DNA from: Terrabacter sp. Ter38
GTDB taxonomy: Bacteria > Actinomycetota > Actinomycetes > Actinomycetales > Dermatophilaceae
Reading direction: 5' to 3'
Length of the DNA: 64,000 bases
Assembly: GCF_024519435.1 (NCBI RefSeq)
Contig: NZ_JALJRZ010000002.1
Location: 434,001-498,000, forward strand
Every line of letters starts with the position of its first letter. Positions within the stretch are counted from its first letter, which is position 1. Position numbers and translations under genes: made by a program. This document shows positions 1 through 64,000 of the stretch, one piece after another. The notes below the pieces were generated by a model that searched no databases, was not told where the DNA came from, and was given only the letters and a program-made list of their open reading frames with translations.

Positions 1-1
1 G

Positions 2-1078
2 GTGATCGCAGGGTGGGGCGTCGCGTCCGTGTTCGCACTGAACGCCCTGTCGGTGATTCCGCTGGGTGTCGGCCTGCTGTTCTGGCATCGCACGCCCACC
101 GCGGTCCCTGGTGGCCGTGAACGGTTCTGGCCGGCGCTGCGAGCGGGTGGTCGTTACGCCTGGCATGACACCGACGTCAGGCGTGTCCTACTGCGGCTGG
201 GGGTGTTCCTGCTTCCCGCATCCGCCCTGTGGGCGCTGCTGCCGTTGATCGCGACGCGCCGGCTGGGAGCGGGACCTGGTGGCTACGGGGTCATGTTCGC
301 GGCTCTGGGGATCGGGGCCATCGCCGGCGCGCTCGTGCTGGGCCGGGTGCGCCGGGTGCTGTCGACAAACGCGACACTCACCGCCGCGGGGCTGTTGATG
401 GCCGCGTCGCTGCTAGCGTTGGTTGCGGTGCAGGGCTACCCCGCGGCGCTGGTGATCCTGGTCGGCGCGGGCCTGGCCTGGACGACGACGATCTCCACAC
501 TGGTCGGGGAGCTGCAGCTGTTCCTGCCGGGGTGGGTGATGGCTCGTGTCCTCGCGATCTGGACGATGGTCTTCACCGGATGCCAAGCGCTCGGAGCCCT
601 TCTCTGGGGTGTGGTGGCCAATCAGATCGACCTGTTCGCCACGTTTGTCGTGACAGCGGGGCTGTCGGCGGCCGTTGCCGGGATGGGAATGTTCTGGCGG
701 GTGCCCGACGCGTCCGCCGACGCGCTGGATCCGATCGCGTACTGGGGTGAGGCCCGGGTCGCCCTCCCGCCCGAGCCCTCGGCGGGGCCGGTGCAGATCG
801 CGGTGACCTATACCGTCGCGGCTGAGCACGAGAGGGATTGGCTGGCCGCGATGGGCGCCATGCGCCGCTCGAGGCTGCGCAGTGGGGCGACCCGTTGGGA
901 GCTGTACCGCGACGCCGAACATCTGGACCGGTTCGTCGAGCAGTTCTGGGTGCCGACCTGGGAGGAGCACCTGCGCCAGCACGAGGGTCGCCTGACGGCC
1001 CACGACCAGGCCATCGAACGGACCGCCCTCGGTTTCTCCGACCCCCCGGCGACGGCCACGCACCTGCTTCCACCCTGA
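2..1078 (+). CDS. MFS exporter with C-terminal ABM-like domain (5' partial)
   Basis: The gene enters from the left edge, so its N-terminal half is missing. About residues 1-235 hold alternating hydrophobic helices and charged loops (for example GLLMAASLLALVAVQGYP) typical of the MFS_3/enterobactin-exporter type of major facilitator, which export small molecules through the inner membrane. After the last helix (about residue 235) comes a soluble tail of roughly 110 residues. It contains QIAVTYTVAAEHERDWLAAM, ATRWELYRD and FVEQFWVPTWEEHLRQHEGR. This resembles the antibiotic-biosynthesis-monooxygenase-like tail found on some actinobacterial MFS proteins. The stop is TGA at 1076-1078. The exported substrate cannot be inferred. 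The family call is good; the exact subfamily is less certain. Confidence 0.85.
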   Translation: MIAGWGVASVFALNALSVIPLGVGLLFWHRTPTAVPGGRERFWPALRAGGRYAWHDTDVRRVLLRLGVFLLPASALWALLPLIATRRLGAGPGGYGVMFAALGIGAIAGALVLGRVRRVLSTNATLTAAGLLMAASLLALVAVQGYPAALVILVGAGLAWTTTISTLVGELQLFLPGWVMARVLAIWTMVFTGCQALGALLWGVVANQIDLFATFVVTAGLSAAVAGMGMFWRVPDASADALDPIAYWGEARVALPPEPSAGPVQIAVTYTVAAEHERDWLAAMGAMRRSRLRSGATRWELYRDAEHLDRFVEQFWVPTWEEHLRQHEGRLTAHDQAIERTALGFSDPPATATHLLPP

Positions 1079-1520
1079 GCGTTCACACTCGCCAACGTCG
1101 GCGAACCGGCGGCACATGCGCTCTGACTCGACAGGGGGGTCAAAAGCTCGCGAGGGAGTCCGATCGAGCTGACATCCCTGTGCCGCCCCATCAAGTACTT
1201 GGGCGCATAGCGGCCCTACGCTCCAGAGAGTGACCCTTCCGCGGCGGAAATACGCAATTCCCTCGCAGCTCAACCGAACGGCAGTTGCCAAGAGGCGTCG
1301 TCGGCCATTGTGACGCTCGGTTCGGTAATGCCTTGCTCCTCCATTGCGCGCAAAGTGACGCGGCCTCCGTGGACACCTCGGTCCCCGAGGCGTAAGGCCT
1401 GACGGTCCCCGCTCAGCGCCAATGGGGGGGTAGGACTGCAGTCGGGGCAGATCGGCTTGCCCAAGCGTAAAGCTGCGCGAGCGCGGCTATCAGGACAGCG
1501 ACCCGAGTCAAGCCTGACGG
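1079..1520. other. Intergenic stretch without a supportable gene
   Basis: Between the MFS gene and the zinc-ribbon gene I see no reading frame with convincing coding character. Base composition is more mixed than in the neighbouring genes. A leftward open frame ending near 1270 has a few plausible codons but no start signal or recognisable motif, so it is not called. No terminator hairpin is obvious right after the MFS stop. Confidence 0.4.
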
Positions 1521-1742
1521 TCAGATGCGGGTGCTGCTGAGCCCGCCGCAGTTCGTGCACTCCATCACGATGTTGGCGACCTGAGAGGCCGACTCGAGGC
1601 CCCGCGCGACCACGTGCTCGCAGCTCCCGCAGATCAGGTCGACCCCGCCCTTGCCAACGAACACCGGGCCCGGGGCCTCAACCCGAGCGACCGAGGCACT
1701 GCCAAGCGACGGCTCGTCGACCGCGAACAGCTTCACCCTCAC
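1521..1742 (-). CDS. Small zinc-ribbon protein
   Basis: A 73-residue protein with two CxxC knuckles, ICGSCEHVV at about residue 38 and MECTNCGG at about residue 61. They are about 20 residues apart, as expected for a one-zinc ribbon that binds nucleic acid or protein. It starts with GTG at 1742 (VRVKLFAVDE). A purine-rich GAGGG lies about a dozen bases upstream, a weak ribosome site. It has no signal peptide or membrane segment, so it is probably cytosolic. It stands alone between unrelated genes. The cysteine pattern makes a real gene likely; the function is unknown. Confidence 0.6.
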   Translation of the reverse strand: MRVKLFAVDEPSLGSASVARVEAPGPVFVGKGGVDLICGSCEHVVARGLESASQVANIVMECTNCGGLSSTRI

Positions 1743-1876
1743 GCGCTCTGCCCACCCTCAGTCATCACGACCGCGCCCGTCACAACAGGCGTGACGCAGC
1801 CGGTCCCCGGTCCCCGATTCGCACAACCGCTGCCCCGGTCCCGCCGGGGCCTTCCCATGTCCAGAGGAGATCCCCA

Positions 1877-2500
1877 ATGTCCGCGGAGACCACATGGAAG
1901 GGCTGCGCCCCCAACGCGCCCGTCATGACGATGTGTACCCACTTGCCGCCGATGCTGAACGAGCTCGCCCGGCTCGTCACCATCCGCACCAGAACGGCCG
2001 GTGTGCCCGACTTCTACATTAAAGGCATCGCTGGTTTCGGCTCGTTTCGGGAGAACGCCGCGTCGGCCGCCACCGACACGGGCTCGCACATCGACCTCAA
2101 CTTCGCCGGGCTCACCGACGCCCAGCGCAAGATCGGCGAGGGCGCCGCCCGCGAGATCGGCTTCCATGCGACATCCGTATGCCGTCCTGGTACTCGTCAT
2201 GGTTCGGCCGGATCATCCGCGCGACGTGGCGGCCGCACCTGCACATGCTGCCCGTCGGTGACCCGCACCTGTCGGCGCCGGCACTCGCCCAGCTCGCCGA
2301 GTGGAAGGCTGGCGAGAATGGTCTCGTCGGGCACGACAAGGACGCCGGCCCGCGCTCGTTCGTCGGGCGCACATGGTCGGCGTACCTCTCGACCCGTGAC
2401 GGCGTCAACACCGTCACGCAGTCGGTCGTCAACGCCGCGAAGGTCAGGGCGCTGCGGGCCGCCGTGCACCAGAAGGGCGACGGGCTAGTGGGCACCGGGC
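1877..2500 (+). pseudogene. Frameshifted M15-like peptidase/endolysin-type protein
   Basis: The first part reads MSAETTWKGCAPNAPVM through GSHIDLNFAGLTDAQ to REIGFHA in one frame, ending near 2170. The second part continues in the -1 frame as DIRMPSWYSSWFGRII, RPHLHMLPVGDPHLS, LAEWKAGENGLVGHDKDAG and TWSAYLSTRDGVN. Adding one base after about 2170 joins them into one sensible protein. The spaced H/D and HLH residues (GSHIDLN, then HLHMLPVGDP) resemble zinc peptidases of the DD-carboxypeptidase/endolysin (M15-like) type; that assignment is inference. The true C-terminus is uncertain: the second frame stays open to 2832, but the residues after about 2500 look non-coding. The gene is either broken or affected by a one-base sequencing deletion. 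Confidence 0.55.
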
Positions 2501-2808
2501 GCGAGCACGGTGCTGTACCGCCTGGCTTGCGGCGATGTGACGCTGCAAGCGGCCCGACGGCGGAGACAGTTGAAACGAAACAGAGGATGCGCGGACATCG
2601 CGTCACTGATGGGCGAACTGTGGAGACCGCATACCGGATCCGTGGTGACCGTCTGACTGGTGAGCGGTCCGGAGAACGATTCTTCGTCTTCGCGGCTGAT
2701 CTCGCTCGGAGCGGCGCGGCGAAGCGGACGCGGCGGAGTGCGCAGCTTCCCCGGGTCGGGGCTGAAGTCGGAGGCTTGACGGGTCGACCCCGCCCTTGGA
2801 CAGGGCCC

Positions 2809-2843
2809 GGAACCGCGGGTCAAGAGCCTTGACCCGCGGTTCC
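2809..2843. terminator. Perfect 16-bp hairpin between convergent genes
   Basis: Positions 2809-2824 (ggaaccgcgggtcaag) are the exact reverse complement of 2828-2843, with a 3-base loop. The hairpin lies just downstream of the leftward BNR gene (stop at 2916) and after the rightward frameshifted gene, so it could end transcription from both sides. No clear T-run follows, as is usual for actinobacterial terminators. Confidence 0.7.
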
Positions 2844-2915
2844 TTCGGTCCTGTAGGTGTTCCCAGGGGCGCCCCGTCACGGACGGCGGGCACCCGAGGG
2901 CGGCGACCGGATCGT

Positions 2916-4823
2916 CTACGGGATGCGTACCGGTGCCACGTAGATGTCCTGGTCGTTCGCGATGGGTGCGTTCGGCGCCGAACCGGTGCAGACGGTCGGA
3001 GGCGTCGTCGGGGTCCCTGTGCCGGGGCAGAGGAACTCGTCGACGGTCCGGGTGTCAGCCCATAGCGGGTATGCCGTGCTGCGCGTCACGGCGACGCCCG
3101 CGTAGTCGCCGATGAACACCCCTCCGAACTGGGTCGGTGGGGGCATGGACGACGAGGTCACCCGTCGGTGCGCGAAGCCGACCCGGTCGTGGGATGCGGA
3201 CAACGTGATGTCCGAGTAGCCGGTGGAGTTGTCGGAACCGTACGAGCGGTCGTAGTAGCTCGCGACGAGAACCCCACGAGGGGTGAATGCCGCACCCTGC
3301 CAGAACTGGTCGGTTCTGCTCTGCCGCCTGGCGTCGGTGACGACCGGCAGCAGGCGCGGGTCGATGGACCCCCCGGAGAAGTGGGCTCCACGATCCGTGG
3401 AGGAGCTGTAGACGATGTCGTTGTTGCACCCGCCGGCTTTGACGCCGATGTAGGTGTTGATGCCGTCGGCGGCGAATCCGTCAGGGGTGCAGCCTCGGGA
3501 CTCGTTCGAGCTGCGGTTGATGTACGAGCCGAAGGTCACGACGACCCGGTGGGAGTCGGTCGGGTCCACGCCGCCGATCGGGTAGTTGCTCGCCCGGAAG
3601 ATCGAGTTGTGGCTCGCGCCCTTCTCGACGACGCAGGACCTGCCTGGGTCCGAACCGGCGCCCTGGTAGGTGTCGCAGTCGGGCAGCTCGTAGTAGTCGG
3701 ACACCTTCACGGGCGCCGTGAAGCTCGCGCCACCGTCCGTCGACCTGGCCAGCAGCACCTGATTGCGGTTGTCGGCACCGGTCACGACGTTGTTGAAGTT
3801 GTTGTAGACGACGTACAGGGTGCCGTCAGGTCCGGTGAACGGCTGCGAGTCCTGGTTCTCGTTGCAGTTGCCACGAGGGGTGGGAATCCCGAAGGTGTTG
3901 CCGCAATGGCTGCTGTTGCTGCTGACGAGCACCGGAGCCGAGAACGACTCGCCGTAGTCCTTGGAGTAGGCCTCGTAGATATAGCCGGTGCCGTCTGCGG
4001 CGAACGTGGTCCACGTGACATACACCCTGTCGGCGAACCGGCTTCTCGCGTGGTTGTCCACGGTCAGAAGCTGCTTGTCCAGGAGGAAGTCTCCGGCGCC
4101 GGCGGTGTCGTCGTGCGTCGCCACGGATCGGCCGGTGAAGTTGAACGATGCGCCTCCGGTGCCCGTTGAGCGGAAGACGTAGAAGGCACTCGACTGGTCC
4201 GGGTTGGGCGACACCGCGATGCCCCGGTTGAACGCCTGGCAGGACAAGTACACGTTGCCCTTGGTGTCCCACGCGACACTGGTGTCTCCGCCCGCCTGCC
4301 AGTACTCCCTGGCACTGCCGACGAAGTCTCCGCGGACGAAGCCGTTGGGTGTCGTGCTGTCAGCCCAGGTGCGTCCGGCGTTGTTGGAGTAGGAGACTCC
4401 GCAGGTTCCGTCCCCCCGGCGGTAGTCGTTGTAGCTGGCGACGATCCGGGACGAGTCGTTGGGGTCCACGGCGATCCAGGTCTCGTTCTGGGCCTGGCCG
4501 CGCCCGGACAGATCGGCGTCGGTGAGGTTCAGGCAGTTGGCGTTGACCTTGAGGTTCGAGCCGCGCGTGGCCTTGCATCCGTTCGGTCCCGGCTGCTGGG
4601 GCACTCTCGGGGTGCTGCGCACGGGCGCGGCGCCGCGGAGTCGAGCCGTGTTGCTCACGTCGAGCTCGGAGGACAGCAGGCCAGACACATGCCTCTTCTG
4701 GACGGAGTTGAGACTCTGGAATCCAAAGGGTTGGGCGGAGCTGACGGTCGGCCCCAAGGTCAGCAGCGAACCTGCCGCCACGGCCACGGCACCAACTGTC
4801 GCTAGCCATCGGTTCTTGTTCAT
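2916..4823 (-). CDS. Secreted BNR/Asp-box (sialidase-like) beta-propeller protein
   Basis: A 635-residue protein with a Sec signal peptide (MNKNRWLATVGAVAVAAGSL, ending near SSA). Asp-box/BNR-type turns recur through the body: YSNNAGRTW, YSKDYGESF, RSTDGGASF and SSTDRGAHF. The fold is therefore expected to be a sialidase-like beta-propeller that acts outside the cell. I see no clear arginine triad of a true sialidase, so the enzymatic activity is open. The start ATG at 4823 is chosen over the upstream in-frame start at 4979 because it begins the signal peptide and has AGAGG seven bases upstream. The C-terminal 60 residues are Pro/Thr-rich (TGTPTTPPTVC). It is a single-gene unit, with a strong hairpin downstream at 2809-2843. 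Confidence 0.85.
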   Translation of the reverse strand: MNKNRWLATVGAVAVAAGSLLTLGPTVSSAQPFGFQSLNSVQKRHVSGLLSSELDVSNTARLRGAAPVRSTPRVPQQPGPNGCKATRGSNLKVNANCLNLTDADLSGRGQAQNETWIAVDPNDSSRIVASYNDYRRGDGTCGVSYSNNAGRTWADSTTPNGFVRGDFVGSAREYWQAGGDTSVAWDTKGNVYLSCQAFNRGIAVSPNPDQSSAFYVFRSTGTGGASFNFTGRSVATHDDTAGAGDFLLDKQLLTVDNHARSRFADRVYVTWTTFAADGTGYIYEAYSKDYGESFSAPVLVSSNSSHCGNTFGIPTPRGNCNENQDSQPFTGPDGTLYVVYNNFNNVVTGADNRNQVLLARSTDGGASFTAPVKVSDYYELPDCDTYQGAGSDPGRSCVVEKGASHNSIFRASNYPIGGVDPTDSHRVVVTFGSYINRSSNESRGCTPDGFAADGINTYIGVKAGGCNNDIVYSSSTDRGAHFSGGSIDPRLLPVVTDARRQSRTDQFWQGAAFTPRGVLVASYYDRSYGSDNSTGYSDITLSASHDRVGFAHRRVTSSSMPPPTQFGGVFIGDYAGVAVTRSTAYPLWADTRTVDEFLCPGTGTPTTPPTVCTGSAPNAPIANDQDIYVAPVRIP

Positions 4824-5374
4824 GGCGTACCTCTGATCGGTGGGAAAGAGGAATCGCCGGCGCGCCAGAACGCTTTGTTGACCCCCCTTCCCCGCCACGG
4901 GCACGGTCATCTCGGCCGGTCGAGAGCAGTTCGTCGGCACCGATCCATGGCGCCCGGCCATCTCGGAGGCTACCCCCATCGGCTGCCGCGGATCGGCCGA
5001 TCAGGCACATCCATCAGACTCGGGTGACGCGGTCGGCAGGCTCGGGTCGCCGCGCTGGACCACGTTCAGTGTCTGTCCCGGCGCTGTGTACGTCAGGGTC
5101 GGGTGAGACGGGTCGGTGATTTCCTTCCCTCCCGGGAGAGTGAGCGGGATGCCGTCGTCCGTCATGCGGCGCAAGGGCATGGCCGCTCCGCGGCGGAATG
5201 ACTGTGAGGATCGCCAACGCAGCCTGAAGGTGCTGGGCTGTGGTTGGTGACCGCGAGTGTGACCCCCGGAGTGACTGGCCTCGTGCCTTGGTGCGACCTG
5301 TCCGCTCGTGGTCGCCGGCCCCGGCCCGGTTGGGAGGAGCTGGCCTGATCAGGAGCTCGACCATCTGGCGTTAG
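4824..5374. other. Intergenic region upstream of the BNR gene
   Basis: No convincing gene. Positions 5181-5200 (ggccgctccgcggcggaatg) recur with one mismatch at 30739-30758. The right part borders a transposase fragment, so decayed insertion-sequence DNA probably fills part of this stretch. The promoter of the leftward BNR gene should lie close to 4830-4900, but I cannot identify hexamers with confidence. Confidence 0.4.
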
Positions 5375-5560
5375 AGGCGCTTCCAGTACCAGCCAGCCAC
5401 CCGCGAATACGTTGCCCGCCGGACGGCCGAAGGCAAGACCGGCCGAGAGATCAAACGCTGCCTAGCCCGCTACGTCGCCCGAGACCTCTACCGCCTACTC
5501 GAAAACACACCACGACAGGGGCTTGCGGGCTCCGGCGACAAAACCTCGACGATAGGTTGA
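5375..5560 (+). pseudogene. C-terminal fragment of an IS110-type transposase
   Basis: About 60 codons, ending at TGA 5558-5560, read RRFQYQPATREYVARRTAEG and GREIKRCLARYVARDLYRLL. The pattern of a Tyr/Arg-rich helix followed by 'RTAEGKT..EIKRCLARY.AR' is typical of the extreme C-terminus of IS110-family (Transposase_20) transposases. There is no start, catalytic domain or HhH region upstream, so this is only a remnant. It differs clearly from the two complete IS110 copies at 17.5 and 24.2 kb and must derive from another element. Confidence 0.6.
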
Positions 5561-5597
5561 GGGCGCGACTCATTAAGACGACCGTGGCCGCGATCCG

Positions 5598-6278
5598 TCA
5601 GAGGAAGCCGGGAGTCACGAGGCCTGACTCGTAGGCGGTGACGATGAGCTGCGCGCGGTCACGCGCCCCGAGCTTGGTCAGCAGCCTGCTGACGTGGGTC
5701 TTCGCCGTGGCGGGCGCCACGAAGAGTGCTGCAGCTATCTCGTGGTTCGCCATCCCGCGAGCCACGAGGGTGAGCACCTCCACCTCGCGCTCGGTGAGGA
5801 CGTCGAGCGATCCGGGCTGCGGCCGCACGGTGTGGGACTCCGCAGGGGTGGTCCGGATGAACTGCTCGATCAGCTGTCGGGTGGCGGTGGCGCCGAGCAG
5901 GGCGTCGCCGCGGGCGATGATCCGGATTCCCTCGAGCAGTTCGGCTGGAGGGGTGTCTTTGACCAGGAAGCCACTGGCACCAGCCCGCAGGGCAGCGAAG
6001 ACGTACTCGTCCAGGTCGAACGTCGTCAGCACGAGCACCTTGGTCGGGCTGTCGAGGGCGGCGATGGCGCGGGTCGCGGTCAGGCCGTCCATGACGGGCA
6101 TCCGGATGTCCATCAGCACGACGTCGGGCGCGAGCGACCGCACAAGGTCGACGGCCTCGGCGCCATCGCCGGCCTGGCCGACCACCTCGAGGTCCGGGGC
6201 GGAGTTGACAAGGACGACGAAGGCGCCGCGCACGAGCGCCTGGTCGTCGGTCACGACGACGCGCACCGGCGACGTCAC
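5598..6278 (-). CDS. NarL/LuxR-family response regulator
   Basis: A 226-residue cytosolic transcription factor. The receiver domain (residues 4-120) has the acidic pair in VVVTDDQ, the phospho-acceptor Asp in VVLMDIRMPVMDG and the conserved Lys in FLVKDTPP. The C-terminal LuxR helix-turn-helix is LTEREVEVLTLVARGMANHE followed by TAKTHVSRLLTKLGARDRAQ. I choose GTG at 6278 over an ATG at 6305 because it gives a 4-base GTGA overlap with the stop of the upstream kinase, the usual coupling for such pairs. It is co-transcribed with the kinase and probably controls the divergent ABC transporter genes at 7678-9161, as in bacitracin- or nisin-type sensing modules; that target is inference. Confidence 0.9.
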   Translation of the reverse strand: MTSPVRVVVTDDQALVRGAFVVLVNSAPDLEVVGQAGDGAEAVDLVRSLAPDVVLMDIRMPVMDGLTATRAIAALDSPTKVLVLTTFDLDEYVFAALRAGASGFLVKDTPPAELLEGIRIIARGDALLGATATRQLIEQFIRTTPAESHTVRPQPGSLDVLTEREVEVLTLVARGMANHEIAAALFVAPATAKTHVSRLLTKLGARDRAQLIVTAYESGLVTPGFL

Positions 6279-7474
6279 GACGTCTCCGCACCGGTGGGCA
6301 GGCACGCCTTCACGCGGAAGCCGCCGCCCGCCCGCGGGCCGGCCTCGAGCGTCCCGCCGTAGAGCATCAGCCGCTCCCTCATGCCCACCAGACCGTGACC
6401 GCCGCCTTCCTCGGAAGCGGCCGCCGTTCGGTCCCCGGCGAGCCGCGCGTCGGGGGGCCGGCCGTCGTCGGTGACCTCGATCGACACCTGCCCGTCCTCC
6501 ACACCCACGCGCACGTGCGCGACGGGCCCGCCGTGCTTGAGGACATTCGTCAGCGACTCCTGCACCACGCGGTATGCCGTGAGCTCGACGCGCGCCGGCA
6601 CCGCCAGCACCTCGCGTGCCGCTGGTGCCTGGAGCGTGACCCCGAGACCGGACCGACGCATCTCGAGGGCCAGCGCGCGGAGGTCTTCGATGCCGGGCGC
6701 CGGGCGCACGTCCGCGGTCTCGCCGTCATCGCGCAGCACCCCAAGCATCAGGCGCATCTCGACGAGCGCCTGGTGGCTCGTCACCTCGATGGCGCTCAGC
6801 GCGGACCGGGCACTGTCGGGATCGGTGTCGATGACGTGTGAGCCGACGCCCGCCTGCACCGCGATGACGGACATCGCATGGGCGACCACGTCGTGCAGCT
6901 CGCGGGCGATCCGCAGTCGCTCCGCTGCAACAGCGGCGCGCTCACGCTCGGTGCGCTCCCGCTCGACCAGCTGTGCCCGCTCCTCCAAGGAGGCCCAGCG
7001 CTGACGCCGCTGCCGGAGGCTGATGCCCCCCAGCATGGCCACGCTCGCGGCGAGCAGGGTGCTGACCCAGTCGTTGACGACCGCCACTCCCGGGGGCTGA
7101 AGCGCGAGGGCAACGGCCAGTGCGGCCACCGTCGTCCCGTAGGTGACCACCGCTTGCCGGCGGGTGCCGTGCAGGGCGACGCCAAAGACCAGGACGAAGA
7201 GGCACACGCCCGGATACGGCGCTACGTGCAGCACCGACCAGGTGAGCAGAGCCGCCAGAGCCGTGACGGTGGCGGCCATCGGATGCTGCCGGTGGACGGC
7301 ATACGGCGCGGTCAGACCCAACGCGATGACCCACGCAACTCCGCTGGCGGGGCGCTGGCCGGGGTGGACGTTGCCCGGGAACGACAACGCCAGCAGGCCC
7401 AGCAGCGCGACGGCGACCACGGCGTCGAAGACCCGCGGGTCAAACCGCGGCCTGGGCCGGGCAAAGGGGGCCAT
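6275..7474 (-). CDS. NarL-type sensor histidine kinase (HisKA_3)
   Basis: A 399-residue membrane kinase, partner of the regulator that overlaps it by four bases. The N-terminal 150 residues contain about five or six hydrophobic helices (such as FDAVVAVALLGLLALSF) with short loops and no large external sensor domain. This suggests sensing within the membrane, or of a transporter. A short coiled linker (ERAQLVERERTERERAAVAA) leads to the HisKA_3 dimerisation helix RIARELHDVVAHAMSVIAVQ, with the phosphorylated His at about residue 195. The ATPase domain has the N-box VVQESLTNVLKHGG and the G-box GHGLVGMRERL. The start ATG at 7474 has no clear Shine-Dalgarno site. It is divergent from the ABC exporter genes, with a 203-base shared control region. 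Confidence 0.92.
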   Translation of the reverse strand: MAPFARPRPRFDPRVFDAVVAVALLGLLALSFPGNVHPGQRPASGVAWVIALGLTAPYAVHRQHPMAATVTALAALLTWSVLHVAPYPGVCLFVLVFGVALHGTRRQAVVTYGTTVAALAVALALQPPGVAVVNDWVSTLLAASVAMLGGISLRQRRQRWASLEERAQLVERERTERERAAVAAERLRIARELHDVVAHAMSVIAVQAGVGSHVIDTDPDSARSALSAIEVTSHQALVEMRLMLGVLRDDGETADVRPAPGIEDLRALALEMRRSGLGVTLQAPAAREVLAVPARVELTAYRVVQESLTNVLKHGGPVAHVRVGVEDGQVSIEVTDDGRPPDARLAGDRTAAASEEGGGHGLVGMRERLMLYGGTLEAGPRAGGGFRVKACLPTGAETS

Positions 7475-7677
7475 GGCTCAAGGGTAGGCGGGCCGAACGC
7501 CGCGGGGATCGGCTCCGAGGTGTACTCCCGCAGATGTATGTCGTGACGCCGGGGCAGCTCGGATCGTCCGGGAGCAGCACGGCCAGGTTCACTCCACCGG
7601 CCGACGACGACTACCCGAGCCGCGGCGGATGGTGGAACCACGCCCCGCAGAACGGGCACCACGACAAGGAGCGCACC

Positions 7678-8421
7678 ATGGCAACACTGTCCTTCCACCA
7701 GCTCACGAAGCGCTACGGCGACGTGCTGGCTCTCGACGGCTTCACCGCCGTGGCCATGCCCGGTCGGATCACGGCGTTCGTCGGCCCCAACGGCGCCGGC
7801 AAGAGCACGAGCATGCGGATCCTGCTCGGCCTCGCCGAGCCGACCAGCGGGACGGCGACGATCGACGGCTTGCCGTATCGCGACCTGCCCTACCCCACCC
7901 GGGTCGTCGGTGCCGTGCTCGACCAGGGCTTCCACCCGAACCGCAGCGCCCTTAACCACGTGCGCATCGCCGCTCGCCAGGCTGGCATGTCGCCAGACCG
8001 TGCAGCGGAGGTGCTCGGCCACTTCGGGCTGGCCGCCGCCGCACGGCGTCGTGTCGGGGGCTACTCCCTCGGGATGCGCCAACGGCTCGCCTTGGCCTCG
8101 GCAGTCGTCGCCGGTCCGTCGGTGCTCGTCCTCGACGAGCCCCTCAACGGACTGGACCCCGACGGCATACGCGGCATGCGCCAGTACCTGCGGTCCTTCG
8201 CGGACCAAGGCGGCACGGTCCTGCTCTCCAGCCACCTGCTCAGCGAGGTGGAGGCAGTCGCCGACGACCTGATCGTCATCAACGGCGGCAAACTCGCCGC
8301 CGCCGGGCCCTTGGCCGACCTCGTCGGGGATGCCGACCTGGAGTCGGTCTTCCATGCCGTCACCCACTCCACCGACCCCCGCCACAACCACCCCACAGAC
8401 ATCCAAGGAGCCTGGTCATGA
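7678..8421 (+). CDS. ABC exporter ATP-binding protein
   Basis: A 247-residue nucleotide-binding subunit with Walker A GPNGAGKS (about residues 38-45), signature YSLGMRQRLALASAV, Walker B SVLVLDEPLNGLDP and the H-loop SSHLLSEVE. This is the CcmA/BcrA-type drug or peptide exporter class. The start ATG at 7678 has AAGGAG seven bases upstream; the in-frame region from 7534 lacks coding sense. It overlaps the permease gene by four bases (ATGA). Such pairs next to NarL-type two-component systems usually export an antimicrobial compound or detoxify the membrane; the substrate here is not identifiable. Confidence 0.92.
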   Translation: MATLSFHQLTKRYGDVLALDGFTAVAMPGRITAFVGPNGAGKSTSMRILLGLAEPTSGTATIDGLPYRDLPYPTRVVGAVLDQGFHPNRSALNHVRIAARQAGMSPDRAAEVLGHFGLAAAARRRVGGYSLGMRQRLALASAVVAGPSVLVLDEPLNGLDPDGIRGMRQYLRSFADQGGTVLLSSHLLSEVEAVADDLIVINGGKLAAAGPLADLVGDADLESVFHAVTHSTDPRHNHPTDIQGAWS

Positions 8422-9161
8422 ACCACCTCATCTCCCTCGAACTGCACAAGCTCCGCACCACGCCGGCCGCGTGGATCAGCCTGGCCGTCACCGTCGTCCT
8501 CGGGGGGCTGTCGGTCGCCTCCAACGCCCTCGTGCCCAACCCCGGGGGCCCGGCCTTCGGGTCGACCGCTCACGTCAGCCACACGCTGTCGGTCGCCGCA
8601 CTGACCTCGATGGTGATGCTCGCCATGGGCGTGGTCATCATCGCGGGGGAGTACCGCAGCCGCACCATCATCTCCACCTACCTGGCCACGCCACGGCGCG
8701 GCAGGGTGCTCGTCGCGAAGCTCGTCACGGCCACCGGTCTCGGTGCGGTCGTCGGCGCTGTGACCTTCGGTCTCGCCTGGGTCGAGGCGGTCGTGATCTA
8801 CGGTGCACGCGGCGTGCACACCCTCCCAATAGACCTCGTGCAGCTGTGGGTCGGTACCACCGTGGCGACCGCACTCTTCGGGCTGCTCGGCGTCGCCCTC
8901 GGTGCCCTGACCCGCAACACGGTCGCCGCGATCCTCGGCGGCATCGGCTGGACGATGATCATCGAAATCGGCATCCTCGCGTCCCTCGCGCCGGAGGTCG
9001 CCAAGTGGCTGCCCGCTGGGGCGGCGGTCGCCCTGACCACGGTCGGCGCTGCCGGCACTGCGATGCTGAGCCCTTGGGTGGCTGCCGCCGTCCTCGCCGG
9101 GTGGGCGATCGCCCTTTCAGGTGTCGCAGCGCGGTTCACCCTCAGCCGGGAAGCGCACTGA
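8418..9161 (+). CDS. ABC exporter permease (ABC-2 type)
   Basis: A 247-residue integral membrane protein with about six helices: near residues 17-35, TSMVMLAMGVVIIAGEYRS with the typical 'GEYR..T' loop of ABC-2 permeases, and four further helices to the C-terminus. The motif GEYRSRTIISTYLATPRRG is characteristic of the BcrB/ABC-2 subfamily. Translation is coupled to the ATPase gene through the ATGA overlap at 8418-8421. A 14-bp terminator hairpin lies 56 bases after the stop. Confidence 0.9.
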   Translation: MNHLISLELHKLRTTPAAWISLAVTVVLGGLSVASNALVPNPGGPAFGSTAHVSHTLSVAALTSMVMLAMGVVIIAGEYRSRTIISTYLATPRRGRVLVAKLVTATGLGAVVGAVTFGLAWVEAVVIYGARGVHTLPIDLVQLWVGTTVATALFGLLGVALGALTRNTVAAILGGIGWTMIIEIGILASLAPEVAKWLPAGAAVALTTVGAAGTAMLSPWVAAAVLAGWAIALSGVAARFTLSREAH

Positions 9162-9216
9162 ACAGGGCGACGCATCCATGGCGGCACGCCCGAAAGGGCA
9201 GGCCCAGCATCGGGCC

Positions 9217-9251
9217 GAGACGGCCGGGACTCTCATCGTCCCGGCCGTCTC
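9217..9251 (+). terminator. Terminator hairpin after ABC exporter operon
   Basis: A 14-bp perfect stem, gagacggccgggac (9217-9230) paired with 9238-9251, and a 7-base loop. It sits 56 bases after the permease stop codon and marks the end of the core-like block before the accessory region. Confidence 0.7.
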
Positions 9252-9508
9252 GTCGTCGTCGCCGCGCCCGGATCTGACGGATCCGGGAATCCCACCGGCG
9301 AACGGCCGGGACGCTCGCTCGCCTCGGCCAGCAGTATCAAGTCGTTGGGTCCTCGTCGTTCGCCGCGACCACATGGGTCGGCGACGTTCGACCGATGCCC
9401 CCGCTCGACCGACCACACGTAAGCCGGTCCCCCCGGCTTCCGCTGCCCAGCCACGACTACACGTCTTCGCGAGCCAGCTCCACGCGATACCTCCTCACCG
9501 AGCACCAC

Positions 9509-9548
9509 TCTGACGGTTGACTGGCGGTTCTGACGGTCGACTGGCGGC
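9509..9548. repeat. 20-bp tandem duplication
   Basis: Two adjacent 20-base units beginning tctgacggt(t/c)gactggcgg, at 9509-9528 and 9529-9548, with only two differences. The following sequence, ctggcggcgaaatgacgc, resembles motifs seen at insertion-sequence ends elsewhere in the window (19037, 22590, 25608). Rather than a regulatory array, it may be the scar of an excised element. The rest of 9252-9660 holds no gene I can support. Confidence 0.5.
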
Positions 9549-9660
9549 GAAATGACGCGGATGGTGCAGCCGCTTGCGTCGAGTGCACTCGGTGCTCGGC
9601 GGCGAACAGTGCCTCGCGAAAGTCATCTGTGCTGAGGTCGCCGCTGTTGTCGGTGGCGAT

Positions 9661-9864
9661 TCAGAAGATGCCCCCGCCTCCTCCGGCGCCCCAGGGAATG
9701 AAGTGGAAGGATGTGTCCTCGCCCGAGCTTCGGTCTGGATGTACCGAGGCGTCGAAGTGGTTGCGACCGCAGAGAACGCAGACCCGTTCGCGCATCCCAG
9801 CGACGGTGGTGGGCTGCCAGCGGTGCCGGCCGATAGTGCATCTCAAGCTCTTTTTCGTGTTCAT
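9661..9864 (-). CDS. Small Cys-pair protein, GRHRW type
   Basis: A 67-residue protein starting MNTKKSLRCTIGRHRWQ, with a paired-cysteine motif VCVLCGRNHF near residues 29-38 and a Gly-rich end. The layout 'C..GRHRW ... C..CG' matches a family of short actinobacterial proteins with a rubredoxin/zinc-knuckle-like site that I have seen repeatedly but that has no known function. The start is ATG at 9864, without a good Shine-Dalgarno site. It lies downstream of the frameshifted propeller gene in the same orientation, but 224 bases away, so it is probably separate. No membrane segment. Confidence 0.55.
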   Translation of the reverse strand: MNTKKSLRCTIGRHRWQPTTVAGMRERVCVLCGRNHFDASVHPDRSSGEDTSFHFIPWGAGGGGGIF

Positions 9865-10088
9865 GAGTTGAGAGTGCGCCGGGGGCTCGGGGATGTCTGT
9901 GCGCTGCGCGACATGCAGAGCTAATCCCGGACTCGTGCCATGGGAGATGTGCCTGACAGGCGGCGAAGAGACGCGGTGGGTGTCCAGATCATCCTGAGCC
10001 ACCTCCTGCAGGTAGGGGAGGGTGCGGGTGCCGTCCAAGCGGCGTGTTCGGCGCAGCCGTTTCGACTGGCAGCGAGTAGACATGGTGG

Positions 10089-12187
10089 TTAGAGCAGCGG
10101 CCGGTAGCCGGTCCAGGCTGTCCCGACTTGCAAGGACGCCCCTAACGACGTGCCTCGGCCGGGATACATGAGCAGCTTGCCGCTCGTGGTTTGCACCGCG
10201 AACAGGTCGGGGTGACCATCGCGGTCGTAGTCGCCGATACCGGTGAGGTCTCGCATGCCGTTCCAGCCGCGGCCGATCCGGCTCTTTGCGGCGAAGCCGC
10301 CGCTTCGACCCGGGTAGAGCCACAGCTCCCCGGTTGCGTCCTGGCGGGCGAGCAGGTCCGGGTCTCCGTCCCGTTGAAGTCGCCGACTCCAGCCAGCTCG
10401 CTCATGTTGTTCCAGCCGAAGCCGAGCAACTGCCTTGCGCCGAACGACGTTCCCCGTCCGGGGTAGAGATATAGGGCTCCGGTCGAGGTTTGGACGGCCA
10501 AAAGGTCGGGGTATCCATCGCCGCTGAGGTCCCCTACGGGAGTGACCTCCCGCATGGCGTTCCACCCCGAAGCTCCGATCCTGACTCGTGACATGAACCC
10601 GTGGCCGGTCCCTCTGTAGAGCCAGAGAACTCCCGTCTTGTTTTGAGCGATGACGTCCTCGTGGCCGTCCCGGTCGAAGTCACCAAGGCGAGTTATGGTA
10701 CTCATCGAGTTCCAACCGGTGCCGACCTCGGTCCTAGCGGTGAAGCCGACGCCGTTACCGGGGTAGAGCCAGAGCGAACCGGTCGAGGTCTGCCGAGCGA
10801 TCACGTCCGACCACCCGCCACCGTTGAAGTCACCGAAACGCGTCTGCGGTACGGCAGTGAGCTGGTCGCGCACGAACACGTCGACCCCCGTGAAGCTTTG
10901 CGGGTCCGGGTTGTTGGTGTCTCCTGCCACCAAGTTGTTAGCCAGGGAGACGAACGCGACGTAGCGGCCGTCGGCGCTGATCGCGGGTTCGGCGCTGGTG
11001 CCCGAGTCGACGTTGGCTTGGCTGCCGGCGGTGGAGACGTTTGCTCGAGTTGTTGCGCCGGTGGTCTGGTCGTGGACGAAGACGTCCGAAGCCTGGTTGG
11101 TGTCACCGGCCACCAGGTTGGTCGAGGACGACTCGAAGGTGACGTAGCGACCGTCCCGGCTGACCTTTGGTGAGGAGCAGGTGTTGTTGGCCTGCATACC
11201 CGTGGTGTTCACGCTGCTGCGGACCGTCTCCCCGGTGATCCGGTCATGGAGGAAGACGTCGAGTGCGTGGTTTGTGTCTCCGCGCACGAGATTGGTGGCA
11301 TAGGACGCGAATGCGATGTGCCGACCATCCGCGCTGATCGCGGGCGCCATGCTGAGGTCGTTGCCTTGAGCGCCCCCGGTAGCGACGCTGATCCGCGTCG
11401 TGTCACCGGAAACCTGGTCGTGCAGGAAGACATCCAGCTGTCCGTTGGTGTCTCCTGCCACCAGGTTGGTCGCCGTCGACATGAAGCTGATGTAGCGGCC
11501 GTCCTCGCTGATGGTTGGCCGATAGCTTTCGCGATCGGCCTGATCTCCGCCCGTGGCAACGCTGACCCGCTTCGTGGTGCCGGTGTGCCGGTCATGGACG
11601 AACACGTCGGTGCTGTCGTTCGTGTCGCCAGGGACCACGTCGGTCGTCGCAGAACTGAAGGCGACGTAGCGGCCGTCCCCGCTGATCACTCCTTCGCGCG
11701 ATTCGAAGTAGGCCGGTGTCCCTGCCGTGGAGACACTCACCAGCGTCGTGGTCCCCGCCTTGCGGTCCCGGACGAAAACGCCCGCGGACCCCGCGCCTGG
11801 ATCACCAACCTCTTCGAAGACGATGTACCGGCCGTCCGAGCTGATCGACGTCACGAAACTGCCGATATCGAGTTGAACTCCCGTGTTGGTGACGCTGACG
11901 CGGCTTGTGGCGCCGGTCAGTCGGTCCCGGACGAAGACGTCGGGCCAATCGTTGGTGTCCTTGGGCACGAGGTTACTGGCACTCGAGGTGAAGGCGACGA
12001 ACCTACCGTTAGCGCTGAGTACTGGGCTAGCGCTGGAACTGTTGGCCTGCGCACCTCCAGTGGCGACGCTGACCCGGCTTGTCACACCCATGACCGCCGA
12101 TGCCGTTAAGGCGGTCGGAGGCGCCGTGGTCGGTGGAGCAAACAAGCCGACCAGCAAGACAAGAGCTCCTAGAGGACGCAGGCTCAT
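10089..12187 (-). pseudogene. Secreted PD40/FG-GAP beta-propeller protein, frameshifted
   Basis: The start ATG at 12187 (signal peptide MSLRPLGALVLLVGLFAPPT) has GGGAG nine bases upstream. Residues about 40-420 are PD40-type propeller blades with the recurring phrase 'ISADGRYVAFVS...NLVAGDTN...DVFVHD' every 50-55 residues. Then come FG-GAP/VCBS blades of about 48 residues (GDFDRDGHEDVIAQ, LWLYRGTGHGF, GWNAMREVTPVGD). The frame is lost near 10372: GVGDFNGTETRT should read GVGDFNRDGDPDLLARQ. One missing C in 'aac(c)gggacgg' restores the frame, which then runs to TAA at 10089. The repaired protein would be about 699 residues, nearly the length of the intact paralogue at 20470-22527. This is either a recent pseudogene or a sequencing deletion. 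Confidence 0.8.
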
Positions 12188-12745
12188 GCTCACCAACTCC
12201 CGACAGGTCATCCGCGCCGAAGCCTCACCCAGGGCCACCAATCCCCGATGCGACGTCTGCAACGGGAGCCAGCAGGAGGCATGAGCACGTGCATGACCAT
12301 GATCGCGCTCGAGGAGCCTGTTCGCGGCGATCTCCCCAACATCGCTCAGAGATCCGAAATGAGGTGCCTCCTCATGGGGAGACCTCCGGCCACCGGCACG
12401 CGGCGACTCCGCGCCTTGTCATCCGCGAGGTCTGTACCTCCCGCCAGCAAATGACCCATGCCTGCTCAGGGAGGGCGGCCGCCGTGGACCCAGCACACGG
12501 CGCTGCAGAGGTCTTGCGGCGCACCCTCCGCCGCGACCAAACATGCCCTGCTCGCGGCGATGTGACGCAGCTCAGACCTGCTCTCGGCGCTCCTCGGCCA
12601 TGGTTTGGGTCGCTTGAGGGCGGGCAGGCGAATCTGGGTGTGGGTCGTCGCTCGTAGGCTTCCGCGAGCCGATATCGGTGCCGGGCAGATGATTCCCGCC
12701 TATAACAGGGGTAGGGATGCACTCGGTCGACGGAGGTGTGGACTC
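12188..12745. other. Long leader region between divergent genes
   Basis: A 558-base gap between the leftward propeller gene and the rightward gene at 12746. Open frames here lack coding character or run against the real starts. It should hold both promoters. I see no strong hairpin, tRNA or repeat. Confidence 0.4.
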
Positions 12746-13453
12746 GTGTCTGTGGTGAGCGTGCTCTCCAGCGCCAAGACGATTCTGTCTCTGGCCCAGG
12801 CAGCTGGCCTTGCTCGCTCATCGACAGACCAGGCCTTGAAGAACCTCGAGACCCGGTTGCGGGGACTGGTCGAAGCTCCTCTTCATGAAGGCTTGAACCG
12901 CGTTAAGTGGGCGGCCCAAAGCAAGGAACCGCGCAGGTCCGAGTTGTTGCGCGAGGCGCGGTCAAAGTTGCTTGACGCGGTAGCACGTCCTGACATGCCG
13001 CCTCGCGCTGCAGCGGTCGCATGCGTTGCCGGCGCGGCGGTCGCTCGTGAGCTAGGCGATGAGGACGATGCGCGCACGTGGATGGCCAACGCTGTCGCCG
13101 CGTACGACCGTTGTGTCGCTACCGCTTATCAGGGTATGAACCGCACGGCACTGGTTGGCGATCGGCTGCAGCAGCCAGCGCTGGCGTGGCACCGGTCATT
13201 CCTGGTTTGGTGTGGCGCTAAGGGCTCATTCGCCAAGGCGGTGCTAGTTGGTTCCTCGTTGCAGTTCGGGAAAGATCAAAGTGAGCTCGCCGCGTTAACG
13301 AGAGAAGTGTCGGATGCTCACGCGTTCGCCCGTGAGCTAGGCGTGAACGCGGACGGGCACTCCTGCTCCGTCCGCGTCGTCCACTTCCGGGGGGTGGTAG
13401 TCAAGGCAAAGGTCATGACGCATGGGCTAGGAGCGGATCAATGCGACGCCTGA
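12746..13453 (+). CDS. Hypothetical helical protein next to nuclease-like gene
   Basis: A 235-residue soluble protein, mostly alpha-helical and Ala-rich (KTILSLAQAAGLARSS, EARSKLLDAVARPDMPPRAA, AAAVACVAGAAVARELGDED). I recognise no named domain. The region 'ARPDMPPRAAAV...RELGDEDDARTWMANAVAAYDRC' recalls tetratricopeptide-type helical pairs. The start GTG at 12746 (VSVVSVLSSAK) has GGAGG nine bases upstream, which decides against the longer in-frame opening from 12605. It lies 286 bases upstream of the PD-(D/E)XK-like gene in the same direction and inside the accessory region, so a joint role is possible but unproven. Confidence 0.65.
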   Translation: MSVVSVLSSAKTILSLAQAAGLARSSTDQALKNLETRLRGLVEAPLHEGLNRVKWAAQSKEPRRSELLREARSKLLDAVARPDMPPRAAAVACVAGAAVARELGDEDDARTWMANAVAAYDRCVATAYQGMNRTALVGDRLQQPALAWHRSFLVWCGAKGSFAKAVLVGSSLQFGKDQSELAALTREVSDAHAFARELGVNADGHSCSVRVVHFRGVVVKAKVMTHGLGADQCDA

Positions 13454-13739
13454 GCGCCGGCGCACTCCTGAAGACGCCGGGCCGCGGAAGCGTGGCGAAC
13501 GTCTACCTTGCGAGCGCGATAAACAAAGCAGCGCGGCCTAAGCGCGAGCGCCAGCCCGCGGCGGTGTGGCGCACTCACTGAGCTCTCCGAGTCAGGGGGA
13601 TCAGTGCGTCGGCGTAGCCATGGCGTCACCCATGGCGCGAGGTCCGATGCCACATCGCACGCCGCCGATAGCGGGCGCAGTACGCCATCGCGGCGGTACG
13701 GTCGGGGCTGTCACTTCCGAATTTCCGGACGGGAATCCT

Positions 13740-15203
13740 ATGGCCGAGCACTCGTGGAACGAAGCACGACTCATCCCCACTTCCGGCATCAACGGGGCCG
13801 AGGAGCAGGAGCGCCGGGCGACGTCAGCTTTGCTCGCCGTAATGACCGCGGTTAGGGAGTATGGCCGCGCGCTGGTCCGACCGCTGGGCGCTCCTGCCGG
13901 GGCGATCGAGTGCTTTATCGAGGTGCCGTTCGTCTTGGGGGAAAGGAAGCTGTACCCAGATGGGCTCATCCGCGTCTCCCGCGGGGTGAAGTCTTGGACG
14001 GCTCTTGTGGAGGTCAAGACGGGCAGTAACGAGCTGGCCGCTGAACAACTGGAGAACTACCTCGATATCGCGCGCGACCAAGGCTTTGATTCCGTCCTCA
14101 CCATCTCGAACGAGATCCCGGCCGTGGCCGGCCAACACCCGACCAAGATCGACAAACGCAAGCTGCGCAAGGTCAACCTGCACCACCTGTCCTGGTCCCA
14201 GGTCCTGGCCGAGGCGGTTATGCAGAAGGAGTTCAGGGGTGTGGCAGACCCCGACCAGGCGTGGATTCTCGGTGAGCTCATCCGCTACCTCGAGCACTCA
14301 AGGTCCGGAGCGCTGGAGTTCGACGATATGGGTGAGTCATGGACGTCCGTGCGCGACGCGGTTGCCGCGGGAACGCTTCGAGCCACAGACAAAGGCATCG
14401 CAACGGTCGTGGCCCGCTACGACGCCTTGCTGCGGTTCGCGAGCCTGAGTCTCGGGCGACGCCTGGGGACCGAAGTGGTCCCAGTCCTCACCCGTAAGGA
14501 GCTCGCCGAACCGGCTCTACGCGCGCAGTCCCTGACCCAACAGCTGTGCGCCACCGGTCAGATGTCTGGGGCTATTCGGATCCCGGACACCGTGGGGCAG
14601 CTGGTCGTCACAGCTGACCTTCGCTCCGGACGCGTCTCCTGCCACGTCGATCTAGACGCCCCCCGCGACGACCGTGCCACGACACGGGTGAACTGGCTGG
14701 TGCGCCAGCTGAAGAACGCGCCCGACAGTGCGCGCGTGGAGTGCTTCACAGCGCACTCGCGCGGGTCCAGCGCCGCCGAGCTGCTCCGTACCGTGCGGGA
14801 GACCCCGGGCGTGCTTATCACCGACCCGGCGAAGGAGGTCCGCGCGTTCCGGGTTGCAACCTCGTCGACGGTGGGCACGAAACGTGGCCGGGGTCGCGGC
14901 GCGTTTATTGATTCCGTGCTCACTGCGATCGACTCGTTTTACGCCGAGTTCCTCGGCGACCTCAAGGCGTGGTCAGCGGCACCCCCGAAGATGCGCCAGG
15001 TCTCCCCTACTGAGTCGGCGGAGATTGAGCCGACGCGCCCCGCGTCGCTCGCCTCGACGGACTTCTCGTCGCAGGACGGAACCGGCGACGGCCGCGCCGG
15101 AGTCCTTGGGGTTCCTTCACCGGCGGGGCGCGACGAGAAGGCCCACAGCGACTCGGATAAGGGCACAGACCTCAGCCGGGACGGTCTGCCGCGCCAGAGT
15201 TAG
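13740..15203 (+). CDS. PD-(D/E)XK nuclease-like protein of unknown function
   Basis: A 487-residue soluble protein. Residues about 45-110 carry the hallmarks of a PD-(D/E)XK fold: a Glu in ECFIEVPFVLG, the Asp in LYPDGLIRVSRG and the catalytic pair in WTALVEVKTGSNELAAEQLE, then the helix ENYLDIARDQGFDSVLTISN. The middle (residues 150-400) is helical and strand-rich without a known motif, and the last 80 residues are a Ser/Pro/Asp-rich low-complexity tail. The start ATG at 13740 opens the conserved-looking MAEHSWNEARLIPTSGING. The longer upstream frame from 13566 looks like leader. A nuclease or nuclease-derived role in DNA damage or phage defence is inference. The family looks widespread in Actinobacteria. 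Confidence 0.75.
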   Translation: MAEHSWNEARLIPTSGINGAEEQERRATSALLAVMTAVREYGRALVRPLGAPAGAIECFIEVPFVLGERKLYPDGLIRVSRGVKSWTALVEVKTGSNELAAEQLENYLDIARDQGFDSVLTISNEIPAVAGQHPTKIDKRKLRKVNLHHLSWSQVLAEAVMQKEFRGVADPDQAWILGELIRYLEHSRSGALEFDDMGESWTSVRDAVAAGTLRATDKGIATVVARYDALLRFASLSLGRRLGTEVVPVLTRKELAEPALRAQSLTQQLCATGQMSGAIRIPDTVGQLVVTADLRSGRVSCHVDLDAPRDDRATTRVNWLVRQLKNAPDSARVECFTAHSRGSSAAELLRTVRETPGVLITDPAKEVRAFRVATSSTVGTKRGRGRGAFIDSVLTAIDSFYAEFLGDLKAWSAAPPKMRQVSPTESAEIEPTRPASLASTDFSSQDGTGDGRAGVLGVPSPAGRDEKAHSDSDKGTDLSRDGLPRQS

Positions 15204-15386
15204 CACACGGGCGCTGATGCCGGCACACGAAGGGCAGCATTTCGTAGCCGTGCAGACCAATCTCGACGCTTCCTTACCGATCCGCGGCGGAAGCGACCCC
15301 ACCGGCCCCGACGCACGCCGAAGTTCCGCATCGACGCGTTGATGATGCCCGCCCCAGTCGGCCTCCTGCGGGTGCGCCAAGGCGGT

Positions 15387-16258
15387 TCAGACGCCGGCGA
15401 CGTAGGCGGTCAGGAAGTGGACGCCGTGTCGGTCGAGGTTGCCGCGGGCGCGGTCGTAGTGCTCGGTGGTGCGCGGATCGGCGTGCCGGGCCAGGATCTG
15501 CGCGTCCCGGAGAGGGACGCCGGCGTCGAGCGCGTTGGTGATGGCGGCGTGCCGTAGCGAGTGGGGGCTGATGTGCCGCGGGATGCCGGCGGTCTTCGCG
15601 ATCCGGGCGACCATTCGGTAGACGTCGCGTCGGTCGATCGGGTTGCCTGAGACCGGTCGCAGCACCAGCGGCCCGGACGTTCGTTGGCCGCGGCAGGCCT
15701 CGAGCGCTCGAAGCACGGGGACGGTGACCGGCATGGTCGCGGGCTTGTTGCCTTTGCCGACTAGGTGCAGGACGCGGTGTCCGCGGAGGGTATCGGCGTA
15801 GTCCTCGATGCGCACCGCGGCGGCTTCTGAGGCGCGGAGGGCGTTGATGCCGAGCAGGTAGGCCAGGGCGCCGTGGTGGACGGTGATGGTCGGGGCGACT
15901 TGGAGGAAACGGTCAGTTCGAGCCGGTCCAGTCCTTGGGTGCGGGACTCGTCGCGGTGGATCTTGGGTAGCCGCGCGTACACGGCTGGGTCGGCATTGAT
16001 GAGCCCGTCGATGTGGGCGAAGCGGAAGTAGCCGCGGATGGCGTGCATCATCGTGACGATGGACGAATCCATCAGGCCCCGCTCGCCGAGGTGACGGATG
16101 TAGAGCTCGATGTGTGCTCGCTGGATCCCGAGGAGCGGGTCGAGCCCGCTGATCTCGCACCACGCGAACCACTCCCGCAGCTGGAACGCGTAGAGGGAGT
16201 GGGTGCTCCCGGCGTAGCGCGCCAGGAAGGACACGGCGGCGAGTTGGGCCCTGGACAT
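15387..16258 (-). pseudogene. Frameshifted tyrosine recombinase/integrase
   Basis: The N-terminal part (from ATG 16258) is a SAM-like core-binding domain: MSRAQLAAVSFLARYAGSTH, LREWFAWCEISGLDPL and MMHAIRGYFRFAHIDGLI. After DRLELT, near 15910, the frame must shift by one base to continue as RFLQVAPTITVHHGALAYLL. The catalytic half has the first Arg in INALRASEAAAVRIEDY, HSLRHAAITN as the H-x-x-R box, ILARHADPRTTEHYDRA with the second His, and the nucleophile Tyr. All catalytic residues survive, so only the one-base deletion inactivates it, if it is real. The enzyme class integrates phages or genomic islands. No tRNA or att repeat adjoins it in this window. Confidence 0.8.
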
Positions 16259-16702
16259 GGTCGCGGGCTGGACGGTAGAAGGGTGGACGGGCCGGACATG
16301 AAGTCACCTCGCGCGGCGATGCTTCACTGACCTAGACCCCGCCCGCCGCTGGCGGCCAGGCGCATGGACCTATCGACGCTAGCCACCTGCCAGCGTTTCG
16401 GCCCGGTCTGCAGGCGGCGGAAAGACTCAGCATCACGCACCGACATATCGAGATTTTCGTCGACTGCCCGAGCCTCCGAGGTTTCGGGTCCTCGGCCGCC
16501 ATCGCGCAGACGCAGCGGTCCTTACCAGGCCGGTAGAGGACGCCTCTGATCTGTGGCAGGAGATGCATCGCCATGGGCGCGTCCGCAAGGGTTGTAGATC
16601 AGCGTTCTTGTGCGTGACGACGCGATCTCGGAGACCGCACAATGGAACGACGGGCTGGCCCGTGTTCCTGGCAAGGTAGCGACCGCGACACTGGGAGGCG
16701 AA
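16259..16702. other. Gap between recombinase and membrane protein
   Basis: A 444-base divergent gap with no gene I can support. Several short open frames exist on both strands but show no start signal or motif. It presumably contains promoters for both neighbours. Confidence 0.4.
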
Positions 16703-17359
16703 GTGACCATCCCTCAGCAAAGCTCGACAAATACTCACGAACCGCCACACTGGGCACTCGCGGTCGCCGCAGTTCTTACCGGGATCGCCGCTGGCCTCGT
16801 TGCCTACTTTCAGCTTTACCTTACGCAGGTCGGCAACGTAGTTATGGCAGCCTGTGGTGCTGTGGTCGGGCTCCTAGTCCTCTACGTGCTTTACCCCTCC
16901 AAGTCCCGTGGTGTTGCGAGTGTCCTAGTGGTCCTTGCCTTGGCTGCTGGATCGGCCGACTGGTACTACCTACGGGGGGCCCGATCACCAGACGGTGTCG
17001 CAACCATCGTCGGGGGGTGCCAGCCCTTCACGGTGTTCGCGCAGAATCGCTACGACCCCGTCGGCGCCGCCATACGTGCGGTCCCTCTTCCAGGGGGTCA
17101 AAAGGTTGGCGGTTTCAGCCCCAATGAACTGGTCACCGTTGACGGCTGGACCGAGACGCAGCCGGCCTACCCGCGCAACCGAGCACCGTGGAACAGCGAC
17201 ATCTGGTTCCATCTTGCCGATGGCAAGGGTTGGGTTTCCTTCGCCGGCTTGAGGCAGGCGCCGACCGCGAAGGATGACAACAACCACAGCCTTGAGGGCG
17301 GACCCCCAGTGCCGGCCACGGAGAGCTGCCGCGGAGTTTTGCGCATGCCAGCACTGTGA
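16703..17359 (+). CDS. Membrane protein with extracytoplasmic domain
   Basis: A 218-residue protein with about three closely spaced hydrophobic helices in residues 15-95 (LAVAAVLTGIAAGLVAYF, VVMAACGAVVGLLVLYVLY, ASVLVVLALAAGSADWYYL). A soluble C-terminal half of about 120 residues follows, with two cysteines (GGCQPF and ESCRGV). An SH3-like stretch, VTVDGWTETQPAYPRN with WNSDIWFHLADGKGWVSFAG, resembles bacterial SH3 domains outside the membrane. The start GTG at 16703 is chosen for the GGGAGG four bases upstream; an in-frame start at 16610 is possible but lacks such a site. Stand-alone gene just left of an IS110 element. Function unknown. Confidence 0.7.
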   Translation: MTIPQQSSTNTHEPPHWALAVAAVLTGIAAGLVAYFQLYLTQVGNVVMAACGAVVGLLVLYVLYPSKSRGVASVLVVLALAAGSADWYYLRGARSPDGVATIVGGCQPFTVFAQNRYDPVGAAIRAVPLPGGQKVGGFSPNELVTVDGWTETQPAYPRNRAPWNSDIWFHLADGKGWVSFAGLRQAPTAKDDNNHSLEGGPPVPATESCRGVLRMPAL

Positions 17360-17484
17360 AGGTCGCGCTTCAAGGCGTGTAAGCGAGCCCTTTCGACGCC
17401 CGTTATGGGCGTCCCTGCGGAGCGTAGTACCGAGCCTATGGTCCGTGCCCCCGCGGGGCTAGGCGGCGGAGTGACATGTCCGCG

Positions 17485-17726
17485 CTCGCGGCTGTTAGAC
17501 GATTGTCGGCAGGACCCGTGTCCGGCCAGACTCGGTTCCAGGTGCTCGGCGGGCTGCTCTTCTCGCGGCTGCCCACCAGGGTGATCGGTGTGGCTCTCTT
17601 TCGGTTTGCTGCCCGCCGGGCGCCGTGACGAGGCGTGGCTCCAGAGGGGACTGCCCTGCTCATAACAGCATTGCCCGCCTCGCGACTCCTTGCAGGTCCA
17701 CGATGAGACGAGGACGAGGTGGCGAC
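17485..17726 (+). ncRNA. Candidate bridge RNA region of IS110 copy 1
   Basis: This non-coding left end is conserved in blocks with the same part of copy 2: tagacgattg, ggccagactcggt, cgcggctgcccacc, ggtgtggctctctt, ccgtgacgaggcgtggctc and aggggactgccc. The blocks are separated by short variable segments. IS110 elements are known to make a structured bridge RNA from this end, whose two loops pair with target and donor DNA. Alternating conserved and variable blocks fit stems with programmable loops. RNA limits and strand are assumed to follow the transposase. Confidence 0.55.
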
Positions 17727-19022
17727 ATGGCGATGGTGTTCATCGGGGTCGATCCCCAGAAGCTGTCGGTGACGATCGAGGTCGTCGATGCCCACGAGAG
17801 AGTCGTGGCGACGGGACGGTTCCCCACTGACAAGGCCGGCTATGCCGCGATGCGCACACAGGTGCGTGCCTGCCCGGAGCGGGTTTGGGCGGTCGAGGGC
17901 AGCAATGGCGCTGGCCGGCCGCTGGCGCAGCGATTGCTCGCCGACGGGGAGCGCGTGGTCGACGTGCCGGCGAAGCTGTCGGCACGGGCGAGGTCGCTCG
18001 ACACGGGGCACAACCGCAAGACCGACGCCCACGACGCGCACGCCGTCGCGGTCGTCGCGGCACGCACGAAAGGTCTGCGGGTGCTGTCCTACGACGACGA
18101 GCTGGAGGCGCTGCGGATGCTGGCCGACCGCCGCGATGAGCTGTCCCGGGCGCGGGTGCAGACGGTCAACCGGTTACAGCGGTTGCTGTCCGAGCTGACC
18201 CCCGGGAAGGCGAAGAAGGACCTGACTCCCTTGCAGGCCAAAGCAATCCTCGCTTCGGTCCGCCCGCGGGACCTGGCCGGCAAGACCCGGCGGCGGCTCA
18301 CGGTCGAGCAGCTGACCGAGCTCGTCGCGGTCGACAAGAAGATCAAAGCGCTGACCAAAGAGCTCAATGCAATGGTGATCGCCCGCGGGTCGCAGCTGAT
18401 GGACCTGAGTGGCGTCGGTCCGGTCGTCGCGGCGCGGACGTTGGCCGACGTCGGTGACGTGGCCCGTTTCGCCGACCGGAACCGGTTCGCGTCCTGGACC
18501 GGCACCGCGCCGCTGGACGCGTCCTCCGGCGAGCAGAACCGACACCGGCTGTCGCGGGCCGGGAACCGGCGGATGAACCACATGATCCACATCGCTGCGA
18601 TCAGCCAGATCCGCTTGGACACCGACGGGCGCGCCTACTACCGGCGCAAGTGCGCCGAGGGCAAGAAGCCCCTCGAGGCGCTGCGATGCCTGAAGCGAAG
18701 GATCTCCGACGCGCTGTACGGCCAGCTCGTCACCGACGCCCGCGCGGCCGGGGCGGGCCCGGGAGGGCACTGCGGGGCGACTCAAGAATCCAGCGCGGCC
18801 GGCTCGAACCCGCTCACCAGCGCTTCGGATCAGCCACTTCCCGGACCCGCACCCACGACGCTACCCGCCGCCACAACCCCTGCGAAGCCCCGCCCGGGCT
18901 CGGCTCCTGAGCAGCCGCGCCGACGAGCCGGAGCCGTCAAGGTGCAGCGCCCCACCGGACGAACGACCTTGACGGCGACCAGCGCCGGCGCAGACTCCAA
19001 AGAGCCGGTCCCGGCACCTTGA
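17727..19022 (+). CDS. IS110-family transposase (DEDD recombinase), copy 1
   Basis: A 431-residue protein. The N-terminal RuvC-like DEDD domain shows FIGVDPQKLSVTIE (first Asp), WAVEGSNGAGRPLAQRLL (Glu) and HNRKTDAHDAHAVAVVAA (Asp pair). A helical linker follows (residues 125-215). The C-terminal Transposase_20 domain has the helix-hairpin-helix LMDLSGVGPVVAARTLADVG and the serine-bearing WTGTAPLDASSGEQNRHRLS, the proposed nucleophile region. The tail after about residue 350 is Pro/Ala-rich and differs from copy 2. The start ATG at 17727 follows a gaggt stretch and matches the start of copy 2. The enzyme recombines DNA guided by the bridge RNA encoded just upstream. Confidence 0.92.
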   Translation: MAMVFIGVDPQKLSVTIEVVDAHERVVATGRFPTDKAGYAAMRTQVRACPERVWAVEGSNGAGRPLAQRLLADGERVVDVPAKLSARARSLDTGHNRKTDAHDAHAVAVVAARTKGLRVLSYDDELEALRMLADRRDELSRARVQTVNRLQRLLSELTPGKAKKDLTPLQAKAILASVRPRDLAGKTRRRLTVEQLTELVAVDKKIKALTKELNAMVIARGSQLMDLSGVGPVVAARTLADVGDVARFADRNRFASWTGTAPLDASSGEQNRHRLSRAGNRRMNHMIHIAAISQIRLDTDGRAYYRRKCAEGKKPLEALRCLKRRISDALYGQLVTDARAAGAGPGGHCGATQESSAAGSNPLTSASDQPLPGPAPTTLPAATTPAKPRPGSAPEQPRRRAGAVKVQRPTGRTTLTATSAGADSKEPVPAP

Positions 19023-19244
19023 CAACAGAGGGGAGCCGAAGTGACGCACGTCGACGGGCCATACACCGGCGTTCCCTAGGGCCTGATCGGTGGACCTGGG
19101 TCCACTACGCGGTCGGTGTTGTAGCGAGGCCTTCCTCGACCCGAATACCGCTCATGGAGTGTGGCAGCTGTAATCCAAGCCGGGTCCACATCGGCGAGAT
19201 CCTGGGGATCTTTGCTGCGGCGACTTGGGACTGCCCCGGCGAGG

Positions 19245-20264
19245 TCACTCGGAAGTCCAGGTCTTCCCCACCGCCAGCACGTAGCGCCGCTGCATGCGCC
19301 CAGCCCACCGGGCGAGCTCCGGCTGTGCAGCGCACGCGTCGAAGAAGTCCTCGTGCGACCAGTAGGCGACCGGGGTGTGTGGCTGGCATGCTGCGATCGT
19401 CTGCACGACCTTCCTCGCGTTCCGGTCATCTTGGCGACCTAGAACGACCGCCAAGGTCCGATGCACCTCGTGCCGACGGCGCAGCCCGTGTCGGCGCAAC
19501 GAGTCCGTCAACAGGACGGAGCGCAGGAACTGGCTACCACCGGCGGCGACGATGCGGGTCATCGACCCCTCGTCCAGCCCGGCCGAGGCCAGCTGGGTGG
19601 CGTACCGCTCCCACGTGACCTTCTTGGCCGAGAACGTGTCGACGTACTTGACCTCGACCGAAACCAGCAGGCTCTCTCCTTCCTGCAGCCGCAGGTACGC
19701 GGCGATGTCGAAACCGGAGCGGTCCCCGGTGTGGAGGTCCCTGGGCGGGAACCACTCGGCCTCGATGCCGCCCAGGTCATGCGAGGGGGTCTGGGTGTCG
19801 GCAAGGTCTTCGAGGGAGGCCACCTGCTGTCCGGTCAACGCGGCGAAGACCCGGGCGGTCGCTGCCGGGTGTTCACGCAGTTCGCCTGCGATGCTGAAGG
19901 CCAGCGGCTGGCTGGAGAGCAGGTTCCGCCACAGGCGGTCGTCCTCGGCGAGGCCGCCGAGGGTCTGAAGCTGGGCCAGCCGGGCATCCGCGTAGGACTT
20001 CGCGGCCGGGGACATCAGGTTGAGCCCTTCAGCCTTCGCAGATCGCCCGTCGAACTCGGGTGCGAGGCAACTGCCCAGAACCGGGTAGCGCTTCGCTGCT
20101 CCACGGTGCGTAGGTGGCCCGGCGGGCCAGCCAAGTTCCTTCTCGCGCCAATCGGATTGGTGCGCTCGGTGCGCTGCCACGGCGGCGCTGCGGTCGCGCG
20201 GGGATTCGGACTCCATCGGGCCAGTGTGACCCACGTCCTTTGACGTCGGGCGACTATCGCTCAT
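19245..20264 (-). CDS. PD-(D/E)XK nuclease-like protein (PGN_0703-like)
   Basis: A soluble protein of about 339 residues. Near the centre it has the PD-(D/E)XK signature: GDRSGFDIAAYLRLQEGESL followed by LVSVEVKYVDTFSAKKVTWE, with Asp in GFDIA and E-x-K in VEVKY. This resembles the PGN_0703-type putative restriction endonuclease family found in many bacteria. The C-terminus (YWSHEDFFDACAAQPELARW) is conserved-looking and helical. The start is uncertain: ATG at 20264 or 20216, neither with a good ribosome site. It stands alone between IS110 copy 1 and the propeller gene, in the accessory region. A role in defence or repair is plausible, but nothing nearby completes a known restriction system. 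Confidence 0.7.
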   Translation of the reverse strand: MSDSRPTSKDVGHTGPMESESPRDRSAAVAAHRAHQSDWREKELGWPAGPPTHRGAAKRYPVLGSCLAPEFDGRSAKAEGLNLMSPAAKSYADARLAQLQTLGGLAEDDRLWRNLLSSQPLAFSIAGELREHPAATARVFAALTGQQVASLEDLADTQTPSHDLGGIEAEWFPPRDLHTGDRSGFDIAAYLRLQEGESLLVSVEVKYVDTFSAKKVTWERYATQLASAGLDEGSMTRIVAAGGSQFLRSVLLTDSLRRHGLRRRHEVHRTLAVVLGRQDDRNARKVVQTIAACQPHTPVAYWSHEDFFDACAAQPELARWAGRMQRRYVLAVGKTWTSE

Positions 20265-20469
20265 CGGCATCATGTGGGTGAGACGCACGCGCCCGGCAGG
20301 CGGCGAAAGGACGCGGCTCGCGTCAGCGGCGACGCGCACCACGAGGCCGGTGATGACCTAGACCACGGGGATTCCGCCGGTCCAAGACATTCTCCCGCCG
20401 CTGCAGTGTGCAGTCGCCACACTGGAGGGAGCGGGCTCCCCTTGAGCCCCAGGTTCGGAGGGACTCAGC

Positions 20470-22527
20470 ATGAGATGGCAACTCACCACCGCCCTCGTCC
20501 TGGCCACATCGATGGTGACCATCGGCTGCGTGGCTACACCGTCCGGCGCGGAACCGGGCGATCCCGGCGCCACGACGCTGGCCAGTGTCAACGCGTCGGG
20601 GCACGTCTCGGTCGGCACCCCTTCCGCTCCGGACCTCGCCGGTGCGATCGCGTTTTCGTCCACTGCCTCAGACCTTGTCACTGGCGACCGTAACGGGGTT
20701 GCCGACGTGTTCCTGTTCGGTCCCGGCTGGGGTGACAACTACTTCGCCCCGCCTTACTCCATGGAGCTTTACGGCGGGGAAGCATTCAACGGAGCGAGCA
20801 GCGAGCCGTCCCGGCCGAAGACGCTCGTTTTCTCGTCGAAGGCCAGCAACATCGTGACGCCGGACACCAATGGAGTTCAGGACGTCTTCGCCGACTGGGA
20901 TGAGGGTGATCCCCCCTCTCGGCTCAGTCAGTCAAGCGTGGGAGCTCAGGCCAACGGTCCGAGCAGCCACCCATCGGCGAGCGAGGGCAGCATCCAGTTC
21001 ACCGCCATCACGGTCGCGTTCCAGTCGGCGGCCACGAACTTGGTCTCGGGAGACACGAATGGCGCGACCGACGTCTTCGTGTCCCGCGCTGGCCGGTTGA
21101 CCCGGGCGAGTGTGACCAGTGACGAGCGTCAGGCCACCGGTTCAAGCACCGAGCCCAAGGTCACGAGTGACGGTCTGCTCGTGGTCTTCACGTCGTCCGC
21201 ACCGGACCTCGTGTCGGGCGACACGAATGGCGTGACCGACATCTTCGTCAGAGACCTGAAGGCCGGAACGACGAGCCGTGTTGACGTGTCCAGCTCGGGA
21301 GGCCAGGCGTCGCGTGCGAGCTCTCAACCAGACATCAGCGCCGACGGCAGGTTCGTGGCATTCACGTCCGCAGACGCCGGGCTGACAGGGGGCGCAACGG
21401 CATCTGCCGCCCAGATCTACGTGCGCGACCGTGTGGCCGGGACGACGAGGCGCGTCAGCGTGTCGACCTCCGGCGAACCCGGCAACGGCGCCTCATCGCA
21501 GCCGGCGATCAGTGGTGACGGACGATACGTCGCCTTCACGTCGTCCGCTTCGAACCTTGTACCGGCAGACACCAACGGGCTCACCGACGTCTTCTTGCAC
21601 GATCTGAGCACCGGCACCACCACACGCGAGAGCGTCTCCTCGAGCGGGGCGCAGTCCAGAAGCAGAAGCCACTCACCCGACCTGGGGTACGGCTCGATGC
21701 TCGCGTTCCTCTCTGAACCGCACGGCGGGCTCGTGCCGGGGGACACCAGTCAGACTGTCCTGCTGCGTCGACCGGACGCCCCTGCTACCACCTTCGGCGA
21801 CTTCGATAGGGATGGCCTGTCGGACGTCATCGCGCGCACGGGCAAGGGTGAACTGCGCCTCTTCCGTGGCTCAGGAGCCGGGCTCGCCCCCTCGACCCGC
21901 ATCGGAGCCTCCGGTTGGAATGCCATGGCAGACATCACCAGGCACGGAGACTTCAACTCCGACGGACGTGAGGACGTCATTGCGAGTGAGAAATCAACCG
22001 GAGCCCTCTGGCTGTACCCCGGCACCAGAACCTATCTAGCCCCCAGGCTTCAGATCGGGGCCCGTGGCTGGAACGGCATGCGTGAGGTCACCGCTGTCGG
22101 CGACTTCACCCGCGACGGCAAACCCGACCTCGTGGCTGTCCAGGCGAACACCGGCGACCTCTACCTCTACCCCGGTCGAGGCACCGGCTTGGAGAAACGA
22201 CGCATCATCGGCCATGGTGGCTGGAACGGGATGGACGAACTCATCGGAATCGGAGACCCCAACGCCGATGGATACGCCGACCTCATCGCTCGACAACGGT
22301 CAACTGGTGAGCTCTGGCTCTACCCCGGCACCTCCACGGCGACCAGGTTCTTGCATCGCGAACTGCTCGAGGGAGGCTGGAACAGCAAACGAGCCCTCGC
22401 AGCAGTGGGCGACTTCGACCGCGACGGCGACCCCGACATCGCCGGCATCCGAAACTCGACCTCTCGCCTCGAGGTCGGACCGGCCACAGTGGCAGGCTTC
22501 ACCTCCACCGTGAGCGCAATTCTTTAA
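20470..22527 (+). CDS. Secreted PD40/FG-GAP beta-propeller protein (intact paralogue)
   Basis: A 685-residue exported protein. The N-terminus MRWQLTTALVLATSMVTIGC is a signal peptide with a possible but imperfect lipobox (TIGC). Residues about 45-420 carry PD40-like blades with phrases such as SSASNLVPADTNGLTDVF, ISGDGRYVAFTS and VRDLKAGTTSRVDVSSSG. Residues 435-680 are five FG-GAP/VCBS blades (GDFDRDGLSDVIART, LWLYPGTRTYLAPRLQIGA, GWNGMREVTAVGDF). The ribosome site GGAGGG precedes the ATG at 20470. Same domain order and length as the frameshifted gene at 10089-12187, on the opposite strand 8 kb away. Calcium-binding DxDxDG-like loops (DFDRDGDPD) suggest an extracellular calcium-stabilised propeller. 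The ligand is unknown. Confidence 0.85.
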   Translation: MRWQLTTALVLATSMVTIGCVATPSGAEPGDPGATTLASVNASGHVSVGTPSAPDLAGAIAFSSTASDLVTGDRNGVADVFLFGPGWGDNYFAPPYSMELYGGEAFNGASSEPSRPKTLVFSSKASNIVTPDTNGVQDVFADWDEGDPPSRLSQSSVGAQANGPSSHPSASEGSIQFTAITVAFQSAATNLVSGDTNGATDVFVSRAGRLTRASVTSDERQATGSSTEPKVTSDGLLVVFTSSAPDLVSGDTNGVTDIFVRDLKAGTTSRVDVSSSGGQASRASSQPDISADGRFVAFTSADAGLTGGATASAAQIYVRDRVAGTTRRVSVSTSGEPGNGASSQPAISGDGRYVAFTSSASNLVPADTNGLTDVFLHDLSTGTTTRESVSSSGAQSRSRSHSPDLGYGSMLAFLSEPHGGLVPGDTSQTVLLRRPDAPATTFGDFDRDGLSDVIARTGKGELRLFRGSGAGLAPSTRIGASGWNAMADITRHGDFNSDGREDVIASEKSTGALWLYPGTRTYLAPRLQIGARGWNGMREVTAVGDFTRDGKPDLVAVQANTGDLYLYPGRGTGLEKRRIIGHGGWNGMDELIGIGDPNADGYADLIARQRSTGELWLYPGTSTATRFLHRELLEGGWNSKRALAAVGDFDRDGDPDIAGIRNSTSRLEVGPATVAGFTSTVSAIL

Positions 22528-22720
22528 CTGACTTCGACAACCCGCGGGCTCAAGGGCTACGGCCCAACCCGCACGGGGTAGGTCGGCTCGCGGCGAAGTG
22601 ACGCACTTCGAACGCGAGGGAACGATTAGCGGAAGAGGTCGGTAGCCAGAGACTTTCCCGTTAAGTCGGGCTTGCCGGATTTCGAGGTGTAGTCCGGCGA
22701 CGATCCCTACGCTGACGTCC

Positions 22721-23958
22721 ATGACGTGGCATCAGGGGCGAGGCGTGCGAGCGGGTGTTTGGGGGCTGCTGATTACTGCGGTGCTGGCCGGCTGCACGGC
22801 GGCGCCATCGGCTCCGTCTGCTTCCAGCGCCCCAGCGGGGCTGCCGCCGACCAGCGCCGGCCAGACGACCCCGCAAGTCACGACGACCGTGACCGTGCCG
22901 GTCGCCGCGGAACCCGCGCGCACTTGCGCCTTGGCCTTCGCCCTTGTTGGCGCCGGCAGGCCGCAGCAGGCTCTGAAGCAGCTCGAGGACGCCAGCAGTC
23001 CACAAGTCCTTGGCGATCCCGTGTGTCGCGATCTGACGACCCGGGCAAGAGCTGCCGTCTCGGCATCCGCCGCCGCCGCTAAACATGTCGCTACGCCGCA
23101 GCCTCGCGTTCAGGTAACAAGGACGCCACCAACGCTGCGGCGAACGAGTACGCGGCGCACCTAGAGGGGCACCCAGAAGAGCTCGAGCGAGTCGTGCCGG
23201 CCATCTTGAAGGTAGTCGCGCAGACGGAGCCGCTGGTGGTGCTCGCCGCTCTTACGCACGTGCTTTGCGCGACCGCGGCCAAGGTGCAGCAGCGACCGAT
23301 AGGAGGAGGGCCCTCGGGGTGCGTGGCGTTCACCGGGTCGTTTGTGAACCCTTCGTTCATGACGGTCGTCGACGTGCGCGACAAGGAGGACAAGCCGTTG
23401 CAGCCGCCCGAGATCACGACGGTCGACGGGAGGTCCTACCTCGACTTCGACGCGAGAATGGACTCTTTCTATATGGGTGATACGCGGCCACGCATGTGGA
23501 TCGTCAAGCCCAATGACCCTGCGGATTCCGAGGCCCTGGCCAGCGATCTGAACCACATGCTCCTAGATCGGGTCGATAGGCCGGGCGCCCCAGTCGCGCA
23601 CATCAAGGTTCACGACGTCATCTCGGAACCCGCGGGCGACTCCACGGCGGCGCGCGGGGTCCTGCGGATTGTGAACTACGTGTATGCCGACCGGGTGGAT
23701 ATCTTCTACCCGGACCCCGAGAAGGAGAAGGCCCTCCTCGCTGCGAAGACGCTGGCGGAGAAGCTCATTATCCGAATGCGAGAGACCGAAGTCGACAAGT
23801 TGGCACGCGGCGAGCGGCGAGAGTTTCTCGTCAGCGCGGTAGACGGACCCCGTGCCCTGCTTTCCTCTCTGCGGGCACTAGCCCTGCAGGACCAAGAACT
23901 ACTTGGCGCGTGGCGCGATGACTGGGGCGGTCTTGGTGAGGAAGTCGCCGCCGGCTGA
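22721..23958 (+). pseudogene. Lipoprotein-type gene split by a one-base frameshift
   Basis: The first part (22721 to about 23095) encodes a lipoprotein: MTWHQGRGVRAGVWGLLITA followed by VLAGCTAAPSAPS with the lipobox LAGC, then a helical stretch ALVGAGRPQQALKQLEDASS. The reading then needs the -1 frame, which has no start codon between the TAA at 23080 and a GTG at 23194 yet is clearly coding: NKDATNAAANEYAAHLEGHP and ELERVVPAILKVVAQTEPL. It continues to the stop at 23958 with MDSFYMGDTRPRMWIVKPND and DRVDIFYPDPEKEKALLAAK. Joined, the protein is about 412 residues, probably anchored outside the membrane. If the break is real, the downstream half could only be made from GTG 23194. No known domain recognised. 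Confidence 0.6.
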
Positions 23959-24166
23959 GCCACAGGCTTGTCGCAGCGCGGCAGGAAGCCCTCCATTCAC
24001 CAACGGCTATGCTCGCGACCCCGGGTCCACCGGACGTCTCGGCGGCCGGGCATCCGCGAGTACGCGACGTCGACACTGACGATGGTCGGCGCCGAATCCT
24101 CGCTTCAATGGACGCTGGATGCCGCCTCCGGCTGTCGCCAGTCACTGCCTCGGTCCGGACGTTCGA

Positions 24167-24396
24167 CTCGCGGCTGCTAGACGATTGCCGTCAGGATCGG
24201 TGTCTGGCCAGACTCGGTCCAGGTGTCCGGCGGGAGGCTCTCTTCGCGGCTGCCCACCTCGTGGGGTGTGGCTCTCTTCCGGTCTGCAGTCCGTCGGGCA
24301 CCGTGACGAGGCGTGGCTCGAAAGGGGACTGCCCAGCTCGTAGCAGCATTGCCCACCTCGCCGTCCCTGTCGGTTCGAGGCATGCAGGAGAACGTC
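24167..24396 (+). ncRNA. Candidate bridge RNA region of IS110 copy 2
   Basis: A 230-base non-coding left end sharing ordered blocks with copy 1 (see 17485-17726), including ccgtgacgaggcgtggctc near 24302-24320 and aggggactgccc just after. Segments between blocks differ, notably after cgcggctgcccacc, where copy 1 reads agggtgatc and copy 2 reads tcgtgg. Such differences are where target- or donor-binding loops would be expected. Structure not computed. Confidence 0.5.
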
Positions 24397-25581
24397 ATGG
24401 CGAAAGTGGTCATCGGGCTCGATCCCCACAAGCTGTCCGCGACGCTCGAGGTCGTTGACGACCGCGAGCGGTTGCTCGGTTCGGGCCGGTTCGGCACCGA
24501 CCAGGCGGGCTACGCCGCGATGCGGGCCTACGCGAAGGCGTGGCCGGAGCGGGTCTGGGCGGTCGAGGGCAGCAACGGTGCTGGCCGTCCTTTGGCGCAG
24601 CGGCTCCTCGAGGCCGGCGAGTACGTGGTGGACGTCCCGGCGAAGCTCGCCGCTCGGGTGCGGCTGTTCGACACCGGCCACAACCGCAAGACCGACGCGC
24701 GGGACGCGTACTCGATCGCGGTCGTCGCCGTGCGCACCGCCGGGCTTCGGGTGCTGCAGGTCGACGGTGAGCTCGAGGCGCTGCGGATGCTCGCCGACCG
24801 CCGTGAGGCGCTGTCCCACCGGCGGGTGCAGACTGTCAACCGGCTGCAGGCGTTGCTCGCGGAACTCCTTCCGGGACAGGCGAAGAAGGACATCCCCGCG
24901 GGGCAGGCCAAGGCCCTGCTCGCCTCTGTCCGCCCCCGCGACATCGCCGGGAAGACCCGTCGACGGATCGCCGCCGAAGAGCTCGCCGAGCTGGTCGCCC
25001 TCGATGCGAAGATCAAGAAGTCCAGCGCCGAGCTCAAGGCCATCGTCCTGGCCCGCGGGTCGCGTCTGATGGACCTGCGCGGTATCGGACCGGTCGTCGC
25101 GGCCCGCACACTGGCCGACGTCGGTGACGTGGCTAGGTTCGCCGACCGGAACCGGTTCGCGTCCTGGACCGGCACCGCGCCCTTGGACGCGTCCTCCGGC
25201 GAGCAGGACCGGCACCGGCTGTCGCGGGCGGGAGACCGGCGGATGAACCACATGATCCACATCGCCGCGATCAGCCAGATCCGTCTCGACAGCGACGGGC
25301 GGCCCTACTACTGGCGCAAGCGTGCAGAGGGCAAGAAGCCCCTCGAGGCGCTCCGGTGCTTGAAGCGCAGGATCTCCGACGCCCTGTTTCGCCAGCTGAT
25401 GGCTGATGCCCACAGGGCGGCTGGAGCGGGTCCGGGAGGGCACTGCGGGGCGACTCAAGAATCCAGCGCGGCCGGCTCACACCGCCTACCGGCACTTCGG
25501 TCAGCCACTTCCCGGACCCGCGCGACCGACGCTACGCCCGGCAGCTACCCCACGAAAGACCGACCGCCAAAGAGCCGTTGA
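24397..25581 (+). CDS. IS110-family transposase (DEDD recombinase), copy 2
   Basis: A 394-residue transposase closely related to copy 1. It has GLDPHKLSATLEVVDDRE (first Asp), VWAVEGSNGAGRPLAQRLLE (Glu), NRKTDARDAYSIAVVAVR (Asp pair), the HhH LMDLRGIGPVVAARTLADVG and WTGTAPLDASSGEQDRHRLS. All catalytic positions are present, so it may be active. The start ATG at 24397 has GGAG nine bases upstream; the longer frame from 24313 runs through the conserved non-coding end and is rejected. The C-terminal tail is 37 residues shorter than in copy 1. Confidence 0.92.
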   Translation: MAKVVIGLDPHKLSATLEVVDDRERLLGSGRFGTDQAGYAAMRAYAKAWPERVWAVEGSNGAGRPLAQRLLEAGEYVVDVPAKLAARVRLFDTGHNRKTDARDAYSIAVVAVRTAGLRVLQVDGELEALRMLADRREALSHRRVQTVNRLQALLAELLPGQAKKDIPAGQAKALLASVRPRDIAGKTRRRIAAEELAELVALDAKIKKSSAELKAIVLARGSRLMDLRGIGPVVAARTLADVGDVARFADRNRFASWTGTAPLDASSGEQDRHRLSRAGDRRMNHMIHIAAISQIRLDSDGRPYYWRKRAEGKKPLEALRCLKRRISDALFRQLMADAHRAAGAGPGGHCGATQESSAAGSHRLPALRSATSRTRATDATPGSYPTKDRPPKSR

Positions 25582-25857
25582 AGTCACCGCTTGACAACAG
25601 AAGGGAGCCGGTATGACGCAACTCGTGATGCATCTAGTCTCTGGGGTTGACGTGATCGTCTCGGATCGGACCGCTTCCCAAGCGGATCGGGACGCCACCG
25701 TGCTGGAATTCAGCTGTTTCTGGGTCCGCGCGGTGACACCGGCAGGAAGGACCCGGCGCCACGCGTGCCATTACCAACTCCTGTACGTCCGCGGCTCTAC
25801 GCTGCGGTGTGCCTCACGGCACGCAAGACAGAACGAGATGAACAGGGGAAGTCGATC

Positions 25858-26292
25858 ATGAATGCGAATGTCGTTGGGTTGGGCTGCGCACTACTGCTGA
25901 TGGCCGGTCTAGGCGGCTGCTCGGCGTCCGCTATGGCCGGCACGGCTCGGGCAGGCGTCACCACGCAAGCGCACTCGACGGACGCGGAACCCGTATCCGC
26001 GATCGACGCGAGCATTCCGGCCTCTCCAGCCGGTGACCGTGCGAACAATGGCCAAGTCAAGGATCCGAGCGAGGTCACGGCGTCGGAAGCATCCGCTGCC
26101 ATGGCGTCCCAGAGCGTGCAACGTGTCCTGATCGGTCTCTTGTGGAACGACCTCAGCAACGATAAACGGACGGATGCGTGCCAGGTCTGGAAGGCCTCGC
26201 CGGACCGGGCTGTGGAGCGGTTTGCGATCCACGACAAGGCCTTGCTGGAACGTGATGTGCTCGTCGCCTTCTTCACCGCTCACTGCGCATGA
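25858..26292 (+). CDS. Hypothetical lipoprotein
   Basis: A 144-residue exported protein. The signal MNANVVGLGCALLLMAGLGG ends in the lipobox LGGC. A low-complexity Ala/Ser/Thr linker follows (to about residue 75), then a short globular C-terminal part, SVQRVLIGLLWNDLSNDKR and ACQVWKASPDRAVERF, ending FFTAHCA. Two Cys in the domain (DACQ, AHC) could form a disulphide. The start ATG at 25858 has aggggaa about ten bases upstream. No homologous domain recognised; probably cell-surface anchored. Confidence 0.7.
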   Translation: MNANVVGLGCALLLMAGLGGCSASAMAGTARAGVTTQAHSTDAEPVSAIDASIPASPAGDRANNGQVKDPSEVTASEASAAMASQSVQRVLIGLLWNDLSNDKRTDACQVWKASPDRAVERFAIHDKALLERDVLVAFFTAHCA

Positions 26293-26394
26293 GCCCGACA
26301 AGGCACCAGTTCGCCGTGTGACGACGGGATCGACCAGCCGCTAGAGGGCCGGGCGAGTTGCATGCCTGTGTGGGATCTCGACAAACGAGCGTGG

Positions 26395-26940
26395 GGTGAC
26401 GGCTGTATCTCGCCGAGGAGAAGCATTCGGAGGCGGACGTTCTCGCGGTTTCGGTAGCCGCGTGCGCCCCGACGGTGCAGCTCGATGTCGCCGCTAGATG
26501 GCGTCGGCTTCCGCAGTTGTTCGCGCCGCTGGTGTCGAAGTAGCCGAGGAACTCGATGGGTCGCTGCTCCAGAGTGCGTCCCAGGCGGGCGACCTCGCGG
26601 ATCGGACACGTGGTGAAGGACTCGAGGATCTTCTCGGCGATCGCCCTTCCGGCGGCGTGGATGTCCTGGTGGTACGGAGCAGATCTGCTGCGCGCAGGCC
26701 AAGCCACTTAACCTCGGGATGATCCTCACGTTCGGCAGCGCCGGGACGGTGCGGACCCTCTCGGGCGGCGAACGCCAGCTCGAGCTGGCCCGTGCCTCCG
26801 GTCGGCGAGGTCCTCCGGTCCGGGCGCGGAGGATGTTGCGGATCCGATGGAGGGGGCCCTCTCGCCATGGGCTCTGGCCGCTGTCGTTCTGCTGCCCTCG
26901 TCGACGCACGTCGTCGACGACCCACGTGGCGACGTGAGGT
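26395..26940 (-). pseudogene. ISL3-family transposase remnant
   Basis: Pieces of one transposase lie in different leftward frames. From about 26935: HVATWVVDDVRRRGQND and REGPLHRIRNILRAR. Then QDIHAAGRAIAEKILESFTT, REVARLGRTLEQRPIEFLGY and FDTSGANN. Finally IELHRRGARGYRNRENVRLR near 26450. This order (VVDDVRRR, LYRIRN-like, AEKLL.SF, FDT...NG..EAI, IELHRRIARGFRNR) is the C-terminal half of ISL3-type transposases. At least three frame changes and the missing N-terminal half show it is a long-decayed fragment. Confidence 0.7.
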
Positions 26941-27314
26941 CGACTTGAGGCGGGGTGACCCTGTTGGCGTGTGTTTCGTTCCCAGCGGCCGCCTCACCGA
27001 GTCGGGCGCTCGCCTGCACCGCACCCCGGCTCTCCACGAGGCCGTGCCGAAGGTCGAGCCGGTAGGCGAGTTGGGGGAGGGCGCTTCTTACGCCCGTTTC
27101 CCGATCACGAGATGTCGGGGAGGTCAGGGCCGACGGTGGTCCGGCGCTGACCGGGCGCTGGGGGCGACTCCCGGAACCAAGTGTGGATTCCGTTCGAGAC
27201 AGATTTCGGCAAATGGGACATCTAGATCTCGACTTGGCTCTACCTTTGCCATCGGCAACTCGTGTGCCAACCCGCGCCCAGTAGAAGCGCGGCGTTTTCA
27301 CGTCAGGGGTGGAT
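26941..27314. other. Gap upstream of PrsW module
   Basis: No supportable gene. Part of it probably continues the decayed insertion sequence. The right end contains the ribosome site (aggggt) of the PrsW-like gene and presumably its promoter. Confidence 0.4.
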
Positions 27315-28349
27315 ATGCGGTTCTGCGGCGACTGTGGACAGCTGCTTGTTCACGCACGTCCGTTCTGTAGTCACTGCGGGGCGCGGGTCTCGGAGTGGAG
27401 TAGGGCTGGCGAGGAGCCGTTGACCTCCAGGTCGGCGCTTCGGTCCCGACACGGCGAAGCGGGGAACGCGACGGCGGGTGACCCGCTGGCAGCTCTGGGT
27501 GAGCAACTTCGATCGGTCCCCTGGCGGCAGCTACTGCCGCTGCGCTCTTGGTGGGGGGATGGAGGATGGCACCGCGGTCAGGTCGGCCTGTTTTGTCTGT
27601 TTGTGATCGCGCCGTTCTTCTTGCTTCGCCTGACCGCGGACGATCAGGAAATAGATCGAATCGCGTGGGGTTTCGCCGGGTACTTCGCGCTCCTTTGGTT
27701 TGTCGTCCTGTACGGCCTCATCCGGCCCGAGCGGATCGACTGGTTGGTGCTACTGCGGGTGGCATTGGTGACGGCTGTGGTGGGCACCGCCCTTGCAATC
27801 TTCCTCGAGTCCCGCATGGCTCCGGACGACTCCAATTTCGTGAAGATGGTCGTCGGAGTGGGCCTCCCTGAAGAGTTGGCGAAGGCTTTGGGGGTATACC
27901 TGTTCTTGTTCCGAGCCCGCAGGGTGTTCTCCAGCCGCAGCTACATTTTCGCCGGCGCGGTCTCCGGCCTGGCCTTCGGCGCTGCGGAAGCTGTCGGCTA
28001 CACACAGAAGTACGCCGACTTGGCCGAGTACCTCTGGCCGAGTTCCTACACCGCTCTCATCACGTGGCGGCTACTGACTGACTCCCTGCTGCACGCCCTC
28101 ATGGCGGCCATCTGCGCCTACTTCCTCGGTCTCGCGGCGCGGTACCCGGCTTCCCGATGGCCTTTGATCATCTCGGGGCTCGGCCTTGCCGCGTTGCTGC
28201 ACGGCGCGTATGACGCGCTGTCCTCAGGCTGGCTGGGCACCGTCGTTGCAGCCGTCATCGTCTTCATCTTCGCCGGCTACGTCCGGACCGGCGACCAAAT
28301 CACCCAACGACTCGATGTCAGCGCGCTCGGTGAAGCGTCGCGACGGTGA
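27315..28349 (+). CDS. PrsW-family membrane protease with N-terminal zinc ribbon
   Basis: A 344-residue protein. Residues 1-30 form a zinc ribbon (MRFCGDCGQLL and PFCSHCGARV). After a 60-residue linker come about eight membrane helices. Within them are the PrsW/CAAX-like intramembrane protease motifs: GLPEELAKALGVY (paired Glu), AFGAAEAVGYTQKY (E-x-x-x), DSLLHALMAAICAYFLG and LAALLHGAYDALSSG (His and Asp). PrsW of Bacillus cleaves the anti-sigma factor RsiW at site 1. The start ATG at 27315 has AGGGG five bases upstream; an in-frame GTG at 27309 overlaps that site. First gene of a tight trio with 28361 and 29191. Its substrate could be one of the two membrane neighbours. Confidence 0.85.
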   Translation: MRFCGDCGQLLVHARPFCSHCGARVSEWSRAGEEPLTSRSALRSRHGEAGNATAGDPLAALGEQLRSVPWRQLLPLRSWWGDGGWHRGQVGLFCLFVIAPFFLLRLTADDQEIDRIAWGFAGYFALLWFVVLYGLIRPERIDWLVLLRVALVTAVVGTALAIFLESRMAPDDSNFVKMVVGVGLPEELAKALGVYLFLFRARRVFSSRSYIFAGAVSGLAFGAAEAVGYTQKYADLAEYLWPSSYTALITWRLLTDSLLHALMAAICAYFLGLAARYPASRWPLIISGLGLAALLHGAYDALSSGWLGTVVAAVIVFIFAGYVRTGDQITQRLDVSALGEASRR

Positions 28350-28360
28350 GAGGAACCCAC

Positions 28361-29188
28361 ATGGAAATCACGACCTGCCCCTCCTGCGGAGGCGAGGTCC
28401 CCTCCGCGCGCTTCTGTGCACGCTGCGGCAAGCCGTTGACGATCCCGAGCGAACCACCTGTTTCGACTCCAGCGGGCGCGCCAGTGGACACTCAACTAGC
28501 GGCCCGAGTGGAGGCAGGCGCTCCCCAAGCCATCACCGCCTCATCACCGGCGCCCACGGTCGGCGATGCTCAGACCCAATCCCTCCCGGTGCGGGACACG
28601 CAGATGCTGAGCGGACTCCGGGTCCGGGCCGATGTGTCGCCCGCAGCTGGCACTGCAAGGGTGGCGGCGTCCGTGGACGGAGGCCTTACCCCTACAGCCA
28701 TTGTGGACTCAGAACTCAACTCGGTCCCGGACGTCAAAAGAGCCGACGCGCCAAGTCGAGTGGGTTACAACCGACGTATTGGAATCGCGGCGATTACGGT
28801 TGCCCTGCTGGCGGGGGCTGCATACCTAGTCCTGGGCATCGGCGGCGAGTCGCACACCTTGATGGGCGACCTGACCCTCAGAGCCAGCAGCGACCTCTCG
28901 CCCGGCGACAGCTGCTCCGGGCAGGGCGGGTACAGCGACATCCACGATGGAACACAAGTGGTCGTCGAGGACGAAACCGGCAAGACCCTTGCCACCAGCG
29001 CTCTCGGCCCCGGGACCTTCGACGGCACGTCATGCGTCTTTAGCTTCAGCTTGGCAGAGGTGCCGAAGGCGGCCTACTACCGAGTCGAAGGCGCACACCG
29101 TGGCGTGCTTCAGTACTCCTACCAAGACATGGTCAGCGCCAACTGGTCGGTGCATCTCACCTTGGGCGACAGCTCAGGGACCAACTAG
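28361..29188 (+). CDS. Zinc-ribbon, single-pass membrane protein
   Basis: A 275-residue protein. The N-terminal zinc ribbon is MEITTCPSCGGEVP with RFCARCGKPL (residues 1-30). A long Ala/Pro/Thr-rich cytosolic linker (30-145) leads to one transmembrane helix, IGIAAITVALLAGAAYLVLG, near residues 147-166. An outside domain of about 110 residues follows, with SCSGQGGYSDIHDGTQVVVE and GTSCVFSFSLAEVP; its two Cys could pair. The start ATG at 28361 has gagagg about seven bases upstream and lies 11 bases after the stop of the PrsW gene. Topology (ribbon inside, sensor outside) resembles an anti-sigma-like or signal-transducing protein, a plausible PrsW substrate. That is inference. Confidence 0.75.
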   Translation: MEITTCPSCGGEVPSARFCARCGKPLTIPSEPPVSTPAGAPVDTQLAARVEAGAPQAITASSPAPTVGDAQTQSLPVRDTQMLSGLRVRADVSPAAGTARVAASVDGGLTPTAIVDSELNSVPDVKRADAPSRVGYNRRIGIAAITVALLAGAAYLVLGIGGESHTLMGDLTLRASSDLSPGDSCSGQGGYSDIHDGTQVVVEDETGKTLATSALGPGTFDGTSCVFSFSLAEVPKAAYYRVEGAHRGVLQYSYQDMVSANWSVHLTLGDSSGTN

Positions 29189-29190
29189 CC

Positions 29191-30396
29191 ATGCCACTCA
29201 CATTGAGACGCTCCCGCCAAGGTCGACATCGGCCAGACCCCCCAGAAGAAGACACCACGGTGGCTTCCTTGCTCGACGACTTCGGGGTCCAGGCCCCCGG
29301 CGCGTTGGAGGACCCACTCGCCTCCCGCGAGAAGTGGAACACGTCGGTGCCCGCAACGGTTACCCGGAGCTCTCGGCTGCGCGGGATGGTTCGCACACAC
29401 CGCTTTGCGGCTGCGGCGGCCGTACTTCTCCTTACGGCCGGCGCGGCGACACTCTTCGTCCCCATGGCTGGCGGCTCATGCGCCAACGGCTTCAGATCCC
29501 TAACAGCGCGGCCGGCGACTCAGCCTACCGACACGTCCCCACAACCCGATCCGGCGACAGCCGAGGCCGACGATAAGGCCATTGCAGACGCGCAAGGAGC
29601 GATCAATCAGGCCAACTCCGCCGTCGCGGATGCACAGGCCGCGCAGGACGCCGCCGCCAGCCTCCAGTCCAAGGCCGACGACGCGGCATCCGCGGCATCC
29701 GCGGCTGACAGCGCTAGTGGCACGCCCTCAGTCGACCTCGAGCAGGACCAGAACGCCCTTGAGTGGGACAAGCAGGAGGTCCAGAGCGCCAACGACGCGC
29801 TCACTTCCGCCCAAGAGGGCCTGCAGTCCGCGAAGGACACCCTGACCACTGACCAACAACTGGGGCTCGACACGAGTTACGACACGCAGTCGATCGCCGA
29901 CGCAAAGGCGCAGATTACCCAGGCGCAGTCGGACCTGAAGACTGCACAGACAACCGTGGACGCCGACACTGCGAAGATCGCCAAGGACCAGAAGAGCGTC
30001 GCGAGCGCCGCTGCCGCCTCAAAGACGGCCACAGCAAACGCCGAATCCCTCGCGAAGAGGGCTGAAGACGCCCAGACCAAGGCGGACAGCCAACTCTCCG
30101 GCGCGCAGGAACGCCAGAGTTCCGCGCAAGCCGACCTCAGCTCAGCCCAAAGCACCCAGGCGGCGCACCAGGCCGCTGACTTGAACGCGGCCGCGGTGTG
30201 GCACCACGAACACCGGCTTGCAGTCTTCGCCGTCGATGCAAAGAACTCCACAATGACGGACTGTCGGCTGGCGGCCACGAAGAACGCCGGCGTTGGCGCC
30301 GGCCTGGCCGTCAGCGGAACAGTCCTTCTCCTCGTGGATGTCGTTTCCACTCGGCGGCGCCGGGTCGCCCTGCGCCGAACCGACCCCCAAGAGTGA
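29191..30396 (+). CDS. Coiled-coil protein with two membrane segments
   Basis: A 401-residue protein, starting two bases after the previous stop. It has an N-terminal charged cytosolic stretch (1-68), a first transmembrane helix FAAAAAVLLLTAGAATLFVP (about 71-90), and a 220-residue Ala/Gln/Asp-rich coiled coil (about 115-335) with repeats such as AQSDLKTAQTTVDADTAKIA. A second helix, AGVGAGLAVSGTVLLLVDVV, near residues 366-385 precedes an Arg-rich end. The coil would lie outside the membrane as a hairpin or rod held at both ends. No enzymatic motif. The third gene of the PrsW trio, it could be a structural or sensing partner. Confidence 0.75.
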   Translation: MPLTLRRSRQGRHRPDPPEEDTTVASLLDDFGVQAPGALEDPLASREKWNTSVPATVTRSSRLRGMVRTHRFAAAAAVLLLTAGAATLFVPMAGGSCANGFRSLTARPATQPTDTSPQPDPATAEADDKAIADAQGAINQANSAVADAQAAQDAAASLQSKADDAASAASAADSASGTPSVDLEQDQNALEWDKQEVQSANDALTSAQEGLQSAKDTLTTDQQLGLDTSYDTQSIADAKAQITQAQSDLKTAQTTVDADTAKIAKDQKSVASAAAASKTATANAESLAKRAEDAQTKADSQLSGAQERQSSAQADLSSAQSTQAAHQAADLNAAAVWHHEHRLAVFAVDAKNSTMTDCRLAATKNAGVGAGLAVSGTVLLLVDVVSTRRRRVALRRTDPQE

Positions 30397-30789
30397 CACG
30401 AGGAGCGACATGTTCCCGACCCCATCCTCCCGGCGACAACTCACAAGAGTCGCCACCTTCGGGACTGCGACGTGCCTCCGAAAACACAAATGGCCCGCCT
30501 GGCCGGTCTCGCCGCGGGAAGCACGATCGGTCGGTCACCGCTGGAAGCAGGCCGGGAGCGCGTTCGCGCGATCATCTTGGCAGAGCGCATCCCGGGGACT
30601 GAGAATTCCTATCATGAGAGTGCCCGCCACCCGTTTGGTCTGACGGCCCCCAACAGGGCGGTAAGAGAATCGGCGCACGATCCGAAGACTGGGTATATGA
30701 AGCCCGATGGTCGCGCCTGCGTCGCGGCGGTAGGACACGGCCGCTTCGCGGCGGAATGGGCTACGTGTGGTCGGCCCACGGATCGTGGC
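30397..30789. other. Gap at the right edge of the accessory region
   Basis: No gene supported. Positions 30739-30758 repeat 5181-5200 with one mismatch. The stretch separates the PrsW trio from the convergent carbohydrate operon and may mark the accessory-core junction. Confidence 0.4.
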
Positions 30790-30829
30790 AGAGCGGCCGG
30801 GGGACCTCTTGTCGCACTCCGGCCGCTCT
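30790..30829 (-). terminator. Terminator hairpin after GH94-GH3-GH35 operon
   Basis: An 11-bp perfect stem, agagcggccgg (30790-30800) with ccggccgctct (30819-30829), and an 18-base spacer. It lies 17 bases beyond the stop of the leftward GH35 gene. Confidence 0.6.
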
Positions 30830-30845
30830 CTCCAGCCTGGAACAC

Positions 30846-33176
30846 TCAGGCATGCAGCGTGTGCTCACCTGGCGCGAGCTCGATGGGGAGGCCGTCGACG
30901 ATGACAGTTGTGCCGCCGTCCTCGTCGAGGCCGGGGCGGAAGTGGATCGTGGCGTCTGCGTCGACGCCGGCGATCTCCGCCGAGGCCCAGTCCAGACGAC
31001 GCCCGGCGACGTCGAGTCCGAGGGGGAGGATGTGGCCCGACCGAGCCGGCACCGACAGTGTCGCTCCCGCAGCGATCGGTGTTCCGTCGAGACCGACCGT
31101 CACCGTCGCGGCCGCGCCCGAGGTGTTGATGACGTGCACGGCCCGCTGGCCGTCGTCGGTGCTCGTCGTCGTGGCAAAGACACCGGGCCACTGGGTCTCG
31201 AGGCGCAGCCCCGGAGTGACACCCAAGCTCGAGAGCGCGCGGTCGAAGAGCACCGGGTCCGACGGCACCTGCGCTGCCAGCACGATGGCGCGCCCCTCGC
31301 CGAGCGGCACGTCGACGCCGCACACCGCCCCGTAGACGTCGGTCAGCACGACGTCCCCCCGCTCGTGACCGAGACTCTGCACCCAGCCGGCCCGCATCTC
31401 GGGCCAGGGCTCCGCCCACCCGTGCGCGACGAGCGACGGGTAGTAGTGCGCGGTGTCGCGCACCACCTCACCCGCCGTGAGGCCGAGTGCGTCCGCCAGC
31501 ACCGTGCACGGCGACCCGTCGAGGTCCCGCTCCGGCACCCGACCGAGCAGGATGACATTCCCACCGGTCGTCACGTGCCCGACCAGCCGCTCCTGCACGA
31601 CCCGCGAAAGGTAGCGCCCCGTCCCCACGAGCACCGTCGACCCGGGCGCGGGATCGCGCCGCTCGAGATGGGTTGCGCCATAACGGAACCCGCCCAGCAG
31701 GAGTGACCGCGCCAGCGCCTTGCGCTCCCCTGCCCCGCGGTGCGACGTGAGGTCATCAACAACCTCGGTCATCACCTCGGACCCCGGGTGGTGGTACTCC
31801 GTCATGTACGCGTCGAGCACGAGTCCCAAGGACACGTCGTCGTGGTCCTCGTCCATCCGGGCGAGCCACGGCTCGTTGGCCTTGACCGCCCGCACTGCCT
31901 GCGCCGTCGCCGAGTACGCATACCCCCGCTGGCCCTCCGGACCCACTGGAGCCGCCGTGCCGTGCCGCTCGCCCGTGAACGAGATGCGGTCGTTGCCGTC
32001 CCCCACAGCCTCGTCGAGCGGCGGGTTGATGCCGCCGGCGAAGAGGTAGTAGTTGATGAGCCGGTTGCCCTGCGCCAAACACCACCGCGTCTTGAGGTCG
32101 GCCGTCGAGGGGTCGTACTGCATCTCCGATCCCGCGCCGTAGTCACCCGAGCCCGCCTCGAATTCGAGGGAGGTGAGCGGCTGGTCGGAGTCGTGGACCG
32201 CGGCCATGTAGGCGTTGATGACGTAGAGGTCGGTCATCGTGTTGAGCGTCGCCTCGCCGAGGTAGTGGTCCGACCCCGAGACCATCCCCGGGATGCCGGC
32301 ATACGTGTCGACGAGCTGGCTGATGCCGATGGGGAAGGGCGCGCCGTTGCCGCCCTCGGTGCCGTGGATGTTGACGAAGAAGGGCACGCCGACAACCCCC
32401 CGGTCCTCGCACATCGAGCGCAAGGCTGCGACGTACGAGGCGAACCGCTGCCGCATGAAGAGGCCGAGGTCGAGGCGCAGCGCACCGGCCCACTCCTCCT
32501 TCGGCGACCGCACGACCTCGGCCCACCCCGACGAACCCGGCGACACGGCATACGGCCCCGACTCTCCATGACGCGACCGCACGAACTCACCGAACGACTC
32601 GACGAGCCCGTCCGTGAGGTCGGGCGAGTTCGTCACCCAGGCGAGCATCCCGATCTCGTTGTCGAGCTGCACCCCGATGATCGGGCCACCGTGGGGCTGC
32701 AGCCGCGGCGCGAGCACCGGCATGATCGCGTCGAACCACCGCGCGCTCTCCGACAGGAACGCCGGCGCGAGGTAGTCGACCGTGCGCGACGACACGGTCT
32801 CGCCGTCCCACCCCACCGGGATGACCTCCGGGTGGTCCCGGTAGACGCTGAACGGGATGCCCTCGTTCTTCAGCTCGGCCATGATGAACGGCCCCGGGCG
32901 GGCGATGAACCGCAGCCCCTTCGACGCCGCGAGGTCGATGAACGCACCGATGTCGCGCTCGGGACGCGTCTCCCCGGCCACGTCGATCGACCCGTCGGGC
33001 AGCTCGTGGAAGATCCACGGGATGTAGGAGGCGACCGTGTCGCAGCCTGCCTCGACGAGCAGGTCGAGGCGCTGGCCCCACTCGGCGCGCGCGACGCGGA
33101 AGTAGTGCACCTCCCCCGACATGACGATGACGGGCTCCCCGTCGATGCGGATCTGGCGCTGGACGGTCTCGATCAT
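30846..33176 (-). CDS. GH35 family beta-galactosidase
   Basis: A 776-residue cytosolic glycoside hydrolase without a signal peptide. The TIM-barrel begins at once (MSGEVHYFRVARAEWGQRLD, typical of GH35 'SG..HY.R'). The acid/base Glu is in GGPIIGVQLDNEIGML (about residue 176) and the nucleophile Glu in TSLEFEAGSGDYG (about residue 343). C-terminal beta domains fill residues 480-776. The enzyme removes terminal beta-galactosyl residues from imported oligosaccharides. It is the last gene of the leftward operon, its ATG overlapping the GH3 stop by four bases (ATGA at 33173-33176). A terminator hairpin follows. Confidence 0.9.
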   Translation of the reverse strand: MIETVQRQIRIDGEPVIVMSGEVHYFRVARAEWGQRLDLLVEAGCDTVASYIPWIFHELPDGSIDVAGETRPERDIGAFIDLAASKGLRFIARPGPFIMAELKNEGIPFSVYRDHPEVIPVGWDGETVSSRTVDYLAPAFLSESARWFDAIMPVLAPRLQPHGGPIIGVQLDNEIGMLAWVTNSPDLTDGLVESFGEFVRSRHGESGPYAVSPGSSGWAEVVRSPKEEWAGALRLDLGLFMRQRFASYVAALRSMCEDRGVVGVPFFVNIHGTEGGNGAPFPIGISQLVDTYAGIPGMVSGSDHYLGEATLNTMTDLYVINAYMAAVHDSDQPLTSLEFEAGSGDYGAGSEMQYDPSTADLKTRWCLAQGNRLINYYLFAGGINPPLDEAVGDGNDRISFTGERHGTAAPVGPEGQRGYAYSATAQAVRAVKANEPWLARMDEDHDDVSLGLVLDAYMTEYHHPGSEVMTEVVDDLTSHRGAGERKALARSLLLGGFRYGATHLERRDPAPGSTVLVGTGRYLSRVVQERLVGHVTTGGNVILLGRVPERDLDGSPCTVLADALGLTAGEVVRDTAHYYPSLVAHGWAEPWPEMRAGWVQSLGHERGDVVLTDVYGAVCGVDVPLGEGRAIVLAAQVPSDPVLFDRALSSLGVTPGLRLETQWPGVFATTTSTDDGQRAVHVINTSGAAATVTVGLDGTPIAAGATLSVPARSGHILPLGLDVAGRRLDWASAEIAGVDADATIHFRPGLDEDGGTTVIVDGLPIELAPGEHTLHA

Positions 33177-35368
33177 GAGGAGGCCTTCGGGGACGTGACG
33201 GTCACGGACACGGGCTGGAGGCGGGCCGCGTCGGGCCCCGTGAGCAGGACGATCTCGCCCTCGTCGACGCGCGTCGTGAGGTCACGGCCTGCGTATGCGA
33301 AGTGCGAGGCTCGCACGTCGAAGGTGACCTCGCGCGCCTGGCCGGGCTCGAGGGCGACGAGCGCCCAGTCGGTCAGCTCGACGAGCGGCCGGGTCACCTG
33401 GGCGACGGGGTCGCGGAAGTAGAGCTGCACGACCTCGCGGCAGGGGCGCTCGCCCGTGTTGGTCACCGTGACCGTCAGCTTGACCGCGCCGTCGGTCGTC
33501 ATCGTCGGCGACGACAGGATGGGCGCGCCGTAGTCGACGCTCGTGTAGGACAGCCCGAAGCCGAACGGCAGCCGTGGGTAGGTGAGGGCGTCGATGTAGC
33601 GGCCCTCCTGGTGGTCGACGTCGGCGCGGATGAGCCGGCCCGTCGGCCTCTGGTGCGTGCTCGTCGGGATGTGGCCCGTCGACAGCGGGAAGGTCATCGG
33701 CAGCCGGCCGTGCGGCTCGGCGTCGCCGAGCAGCAGGTCCGCCAACGCAGACCCGGCCTCGACCCCGGGGTGCCACACGACGAGCACCGCGTCGGCGAGG
33801 TCGAGCACCTCGGTGAGGTCGAGCGGGCGACCGGTGTAGACGACCGCGACGAGCGGCTTGCCGAACGCTGCCACCGCACGCACGAGCTCGAGCTGGCCCG
33901 GGGGCAGGCCGATGTCGACGACGGACTGCGCCTCGCCGGAGCGGGACCGGTGCTCGCCGAGGAGGAGCACCGACGTGTCGGCGGCCCGCGCCTGCATCAG
34001 GGTCACGTCGGGGAAGCGGCCGTCCGCCACCGTGACGCGGTCCCCGAGGCGCTCGCGCAGGGCCGCCTCGGGCGTGACGACCTCCTCGCCGCGACCATCC
34101 AGCACCCAGGTGCCGAGCAGCGCGTCCCCGTCGTCGACGAACGGCCCCGACAGCAGGACCTTTCCCGCGTCGTCGCCGAGCGGCAGGACGCCGTCGTTCT
34201 TGACGAGCACGTGCGCGGCTGTCGCGGCACGGCGTGCGACGGCGCGCGTCGAGGGAGTCGGCGCGTTGGACGCACCCGGCTGGGCGGCATACGGACGCTC
34301 GAAGAGCCCGAGGCGGAACTTGAGGCGCAGCACGCGGCGCACCGCGTCGTCGACGAGCGCCAGGTCGACCTCGCCCGAGTCGACGAGGTCCTCGAGGTGC
34401 TCGAGGTAGGCGCCGCTCACCATGTCGAGGTCGACGCCCGCGCGGATCGCCAGAGCCGCGGCCTCCCGCTTGTCGGCGGCCACGCCCTGGAAGACGATCT
34501 GGCCGATGCCGTTCCAGTCGGCGACGACGACACCGTCGAAGCCCCACTCGCCCTTGAGGACCTCGCGGACGAGGTGCTCGTGGGCGTGCATCGGGATGCC
34601 GTCGACGTCGTTGAAGGCCGCCATGACGGTGAGGACGCCGGCGTCGACGGCCGAGCGGAACGGCCGCAGGTGCAGGTTGCGCAGGGTGTTCTCCCCGACG
34701 CTGACCGTGTCGTAGTCGCGGCCACCCGCGGCGAGGCCGTAGCCGGCGAAGTGCTTGGCGCACGCGGCGAGGCGGTCGGGGTCGCTCGGGTCGTCGCCCT
34801 GGAAACCGCGGACCAGGCCGGCCGCCAGCCGACCCGAGAGCACTGGCGTCTCGCCGAGCGACTCGGCGACCCGGCCCCAGCGCGGCTCCTCGGAGAGGTC
34901 GACCATCGGCGCGAAGGTCCATGCCACCCCGTCGACCGCCGCCTCGCGGGCAGCGATCTCACCGATCTCCTCGGCGATGTCGGGGTCGAAGGACGCCGCG
35001 ATGCCGAGCGGGATCGGCGCGACGGTGCGGTGCCCATGGATGACGTCGCGGCCGAAGAGGAGCGGGATGCCGAGGCGGCTGCCCTCGACGGCGTGCCGCT
35101 GGGCGGCGTCGATGTTGCCGACGAGGACGCCCTCGTCACGCTCGTTGCCGGCAGTCGCGCCCGAGGCGTACAGGCTCGAGCTGATCCGGCCGGATGCGAT
35201 CTCGTCGGCGTCGTCGTCGGGGTTGATGTTGGCGACCTGGTGGGTCTGGCCGACCTTCTCGGGCAGGGTCATCTCGGCCATGAGGAGGTCGATGCGCTCC
35301 TCGACGGGCAGGGCGGCATCGAGCCACGGCCGCTCCGGGGTGGGCGGTGTGGCGGTGACGTCAGTCAT
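33173..35368 (-). CDS. GH3 family beta-glucosidase
   Basis: A 731-residue protein without an export signal. The N-terminal (beta/alpha)8 domain has KVGQTHQVANINPDDDAD, RLGIPLLFGRDVIHGHRT and KHFAGYGLAAGGRDY. The catalytic-nucleophile region GFDGVVVADWNGIGQ carries the Asp in VADW. The second alpha/beta domain contains DTSVLLLGEHRSRSGEAQSV, and the C-terminal fibronectin-III-like domain ends it (VTVTNTGERPCREVVQLYF). The start ATG at 35368 lies one base after the GH94 stop; the in-frame extension to 35479 overlaps GH94 coding sequence and is rejected. It hydrolyses beta-glucosides or cello-oligosaccharides in the cytosol. Confidence 0.92.
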   Translation of the reverse strand: MTDVTATPPTPERPWLDAALPVEERIDLLMAEMTLPEKVGQTHQVANINPDDDADEIASGRISSSLYASGATAGNERDEGVLVGNIDAAQRHAVEGSRLGIPLLFGRDVIHGHRTVAPIPLGIAASFDPDIAEEIGEIAAREAAVDGVAWTFAPMVDLSEEPRWGRVAESLGETPVLSGRLAAGLVRGFQGDDPSDPDRLAACAKHFAGYGLAAGGRDYDTVSVGENTLRNLHLRPFRSAVDAGVLTVMAAFNDVDGIPMHAHEHLVREVLKGEWGFDGVVVADWNGIGQIVFQGVAADKREAAALAIRAGVDLDMVSGAYLEHLEDLVDSGEVDLALVDDAVRRVLRLKFRLGLFERPYAAQPGASNAPTPSTRAVARRAATAAHVLVKNDGVLPLGDDAGKVLLSGPFVDDGDALLGTWVLDGRGEEVVTPEAALRERLGDRVTVADGRFPDVTLMQARAADTSVLLLGEHRSRSGEAQSVVDIGLPPGQLELVRAVAAFGKPLVAVVYTGRPLDLTEVLDLADAVLVVWHPGVEAGSALADLLLGDAEPHGRLPMTFPLSTGHIPTSTHQRPTGRLIRADVDHQEGRYIDALTYPRLPFGFGLSYTSVDYGAPILSSPTMTTDGAVKLTVTVTNTGERPCREVVQLYFRDPVAQVTRPLVELTDWALVALEPGQAREVTFDVRASHFAYAGRDLTTRVDEGEIVLLTGPDAARLQPVSVTVTSPKASS

Positions 35369-35369
35369 G

Positions 35370-38300
35370 TCAGTGGGTCTCCACGAGGATCTCGGTGGTG
35401 GTCTGGGTGTGCGAGCCGCGGTCGCCGTCCGGCGCCGCAGCCGCGAGGAGGTCGGCCGTTCGCACAGCCGCACCCGCACGGCGGTAGGGGTTGGTCAGCG
35501 GTCGCAGGCTGAGCTCGCGCCCGTCCACGGTGACGCGGCGGACGCCGTGGCCCTCCCGCCCGACGACGTAGCGGACCGTGAGGTCGGTCCCGGCCAGGGG
35601 CAGGCGCGCCGTCAGCTCGGAGGAGCCATCGGAGGCCCCGTCGCCGGCGTCGCCGCTCGGCGGCAGCACCGGGTCGATCTCGACGTCGTCGCCACGCTGG
35701 CGGACGCCGAGGAGCACCTCGGTCACGAGCCGCAGCACGAGACCGGGACCGGAGGAGTAGACGCGCCACCCGCCCTCGAGCGGCACGTCGCCGGCCATGA
35801 GCGCGGCATACCGCTCCGACGCGTCGTAGCGGTCGGTGAAGGCGCCGTCGGACGACGAGTAGTAGCACGTCGTCTGGCGCGGGCGGGCCTGCGGCACCAG
35901 CGAGTCGAGCCCGACCGGGCTCGCCTTGGCCAGGGCCGTGAGCAGGGCCGCCCCGTCGCCGACGCGGGCCAGCGCCTCCGCGTAGCGCAGGTGGGCGTGC
36001 ATGTACATGAGCCCGATCTCGCGGCCCCAGAAGGTGCTCGCCTCGGCCCGCTGGAAGACAGCCATCGGACCGCCGACGTAGCTGACCGGCCGGTCGAAGA
36101 GGCGCGCCCCGTCGGGACCGAGCAGGTGCTCCTCGATGAGGTCGAGGTGGTGGCGGGCCTGCTCCGGCGTCAGGAGGTCGGCGCCGATGGCGTGGATCCA
36201 CGGCAGCACGCCGTAGCGCAGTCCGGTGCGCTCGTCGGTCGGGTGGACGAGCGGCTCGAAGTGCCCGTCCTCGTGCTGGAGCAGGTAGCCGGGCAGCACG
36301 GGGTCGGCCGCGAGCTGGTCGAGCAGGGCGTCGTGGGTGCGCTCGGCGAGCTCGTCGGCGTCGGCGGCCACGGCCGTCGTGCCGTGGGGTGCGCCGACCG
36401 CGTGCAGACCCTCGGCGAGGGTGCGCAGCGACTGCGTCTGGAGCACGGCCGTCCACGTGGAGACGAGGTGGGCAGCGAGGTGCGGGTCGGCCGGCTGGAG
36501 CGAGTCGTTCCAGTCGCCGTGGCCGTATGCCGGCAGCGGGCTCCCGGGGACCGTGCACTCCGCGATGCGCGCGACGGCACGACGCAGGTGCTCGGCGACG
36601 GTGGCCGGCTCGCCGAGCGCGTCGTCGCCGACGAAGGCGACGGTCTCGTCGAGCAGGCTCGCGTCGCCGCTCGTGCGCAGGTAGTCCCCGGCCGCGAGGA
36701 CGGGCCAGAAGACGACGTCGCCGTGCGAGTCCTGCTGGCCCGTCTCGGGCAGTGGCGGGAGGAACTCGAAGGCCTGCGGCCAGTCGCCCCGGGCGTTCTG
36801 GGCGCGGAAGACCCGGAGCAGCACGTCGCGGACGGCGTCCTGACGACCGAGGGCCGTGAGCAGTCCGACGGGACCTTGGCAGACGTCGCGGGTGCCCCAC
36901 GCGCCACCCGAGAACTGCTCGAGCCCGCGCGGCGAGAGGTAGTGGACGAAGGCGTTGTGCGTGAACCACGGCAGGGCCGCCGAGAGGTTCCCGGCCTGGG
37001 GCCCAGCCTCGCCGAGCGCCGACCCGTCGAGCGTCACAGCGTGGCCGGCCCTGTCCCAGAACGCTGCTCCGAGACGCTCACCCGTGGGCCTGACCTCTCC
37101 GGTCGCGTCCTCGCCAGCGCCGGGTGCAGACCGGACGACGACCTCGAGCTGATCGCTCGGGTCGAAGAGGACGGTGACCCAGCCCGGTCCACGGCCGACG
37201 CCGTCGGCCTGGAGCCGTGCGTCGCCGACCTCCGGGTCCCCGGGGCCGGTCCACGAGATGCGCCACGGCCGTGGGTCACCCGCGGTCGTGACATCCACGT
37301 GGTCGTCCGCTGTCGTCACCGACGGTGCGTCGGACAGGTCGTCGGCGACCTGCAGGGCGAGCAGGATCCGGCGGGGAGCCGCGCCGCGCTGCCCGACCGC
37401 GAGCGTCAGGGCGTGCCGCTCGGCGGGAGCGCTCGAGGTCACGGTGAGCACGGGACCCGACGCGGCGGCATACCACCACGTGCAGTGGTCGAGGCCGGTG
37501 AACCACGCGCTCGGGGTCTCGAGGAGGCTCCACGTGCCGTCTGCGTCCTCGACGAAGAGGCGCACGCCGTGGGCGCGCTGAAGACCGAGATAGGTGCGGC
37601 GGCCCGTGACCAGGGGGTCGCGCCCGACGTGGCCGCGCGTGATCTGGGAGTGGAAGGTGCCGGCCATCCACACCGTCGACGCGAGTGACCGCGAGTCGGG
37701 CGTGAAGGTGTCACCGGTGCGGAGCAGGTGGCCGTGCGGGCGCAGGACCGCGAGCTCCTTGGCGGAGGTGACGAGCTGGCCCCCGCGGACGGTCCACGCG
37801 AGCTCGGTGCCGTCATCGCCCGTCTCGACGTCGGTGCGGCCGTCGAGCAGGCCGGCGTCGTCGAGCTCGGTCCGGTCGAGTGGGCGCGAGGCGAAGGCCG
37901 GGCTCGACGACCAGAGGGTCGCGGGCGTGGCCCGCCGGCCGTGGGCGCCGTCGCCCGCCGGCGCCCACGGGGTCGGGGTGGCCGCGACCGCGACGTCGGC
38001 CCAGCGGGCGTCGGCGTCGGACGTGGCCGCGGGGTGGTCCTCGAGGGCGATGCCCCAGAAGCCGGTGCGGTGGGTGTCAGCCGGTGCGATCTCGACCGGG
38101 GCGTCCTGCAGCGCGATGAGCGAGTGCTCGTGCTGGAGGCGCTCGCTCGGCAGGTCGACGGCGTCGAGCCCGGGCCAGTCGACGCCGTGCCCGGTGCGGC
38201 GAGTGAGCTGGAGGGCGTCGGTCGCCCAGCCGGTGCCCCTGCCGGTCGTGCCGACCATGAGCCACGGCACACGCTCGCCGGGCATGTTCTGGCGGACGGC

Positions 38301-38816
38301 GACCGCGGTGCCGTGGCCGGCCGTCGCCACGGGGGCGAGGTCGAGGTACTGGCTGACGTAGTACTCGTTGATCCGGACGTTCCCGAGGGGCGCCAGGGCG
38401 GGGTCGTGGGTCAGGACCGCGTCGGCGACGACCGGCTCGCCGGTCGTGTTGGTCAGCACGAGGTCCCAGTGCCACGTCGGCGTCTCGGGCGACCCGTCGC
38501 CGAGCGTGAGGACGAGGCGGTAGTCGAGCCCCTCGTGCCGGCCCGTGACGACGACGGCGCCTTCGGCCGCGGTGACGACCGAGCCGCTGCCGGGTCCCAG
38601 CAGGGCCCGACGGCCTGGGCCGTCCGGGCGGTGCACACGCAGGTGGACGTTCGTCAGACCCGCCTCTGCGACGGTCGCGGGGTGCAGCAGCAGGCTGGTG
38701 CCGAAGGCCTCGAGGCGGCGCAGTGCGCCGTTGTCGAGCACCTCGGCGAACAGCGTGGAGCTGCCCTCCAGGGTGTGGACCGTGGGGGCGGTCAGGACGT
38801 CGTTGTCGTCGGGCAC
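35370..38816 (-). CDS. GH94 family glycoside phosphorylase-like enzyme
   Basis: A 1,148-residue protein. The N-terminal half is beta-sandwich (GH94 super-sandwich type), and the C-terminal half is an (alpha/alpha)6 barrel beginning near LPWFTHNAFVHYLSPRGLEQ. GH94 landmarks: GAWGTRDVCQGP, HGDVVFWPVLAAGDYL, the general-acid Asp in YGHGDWNDSLQP and YGVLPWIHAIGADLL. Known members split cellobiose, chitobiose or beta-1,2-glucans with phosphate, saving one ATP. At about 1,150 residues it is longer than cellobiose phosphorylase (about 800), so the substrate is open. The start is taken as GTG 38816; purine-rich AGGAAGGAGG lies just upstream. It heads the leftward operon GH94-GH3-GH35. Confidence 0.85.
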   Translation of the reverse strand: MPDDNDVLTAPTVHTLEGSSTLFAEVLDNGALRRLEAFGTSLLLHPATVAEAGLTNVHLRVHRPDGPGRRALLGPGSGSVVTAAEGAVVVTGRHEGLDYRLVLTLGDGSPETPTWHWDLVLTNTTGEPVVADAVLTHDPALAPLGNVRINEYYVSQYLDLAPVATAGHGTAVAVRQNMPGERVPWLMVGTTGRGTGWATDALQLTRRTGHGVDWPGLDAVDLPSERLQHEHSLIALQDAPVEIAPADTHRTGFWGIALEDHPAATSDADARWADVAVAATPTPWAPAGDGAHGRRATPATLWSSSPAFASRPLDRTELDDAGLLDGRTDVETGDDGTELAWTVRGGQLVTSAKELAVLRPHGHLLRTGDTFTPDSRSLASTVWMAGTFHSQITRGHVGRDPLVTGRRTYLGLQRAHGVRLFVEDADGTWSLLETPSAWFTGLDHCTWWYAAASGPVLTVTSSAPAERHALTLAVGQRGAAPRRILLALQVADDLSDAPSVTTADDHVDVTTAGDPRPWRISWTGPGDPEVGDARLQADGVGRGPGWVTVLFDPSDQLEVVVRSAPGAGEDATGEVRPTGERLGAAFWDRAGHAVTLDGSALGEAGPQAGNLSAALPWFTHNAFVHYLSPRGLEQFSGGAWGTRDVCQGPVGLLTALGRQDAVRDVLLRVFRAQNARGDWPQAFEFLPPLPETGQQDSHGDVVFWPVLAAGDYLRTSGDASLLDETVAFVGDDALGEPATVAEHLRRAVARIAECTVPGSPLPAYGHGDWNDSLQPADPHLAAHLVSTWTAVLQTQSLRTLAEGLHAVGAPHGTTAVAADADELAERTHDALLDQLAADPVLPGYLLQHEDGHFEPLVHPTDERTGLRYGVLPWIHAIGADLLTPEQARHHLDLIEEHLLGPDGARLFDRPVSYVGGPMAVFQRAEASTFWGREIGLMYMHAHLRYAEALARVGDGAALLTALAKASPVGLDSLVPQARPRQTTCYYSSSDGAFTDRYDASERYAALMAGDVPLEGGWRVYSSGPGLVLRLVTEVLLGVRQRGDDVEIDPVLPPSGDAGDGASDGSSELTARLPLAGTDLTVRYVVGREGHGVRRVTVDGRELSLRPLTNPYRRAGAAVRTADLLAAAAPDGDRGSHTQTTTEILVETH

Positions 38817-38873
38817 CCCTCCTTCCTACCAGCGGGGCTCGGATCGGCAACAGGCGAATCTCCTTGAAAACAA

Positions 38874-38911
38874 ATGAAAGTCAGGAGCAGCACGGAAGTG
38901 GGTATGAAAGT
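38874..38911. repeat. Phased direct repeats in divergent promoter region
   Basis: The octamer atgaaagt occurs at 38874-38881 and 38904-38911, exactly 30 bases apart (about three helical turns), in an AT-rich island inside the 179-base gap between the divergent GH94 and importer operons. This could be a regulator site, perhaps for the LacI protein encoded at 44705, but it is not a LacI-type palindrome. Confidence 0.35.
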
Positions 38912-38931
38912 AGTTACATGGTCGCAAGTCG

Positions 38932-38962
38932 TTGACACGAGACGTCGACGGACCCCTAGCCT
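38932..38962 (+). promoter_or_regulatory. Candidate promoter of the oligosaccharide importer operon
   Basis: TTGACA at 38932-38937 is a perfect -35 hexamer. TAGCCT at 38957-38962 is a moderate -10 with a 19-base spacer. The start codon with GGAGGT follows at 38996, leaving a short leader. The long spacer lowers confidence. Confidence 0.45.
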
Positions 38963-38995
38963 GACGGAAAACCCGCCCCCCGACGGAGGTCTGCA

Positions 38996-40678
38996 ATGAC
39001 GCTGACTCGAAGCAAGCCCGTGTTGATCGTGACCGGCCTGACCGCCGCCCTGGCCCTTGCCAGCTGCGCCGGCAGCGCCAAGCAGAAGGAGAGCGCCGGC
39101 GCAGCCGGCGCCGGCGGGATGATCGCCCAGCTGACCTTCCCCTCCGAGGCGGACGCATCCGTCGGGAGCCTCGCGAACTACAACCCCTACGCACCCAAGC
39201 CGCTGACGACGACGTGGCTCTACGAGCAGCTCATCGTGCGCAACGCGCTGACGTGTGAGGAGACGCCGTGGCTGGCTGAGAAGGCCACGTGGGAGGACGG
39301 CAAGAAGCTGACCTTCGACATCCGCCAGGGCGTCAAGTGGAGCGACGGCCAGCCCTTCACGGCCAAGGACGTCGCCTTCACCTTCAACCTCATGAAGCAG
39401 TACCCGGCCCTCGACAAGGCAGGCGTCTGGACCTCGACGTTCGGCGCACCGGCCACGAGTGTGACCGCCGAGGGCAACAAGGTCGTCTTCGCCTTCTCCG
39501 GCAACGCCGCACCGAAGTACGACGGGATCATCTCCTCGAAGATCCTGCCCGAGCACGTCTACTCCAAGGTCGGCGACCCGACGAAGTACATCGACAAGGC
39601 CCCGGTCTCCACCGGCCCCTTCAAGGTGGCTAGCTTCAACGGCCGCCAGCTCGTGCTCCAGCGCCGCCCGGACTACTGGCAGGCTGACAAGATCAAGGTG
39701 CAGAAGCTCGTCCTCGAGGGCCAGTACGACGCGGCCCAGGCCGCCCTGAAGCTGCGGTCCGGTCAGCTCGACGCCTACTTCGGCGAGATCCCCAACCCGG
39801 AGAAGACGTTCGTCAGCGCGGACCCGCAGAACAACCACTTCTACTACGCGCCCAACGGGATGACCGTCCTCACCGGCAACAACGAGAAGGCGCCGTTCAA
39901 CGACGTCAAGTTCCGTGAGGCCATCTCGTATGCCATGAACAAGCAGGAGATGTCCACCAAGGCGACGTACGGCGTCATGAAGCCGGCGAGCCAGACCGGT
40001 CTCAAGCTGCCCCCCATGCAGAACCTGCTCCCGGACAAGTACGCCGGCCAGGACACGGTGCTGCCCTACGACCTCGCCAAGGCGGGCCAGCTGCTCGACG
40101 CGGCGGGCTACAAGAAGGGCGCCGACGGCAAGCGCACGAACCCCGACGGGTCCCCGCTGGCCGTCAACTTCTCCGTGCAGGCCGGCTTCATCGACTACCA
40201 GGCGATGGCCGACGTCGTGGTCAAGGGCCTCAACGACCTCGGGGTCAACGCGAAGGTCACCGCGTCCGCACCGGACTCCGTGGACGGCCAGAAGAAGACC
40301 GGCGACTACCAGCTCATGCTCGAGTACCTCCACGGTGGCTGTGAGCTCGCCAAGAACCTCGGCACGAAGCTCTCCAGCACGCAGATCCCGACGAAGACCG
40401 AGGTGCTGCCCAACGTCCAGCGCTTCAAGGACCCAGCCGTCGACGCGGCCGTGACCAAGCTCGCCTCCGACACGGACCGGGAGACCCAGAAGGCCGATCT
40501 CGCGCCCCTCGTCGACACGATGATGACGCAGTACCCGGTGACGTCGCTCATCTACGCCCCCGCGCGCGTCATCTACCGCACCGACAAGGCGGTCGGCTGG
40601 CCCAGCGACCAGGACCCGTACGCCAATCCCCAGGACGACAAGCTCCTGATGCTGACGCACCTCACCGCACCCAAGTGA
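38996..40678 (+). CDS. Family 5 extracellular solute-binding lipoprotein
   Basis: A 560-residue lipoprotein. The signal MTLTRSKPVLIVTGLTAALA ends in the lipobox LASC. SBP_bac_5 features include LTFDIRQGVKWSDGQPFTAK, DVAFTFNLMKQYPALD and TGPFKVASFNGRQLVLQRRP. Family 5 proteins bind oligopeptides or, in loci like this, cello-, xylo- or other oligosaccharides outside the cell. The start ATG at 38996 has GGAGGT five bases upstream. First gene of the importer operon, divergent from the GH94-GH3-GH35 operon, which suggests oligosaccharide rather than peptide as the ligand. Confidence 0.9.
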   Translation: MTLTRSKPVLIVTGLTAALALASCAGSAKQKESAGAAGAGGMIAQLTFPSEADASVGSLANYNPYAPKPLTTTWLYEQLIVRNALTCEETPWLAEKATWEDGKKLTFDIRQGVKWSDGQPFTAKDVAFTFNLMKQYPALDKAGVWTSTFGAPATSVTAEGNKVVFAFSGNAAPKYDGIISSKILPEHVYSKVGDPTKYIDKAPVSTGPFKVASFNGRQLVLQRRPDYWQADKIKVQKLVLEGQYDAAQAALKLRSGQLDAYFGEIPNPEKTFVSADPQNNHFYYAPNGMTVLTGNNEKAPFNDVKFREAISYAMNKQEMSTKATYGVMKPASQTGLKLPPMQNLLPDKYAGQDTVLPYDLAKAGQLLDAAGYKKGADGKRTNPDGSPLAVNFSVQAGFIDYQAMADVVVKGLNDLGVNAKVTASAPDSVDGQKKTGDYQLMLEYLHGGCELAKNLGTKLSSTQIPTKTEVLPNVQRFKDPAVDAAVTKLASDTDRETQKADLAPLVDTMMTQYPVTSLIYAPARVIYRTDKAVGWPSDQDPYANPQDDKLLMLTHLTAPK

Positions 40679-40739
40679 CCGATCGACGTCGGTTTGGAGC
40701 GGCTCGGCGAGCCGCCCCGCACCGGGTCGGGAGGCCCAG

Positions 40740-41729
40740 ATGATCTACTTCGCAAGGAAATTCGGCTTCTTCCTGGCCACCCTCTGGGCGGTCATCACGC
40801 TGAACTTCTTCATCCCCCGGCTCCAGCCCGGCGACCCGGCCGAGATCATCGTCAAGCGGCTGGCGGGCAAGGACTCCGCCCTGGACCAGGCTCAGGTCGA
40901 GGCGATGCGGGCGATGCTCGGCACGCCGACGGACTCGCTGTGGCACCAGTACGTCTCGTATCTCTCCGAGCTGGTCCACGGCAACTTCGGGCTCTCCTAC
41001 ACCTACTACCCGTTCCCGGTGACCGAGGTGATCGCCCAGGCCTTCTGGTGGACCGTGGTGCTCGTGGCGATCGTCCAGGTGCTCTCGTTCGCCGGTGGCG
41101 TCGTGCTCGGGGCGTACGCCGCGTGGCGGCGCAACTCGCGCTTCGACTCCGTCGTGACATTGGGCTCGACCTTCCTCGGCACCCTGCAGCCGTTCTGGAT
41201 CGGCCTGCTGCTGCTCTACGTCTTCGGCTACACCCTCGGGTGGTTCCCGACGTCCGGCGGCTACGAGGAGTCGACCCCGGGCTGGAACTGGGCGTTCATC
41301 CAGGAGGCGGTCTCGCACGCCTTCCTGCCTGCCGTCGCCCTGCTCATCGTCACGCCGATCGGCTGGATCCTCGGCATGCGCAACACGATGATCATGAACC
41401 TCGGCGAGGACTACATCCGGCTGGCCAAGGCCAAGGGGCTCCCGGACCGGACCGTGGCCCTCAAGTACGCGGCGCGGAACGCGCTGCTCCCCAGCGTTAC
41501 CGGCTTCGCGCTCGCTCTCGGCGGTGTGCTCGGTGGGGCGATCCTCGTCGAGACCGTCTTCGACTACCCAGGGCTGGGCCGCCTCATGGGCGAGGCCCTC
41601 CAGCAGAAGGACTATCCCTTGCTGCAAGCACTGATGCTCCTGACTGCGGTCGGCGTGCTCATCGCGAACCTCGTCGCAGACCTGCTCTACGGCGTGCTCG
41701 ACCCCCGGGCCAGGAGGGCTGAAGGATGA
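40740..41729 (+). CDS. ABC importer permease, DppB/OppB type
   Basis: A 329-residue integral membrane protein with the first helix at FGFFLATLWAVITLNFF, five more helices and the conserved cytosolic EAA loop, seen as RLAKAKGLPDRTVALKYAAR. It forms one half of the translocation channel. It follows the binding protein by 61 bases and overlaps the next permease by four (ATGA at 41726). Confidence 0.92.
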   Translation: MIYFARKFGFFLATLWAVITLNFFIPRLQPGDPAEIIVKRLAGKDSALDQAQVEAMRAMLGTPTDSLWHQYVSYLSELVHGNFGLSYTYYPFPVTEVIAQAFWWTVVLVAIVQVLSFAGGVVLGAYAAWRRNSRFDSVVTLGSTFLGTLQPFWIGLLLLYVFGYTLGWFPTSGGYEESTPGWNWAFIQEAVSHAFLPAVALLIVTPIGWILGMRNTMIMNLGEDYIRLAKAKGLPDRTVALKYAARNALLPSVTGFALALGGVLGGAILVETVFDYPGLGRLMGEALQQKDYPLLQALMLLTAVGVLIANLVADLLYGVLDPRARRAEG

Positions 41730-42670
41730 GCATGACCCCCGTTCCCACCCCCGGCGAGGACTTCATGGCGGCGGGCGAGCCCGGTCAGGACCTCGCCGTA
41801 GAGCAGGTCAGCGACGTCGAGACCCCTGACCAGTGGTGGCAGGTCATCTGGAGCAGCAAGAAGGCCCGGGTCGGTGTCATCGTCCTCGCCGTCTACGTGC
41901 TCGTGGCGGTCTTCGCCCCCTTCATCGCGCCCCACGACCCGCTCGACGGCTCCTTCCCGCCACTCGCCGAGCCCAGCTCGACGAACTGGCTGGGCACGAC
42001 GACGAGCGGTCAGGACATCGCATCGCAGCTCATCTACGGGTCGCGGATCTCCTTGTTGGTCGGCCTCTTCGGTGGCCTGTTCGCGACGATCATCGCCACC
42101 GTCGTCGGCCTCATCTCGGGCTACGCGGAGGGCACCATCCTCGATGACGTCCTCTCCTTCGTCACGAACGTCTTCATCGTCATCCCGATCTTCCCGCTCA
42201 TCCTGACCCTCGTCGCCTACTCGGAGGTGCGCGGGGTCTGGCTCATCGTCGCGGTCGTGTCGATCACGTCCTGGGCCGGGGCGGCGCGTGCCAAGCGCGC
42301 CCAGATCATCACCCTGCGCAACCGAGACTTCGTCACGGCCGCGAAGTTCTCCGGGGAGGGGACGTGGCGCATCGTCTTCCGCGAGATCATGCCGAACATG
42401 AGCTCGCTGGTGCTGGCCAGCTTCGTCGGTGCCGCGACCGGGGCCATCGCGGCCGAGGCCGGCCTCGCGGCCCTCGGCCTCGGTGACAGCCGGACCGTGT
42501 CGTGGGGCACGATGCTCTACCAGTCCAACGCCCAGGGGGCCATCGCCCAGGGTCTCTGGTTGTGGGTGTTCGCGCCCGGCCTCGTGCTCGCCATCCTCAT
42601 GACCGCGACGACCTTCATCAACTTCGGCGTCGACCTGCTGAGCAACCCCCACCTCCGGGAGGACGCATGA
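41726..42670 (+). CDS. ABC importer permease, DppC/OppC type
   Basis: A 314-residue permease with a 50-residue cytosolic N-terminal extension, the first helix VGVIVLAVYVLVAVFAPFIA, the DppC hallmark STNWLGTTTSGQDIASQLIY after it, and an EAA loop at about residues 195-215 (NRDFVTAAKFSGEGTWRIVF). The last helices end near residue 305. The second half of the channel; start and stop overlap both neighbours by four bases, so translation is coupled. Confidence 0.92.
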   Translation: MSMTPVPTPGEDFMAAGEPGQDLAVEQVSDVETPDQWWQVIWSSKKARVGVIVLAVYVLVAVFAPFIAPHDPLDGSFPPLAEPSSTNWLGTTTSGQDIASQLIYGSRISLLVGLFGGLFATIIATVVGLISGYAEGTILDDVLSFVTNVFIVIPIFPLILTLVAYSEVRGVWLIVAVVSITSWAGAARAKRAQIITLRNRDFVTAAKFSGEGTWRIVFREIMPNMSSLVLASFVGAATGAIAAEAGLAALGLGDSRTVSWGTMLYQSNAQGAIAQGLWLWVFAPGLVLAILMTATTFINFGVDLLSNPHLREDA

Positions 42671-44520
42671 CACTCCTCGACGTCCGCGACCTGAGCGTCC
42701 GGTACGAACCCAAGGCCTCCCGCTCCCTCGACGCCGTCCAGGGGGTCAGCTTCTCGATCGAGCCCGGTGAGTTCGTCGGTCTCATCGGCGAGTCCGGGTC
42801 GGGCAAGACGACCCTCGGCACCGCCCTGCTGCGGCTGCTGCAGCGACCGGGGCGCATCAGCGGTGGCTCGATCGAGTTCAACGGGACCGACATCACGAAT
42901 CTTCCGGAGGACGAGCTGCGCTCGCTGCGCTGGCGTGACCTCTCGACCGTCTTCCAGAGCAGCATGAACTCGCTCAACCCGGTCGTCCGGGTGGAGGCGC
43001 AGTTCCGAGACGCCATCGAGCAGCACTCGTCGCTGCGCGGTGAGGCGGTGACCCGGCGCATCCGCGAGCTCTTCGACATGGTCATCATCGACCCGAAGTT
43101 CATGACGGCCTTCCCGCACGAGCTCTCCGGGGGCATGCGCCAGCGGGTCAACCTCGCCCTGGCCCTGGCGCTGGACCCGAAGTTCATCCTGCTCGACGAG
43201 CCCACCACCGGGCTCGACGTCGTCGTGCAGCACTCGATCCTCGAGAACGTGCGGCGCCTCCAGGCCGAGCAGGGCTTCGCGGTCCTCTTCATCAGCCACG
43301 ACATCGGCACCGTGCTCGACCTCTCGGACCGGATCCTCGTGATGTATGCCGGTCGCATCGTCGAGGACCAGAGCGCCGCCGCGCTGCTGCGGGAGCCCCT
43401 GCACCCGTACACGAAGGGCCTGCTGGGGTCGTACGGCGACCCGCGCGAGGAGACCGTCAAGATCACGTACGTCCCCGGTCGCCCGCCGGACCTCAGCCGC
43501 GACATCGTCGGGTGCAGCTTCGCCCCGCGGTGTCCCGAGCGGATCCAGCTCTGCCTCGAGCAGGACCCGCCGCTCGTGCCGCTCAACGGTGGGCGGGTGG
43601 CGTGCCACGTCGCCGTGCTGCAGCGTGAAGACGGCGGCGCCGAGAGGTACGGCGAGCCCAAGCGCGGGTTCGAGGGCCCGCAGTTCGTCAAGACCGCGGC
43701 GGAGTCGCAGGACGCCCTGGCCAACGAGGTCGTCCTCTCGGTCGAGAACGTCTCGAAGGTCTTCGAGCGCCGTCGCGGCTTCACGGTCACCCGCACGGAC
43801 GCCGTCCGTGACGTCAGCTTCGAGCTGCGCCGGGGCGAGGTGACGGCTCTCGTGGGTCAGAGCGGCAGCGGCAAGTCGACCCTCGCCAAGATGATCACCG
43901 GTGTGGAGACCCCCACTGAGGGCCGCATCGTGTTCCACGGCCCCGACGGCGACAAGCTCGTCTCGGGCTTCAAGGGCAGGGCGCTGCGCAACTACCGCAG
44001 CGACGTGCAGATGGTCTTCCAGGACCCGTACAGCTCGATCAACCCCGCCAAGCGGCTCGGCTACGTCCTGTCCCGTCCGCTGGTCAACTACCAGGGCCTC
44101 AAGGGCGAGGAGCTGCGCGAACGCGTCAAGGAGCTGCTCGAGCGGGTCGCCCTGACTCCGGCCGAGCGGTTCATCAACCGCTACGGCTACGAGCTGTCCG
44201 GAGGCCAGCGCCAGCGCGTCATCATCGCCAAGGCCCTGGCCGTCGAGCCCCAGATCATCGTCGCCGACGAGCCCATCTCCAGCCTCGACGTGTCGATCCG
44301 GGCGGAGATCCTCGAGCTGCTCAACGACCTCGTCAAGGAGAACGACGTCGGCATCCTCTACATCACGCACGACCTGCTGAGCGCGCGCATGCTCTCCGAC
44401 GAGGTCATCGTGCTGAACGGAGGCAAGGTCGTCGAGAAGGGACCGACCCTCCGTGTCATCCGTGAACCCAAGGACGACTACACGCGCAGCCTGCTCGACG
44501 CGATCCCCAACCCGTTCTGA
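42667..44520 (+). CDS. Fused double ABC ATPase (DppD-DppF type)
   Basis: A 617-residue protein joining two nucleotide-binding subunits. The first half has Walker A GESGSGKTT, signature LSGGMRQRVNLAL and Walker B FILLDEPTTGLD, followed by the Cys-containing oligopeptide-type tail SFAPRCPERIQLC. The second half has GQSGSGKST, LSGGQRQRVIIAK and IIVADEPISSLD. In most systems these are two genes. The start ATG at 42667 overlaps the permease stop (ATGA); upstream in-frame sequence from 42502 belongs to the permease region in another frame. A terminator hairpin follows 20 bases after the stop. Confidence 0.93.
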   Translation: MTLLDVRDLSVRYEPKASRSLDAVQGVSFSIEPGEFVGLIGESGSGKTTLGTALLRLLQRPGRISGGSIEFNGTDITNLPEDELRSLRWRDLSTVFQSSMNSLNPVVRVEAQFRDAIEQHSSLRGEAVTRRIRELFDMVIIDPKFMTAFPHELSGGMRQRVNLALALALDPKFILLDEPTTGLDVVVQHSILENVRRLQAEQGFAVLFISHDIGTVLDLSDRILVMYAGRIVEDQSAAALLREPLHPYTKGLLGSYGDPREETVKITYVPGRPPDLSRDIVGCSFAPRCPERIQLCLEQDPPLVPLNGGRVACHVAVLQREDGGAERYGEPKRGFEGPQFVKTAAESQDALANEVVLSVENVSKVFERRRGFTVTRTDAVRDVSFELRRGEVTALVGQSGSGKSTLAKMITGVETPTEGRIVFHGPDGDKLVSGFKGRALRNYRSDVQMVFQDPYSSINPAKRLGYVLSRPLVNYQGLKGEELRERVKELLERVALTPAERFINRYGYELSGGQRQRVIIAKALAVEPQIIVADEPISSLDVSIRAEILELLNDLVKENDVGILYITHDLLSARMLSDEVIVLNGGKVVEKGPTLRVIREPKDDYTRSLLDAIPNPF

Positions 44521-44539
44521 GCGGTCGGCACAGCCGTCG

Positions 44540-44580
44540 CGGCGGGGTCGTCCGGGAGGGAGCCCCGGACGCCCCCGCCG
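44540..44580 (+). terminator. Terminator hairpin after importer operon
   Basis: 17-base arms, cggcggggtcgtccggg (44540-44556) and 44564-44580, pair with one mismatch around a 7-base loop. It begins 20 bases after the ATPase stop. Confidence 0.7.
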
Positions 44581-44704
44581 TAACCCCCGAGCCGACCGGA
44601 CGGCATACGCCCTCGGTGTCTGGGACGGCGCGCGCCGAGCTCGGCGCGTGGCTTGTGGAGCGTCGCGACGCCGTGCACAGTTGACCCCGGAAGAGGGAGC
44701 CCGG

Positions 44705-45751
44705 GTGTCCACTGAGCACGATGACGCGCGACCGGTCACGATCTACACGGTGGCCGAGCGCGCCGGCGTGTCCATCGCCACCGTCTCCCGCGTGCTGAGC
44801 GGCTCGACCCCTGCGTCGGCGATGACCCGTCAGCGGGTGCTCCGGGCGGTCGAGGACCTCGAGTACGTCCCGCTGCGGGCCGGCCGCGCCGTCGGCGTGC
44901 CGTCCCACGAGACGCACGGGCTCGTCCTGCCGGGGCTGCGTGGGCCCTACTACTCCGAGCTGCTGTCGGGCTTCGAGTCCACGGCGGCGCGTGACGGGCA
45001 GTCGGTCGTCGTCGTCGTGTGCGACGCGTCGAAGGACGCCGAGGCCTCGGTGCGCAAGATCCTCGGCCGGGTCGACGGCATCGTCATCGCCAACGACACG
45101 GTCAGCGACAACATGGTGCGCCAGATCGTGCGCTCCACCCCGACGGTGCTCGTCGCGCGCGACGCCATCGAGGGCTGCGACTCCGTGCAGGTCGAGAACT
45201 TCATCAGCTCGGCCGAGCTGACCCGGCACCTGCTCGAGCACGGCCGCTCGCGGCTCGTCTTCGTCGGCGATCCCGACACCTCGCACGACGTCTCGGAGCG
45301 CTACCGCGGCTTCCAGCACGCGCTGACCCGCAAGCGCGGCGCGGAGGTGGCCGGTCCGATCCGGGTGCAGTACGAGGAGACGTCGGGTCGACGCGTCATG
45401 GAGGGGCTCCGGGAGGCCGAGGCGGCCGGGGCGCAGATCGACGGGCTCGTCTGTGCCAACGACGAGCTCGCGCTCGCGACGATGGTGCTTCTCGGTCGCG
45501 AGGGCCGGCGCGTGCCCGACGACGTGGCCGTCGTCGGCTTCGACGACATCATGACGTCGCGCTACCTCGCGCCGGGCCTGACCACGGTGCAGCAGCCGAT
45601 GCGCGAGCTCGGGCGGTGGGCCGCGATCCGGCTCCACGAACGCATCGGTGGTCGCACGTTCGACGTGCATCCCCAGGTGCTCCCGACCCGCATGGTCGTG
45701 CGCGGCTCGTGCGGCTGCGACTGGGACCAGACCTCCGTCGTCAGCGACTGA
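44705..45751 (+). CDS. LacI-family transcriptional regulator
   Basis: A 348-residue repressor. The N-terminal helix-turn-helix is TIYTVAERAGVSIATVSRVL, followed by the hinge region and a periplasmic-binding-like effector domain (GLVLPGLRGPYYSELLSGFE, GLVCANDELALATMVLLGRE, DVAVVGFDDIMTSRYLAPGL). The end, MVVRGSCGCDWDQ, has a CxC pair typical of actinobacterial members. The start GTG at 44705 has GGGAG close upstream. It lies between the two sugar importer operons, so it probably represses one or both and is released by an imported sugar. No clear palindromic operator was found. Confidence 0.92.
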   Translation: MSTEHDDARPVTIYTVAERAGVSIATVSRVLSGSTPASAMTRQRVLRAVEDLEYVPLRAGRAVGVPSHETHGLVLPGLRGPYYSELLSGFESTAARDGQSVVVVVCDASKDAEASVRKILGRVDGIVIANDTVSDNMVRQIVRSTPTVLVARDAIEGCDSVQVENFISSAELTRHLLEHGRSRLVFVGDPDTSHDVSERYRGFQHALTRKRGAEVAGPIRVQYEETSGRRVMEGLREAEAAGAQIDGLVCANDELALATMVLLGREGRRVPDDVAVVGFDDIMTSRYLAPGLTTVQQPMRELGRWAAIRLHERIGGRTFDVHPQVLPTRMVVRGSCGCDWDQTSVVSD

Positions 45752-45773
45752 CCGCTCCGCTCCCTGCTCCTGC

Positions 45774-45855
45774 GCGGTCCGACCGACCGCCACGAGGCGC
45801 CTCCGCACGCCCGCCCCGCTCCCGTATGCCGTCTCGTGGCGGTCCGTCGGACCGC
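45774..45855 (+). terminator. Long imperfect hairpin after lacI-type gene
   Basis: Arms 45774-45796 (gcggtccgaccgaccgccac...) and 45833-45855 are 23-base reverse complements with one mismatch, separated by 36 bases. It starts 23 bases after the regulator stop and fits a terminator. The rest of 45752-46048 has no gene I can support. Confidence 0.6.
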
Positions 45856-46048
45856 TGCCGCCTCCACCCCGCTGACTCCAACCCCGACCTGAGGACTTCG
45901 TATGCCTGACCGGACCTGCCGGACCGGACCGTCGGACGGTTCGTGGAGCTCCTCCGGCGCCCGGTGCCGATAGGACTCCACGACCTCGGCCGCGCGCCGG
46001 TCGTACGCTGGTGGGGTCGCGCAAGCGGACGAGAGGTGGTGGCACGAC

Positions 46049-46525
46049 GTGTCGCAGTGGCGAGAGCAGTGGTCGGAGCAGGAGTGGTTCACGCTCCGGC
46101 TCGCGCCCGTCTGGGTGCTGAGCGCCCTCGCCGGCCGGATCCGCTTCGACGACGACGAGCGCGGCGCCTTCTGGGACGCCGTCACCGACGCCGCCCTGCG
46201 CAGCACCGGCCCGGGCCGGGAGGTGCTCGGCACCGTTGCGGCCCAACGCGTCTGGCTGTTCGACGAGTTCGAGCTCGACGGTCGACCCGTCGTGTCGGGC
46301 CTGCTCTCCGTGACCCGGCTGCTCGAGCGCATGGACCCCGACACGCGGACGGACGTCCGGTCGAGCATCCTGCGCATCGGTTCCGGCGTGGCCCTGGCCC
46401 GTGGCCACTTCGGCCGCCGCATGACGCTCGAGGACGAGCAGACCCTGCTCCTCGTCGAGCAGCTGCTCCAGACGGCCCCGGAGACCCTGAACGACAACCC
46501 GCTCAACTCCCCGGCCACCATCTGA
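46049..46525 (+). CDS. Conserved hypothetical cytosolic protein
   Basis: A 158-residue acidic, helical protein without a signal or membrane segment: MSQWREQWSEQEWFTLRLAP, FDDDERGAFWDAVTDAAL and LEDEQTLLLVEQLLQTAPE. The start is GTG at 46049, with a gagagg stretch 12 bases upstream. No domain recognised. It sits between the LacI gene and the second importer, in the same direction but with its own spacing, so co-regulation is possible but not shown. Confidence 0.6.
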   Translation: MSQWREQWSEQEWFTLRLAPVWVLSALAGRIRFDDDERGAFWDAVTDAALRSTGPGREVLGTVAAQRVWLFDEFELDGRPVVSGLLSVTRLLERMDPDTRTDVRSSILRIGSGVALARGHFGRRMTLEDEQTLLLVEQLLQTAPETLNDNPLNSPATI

Positions 46526-46675
46526 ACCGCGCCGGGGCCGGGCAGCGGCACATCCGGCATACGCGGAGGTAGCGGGCATACGATCGGGGGGTGGGCGAGG
46601 TCGAGCAGACTGGCCGAACGCCCGCCGTCGTGAACGGTGCCCGCACGCCCGGGCAGGAAGGACGCAGGGGAACCT

Positions 46676-48001
46676 ATGTCTGACAAGCAGATCGGTCGCG
46701 AGATCGGCCAGGCCCTCGGAGCCAACCTCACCCGGCGCTCGCTCTTCGCGCTCGGCGGTGCCGCTGCGGTCACGGGTGCGCTCGCCGCGTGCGGAGGCAA
46801 CACGGGCCGCGAGCCGGCCGCCAGTGGTGGCGCGACCGGCGGCGGCAGCGGGACCACGCTCAACCAGTGGTACCACCAGTACGGCGAGGCCGGCACGCAG
46901 CAGGCCGTCGAGAAGTACGCCGCCGCCTACAAGGACGCCACGGTCAAGGTCAGCTGGAAGCCCGGCGACTACGACCAGTCCACCGCCGCCTCGCTGCTCA
47001 CCGACGCCGGGCCCGACGTCTTCGAGTATGGCAACGGCCCGACGATCGACATGATCAAGGGCGGCCAGGTCGTCGACCTCACCGACCTCATCGGTGCCAC
47101 GAAGTCCGACTTCAACCCGAGCATCCTCGAGCGGATGACGTACGAGGGCAAGACGTATGCCATCCCGCAGGTCGTCGACATGCAGCTGCTGGTCTACCGC
47201 AAGTCGATGCTCGACAAGGCCGGCGTCACGCCGCCCCAGACCATCGACGAGCTCATCGCCGCGGCGAAGAAGCTGACGCAGGGCAACGTCAAGGGCCTCT
47301 TCCTCGGCAACGACGGTGGCGCCGGCCTCATGGGCGGCCCGATGCTGTGGTCGGCCGGGCTCGACTACCTCACCAAGGACAACCAGTTCGGCTTCGACGA
47401 CCCGCGCGCGGCGACCGCCCTCGGCAAGCTCCGCGAGATGTGGGACGCCAAGGTGCTGCTCCTCGGCGCGCCCAAGGACTGGTTCGACCCGTCCGCGCTC
47501 ACCGCCGGACTCACGGCCATGCAGTTCACCGGCCTGTGGACCTTCCCCGACCTCAAGAAGGGCCTCGGCGACGACTTCGGTGTCATGGCGTGGCCCGCGC
47601 TCGACGGGCAGGGCAAGGCCTCGGTGCCGGTCGGCGCGTACGGCTCGTGCGTCAGCGCCAAGAGCAAGGACGTCGAGGCCGCCAAGAAGTTCGCCAAGTG
47701 GCTGTGGATCGACCAGACCGCCTACCAGCTCGACTTCGCGACGGCCTACGGCTTCCACATCCCGTCGCGCACGAGCCTCATCGGCCAGGCCTCGACGCTC
47801 ACGAGCGGGCAGGCGGCCGACGCGGCCAAGCTCGCCACCGACGTCGGCCACGCGCAGAGCCCGATCCTGTGGACGCCCAAGTGCAACACGGCCTTCGGTG
47901 ACGCGATGAACCGCATCGTCAAGGAAGGCGCCGACCCGGCCGGCGAGATCGCCAAGGTCAAGACCGTGGCCGACGCCGAGCTGAAGCGGGTCCTCGCCTG
48001 A
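46676..48001 (+). CDS. Family 1 sugar-binding lipoprotein (CUT1 importer)
   Basis: A 441-residue lipoprotein with a Tat-type signal: twin arginine in NLTRRSLFALGGAAAVTGAL, then the lipobox LAAC. The SBP_bac_1 body has YHQYGEAGTQQAVEKYAAAY, TDAGPDVFEYGNGPTIDMIK and AKKFAKWLWIDQTAYQLDFA. It captures a sugar outside the cell and delivers it to the two permeases that follow. The start ATG at 46676 has aggggaa seven bases upstream; the in-frame region from 46637 is leader. Operon: binding protein - MalF-type - MalG-type permease, with no ATPase gene here, as is common where a shared MsiK-type ATPase serves several importers. Confidence 0.92.
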   Translation: MSDKQIGREIGQALGANLTRRSLFALGGAAAVTGALAACGGNTGREPAASGGATGGGSGTTLNQWYHQYGEAGTQQAVEKYAAAYKDATVKVSWKPGDYDQSTAASLLTDAGPDVFEYGNGPTIDMIKGGQVVDLTDLIGATKSDFNPSILERMTYEGKTYAIPQVVDMQLLVYRKSMLDKAGVTPPQTIDELIAAAKKLTQGNVKGLFLGNDGGAGLMGGPMLWSAGLDYLTKDNQFGFDDPRAATALGKLREMWDAKVLLLGAPKDWFDPSALTAGLTAMQFTGLWTFPDLKKGLGDDFGVMAWPALDGQGKASVPVGAYGSCVSAKSKDVEAAKKFAKWLWIDQTAYQLDFATAYGFHIPSRTSLIGQASTLTSGQAADAAKLATDVGHAQSPILWTPKCNTAFGDAMNRIVKEGADPAGEIAKVKTVADAELKRVLA

Positions 48002-49005
48002 CAGCGCAGGCCGACCCGGCGGCATACGACAGCGCCGCGCAGCGGAAGGGCGCCGACCGGGCGACGCCGCCCCCGACCGCGGGGAGGCCGTCGCTCGGTC
48101 GCCGCCTGCGCGGGCGCCAGGACCGCAACCTGTGGTTCTGGGTCTTCGTCGGGCCGTTCGTCATCGGGCTGATCGTCTTCGTCTACATCCCGATCGCCTG
48201 GTCGATCTACCTGTCCTTCTTCGAGTCCTACAACACCGTCACGCCCACGAAGTTCGTCGGCGTCGGCAACTACCTCGACATGCTGCGTGACCCGGCCTTC
48301 CGCAGCAGCCTCGTCACCTTCCTCGCCTTCGCCGTCTTCATCGTGCCGACGACGTTCGTCATCTCCCTCGGGGCGGCACTGCTCGTCGCGCGGACCCGCG
48401 TCATGCAGTCGTTCTTCCGGTCGGTCTTCTTCCTGCCGACCGCGTGCTCCTACGTCGTCGCCGCGCTCGTCTGGAAGATGTCGATCTTCAGCGGCATCCG
48501 GTCGGGCCTCGCGAACGCCGTGCTCGGCTGGTTCGGTGCCGACTCGATCCCGTGGCTCAGCCTCGCCGACCCGCCGTGGTACTGGCTCGTCATCGTCACG
48601 GCTCGGCTCTGGCTGCAGGTCGGCTTCTACATGATCCTCTTCCTCGCCGGCATCCAGCGGATCAGCCCGACGCTCTACGAGGCGGCCGCGATCGACGGCG
48701 CCGAGGGGTGGAAGGTCTTCCGCCACATCACCCTGCCGCAGCTGCGCGCGACGTCGACGGCGGTGCTGCTGCTCCTGCTCATCAACGCGTTCCAGGCGTT
48801 CGACGAGTTCTACAACATCCTGTCGACGTTCGGCACCTACCCGCCCTACGCGAGGCCGCCGCTCGTCTACCTCTACTACACGGCGCTCGGCTCGGGCCAG
48901 GACTTCGGCCACGGGTCGGCGGGAGCCGTCATCCTCACCCTCATCATCGCGATCGTCGCCGTGGTGCAGGGCCGCATCCTCCGGCTCGGCGACAGGGGCG
49001 ACTGA
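47998..49005 (+). CDS. Sugar ABC permease, MalF type, apparent CTG start
   Basis: The reading frame is clearly coding from about 48001 on: a Pro/Arg-rich N-terminus, first helix LWFWVFVGPFVIGLIVFVYI, SWSIYLSFFESYN-like loop, then the EAA loop LYEAAAIDGAEGWKVFRHIT. The first ATG is at 48280, which would delete the first helix and the external loop. No ATG, GTG or TTG occurs in frame between the upstream TGA in this frame (inside the binding-protein gene) and 48280. CTG at 47998 overlaps the binding-protein stop as CTGA, exactly like the usual ATGA/GTGA coupling. I therefore call a 335-residue protein starting at CTG; family length agrees. An ATG/GTG lost by a base error is the alternative. Confidence 0.75.
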   Translation: MTAQADPAAYDSAAQRKGADRATPPPTAGRPSLGRRLRGRQDRNLWFWVFVGPFVIGLIVFVYIPIAWSIYLSFFESYNTVTPTKFVGVGNYLDMLRDPAFRSSLVTFLAFAVFIVPTTFVISLGAALLVARTRVMQSFFRSVFFLPTACSYVVAALVWKMSIFSGIRSGLANAVLGWFGADSIPWLSLADPPWYWLVIVTARLWLQVGFYMILFLAGIQRISPTLYEAAAIDGAEGWKVFRHITLPQLRATSTAVLLLLLINAFQAFDEFYNILSTFGTYPPYARPPLVYLYYTALGSGQDFGHGSAGAVILTLIIAIVAVVQGRILRLGDRGD

Positions 49006-49856
49006 TGGCGATCGTCCGGAGCAAGCGGCAGTCCCGGATCACGGGCTGGGCCCGCTACAGCGCCCTCGCCGCGGCGGCGCTGCTCTTCCTCGTCCCCTTC
49101 TACCTGCTCGTCCGCAGCGCGTTCATGCGCGAGCAGGACCTCGGCTCGCCCGACTACCACTGGCTGCCGCCCGTGTGGGAGACCTCGAACCTCACCGGCC
49201 TCTTCGACAACCCGGCGATCCCGATGGCCCGCAGCCTGCTCAACTCCGGCCTCATCGCGGTGACCCAGACGGTGGGCGTGCTCGTCGTCTCGGGCCTCGC
49301 CGGCTACGGCCTCGCGCGCATCCCGTACCGCTGGTCCAACGCCGTCTTCTACACGATCACCGCGACCCTGCTCATCCCGGCGGCCGTGACCTTCGTGCCG
49401 AGCTTCGTCCTCGTCTCGACGCTCGGTTGGATCTCGACGCTCCGCGGCCTCATCATCCCCGGCCTCTTCCAGGCGCTCGCGACGTTCCTCTTCCGGCAGT
49501 TCTTCCTCGGCTTCCCCAAGGAGATCGAGGAGGCCGCCTTCATCGACGGGCTCGGCTATTGGGGCACGTTCTGGAAGATCGTCGTCCCCAACTCGTTCGG
49601 CTTCGTCGCGGCCATCGGCACCATCACCTTCATCGGCTCGTGGAACGCCTTCCTCTGGCCGCTCGTCATCGGCCGCGACCAGGAGTCGTGGACCGTGCAG
49701 ATCGCGCTGTCGACCTTCCTCACCGCCCAGTCGGTGCAGGTGAGCCAGCTCTTCATGGCGGCGCTCGTCGCGATCGTGCCGCTGCTGCTGATGTTCCTCT
49801 TCCTGCAGCGCTGGATCGTCGAGGGCGTCGAGCGCACCGGCATCGGCGGCGACTGA
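49005..49856 (+). CDS. Sugar ABC permease, MalG type
   Basis: A 283-residue membrane protein with the first helix YSALAAAALLFLVPFYLLVR, five more helices, and the EAA loop FPKEIEEAAFIDGLGYWGTF. The last helix is MAALVAIVPLLLMFLFLQRW. The start ATG at 49005 shares one base with the MalF-type stop (TGATG), so translation is coupled. It completes the CUT1 channel. Confidence 0.93.
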   Translation: MAIVRSKRQSRITGWARYSALAAAALLFLVPFYLLVRSAFMREQDLGSPDYHWLPPVWETSNLTGLFDNPAIPMARSLLNSGLIAVTQTVGVLVVSGLAGYGLARIPYRWSNAVFYTITATLLIPAAVTFVPSFVLVSTLGWISTLRGLIIPGLFQALATFLFRQFFLGFPKEIEEAAFIDGLGYWGTFWKIVVPNSFGFVAAIGTITFIGSWNAFLWPLVIGRDQESWTVQIALSTFLTAQSVQVSQLFMAALVAIVPLLLMFLFLQRWIVEGVERTGIGGD

Positions 49857-49886
49857 CGGCGTATGCCGGGTGGCGCGGTCTCCAGG

Positions 49887-50318
49887 TCAGCGCACGCGCC
49901 GCAGGTGGTCGGGTGCCGGCATCCGGCGCACCTCGACGCTCCAGAAGCGGACGACGAGCGGGTAGGCCGGCACGAGCGTGACCCGGTGCTCGAAGCCGCC
50001 GTCGGTGATGGGCACGACGTCGGACCGCTCGACCTCCGCGGCGGCCGCGACGGCACGGTCGAGGTCGCGGCGGTTGGTGTGGAGCACGACCGCCCCGACG
50101 TAGGTGATGGTGGCGAGCTCGTGTCCCCGGTCGATGTCACCGGCGAGCAGGGTCCACGTGAAGGAGTCGCCGGCGATCGACCAGTGCTGCACCTGCGCCG
50201 CACGCAGGTCGAGAGCCGCGAGGTCGCTGACGTCAACAGGCAGCTCCGCGGGCAGCTCGTCGGGCGGAGGGGTCGGCCACTCGGGCAGGAGGTCGTCCCT
50301 CTGGCGGGGGTCGTGCAT
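49887..50318 (-). CDS. Conserved hypothetical protein
   Basis: A 143-residue soluble protein: MHDPRQRDDLLPEWPTPPPD, then a beta-rich body (DSFTWTLLAGDIDRG, ELATITYVGAVVLHTNRRDL) and PAYPLVVRFWSVEVRRMPAP near the end. No known domain or signal peptide. The start ATG at 50318 gives the full open frame. It is convergent with the permease operon and divergent from the secreted-protein gene at 50406. Confidence 0.65.
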   Translation of the reverse strand: MHDPRQRDDLLPEWPTPPPDELPAELPVDVSDLAALDLRAAQVQHWSIAGDSFTWTLLAGDIDRGHELATITYVGAVVLHTNRRDLDRAVAAAAEVERSDVVPITDGGFEHRVTLVPAYPLVVRFWSVEVRRMPAPDHLRRVR

Positions 50319-50405
50319 CGCACCATCATCGCCGAGCCGCCGGGTGTGGTGAACGACGGACAGGGCCGTTGACGTCTCCTATGCTTCGGGACAAAGGGGA
50401 CGAAA

Positions 50406-51299
50406 GTGACGTTCCCAGATCGGGGAACCACCGTGCACCGTCACCATCACCGCACCGGCACATCGGTCGCCGTCGCCGTGCTCACCGCAGCTCTCCTGTT
50501 CGTTGCGGGACCCGCCTTCGCGATCGCGCCGGCCGGGGCCGACAAGAGCAACGCGCGTGCCGTGACGACGACGACCGCGCCGCTCTCACCGGGACAGTCC
50601 GGGTGGGTGTCGGTCGTGTGGACGTCCGACCAGACGGTGAGCGGCTGGTCGACGACCGTCACCGCTCCCAAGGGTGTGACCGTGACCTACCCGACGACAC
50701 GCGGTGGGGCCGACACCTCGCTCTACGGCTCGGACACGCTGGTCGGCACGACGAAGGACTTCACCTCCTTCAAGCTCAAGGTGCCCTACACGCAGACGAC
50801 GAGCTTCCAGGTGGTTCTCACGTCGAGGTACTCCGTCGGCGTGGGCAACGACGCAAACGGCAACGGGAACGGCAACGGCGGCAACAACGGCAACGGCAAC
50901 GGCAACAGCGGGGCATTCACGACGACCGCCACGGTCACGGTCCCGGTCCAGGCCGCCACCGGTCCGGCTTTCACCCCGCAGACCCCCTCGCTGTCGATCA
51001 AGGCGGGCAGCAGCGGTTTCGAGCGCATCGCGTTCGCGGGCGGCCAGACCGACCTCGCCGACTTCAGCGTGCGGCTCGGCGAGCTCCCCGCAGGGCTCGA
51101 GGTCGCCTACCCGGGCGATCGCGCCTCCGCCGGCCTCAACGGCGACCAGACGCTCGTCGGCGGAAGCGCCGACTACGTCGGGGTGCGCTTCATCGCGACC
51201 GACCTGAAGCCCGGCACGTACACGATCCCGGTCCTCATCTCCTACACCGCGGCCTCGCCCCAGACCCGTACCGCGAGCCTGACGCTCAACGTCTCGTGA
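50406..51299 (+). CDS. Secreted protein with Asn-Gly low-complexity linker
   Basis: A 297-residue protein with a signal peptide (TGTSVAVAVLTAALLFVAGP, cleavage near AFA-IAP). Two similar beta-rich modules follow, each with a 'GSDTLVG...DF..FKLKVP' or 'NGDQTLVGGSADYVGVRFIA' phrase, as in an internal duplication of roughly 110 residues. Between them lies an NGNGNGNGGNNGNGNGNSG linker encoded by aacggcaacggc-type repeats prone to slippage. The start GTG at 50406 has aaaggggac close upstream. Probably a cell-wall or secreted carbohydrate-binding-like protein. Followed after 8 bases by a lipoprotein gene, probably one operon. Confidence 0.75.
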   Translation: MTFPDRGTTVHRHHHRTGTSVAVAVLTAALLFVAGPAFAIAPAGADKSNARAVTTTTAPLSPGQSGWVSVVWTSDQTVSGWSTTVTAPKGVTVTYPTTRGGADTSLYGSDTLVGTTKDFTSFKLKVPYTQTTSFQVVLTSRYSVGVGNDANGNGNGNGGNNGNGNGNSGAFTTTATVTVPVQAATGPAFTPQTPSLSIKAGSSGFERIAFAGGQTDLADFSVRLGELPAGLEVAYPGDRASAGLNGDQTLVGGSADYVGVRFIATDLKPGTYTIPVLISYTAASPQTRTASLTLNVS

Positions 51300-51307
51300 G
51301 GAGCGGA

Positions 51308-51682
51308 ATGCGCACGACGTCCACCCGCGGCGCGACGACGGGCCGAGTCGTCGCCCTCGCCACGGTCGCCGCCCTGCTCGTCCCCGTACTCGGCGCGTGC
51401 GGGACCTCCGGCCCTCCCGGCGCATCGAGCACGGTGCGCGCCGACGTGCCTGCCGACGCCCGCACCGAGCAGATCGCCGAGGTCGAGTTCGCGCGCCAGT
51501 GCTCGGTGGGCACACAGAGCTTCCCGAAGGAGTCGGACATCGACGCCGACCTCGCGAAGCGGCTGACGACCGCCGGACTCAGCCACCTCGAGTGGAAGCA
51601 GTGGCACGACTCGCTGGCCGTCTCACCGCAGCTCGTGACCCAGCTCGCCGAGGTCGGGAAACGCGGCTGCCCGAAGGCCTGA
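51308..51682 (+). CDS. Small lipoprotein
   Basis: A 124-residue protein. The signal TGRVVALATVAALLVPVLGA ends in the lipobox LGAC. The mature domain, EQIAEVEFARQCSVGTQSFP with KRLTTAGLSHLEWKQWHDSL, has two Cys (RQCSV, RGCPKA). The start ATG at 51308 has gaggagcgg just upstream and follows the previous stop by eight bases. It may function with the secreted protein before it. No named family recognised. Confidence 0.75.
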   Translation: MRTTSTRGATTGRVVALATVAALLVPVLGACGTSGPPGASSTVRADVPADARTEQIAEVEFARQCSVGTQSFPKESDIDADLAKRLTTAGLSHLEWKQWHDSLAVSPQLVTQLAEVGKRGCPKA

Positions 51683-51695
51683 CCTCTGTCAGGCC
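51676..51695. terminator. Short hairpin between convergent genes
   Basis: Stem ggcctgac (51676-51683) and gtcaggcc (51688-51695), 8 bp with a 4-base loop. It overlaps the lipoprotein stop codon and lies 26 bases from the convergent kinase stop. Confidence 0.45.
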
Positions 51696-51721
51696 GCCCT
51701 GGCCGTTCGGTGGGCTGAGAC

Positions 51722-52861
51722 TCAGTCGAGGTCCTGCACATCGGCGCGCTTGGCGATCGTCGCGGTCGCGCGGCGGCACGCCGTGACCGGCACCCGCGGC
51801 ACGATCTCGTCGAGGAAGCCGAAGCGGCGCCGGAGCGAGCGGTGGTAGGCGTCGCCGCTCGTGTCGGAGACGAGGGCGGTCCACCAGTCGGCGAGGTCGC
51901 CCCAGCCGGGCGCCGCGAGGGAGCCGCCGTACTGCTGGAGCGCAAGGCCGGCGCAGAGGCTCGCGAAGGTCATCCGCTGCTCGAGCGGCCACTCGGCGAG
52001 CGTGCCGACGAGCAGGGCGGCCCCGAAGACGTCACCGGCGCCGGTCGGGTCGACCTCCTGCACCCGCAGCGACGGGACCTGGGACTCCTCACCCGTGCGG
52101 GCGTCGATGCCGAGCGCCCCGTTGGGGCCGTCGGTGACGATGGCGACGGGCACGCGGTCGGCGAGGGCATAGACGGCCTCGACGGGTGACCGCGTGCCGG
52201 TGTAGGCCATCGCCTCGACGGCGTTGGGCATGAAGACGTCGCAGCGCTCGAGCCGGTCGAGCACGTGCGGCGACCACTCCTCCTTGGGGTCCCAGCCCAC
52301 GTCGGCGAAGACGAGCGCGCCGTCGTCGCGGGCCTTGTCCACCCAGGTGCGGCCGCTCGCCCCGAAGACCTCGTCCTCGCCGAGGTCGACCATGACCGCG
52401 CGAGCACGCGGGGGCGTGCCGATGAGCTCGGCAGCGGCGACGGGTGACGGGTGGCCGTGCGAGACCATGCTGCGGTCGCGATCCACCGACATCGAGATGG
52501 TGACGGGGCTGTGCCAGTCGGCGAAGCGGCGGCTCCGGGCGAGGTCGATGCCCTCCTGCTCCTCGAGGGTGCGCCAGCAGAAGTCGCCGTAGTCGTCGTC
52601 GCTGAAGGCCGCCGCGAGCCCCGTGCGCAGCCCGAGTCGGCGAGTGGCGACGGCGAGGTTGGCGATGCCGCCGGGGCACGAGGCGAGCCCCTCGGCCCAC
52701 ACCTCCGTGCCGGGCTTCGGAGCGCTCGGCAGGCCGGCGAAGATCATGTCGAGGAAGACGGTGCCCCAGACGAACACGTCGAGAGCCGGCTCGTCGGCGG
52801 TGCGACGAGACGCCAGCGGGTCGAACGTCTGGTTGGGTGGCACGTCCTCATGATCCCGCAC
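51722..52861 (-). CDS. PfkB-family carbohydrate kinase
   Basis: A cytosolic sugar or nucleoside kinase of about 379 residues. The N-terminal substrate side has VFVWGTVFLDMIFAGLPSAP and the glycine pair in ASCPGGIANLAVATRRLG. The C-terminal ATP side has the PfkB signature DPTGAGDVFGAALLVG with the catalytic Asp. It phosphorylates a hydroxyl of a sugar using ATP. The start is uncertain: GTG at 52861 gives the longest frame, a GTG at 52843 is possible. It is divergent from the GH4 glycosidase (52987), which suggests the two handle the same sugar. Confidence 0.88.
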   Translation of the reverse strand: MRDHEDVPPNQTFDPLASRRTADEPALDVFVWGTVFLDMIFAGLPSAPKPGTEVWAEGLASCPGGIANLAVATRRLGLRTGLAAAFSDDDYGDFCWRTLEEQEGIDLARSRRFADWHSPVTISMSVDRDRSMVSHGHPSPVAAAELIGTPPRARAVMVDLGEDEVFGASGRTWVDKARDDGALVFADVGWDPKEEWSPHVLDRLERCDVFMPNAVEAMAYTGTRSPVEAVYALADRVPVAIVTDGPNGALGIDARTGEESQVPSLRVQEVDPTGAGDVFGAALLVGTLAEWPLEQRMTFASLCAGLALQQYGGSLAAPGWGDLADWWTALVSDTSGDAYHRSLRRRFGFLDEIVPRVPVTACRRATATIAKRADVQDLD

Positions 52862-52986
52862 TGCGGTCCGCGACTCGCCGGGTTTTCCGACGGTCGTATG
52901 CCGTGTCGGCGCGGTTCGTCCCCATGTCGCCTCGCATCGAGTGGCCCCGCCGTCACACCTTGGTACGGTCCGAGGGTGGTGCTGCC

Positions 52987-54357
52987 ATGAAGCTGGTCAT
53001 CCTCGGCGGGGGCGGGTTCCGCGTGCCGCTCGTCCACGGCGCGCTGCTGCGCGACACCGCGGACCGGCGCGTCACCGAGGTCGTCCTGCACGACACGGAC
53101 GGCGCGAGGCTCGACGTCATGCGACGGGTGCTTGCCGCCCAGGCCTCCTTGACCGTGCGTGACTCCGGCGCGGCGACCGCGCCGCCGACGGTCACGGCGA
53201 CGACCGACCTCGACACGGCGCTCGAGGGGGCCGACTTCATCTTCTCCGCGATGCGGGTCGGAGGTCTCGAGGGCCGCACCGCCGACGAGCGGATCGCGCT
53301 CGACCTCGGTCTCCTCGGCCAGGAGACGACGGGCCCCGGGGGTGTCGGCTACGGCCTGCGCACCGTCCCGGTGGCGCTCGACGTCGCCGAACGCGTACGC
53401 CGTCTGTCGCCCGACGCGTGGGTCATCAACTTCACCAACCCGGCCGGGCTCGTGACCCAGGCGATGCAGTCGGTGCTCGGTGAGCGGGCCGTCGGCATCT
53501 GCGACTCCCCGCTGGGCCTCGCCAAGCGCGCGGCCGGGGCGCTCGGTCACGACCTCGACGACCTCGAGATCGACTACGCCGGGCTCAACCACCTCGGCTG
53601 GCTCACCGGGCTGCGCCATGACGGCCGCGACCTGCTTCCCGACCTCCTCGCGGACGACGTGGCCCTCGGAGCCATCGAGGAGGGCCAGCTCTTCGGCACC
53701 GAGTGGCTGCGGACGCTCGGTGCCCTGCCGAACGAGTACCTCTTCTACTACTACTTCACCCGTGATGCGATCGCCCAGATCGCCGGGGCGCCGCAGACGC
53801 GCGGGGAGTACCTCGTCGGTCAACAGGCCGACTTCTACGCCCGGGTGGCCGCCGAGCCCGAGCAGGCTTGGCAGCGTTGGGACTCCGTGCGACGCGACCG
53901 CAACGCGACCTACATGCAGGAGACCCGCGAGAGCGACGACGGGCACACCCAGGAGCGCGCCGAGGCCGACGTCGAGGGAGGGGGCTACGAGGGCGTGGCG
54001 CTCGCCCTCATGGCCGCGCTCGCCCTCGACGAGCCGGCCCGCCTCATCCTCAACGTCCGCAACGGCGGCGCCGTCGTGGGGCTCCCGGACGACGCCGTCG
54101 TCGAGGTGCCGTGCCGGGTCGACGCAGCTGGCCCGGTCCCCGTCACCGTGAGCCCCCTCCCCGGCCACGCGTTGGGGCTCGTGCAGCAGGTCAAGGCCGT
54201 CGACGAGCTCGTCATCCGGGCCGCCTTGGAGCAATCGAGATCCCTTGCGGTGCAAGCGTTTGCGCTCCACCCGCTCGTCGACTCGGTCACGGTCGCGCGC
54301 GACCTGCTCACGGCTTACGTGAGGCGCCTGCCTGAGCACTATGACAACCTGAGGTGA
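52987..54357 (+). CDS. GH4 family NAD-dependent glycosidase (6-phospho-beta-glucosidase type)
   Basis: A 456-residue enzyme. The Rossmann start is [20 protein letters not shown]. Family 4 markers are [39 protein letters not shown] (Cys metal ligand region) and [18 protein letters not shown] (His ligand). GH4 enzymes use NAD and a divalent metal and oxidise C3 of the sugar before eliminating the aglycone. Many act on 6-phosphoglycosides. The start ATG at 52987 opens the Rossmann motif; upstream in-frame sequence has no sense. The divergent PfkB-type kinase could supply phosphorylated substrate, since the uptake here is ABC-type rather than PTS. Confidence 0.88.
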
Positions 54358-54398
54358 AGGGACCGGTGGACCCGCTGCTGGTGGGGCAGGATCGGGTC

Positions 54399-55157
54399 AT
54401 GCGACTCGACCTCAACGCCGACGTCGGCGAGTCCTACGGAGCCTGGACGCTCGGCGACGACGCCGCCGTGCTCGACGTCGTGACGAGCGCCAACGTCGCC
54501 TGCGGCTTCCACGCGGGCGACCCGCTGACGCTCCGCACGACGTGCCGGTACGCCGCCGAGCGGGGTGTCGTCGTCGGGGCGCAGGTGGCCTACCGCGACC
54601 TCGTCGGCTTCGGGCGCCGCTTCATGGACGTCCCGCCTGACGAGCTGACCGCCGACATCATCTACCAGCTGGGCGCCCTCTCGGCGGTGGCCCAGGTCGA
54701 GGGCACCGACGTCGCCTACGTCAAGCCGCACGGCGCCCTCTACAACGCGGTCGTCCACCACGAGGCGCAGGCCAGGGCGCTGGTGGATGCCGTCGTGGCG
54801 GTGGACACGTCGCTGCCCGTCCTCGGTCTGCCCGGCAGCCTCGTGCTCGAGCTCGCGAGGGACGCGGGGCTGCGCGCCGTCACCGAGGCGTTCGCCGACC
54901 GCGGCTACACGCCGGACGGCCGTCTGGTCCCGCGCACCGAGCCCGGCGCGGTGCTCCACGACCCCGTCGAGGTGGCGGCACGCGTCGTCCGGCTCGCGCG
55001 GGAGGGCCTCGTGACCGCCGTCGACGGCACCGACGTCGAGGTGCGTGCCGAGTCGGTGTGCATCCACGGCGACACCCCGGGCGCGGTCGCGATGGCACAG
55101 GCCGTGCGCGTGGCGCTCGAGCGGTCCGGCGTCGAGATCCACCCCTTCGCGGGCTGA
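54399..55157 (+). CDS. pxpA: 5-oxoprolinase subunit A (LamB/YcsF family)
   Basis: A 252-residue protein matching the LamB/YcsF family over its whole length: [80 protein letters not shown] and [12 protein letters not shown]. With PxpB and PxpC it hydrolyses 5-oxoproline (pyroglutamate) to glutamate with ATP, clearing a damage product of glutamine and glutathione. ATG 54399 is chosen because it opens the conserved motif. The fused pxpB-pxpC gene follows after two bases. Confidence 0.93.
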
Positions 55158-55159
55158 GC

Positions 55160-56842
55160 GTGGAGGCCCGCCTGCTGCCGATGGGCGGCGCAGCACTGCT
55201 CGTCGAGGTGGCCGACACCGATGCCGCCCTCGCCCTGCGTGCGCACCTGGCGTCGCTCGTCGAGCGCGCCACGGGCGTGTGGGAGGCCGTCGACCACCTC
55301 GTGGCCGGGGCCCGCACCGTGCTCGTCGTGCTCCGGGACGCCCGAGGGAGCTCGGACGTCGGGCGGGAGTGCCTCGCCGAGGCGACAGGTCTCACGGTGG
55401 CGGTGGCGCCGCCGGAGGACGTGGCCGCAGTCATGGTCGAGATCCCGGTGCGCTACGACGGGCCCGACCTCGACGAGGTCGCCCACCTCACCGGACTGAC
55501 CCGCGACGCGGTGGTCCGCGCCCACACCGGCACACCGTGGCGGGTGGGGTTCGGGGGCTTCGCGCCCGGCTTCGCCTATCTCGTCGACGGCGACGAGCGT
55601 CTGCGCGTGTCGCGTCGTAGCGAGCCCCGGAGCCGCGTCCCTGCCGGATCCGTCGCTCTCGCAGGCGATTTCAGCGGCATCTACCCCCAGGACTCTCCCG
55701 GCGGGTGGCAGCTCATCGGCACGACCGACGCCGTGATCTGGGACGTCGACCGTGACCCGCCCGCGCTGCTCGCGCCGGGCACGTCGGTCCGCTTCGTCGA
55801 CGCCGGCCAGACCCCGTCGGGCGGCCCCGTGGCCCCGGCCACCTCATCGGTCACGGGGACGGATGGGACGACGAGACCCCTCGACGGTGGTGGAGGTCGA
55901 GAGGGTGGGACTGACGAGGCTGCGCCACTCGAGGGTCTGGCAGGTCGGGGCGGTCGCGGTCTGGAGGTGCTCGCCACGGGACCGCTCACCCTCGTCGAGG
56001 ACCTCGGCCGCCCGGGTCTCGCCGACGTGGGCGTGGGCCGCTCCGGGGCGGCCGACCCCACGGCATACCTCCTCGGTCTGCGGCTCGTCGGGCACCTGCT
56101 CGACCCCCACGAGCCGAGCGGGCCGGCGCCCGCGTCGCTCGAGGCCACCCTCGGCGGGCTCTCGGTGCGCGCCCACGGCGACCTCCTCGTCGCGCTCACG
56201 GGCGCGCACTGTCCCGCTGACGTCGACGGCAGGCCGGTCCCGCACGGCGCCCCTCACGCGCTGGTCGACGGTGCCGTGCTCACCCTCGGCGCCCCTCCTG
56301 CCGGTCTGCGCACGTGGCTCGCGGTGCGCGGCGGCATCGCGGTCGCGCCGGTGCTGGGCTCGCGCTCGACCGACACGCTGGCTCGGGTGGGCCCACCGGT
56401 GCCCGCCGTGGGTGACGTCCTTCCAGTCGGGTCGCCGCCGCGGACGTTCCCCGTCGTCGAGGTCGCACCCCATCGTGCCGTCCCGAAGGGTGAGGTCGTG
56501 CTCGAGGTCGTCCCCGGCCCCCGTGCCGACTGGTGCCACCTCACCGGTGTCGACGAGACCTCGTGGTCGGTCTCCTCGCGTAGCAACCGCGTGGGAATCC
56601 GCTTGGAGGGCAAGCCGATCCAGCGACTGCCCACGTATGCCGACCACGAGCTCCCGAGCGAGGGGATGGTCCCCGGAGCGGTGCAGGTGCCACCCGGTGG
56701 CGAGCCCGTCGTGTTCCTCGCGGACCATCCCGTGACCGGCGGCTACCCCGTCGTCGCCGTGCTCACTCCGCGAGCCAACGCGCTCGCCGCCCAGCTGCGC
56801 CCCGGCCAGCAGGTGCGGCTCAGGTGGTCGCGCGGGGGCTGA
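55160..56842 (+). CDS. pxpBC: Fused 5-oxoprolinase subunits B and C
   Basis: A 560-residue fusion. Residues 1-215 are PxpB/KipI type (MGGAALLVEVADTDAALALR, TPWRVGFGGFAPGFAYLVDG, PAGSVALAGDFSGIYPQDSP). A Gly/Glu-rich linker of about 45 residues (GGGREGGTDEAAPLEG) follows. From about residue 270 it is PxpC/KipA type (LTLVEDLGRPGLADVGVGRS, LAVRGGIAVAPVLGSRSTDT, SNRVGIRLEGKPIQRL, VTGGYPVVAVLTPRANALAA). The start GTG at 55160 lies two bases after pxpA. Separate genes are usual in Bacillus and E. coli. The fusion keeps both active-site regions, so it should be functional. It ends four bases before the convergent histidine kinase stop. Confidence 0.92.
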   Translation: MEARLLPMGGAALLVEVADTDAALALRAHLASLVERATGVWEAVDHLVAGARTVLVVLRDARGSSDVGRECLAEATGLTVAVAPPEDVAAVMVEIPVRYDGPDLDEVAHLTGLTRDAVVRAHTGTPWRVGFGGFAPGFAYLVDGDERLRVSRRSEPRSRVPAGSVALAGDFSGIYPQDSPGGWQLIGTTDAVIWDVDRDPPALLAPGTSVRFVDAGQTPSGGPVAPATSSVTGTDGTTRPLDGGGGREGGTDEAAPLEGLAGRGGRGLEVLATGPLTLVEDLGRPGLADVGVGRSGAADPTAYLLGLRLVGHLLDPHEPSGPAPASLEATLGGLSVRAHGDLLVALTGAHCPADVDGRPVPHGAPHALVDGAVLTLGAPPAGLRTWLAVRGGIAVAPVLGSRSTDTLARVGPPVPAVGDVLPVGSPPRTFPVVEVAPHRAVPKGEVVLEVVPGPRADWCHLTGVDETSWSVSSRSNRVGIRLEGKPIQRLPTYADHELPSEGMVPGAVQVPPGGEPVVFLADHPVTGGYPVVAVLTPRANALAAQLRPGQQVRLRWSRGG

Positions 56843-56846
56843 GCCC

Positions 56847-57995
56847 TCAGGCGCTCCGTGCCCCGGTGCCGGGTTCCGGCTCGCGTCGCACTCCGGAGCG
56901 CCAGAACGACACCTGCTCCGTGGCCTCCGGGGCGATGACCGCAGTCGGGCGCCCGACGGGCAGGGCCGGCGCCGCGGGACGCACCGGGAGGATCATCGCG
57001 ACGTCCGCACCGCCCCACGGAGAGACCCCGAGCTGGACCCACCCGCCGCGTCGCGTCGCGACGTCGCGGACGAGGGAGAGGCCGAGCCCGGTCTGGGAGA
57101 GGTCGTCGCGCACGCCGTCGAGCACGCCGCTCGGGAGGTCCTGGGCTGCGGCCGAGCGCAGCATGTCGGTGGTGAAGCCCCGCCCCGAGTCGGCGACCCC
57201 GAGCGCGATGGCGCCGCGCATCGGGCGCGCGTAGAGCAGGACCGTGTCGTCGTCGTGCCCGGTGTAGCGCAGCGCGTTCTCGATGAGGGTGTCGAGGCAG
57301 GCCCGCAGCCGCTCACCGGAGCAGTGGAGCGTGAGCGCCGACGACTCGACCTTCCAGTTCCGCTGCGCGACGGCCGACCACCGCTCGGCCGTCTGGTGCA
57401 GCACCGAGTCGATCTCGACCTCGGTGACCTCGAGATCGGACCCGACGCGCATGCTGCGCACGAGCCGCTCACACACCCGGGTGAGCCGCTCGAGCTCCTC
57501 GTCGACGACCTGGAGGTCGGCGAGGTCCTCACCGGGCGGGGTCCGGTCCATGAGCATCTCGAGGTAGCCGCGGGAGATCATGAGCGGTGACCGCATCTCG
57601 TGCGACGTGCGCAGGGTGAGCAGCTCGCGCATCGTCGAGTCGGCGCGCTCCCGTGCCGCGTTGACCGTGAGGTCCGACAGCGCCTGCTGACGACGGCGCA
57701 CGTGCCAGATCATGAGCGCCATGAGCAGGAGCATGAGCGGGATCTCGGTCGTCTCCTGCCACTCGAGGACGTCCGTCATGACGCGGTTGACGAGGATCGC
57801 GCCGGTCACGAAGGTGAAGACGCCGAGCCCGACCCACGTGGACCGCGGGCTCCACTGCTCGAGGCCGAAGCAGAGCGCGAAGGCCGCCCAGGCGATGTGG
57901 TACGGCACCGTCTCGCTGCCCGGCAGCGCGATCATCGCGGCCGAGCAGAGTGCCGCGAAGACGCTCCAGACGAGGACCAACCGGTGCCGGACCAT
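56847..57995 (-). CDS. Sensor histidine kinase (HisKA type)
   Basis: A 382-residue membrane kinase. Four hydrophobic helices fill residues 5-125 (LVLVWSVFAALCSAAMIALP, VGLGVFTFVTGAILVNRVMT, IPLMLLLMALMIWHVRR), without a large outside domain. The HisKA helix has LRTSHEMRSPLMISRGYLEM with the phosphorylated His. The ATPase domain has the N-box LIENALRYTGHDDD, VADSGRGFTTDML and TGLGLSLVRDVATRRG. The start ATG at 57995 shares one base with the stop of the regulator gene (TGATG). Second gene of the pair, so it follows the regulator in the mRNA. The signal is unknown. Confidence 0.92.
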   Translation of the reverse strand: MVRHRLVLVWSVFAALCSAAMIALPGSETVPYHIAWAAFALCFGLEQWSPRSTWVGLGVFTFVTGAILVNRVMTDVLEWQETTEIPLMLLLMALMIWHVRRRQQALSDLTVNAARERADSTMRELLTLRTSHEMRSPLMISRGYLEMLMDRTPPGEDLADLQVVDEELERLTRVCERLVRSMRVGSDLEVTEVEIDSVLHQTAERWSAVAQRNWKVESSALTLHCSGERLRACLDTLIENALRYTGHDDDTVLLYARPMRGAIALGVADSGRGFTTDMLRSAAAQDLPSGVLDGVRDDLSQTGLGLSLVRDVATRRGGWVQLGVSPWGGADVAMILPVRPAAPALPVGRPTAVIAPEATEQVSFWRSGVRREPEPGTGARSA

Positions 57996-58666
57996 CAGGC
58001 GTCCTCGTAGAGCCCGTACCCGACGCCGCGCAGCGTCTCGACGGGGATGTCCTGGCCGAGCTTGGCGCGGAGCCTGCCGACGCACACCTCGACGACGTTG
58101 CTGCCCGGGTCGAAGTCGAGGTGCCACACGTCGTGGAGCAGCTCCTCCTTGTGGCACACCTGGCCGGCGCGTCGCATGAGGTGCGCGAGCAGACTGAGCT
58201 CGCGCTCGGTGAGGGACGCGCTGCGCGAACCGAACGTCGCGCGGCGGCGCCCCACGTCGAGGCGTACGCCGGCCACCTCGAGGAAGCCGTCGTCCGCGGG
58301 AGCGCGCGGCGCCCCGACGTTGCGCCGGACGCGAGCCATGAGCTCGGTCAGGCTGAACGGCTTGGACACGACGTCGACGGCACCGCGGTCGAGCGCCTCG
58401 ACCCGCGCTCCCACGTCGGTGACGCCCGACAGCACGATCACCGGCGTCGTCTGCTTGCGCTCCTTGATCGCGTTGAGCACGGCCAGGCCGTTGACCCCGG
58501 GCATCACGAGGTCGAGCAGGACGAGATCGACGTCCTTCGACGCGAGCCGGTCTATGGCGGCGTTGGCCGTTGCAGCGGTCACCACCGAGTGGCCTTGTGA
58601 CGACAACGACTTCGCCAGCAACGTGCGCACGCGTTCCTCGTCGTCGACGACCATGACGGTTGCCAT
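57995..58666 (-). CDS. OmpR-family response regulator
   Basis: A 223-residue regulator. The receiver domain has VMVVDDEERVRTLLAKSL, the phospho-acceptor Asp in DLVLLDLVMPGVNGLAVL and Lys in VVSKPFSLTELMARVRR. The winged-helix DNA-binding domain has SLTERELSLLAHLMRRAG, VVEVCVGRLRAKLG and the end TLRGVGYGLYEDA. ATG 58666 is chosen because it begins MATVMVVDDEE; the in-frame extension to 58888 would cover the control region. Three CATGAC repeats phased by 11 bases lie 127-167 bases upstream and are likely binding sites, for this gene and the divergent giant gene. Confidence 0.92.
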   Translation of the reverse strand: MATVMVVDDEERVRTLLAKSLSSQGHSVVTAATANAAIDRLASKDVDLVLLDLVMPGVNGLAVLNAIKERKQTTPVIVLSGVTDVGARVEALDRGAVDVVSKPFSLTELMARVRRNVGAPRAPADDGFLEVAGVRLDVGRRRATFGSRSASLTERELSLLAHLMRRAGQVCHKEELLHDVWHLDFDPGSNVVEVCVGRLRAKLGQDIPVETLRGVGYGLYEDA

Positions 58667-58792
58667 CAGAGTGCCCCTCCCCGATCTGTCGCCAAGTATG
58701 GATCCGAGCGTGGCGGAGGGAGCGGCAAAAGGGCCTAGAGCGGCGAAACACGTGGTCGAGACGTGTGCAAACGCTCCCAATTCGGGCGCATT

Positions 58793-58833
58793 CATGACAG
58801 GAACATGACGGCGGGCTGGCAGCGGCATGACAG
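58793..58833. promoter_or_regulatory. Putative OmpR-family operator: 11-bp-phased CATGAC repeats
   Basis: CATGACAG at 58793, CATGACGG at 58804 and CATGACAG at 58826 are spaced by 11 and 22 bases. The missing phase at 58815 holds a degenerate gctggcag (5 of 8 match). Read on the other strand it is CTGTCATG, close to the CTGTCAT half-site of PhoB-type boxes, which are also 11-bp direct repeats. It lies in the 309-base gap between the regulator gene and the giant secreted-protein gene. The gap holds no gene. Confidence 0.6.
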
Positions 58834-58975
58834 CCACCTGAGGCGAAGCCCATGCCGTCGGTGACAGTTGCCTGAGCCGTCGACCCATCTGGGCAGAGCG
58901 CCGTCACGGCGCGTGCGACGTTCGCGGGACGACGGGCTCGCACCGAGCCCTGCAGAGCATCACGTGGGGGTTGCC

Positions 58976-61900
58976 GTGGACATGCCAAGGCTGCGTAGGC
59001 GTTGCGTCCCGATCATCGCCGGACTGACCGCACTCGCCATCGCCGGAGTGGCGCAGGTCGGTGGACCGCTGGCAGCAGCGGCCGCCGCACCGAGACCGGC
59101 GGTCGCGCCCGCGGCGCCCGCCGCGGCGCCGGCCGCGGCACCGGCGGTGACCACCCCGACGGGTGGACCCTGCCCGTCGACGACTGCGGCCGGCAAGGGC
59201 TGCATCACGCTGACCGTCGCGAGCGCACGTTCGGTCAACACCGGGCCCGGCTTCGTCCACAAGGGCGAGCACGTCACGGCCTACCAGTGGATGGTCAACG
59301 AGGACAGCACCGGCGATCCGGGTACGGCTGACGCGCCGCTCCTCGACCGCTGCCTGCCGTCGCGGGCGCCCGGCGGTAGCACGAAGCCGGCCAGCCCCCA
59401 AGCAGGCGACCCGACGGAGCCGTATGCCGACAGCTGCCCGTGGCCGTCGGTGCGGTCCACCTCAGGATTCTCCAAGATCGTGGCGCAGGGCTCCGAAGCC
59501 GACCTCGACTCCGCGACGGTCCTCGAGGGTCTGGCCCCCGGCAAGTACCTCATCTCCGTCACGGCCGACGGCTACAAGATCGACGGCGCGCACTTCACCG
59601 TGAAGGCGGGGCTCAAGGGCCTCGTCGACGTCGCGATGCAGCCGCTGCCCCTGCCGCTCGCCACCATCAAGATCCAGGTCTTCAACGACAACGTCCCCGC
59701 GGACGGCACCTACGAGGCCGACGCGGAGCGAGGTCTGTCCGGCTTCACCGGCAACCTCTCCGACGTCCTCGGGCCTGTGAGCACCGACTACTACGGCAAC
59801 GCCCTGTGCACCGTCTACCGGCACAACGCCGCCGGTCGGATGACGTTCGGCACCGACGGCAAGCCGGTCGTCGACACGACCCGCTCCACCGGCAAGTGCA
59901 CGAGCGACGCCTCGGGCGTCATCACCATCCCCAACCTCGGCCCGAACCGCTACGGCGCCACCGTCTCCCCGCCCGCAGGCCAGGCGGGCTGGGTCCAGAC
60001 GACGACCCTCGAGGGCGGGCACGACCACGACATCTGGGTGCAGGAGGGCGACACCGGCCTCGACACCGAGTTCATCAAGGGCGCCGAGCCCGTGCCGGCG
60101 ACCCAGTTCGGCTTCGTCCGCGTCACGGCCATGCCCACGTCGTCCGCGACCGGCGAGGTCAAGGGCGTCGCCGTCGCCGGCCTGCCCTACATCGGTGGCC
60201 AAAACGGCCAGGTCGTCCCCGAGACCGGCTGGGCCGGCTCGAAGTATGCCGGCCCGATCGCGTCGCCGTGGGTGGCGCTCTCGGACCTCACCGGCGGAGA
60301 CGCGGCCGTCTACGTCGGGCGGGGCGCGGCCAACGGCTCCTTCGACATCAAGAAGGTCCCGGACGGCACCTACCAGCTGACGATCTGGGACGACGCCCAG
60401 GACTACATCCTCTGGAGCTTCAACGTCGAGGTGTCCGGCGGCGACCTCGTCGACGTCGGCAACAAGATGCTCGTCGGCTGGTTCACGCACGTGCGCGGCA
60501 CCGTCTTCGTCGACGACAACGGCAACGGCAAGCGCGACCCGGGCGAAGCGCCGGTCCCCGGCTTCACCCTCACCGTCCGCGAGCGCGACAACTCGCTCAT
60601 GGACCAGTACACGAACCTCGTCAACACCGGCGACGACGGTGCCTACGACATCAAGGAGGGATACCCGCTCGGCAAGTGGCTCGTCCTCGAGGCGTTCAAC
60701 ACCCGTTACCGCACCACCGGCCTGACCTACCAGGCCGACAACGAGGACAACCCCACCACCATCCTCGGCGGCCTCGTCGACGTGAACTTCCTGCCGATCA
60801 TCGGTCTCTCGGGCCGCATCGACTGGGGCGTCGAGCCGTATGCGACGAACGAGAACGGCGGCATCGCCGCCACCGTGTCCTACGACGTGACGCGCAACGA
60901 GCTCGACCCGGCCGACGCCGTCAGCGAGGACTACCAGCCCGGCATCCCCGACGTGAACGTCCACGTCTACGCATCCGTGCCCTGCACGGCCAACACGGCC
61001 GAGGACAAGGCGAACGCGTGCCGCCAGGGCAAGGCGATCGTGCCGCTGTCGGTGCCCAACCCGGCCCACGACACCGACCCCACCGCGCCGGCGACCATCG
61101 CGAACCCCGACCCCGAGCGTGGCGCCCTCGTCAAGGGCGCCGAGGTGCAGGACCACTACCCGAGCGAGGAGTGGGCCCCGCCGCGGGGCTGCACCGCTCG
61201 CCAGTGGGACGGCACCGAGCTGACCGACCAGCTCGCCCTGCCCGAGTCCGGGCCTGACGCGAACAACCTCTGCGTGGAGGCTCCGATGATGGGAGTGCAG
61301 GTCGGTCCGTCCGACAACACCCCCGGGGCAGCCGGCCAGACGGTCAACGGCAACTACGGCTTCGGCGACCTCCCCGCGGGTGACTACATCACCTCGGTCG
61401 AGATCCCGACCGACCCGGTCGACGGCAAGCCGATGTACCAGGTGACCCGCGAGGAGGACGTCAACGTCTTCGACGGCGACAGCTACCTGGCCCAGGAGAA
61501 CTTCCCGCCGACCGTGGCCGAGGCGGCCTCCGACGGCCCCGGCACCGGCAACGACCCGCTGCCCCCGACCCAGCCCCCGTCGCAGGGAGCCGGCATCATC
61601 TCGGGCTGCGCGGGCGCGCTCCACACCGTGCGCGTCACGAACCCGGCCTTCCTCGACGGCGGCGGCAGCCCCTTCGAGGGCCAGGACCGGCCCCTGTGCG
61701 ACTCCAAGCTCATCACCGTCCGCAGCGGTCAGACCGTCGCCCCGAACTTCAACCTCTACACGCCCGTCCCGATCCCCACGCACTTCTGGGGCCTGACGAT
61801 CAACGACCTCGGCCTGTCCCTCGACAAGCGGAGCGCCAACTACGGCGAGGCCCAGGGCCTGCCCAACGTCCCCGTCGGCCTCTACGACTACAGCGGACGC

Positions 61901-64000
61901 CTCGTCGACACGACGCACACCGACTTCAACGGCTTCTACGAGGCCCTCGAGCCCTCGACCGGGACGTACAACTGCCCGGTCCCGGCCGGTCCCTGCCCGA
62001 ACATGTACCGCTTCACGGGCAACGACCCCGGAGGACCGGGTGACCCGAACCCGGACTACAACCCGGCCTACCGGACGATCAGCACGAACTTCCAGGGCTG
62101 GCCCGGTCTCTACACCGTGACCGACACGGCGCCCACCCAGGCCGCCGCGACGGTGCTCGCCCCCGGGACCACCGCGTCGAACCCGGCGCGCTGCAACCTC
62201 GGCACGACGGACCCGCAGCTGCTCGCCGTGAGCCGGCCGTACGTCCGGTCCACCGACGCCAGCCGCACCGTGACCATCACGGGCACCGGCTTCGGCGCCA
62301 CGCGTGGCACCGGCACGGTGACGCTGACGAACAGCGCCGGCACGAACATCCCCGTGACGACGTACGGGCCGTGGTCCGACACGAGCATCACCTTCACCGT
62401 CCCGGTCTTCACGCCGACGGCGACGGCGCCCCGCGGCGCCCTCAAGGTCAGCGTCACGAACGCGTCGAAGCGCTCGACGTACAACGGCCTGACCGTCTGG
62501 AACCTCGCGGGGCCCCCCGCCTCGGGAGCCTCGACGACCTACAACCCGAACGTCGTCGAGGTGGGCCCCGGCAAGACGTACTCCTCCGTCCAGGCCGCGC
62601 TCGAGGCCGCCACGCCCTCCTCGACGAGGCGCCACTGGCTCGTCGTCGTCTGGCCGGGCACCGCGACCGCGCTCAACCCGCGCGGTGAGTACAACGAGAA
62701 CCTCCTCGTCCACCACCGCGTCGCCATCCAGGGCGTCGGTCCGGGCGGCTTCACGACCAATGCCGACGGCTCCCAGCGGTGGGTGCCCGGCTCGATCATC
62801 GACGGGTCCGGGTTCAGCCCCGACCTGCCCGGTGGCACGGCGTGGATCACCCGGCTCGGCACGCTGACCTACAGCGGCGAGCTCGACGTGCCCGACGCCG
62901 CGACGATCACCGTGCTCGACGACCCGGCTCGCGCCTCCGTCAACGACACGGCATACCCCGTCGCCATCGACGGGCTGCAGGTGACCGGCGGCTCGCAGTC
63001 GGACTTCGCCGGCAACGTCAACGTGCTGACCGGCGGCGTCACGACGCCGTACGGCGCCACGGGCGCGCTCGTCACCCAGGGTGGCGGCATCTACCTGCAC
63101 AACAACAACCGCAGCGTCCGGATCACCGACAACGTCATCGTCGGCAACAGCGGCAGCCACGGCGGCGGCATCCGCGTGGGCACGCCCTACACGGGTGACA
63201 ACCGCAACTACGACACCCTCATCGCCGACAACCAGGTGCTCAACAACGGTGGGACCAACCTCGCCGGCGGCATCGGGCTCTTCACCGGCAGCGACGGCTA
63301 CAAGGTCCTGCACAACGCCATCTGCGGCAACTTCTCCGCGGAGTACGGCGGCGCGATGACGGCCTTCGGCTACATGTCGAACGCGGGTGGCAACGACGGC
63401 GGCACCATCACCGGCAACACCATCTGGTTCAACAGCTCCTACGACGAGGGTGGAGCCGTGATGCTCGCCGGCGAGCTGCCGTCGAGCCCCATCGGCCTCA
63501 GCCCCGGCACGGGCGCGGCGACGATCGACGCCAACGTCATCGACGCCAACCTCGCGAGCGACGACGGCGGCGGCATCCGACTGCTCCAGGTGGCCGGCAC
63601 GCACGTCACCAAGGCCGATCCGCAGACGATCACCATCACGAACAACACCGTCACCAACAACGTGTCGGCCCACGAGGGTGGCGGCATCGCCCTCGACGAC
63701 GCCCCGTTCGTCAACCTCGTCGACAACACCGTCGCGGGCAACATGACGACGGCGACCGCGGTCACCTCGGACGGTCTCCCGGCCCCTGCGGGCCTCGCGA
63801 CCGGGCCGAACAGCGACCCGCTCATGGCGAGGCTCAACAGCGGCGGCCTCGGTGCCTTCGCCGTCATCAAGGTCACCGGACAGTCGACCTTCAGCAAGCC
63901 GGTGCTCCTCGACAACGTCTTCAACGACAACCGCGCCGGCACCTTCATCGGCGGCTACGTCTACGGCATCGGCGGCACCCTGCCCGACGGGACGACCAAC
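58976..64000 (+). CDS. Giant secreted protein with SdrD-B-like, TIG and beta-helix domains (3' partial)
   Basis: Open for about 1,675 codons and still open at the window edge. GTG at 58976 (ribosome site gtggggg) or ATG at 58982 begins a signal peptide (RRRCVPIIAGLTALAIAGVA), then an Ala/Pro-rich stretch. Residues about 100-1,000 hold several Cna-B/SdrD-B-like beta-sandwiches (GTVFVDDNGNGKRDPGEAPV is the typical SdrD-B calcium loop). Near residues 1,085-1,180 is an IPT/TIG domain (TVTITGTGFGATRGTGTVTL). From about 1,200 on is a right-handed parallel beta-helix (PGKTYSSVQAALEAATPSS; repeats such as GGGIYLHNNNRSVRITDNVI and VLNNGGTNLAGGIGLFTGSD). This looks like a surface or secreted protein that binds or cleaves polysaccharide. 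It is divergent from the OmpR-type regulator, its likely controller. Confidence 0.88.
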   Translation, partial: MDMPRLRRRCVPIIAGLTALAIAGVAQVGGPLAAAAAAPRPAVAPAAPAAAPAAAPAVTTPTGGPCPSTTAAGKGCITLTVASARSVNTGPGFVHKGEHVTAYQWMVNEDSTGDPGTADAPLLDRCLPSRAPGGSTKPASPQAGDPTEPYADSCPWPSVRSTSGFSKIVAQGSEADLDSATVLEGLAPGKYLISVTADGYKIDGAHFTVKAGLKGLVDVAMQPLPLPLATIKIQVFNDNVPADGTYEADAERGLSGFTGNLSDVLGPVSTDYYGNALCTVYRHNAAGRMTFGTDGKPVVDTTRSTGKCTSDASGVITIPNLGPNRYGATVSPPAGQAGWVQTTTLEGGHDHDIWVQEGDTGLDTEFIKGAEPVPATQFGFVRVTAMPTSSATGEVKGVAVAGLPYIGGQNGQVVPETGWAGSKYAGPIASPWVALSDLTGGDAAVYVGRGAANGSFDIKKVPDGTYQLTIWDDAQDYILWSFNVEVSGGDLVDVGNKMLVGWFTHVRGTVFVDDNGNGKRDPGEAPVPGFTLTVRERDNSLMDQYTNLVNTGDDGAYDIKEGYPLGKWLVLEAFNTRYRTTGLTYQADNEDNPTTILGGLVDVNFLPIIGLSGRIDWGVEPYATNENGGIAATVSYDVTRNELDPADAVSEDYQPGIPDVNVHVYASVPCTANTAEDKANACRQGKAIVPLSVPNPAHDTDPTAPATIANPDPERGALVKGAEVQDHYPSEEWAPPRGCTARQWDGTELTDQLALPESGPDANNLCVEAPMMGVQVGPSDNTPGAAGQTVNGNYGFGDLPAGDYITSVEIPTDPVDGKPMYQVTREEDVNVFDGDSYLAQENFPPTVAEAASDGPGTGNDPLPPTQPPSQGAGIISGCAGALHTVRVTNPAFLDGGGSPFEGQDRPLCDSKLITVRSGQTVAPNFNLYTPVPIPTHFWGLTINDLGLSLDKRSANYGEAQGLPNVPVGLYDYSGRLVDTTHTDFNGFYEALEPSTGTYNCPVPAGPCPNMYRFTGNDPGGPGDPNPDYNPAYRTISTNFQGWPGLYTVTDTAPTQAAATVLAPGTTASNPARCNLGTTDPQLLAVSRPYVRSTDASRTVTITGTGFGATRGTGTVTLTNSAGTNIPVTTYGPWSDTSITFTVPVFTPTATAPRGALKVSVTNASKRSTYNGLTVWNLAGPPASGASTTYNPNVVEVGPGKTYSSVQAALEAATPSSTRRHWLVVVWPGTATALNPRGEYNENLLVHHRVAIQGVGPGGFTTNADGSQRWVPGSIIDGSGFSPDLPGGTAWITRLGTLTYSGELDVPDAATITVLDDPARASVNDTAYPVAIDGLQVTGGSQSDFAGNVNVLTGGVTTPYGATGALVTQGGGIYLHNNNRSVRITDNVIVGNSGSHGGGIRVGTPYTGDNRNYDTLIADNQVLNNGGTNLAGGIGLFTGSDGYKVLHNAICGNFSAEYGGAMTAFGYMSNAGGNDGGTITGNTIWFNSSYDEGGAVMLAGELPSSPIGLSPGTGAATIDANVIDANLASDDGGGIRLLQVAGTHVTKADPQTITITNNTVTNNVSAHEGGGIALDDAPFVNLVDNTVAGNMTTATAVTSDGLPAPAGLATGPNSDPLMARLNSGGLGAFAVIKVTGQSTFSKPVLLDNVFNDNRAGTFIGGYVYGIGGTLPDGTTN

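Follow-up and report, generated by a model that had tools for sequence, protein, structure and literature searches.

The anti-sigma factor RsiW of Bacillus subtilis is to our knowledge the one substrate of a PrsW protease that has been established, and it crosses the membrane with its N-terminus inside and its C-terminus outside. FxxxE is among the motifs of PrsW proteins. TcaA-like proteins of Firmicutes combine a cytosolic zinc ribbon, a single transmembrane (TM) segment and extracytoplasmic domains. The motifs EExxK and HxxxD and an extra His of PrsW are described in PMC4602095 (in extract), and in the extract of a second paper PrsW proteins fused to a Zn-ribbon are proposed as signalling peptidases that cleave proteins upon signals (Zhang et al. 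2012, PMC3482391). Here we describe a gene trio, P1, P2 and P3, in a 64-kb stretch of Terrabacter sp. Ter38 DNA (the window, 64,000 nt), which appears to be a mobile module whose PrsW-family protease P1 probably cuts the adjoining ribbon protein P2. The features are collected in Table 1.

Table 1. Features of the module and of the region that holds it (window positions)
Feature	Position	Strand	Evidence
P1, zinc-ribbon PrsW-family intramembrane protease, 344 aa	27315..28349	+	PF13367, homologue alignment, hydropathy
P1 zinc ribbon, CxxC-N10-CxxC, residues 4-21	27324..27377	+	four Cys invariant in three homologues
P1 catalytic motifs EExxK (186-190), FxxxE (221-225), H260, HxxxD (296-300)	27870..28214	+	alignment
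P2, N-terminal ribbon, ~115-residue linker, one TM, ectodomain; 275 aa	28361..29188	+	profile matches, alignment, hydropathy
P2 TM helix 142-160; outer half and next residues are the candidate cleavage region	28784..28840	+	hydropathy
P3, long extracytoplasmic coiled coil (probably a hairpin) between TM1 and TM2; 401 aa	29191..30396	+	hydropathy, model, alignment
P3 stretch between its sole two Cys, C97 and C358, bracketing the coiled coil	29479..30264	+	alignment, model, hydropathy
Variable region holding the module, ~18.3 kb	12569..30845	.	flanks compared with congener G606

P1 matched PF13367 with 82.8 bits (cut-off 23.5, E 3.1e-23), which places it in the PrsW family. Its catalytic motifs were invariant across three ribbon-PrsW proteins, from the window, from a genome of another family (G007) and from a third genome (G004), so that every Glu, His and Asp residue whose presence an earlier note on this DNA had asked to be checked was found. 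The ribbon Cys of P1 (C4, C7, C18 and C21) and of P2 (C6, C9, C19 and C22) were kept in the homologues aligned; Pfam zinc-ribbon models hit the two ribbons with scores under the cut-off (best E values 1.7e-4 and 1.1e-3). Hydropathy called TM segments in each of the three proteins, charge patterns predicted the ribbons of both P1 and P2 on the cytosolic side, and the open reading frames left gaps of 11 bases between P1 and P2 (28349 to 28361) and of 2 bases between P2 and P3 (29188 to 29191). The spacing, the membrane nature of all three products, the CxxC pairs at both N-termini and the predicted cytosolic position of the ribbons had all been put forward in the earlier note, and our results bear them out. 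Six TM segments were called in P1 and eight in a relative encoded on a Deinococcus plasmid (34% identity); from such homologues we infer that P1 probably has about eight, with both termini inside. The C-terminus of P1 ends 21 residues past the last called TM segment and carries no toxin domain of the polymorphic-toxin type. A ribbon on PrsW was observed only in the three proteins named above among 63 PrsW loci examined, a non-random set of the 30 best-scoring loci, 13 loci of five selected genomes (which include the three ribbon proteins) and 20 hand-picked second paralogues. A three-sequence PrsW profile overlooked many ordinary PrsW proteins, and a motif-based pick was used instead.

For P2, the TM call and the charge pattern of the loops predicted that the N-terminus lies inside and the C-terminus outside. 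The extracytoplasmic domain of about 100 residues carries a conserved Cys pair (C185/C225) and matched no Pfam family at an E-value of 1 or below. In the homologue alignment 10 of the 19 residues from 151 to 169 are identical; however, the best juxtamembrane window was not conserved above shuffles (p 0.21), and we rejected this conservation as a cleavage signature. The structure models of P2 and P3 were each built from one sequence. The P2 model was poor (mean pLDDT 52) and in Foldseek resembled beta-sandwich proteins only weakly (best a CnaB domain, E 0.03), and the P3 model matched generic coiled coils; because of this no fold was assigned to either protein. In P3, hydropathy called TM segments at residues 72-90 and 367-385, with a charge pattern that fits an N-terminus inside, and the AlphaFold model (mean pLDDT 68.7) showed helices at 121-224 and 229-364, mostly above 80, with the TM segments not built as helices. 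The earlier note had proposed an external coiled coil of 220 residues held by two helices; the two TM segments and the predicted outside position agree with this, but the helical part is slightly longer, since the modelled helices span both stretches. The P3 homologue in G007 also has exactly two Cys (C35 and C282), at matching positions.

Compared with the PrsW–RsiW–sigmaW pathway, the module shares an envelope-facing PrsW protein with EExxK, HxxxD and the extra His, and a candidate single-pass partner, P2, of the orientation known from RsiW. It differs in the N-terminal ribbon on the protease, in its ribbon and coiled-coil partners and in its score with the NCBIfam equivalog model of RsiW-type PrsW (NF033739), which has a cut-off of 225 bits and gave P1 a score of 27. 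It also differs in that no sigma or anti-sigma family was found among the part of the neighbours that was scanned in the window and in G007, although such linkage need not hold in PrsW/anti-sigma systems, which makes this a weak point of difference. The proteins of Zhang et al. 2012 have the fusion of a PrsW domain to a Zn-ribbon in common with P1, whose zinc binding is predicted, while the account in the extract of that paper (PMC3482391) contains neither a single-pass ribbon partner, nor a coiled-coil partner, nor a defence-type location. P2 shares the layout of TcaA-like proteins, and its ectodomain, with approximately 100 residues and a Cys pair, differs from theirs, as far as a comparison by description goes. 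One-TM proteins of Streptomyces plasmids (e.g. WP_331756958.1) share the P2-type ectodomain, whose Cys pair was kept in the three that we aligned, and a single TM segment, which lies near the N-terminus; the three have no ribbon, and no PrsW was found among the annotated neighbours listed for 12 plasmid records, a point against the interpretation in the earlier note. We did not find the three-protein assembly in our searches of open-licence literature, and the claim that no described system has this composition therefore holds for the trio within that literature but not for the Zn-ribbon PrsW itself, which has been known since 2012 (PMC3482391, in extract).

Next to the features of the single proteins, the linkage of the genes speaks for a unit. 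In G007 the homologues of P1, P2 and P3 (48, 34 and 32% identity) occur in the order of the window, with successive genes overlapping by 4 bases and a NERD-domain gene coming next, and judged on the sequences compared this recurrence is beyond chance. P3 was found in 2 of the 248 genomes of the order and both times adjoined P1 and P2, while PrsW proteins occur in 181 of them. The linkage whose conservation the earlier note had made a test of its proposal was thus kept in a second family, but not in every case: the trio is linked in two of the three genomes found with a ribbon-PrsW, and G004 has the ribbon-PrsW alone, without P2 or P3. A third copy was not found in the genomes searched, which leaves two complete modules; at class and phylum level only the best candidates, at most five per genome, were scored, and the rarity at these levels may therefore be overstated. 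A Lachnospiraceae MAG locus, the sole return of a scan of genome contigs, was set aside as a match at ribbon level. IMG/VR scans with P2 and with alignments of P1, P2 and P3 returned no relative. Since P1 and P2 had no match in phage records and neither P3 nor its homologue had one on plasmids, we dropped the idea that phages or plasmids carry the trio. Neither the Rfam nor the tRNA scan gave a hit in the window, and promoter and terminator scans gave results near those of shuffles.

The module is accessory. P1 is absent from all eight congeners, and the module occupies a variable site next to a GH35 gene, in a region that also holds two IS110 transposases, a phage-type integrase and a PD-(D/E)XK nuclease. 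An FG-GAP/PD40 gene is present in the region as well. In congener G606 the region is replaced by 7.3 kb of different DNA between flanks of 94% and 91% identity; the right border was compared in six congeners and the left flank in G606 only. At this border three of the six carry defence-type genes: a DRT reverse transcriptase (RT_UG33, E 1e-181, full length), QatA and QatC (~5e-66) together with TIR-TM (8e-58), and a STAND-kinase (mad6 kinase match, 1.4e-28). This context, the absence from eight congeners and the anti-phage-type genes at the site, is missing from the earlier note.

We favour, with a confidence that falls somewhat short of even, the view that the trio is a single horizontally acquired functional unit, a signalling-peptidase module in which P2 is the most likely substrate of P1. 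The co-linear trio in two families, the 4-bp overlaps in G007 and the constant place of P3 beside P1 and P2 argue for it, together with intact catalytic motifs, conserved Cys pairs, the charge pattern of the loops and the proposal of Zhang et al. 2012 (PMC3482391) for Zn-ribbon PrsW proteins; the lone ribbon-PrsW of G004, the chance-level juxtamembrane conservation of P2, the small number of complete modules and the poor P2 model count against it. Such a unit might work as follows. P1 would be an active PrsW-type protease with its catalytic residues near the outer face of the membrane, and P2 would be its likeliest substrate, keeping its ribbon and long flexible tail in the cytosol and exposing the small Cys-pair domain outside. 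P3 would extend its coiled coil, probably as an antiparallel hairpin of ~15 nm with a possible disulfide clamp at the base, and would sense an envelope event or relay it to P1 and P2. On this cue P1 would clip P2 at the outer juxtamembrane segment, and a second cut would then free the ribbon-bearing tail as the putative output. With a PrsW, a probable substrate and a probable sensor in so compact and conserved a form, direct tests of what a PrsW pathway without sigma factor does would become possible.

The genomic setting hints at a role in conflict or one related to phage, and the trio may be a new kind of cell-surface alarm. In this reading P3 and the P2 ectodomain would detect a phage as it attaches or injects, or the damage at the lysis stage; P1 would fire, and either the ribbon tail or, in G007, the NERD protein added to the operon would act inside, in an abortive or alarm-type response. 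PADLOC matches at 1e-20 or better were found for 5 of 10 genes scanned at the border in the three defence-carrying congeners, compared to 0 of 23 in the other three. In G007 a type IV restriction enzyme (1152 bits) is encoded 7 kb from the module, with an Mrr nuclease and a methyltransferase (MTase) nearby; this co-location alone is weak, because 3 or 4 of the 117 genes of a G007 control also matched PADLOC at 1e-30 or better. Of 12 Streptomyces plasmid records with relatives of the P2 ectodomain, 6 have type I-E cas or Pycsar genes close to them (3 of 6 neighbourhoods when grouped by eye), whereas none of 236 features bore such names in 250 kb taken from five of those plasmids, a post hoc comparison based on product names. 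Against a defence role, P1 and P2 had no match in PADLOC-DB 2.0.0, P3 matched only coiled-coil parts of JetC, three other genes of the variable region had no PADLOC match either, and the window copy has no known effector; the neighbours of the G004 gene were left out of these scans. We therefore regard an envelope-surveillance anti-phage system as possible but rather doubtful, and equally tentative is the idea of an undescribed system at the envelope, with a surface coiled coil and a putative beta-type ectodomain as sensors, in which regulated intramembrane proteolysis would serve as the immune switch and no sigma factor would take part. If the link to defence is true, membrane-protease signalling would join the known ways of sensing phages at the cell surface.

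A responder to envelope stress unrelated to phage, such as antimicrobial peptides or wall damage, would be niche cargo of the variable region and resemble PrsW/RsiW, except that the ribbon protein would take the part of the anti-sigma factor. The founding PrsW acts on RsiW in an envelope-stress pathway (PMC3498285, in extract), two of the partners have predicted extracytoplasmic domains and the FG-GAP/PD40 gene lies in the same region, but the scanned neighbours lack sigma and anti-sigma families and the equivalog score is far below its cut-off, and we consider this reading conceivable, if on the unlikely side. The ribbons, predicted cytosolic on both P1 and P2, could instead pair and join the two in a static membrane complex, with P1 processing P3 or other exported proteins; PrsW domains have also been proposed for toxin export and processing (extract of PMC3482391), but P1 has no fused toxin domain and a scan of neighbouring genes revealed no toxin family, which makes such a complex improbable. 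That the genes are mere neighbours, carried together in a mobile region without joint function, could be read from the transposases, the integrase and the lone P1 of G004, yet order and tight spacing are kept in another family at 32-48% identity; chance is already unlikely, and we give it very little credence.

A gene for a one-TM protein also follows the Deinococcus plasmid PrsW, with an ATGA overlap, a further point in favour of the signalling-peptidase reading. Its small ectodomain is unlike that of P2, and it matched DUF4177 with 23.4 bits, just under the cut-off of 25. Because the Deinococcus PrsW has such a neighbour too, the next gene encodes a one-TM protein in three of the four members of the PrsW subfamily of P1 met here.

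The three-gene module, consisting of a PrsW-family protease with an N-terminal CxxC...CxxC zinc ribbon (P1), a ribbon protein with one transmembrane (TM) segment and an ectodomain (P2) and a coiled-coil protein with two TMs (P3), is real, rare and conserved; its protease motif set is intact and its defence context is suggestive. The genome carrying it comprises 4.83 Mb in 54 contigs, and the ORF coordinates bear out the gaps claimed in the earlier note, 11 bases between P1 and P2 and 2 bases between P2 and P3. Plausible ribosome-binding sites were read directly from the sequence upstream of P1 and P2, and the start of P3 2 bases past the P2 stop suggests that their translation is coupled. P1 matches the PrsW family in a profile scan (E 3.1e-23), and the Glu, His and Asp residues whose absence the earlier note had named as refuting are present in the alignment: the motifs EExxK and HxxxD, the further PrsW motif FxxxE and, in addition, a conserved His. 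For PrsW, EExxK and HxxxD have been described along with an additional His (PMC4602095). By hydropathy we observed six TM segments in P1 and eight in a relative from Deinococcus; judged by loop charges, P1 probably has about eight with both ends inside, which would bring its catalytic residues close to the external surface of the membrane.

Locations of the features discussed (L numbers are fetched loci; other coordinates refer to the window)
Feature	Location	Strand	Remarks
P1 gene	27315-28349	+	ORF
P2 gene	28361-29188	+	ORF, head to tail with P1
P3 gene	29191-30396	+	ORF, head to tail with P2
PD-(D/E)XK nuclease	19245-20342	-	PF20796 E 1.4e-55; REase-ARP E 3.1e-10
Two diverged IS110-family elements	17485-19053 and 24167-25625		about 6.7 kb apart
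Defence-type gene stretches at 30846 border	L117 4668-10332, L119 4733-7733, L121 8585-15227
Small P2-ectodomain proteins near type I-E cas genes or Pycsar pair	L016, L140, L015, L142, L143, L139		Streptomyces plasmids
NERD-domain gene	L013 10534-11400		G007
Solitary ribbon-PrsW	L004 1279-2523		G004
PrsW, one-TM DUF4177-like protein and further protein in tandem	L018 4884-7114		Deinococcus plasmid pDrdI

In P2 the ribbon and a long tail are predicted to be cytosolic, with about 115 residues on the external side. This ectodomain has no Pfam match, and its Cys pair is kept in all five aligned sequences. For P3, about 275 residues are predicted to lie outside; a single-sequence model, which leaves the TM segments non-helical, folds this external part into two helices, one about 100 and one about 135 residues long. 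A short turn and matches to such structures (e.g. 3g67) suggest an antiparallel hairpin. P3 contains exactly two cysteines, directly past TM1 and directly ahead of TM2, as does its homologue in G007, a genome of another family, at matching places.

Among 248 genomes of the order, P1-like proteins (E 1e-10 or better) were found in three, namely its own, G007 and G004 (a third family), P2 (E 1e-5 or better) in its own, G007 and G201, the last a short match to the ectodomain only, and P3 in two, its own and G007. Searches with P1, with no more than five candidates scored per genome, found nothing beyond its own genome and G004 in the class (2 of 394, E 1e-25) and nothing beyond its own in the phylum (1 of 396, E 1e-12); in the family of G007, 1 of 13 genomes gave a hit. 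The PrsW family at large is common (181 of the 248 genomes). Of 63 PrsW loci inspected, however, just three carry the N-terminal ribbon, and these (window, G007 and G004) had deliberately been put into the set. The co-occurrence of the three families holds in part: the trio is linked in the window and in G007, but G004 has a ribbon-PrsW without P2 or P3. In G007 the gene order is the same and successive genes overlap by 4 bases, with start codons of P1 and P2 chosen by us. Identities of 48% for P1, 34% for P2 and 32% for P3 indicate faster change in P2 and P3 than in the protease. A fourth G007 gene, overlapping the end of P3 by 4 bases, encodes a NERD domain (E 7.7e-16) and could act as an effector for the module; the module in the window is not followed by a gene of this kind. 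The Deinococcus plasmid relative of P1 (34% identity) lacks the ribbon and is followed, with a 4-base overlap, by a gene whose one-TM product bears a small ectodomain of another type, so that PrsW adjoins a one-TM protein in three of the four subfamily members found here. The third protein of that tandem is apparently interrupted by an IS6 element. The solitary protease of G004 carries short Pro/Glu/Leu-rich repeats past its last TM, at the C-terminal end.

P1 was not found in any of eight congeners (one genome only 74% complete). DNA similarity to six of them begins at about 30,750-30,860, adjoining a GH35 gene. Both flanks were found in G606 (9,964-12,568 at 94% and 30,846-35,200 at 91%), enclosing 18.3 kb in the window versus 7.3 kb of largely unrelated DNA in G606; in the other five, the fetched stretches did not show the left one. 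The region in the window holds two IS110 transposases, a phage-type integrase and a PD-(D/E)XK nuclease, which has no PADLOC match and is possibly part of another conflict system. The two IS110-family elements share 77-93% identity within longer aligned stretches; the nuclease gene lies between them, along with an FG-GAP gene and two others that are unassigned. At the border next to the GH35 gene, G605 has a full-length DRT-class reverse transcriptase (RT_UG33, E 1e-181) and a weak match to a TIR-like effector (2.5e-5), G609 has QatA- and QatC-like proteins with a TIR-TM protein about 6 kb further in, and G606 has a STAND-type NTPase-kinase fusion adjoining a GHKL kinase. PADLOC matches at 1e-20 or better were obtained for 5 of the 10 genes covered in these congeners, one of them through its kinase domain only, and for 0 of 23 ordinary-looking genes in G607, G608 (contig end 5 kb away) and G611. 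Defence-type genes thus occur in three of the six congeners sharing the border, and on this count the site looks like a defence hotspot of the genus.

PrsW proteins fused to zinc ribbons and other signalling domains were reported by Zhang et al. 2012 (PMC3482391), so the ribbon-PrsW itself is already known; they propose that such fusions are signalling peptidases. PrsW-RsiW acts in envelope stress (PMC3498285). In the mainly open-access literature on PrsW we found no description of the assembly with P2 and P3, which leaves its absence unproven. Linkage, motifs, Cys pairs, accessory status and predicted topology were established by computation, and we favour a signalling-peptidase module, a reading we hold at a little under even chances, in which P3 would sense an outside cue and relay it to P1 and P2, P1 would cut P2 and the P2 tail would be the output. 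The boldest reading, an anti-phage version of this module, is less likely: what speaks for it is location, and neither P1 nor P2 has a match among the PADLOC models. The 0 of 23 control at the border goes along with it without raising its odds. About 7 kb separate the start of the G007 module from a type IV methyl-directed restriction enzyme (PADLOC, 1152 bits), which adjoins an Mrr-type nuclease and a DNA methyltransferase. Around it 2 of 9 scanned genes reach PADLOC E 1e-30, against 3 or 4 of 117 genes (three models: mad3 hits 2 genes, and the two PDC-S48 models hit 1 each) in eight other 20-kb stretches of G007; as the nine are only part of the neighbours, this proximity gives no more than a hint.

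Relatives of the P2 ectodomain are also encoded on 12 Streptomyces plasmid records; the three proteins aligned from these have one TM and lack the ribbon. Named defence genes lie at most 5-6 kb from its gene in six records (five with type I-E cas genes, one with a Pycsar pair and a restriction endonuclease), a DNA methyltransferase in one and none in five. Names of CRISPR-Cas, restriction-modification, CBASS or Pycsar were absent from 236 features in 250 kb of five of these plasmids, chosen arbitrarily and judged by feature names, and the same control does hold toxin-immunity genes, helicases and a TIGR02391 protein. Grouped by eye, the 12 records form six neighbourhoods, three with named defence genes; calculated post hoc and by hand, from three events and about 68 of 318 kb, p for this proximity is about 0.01.
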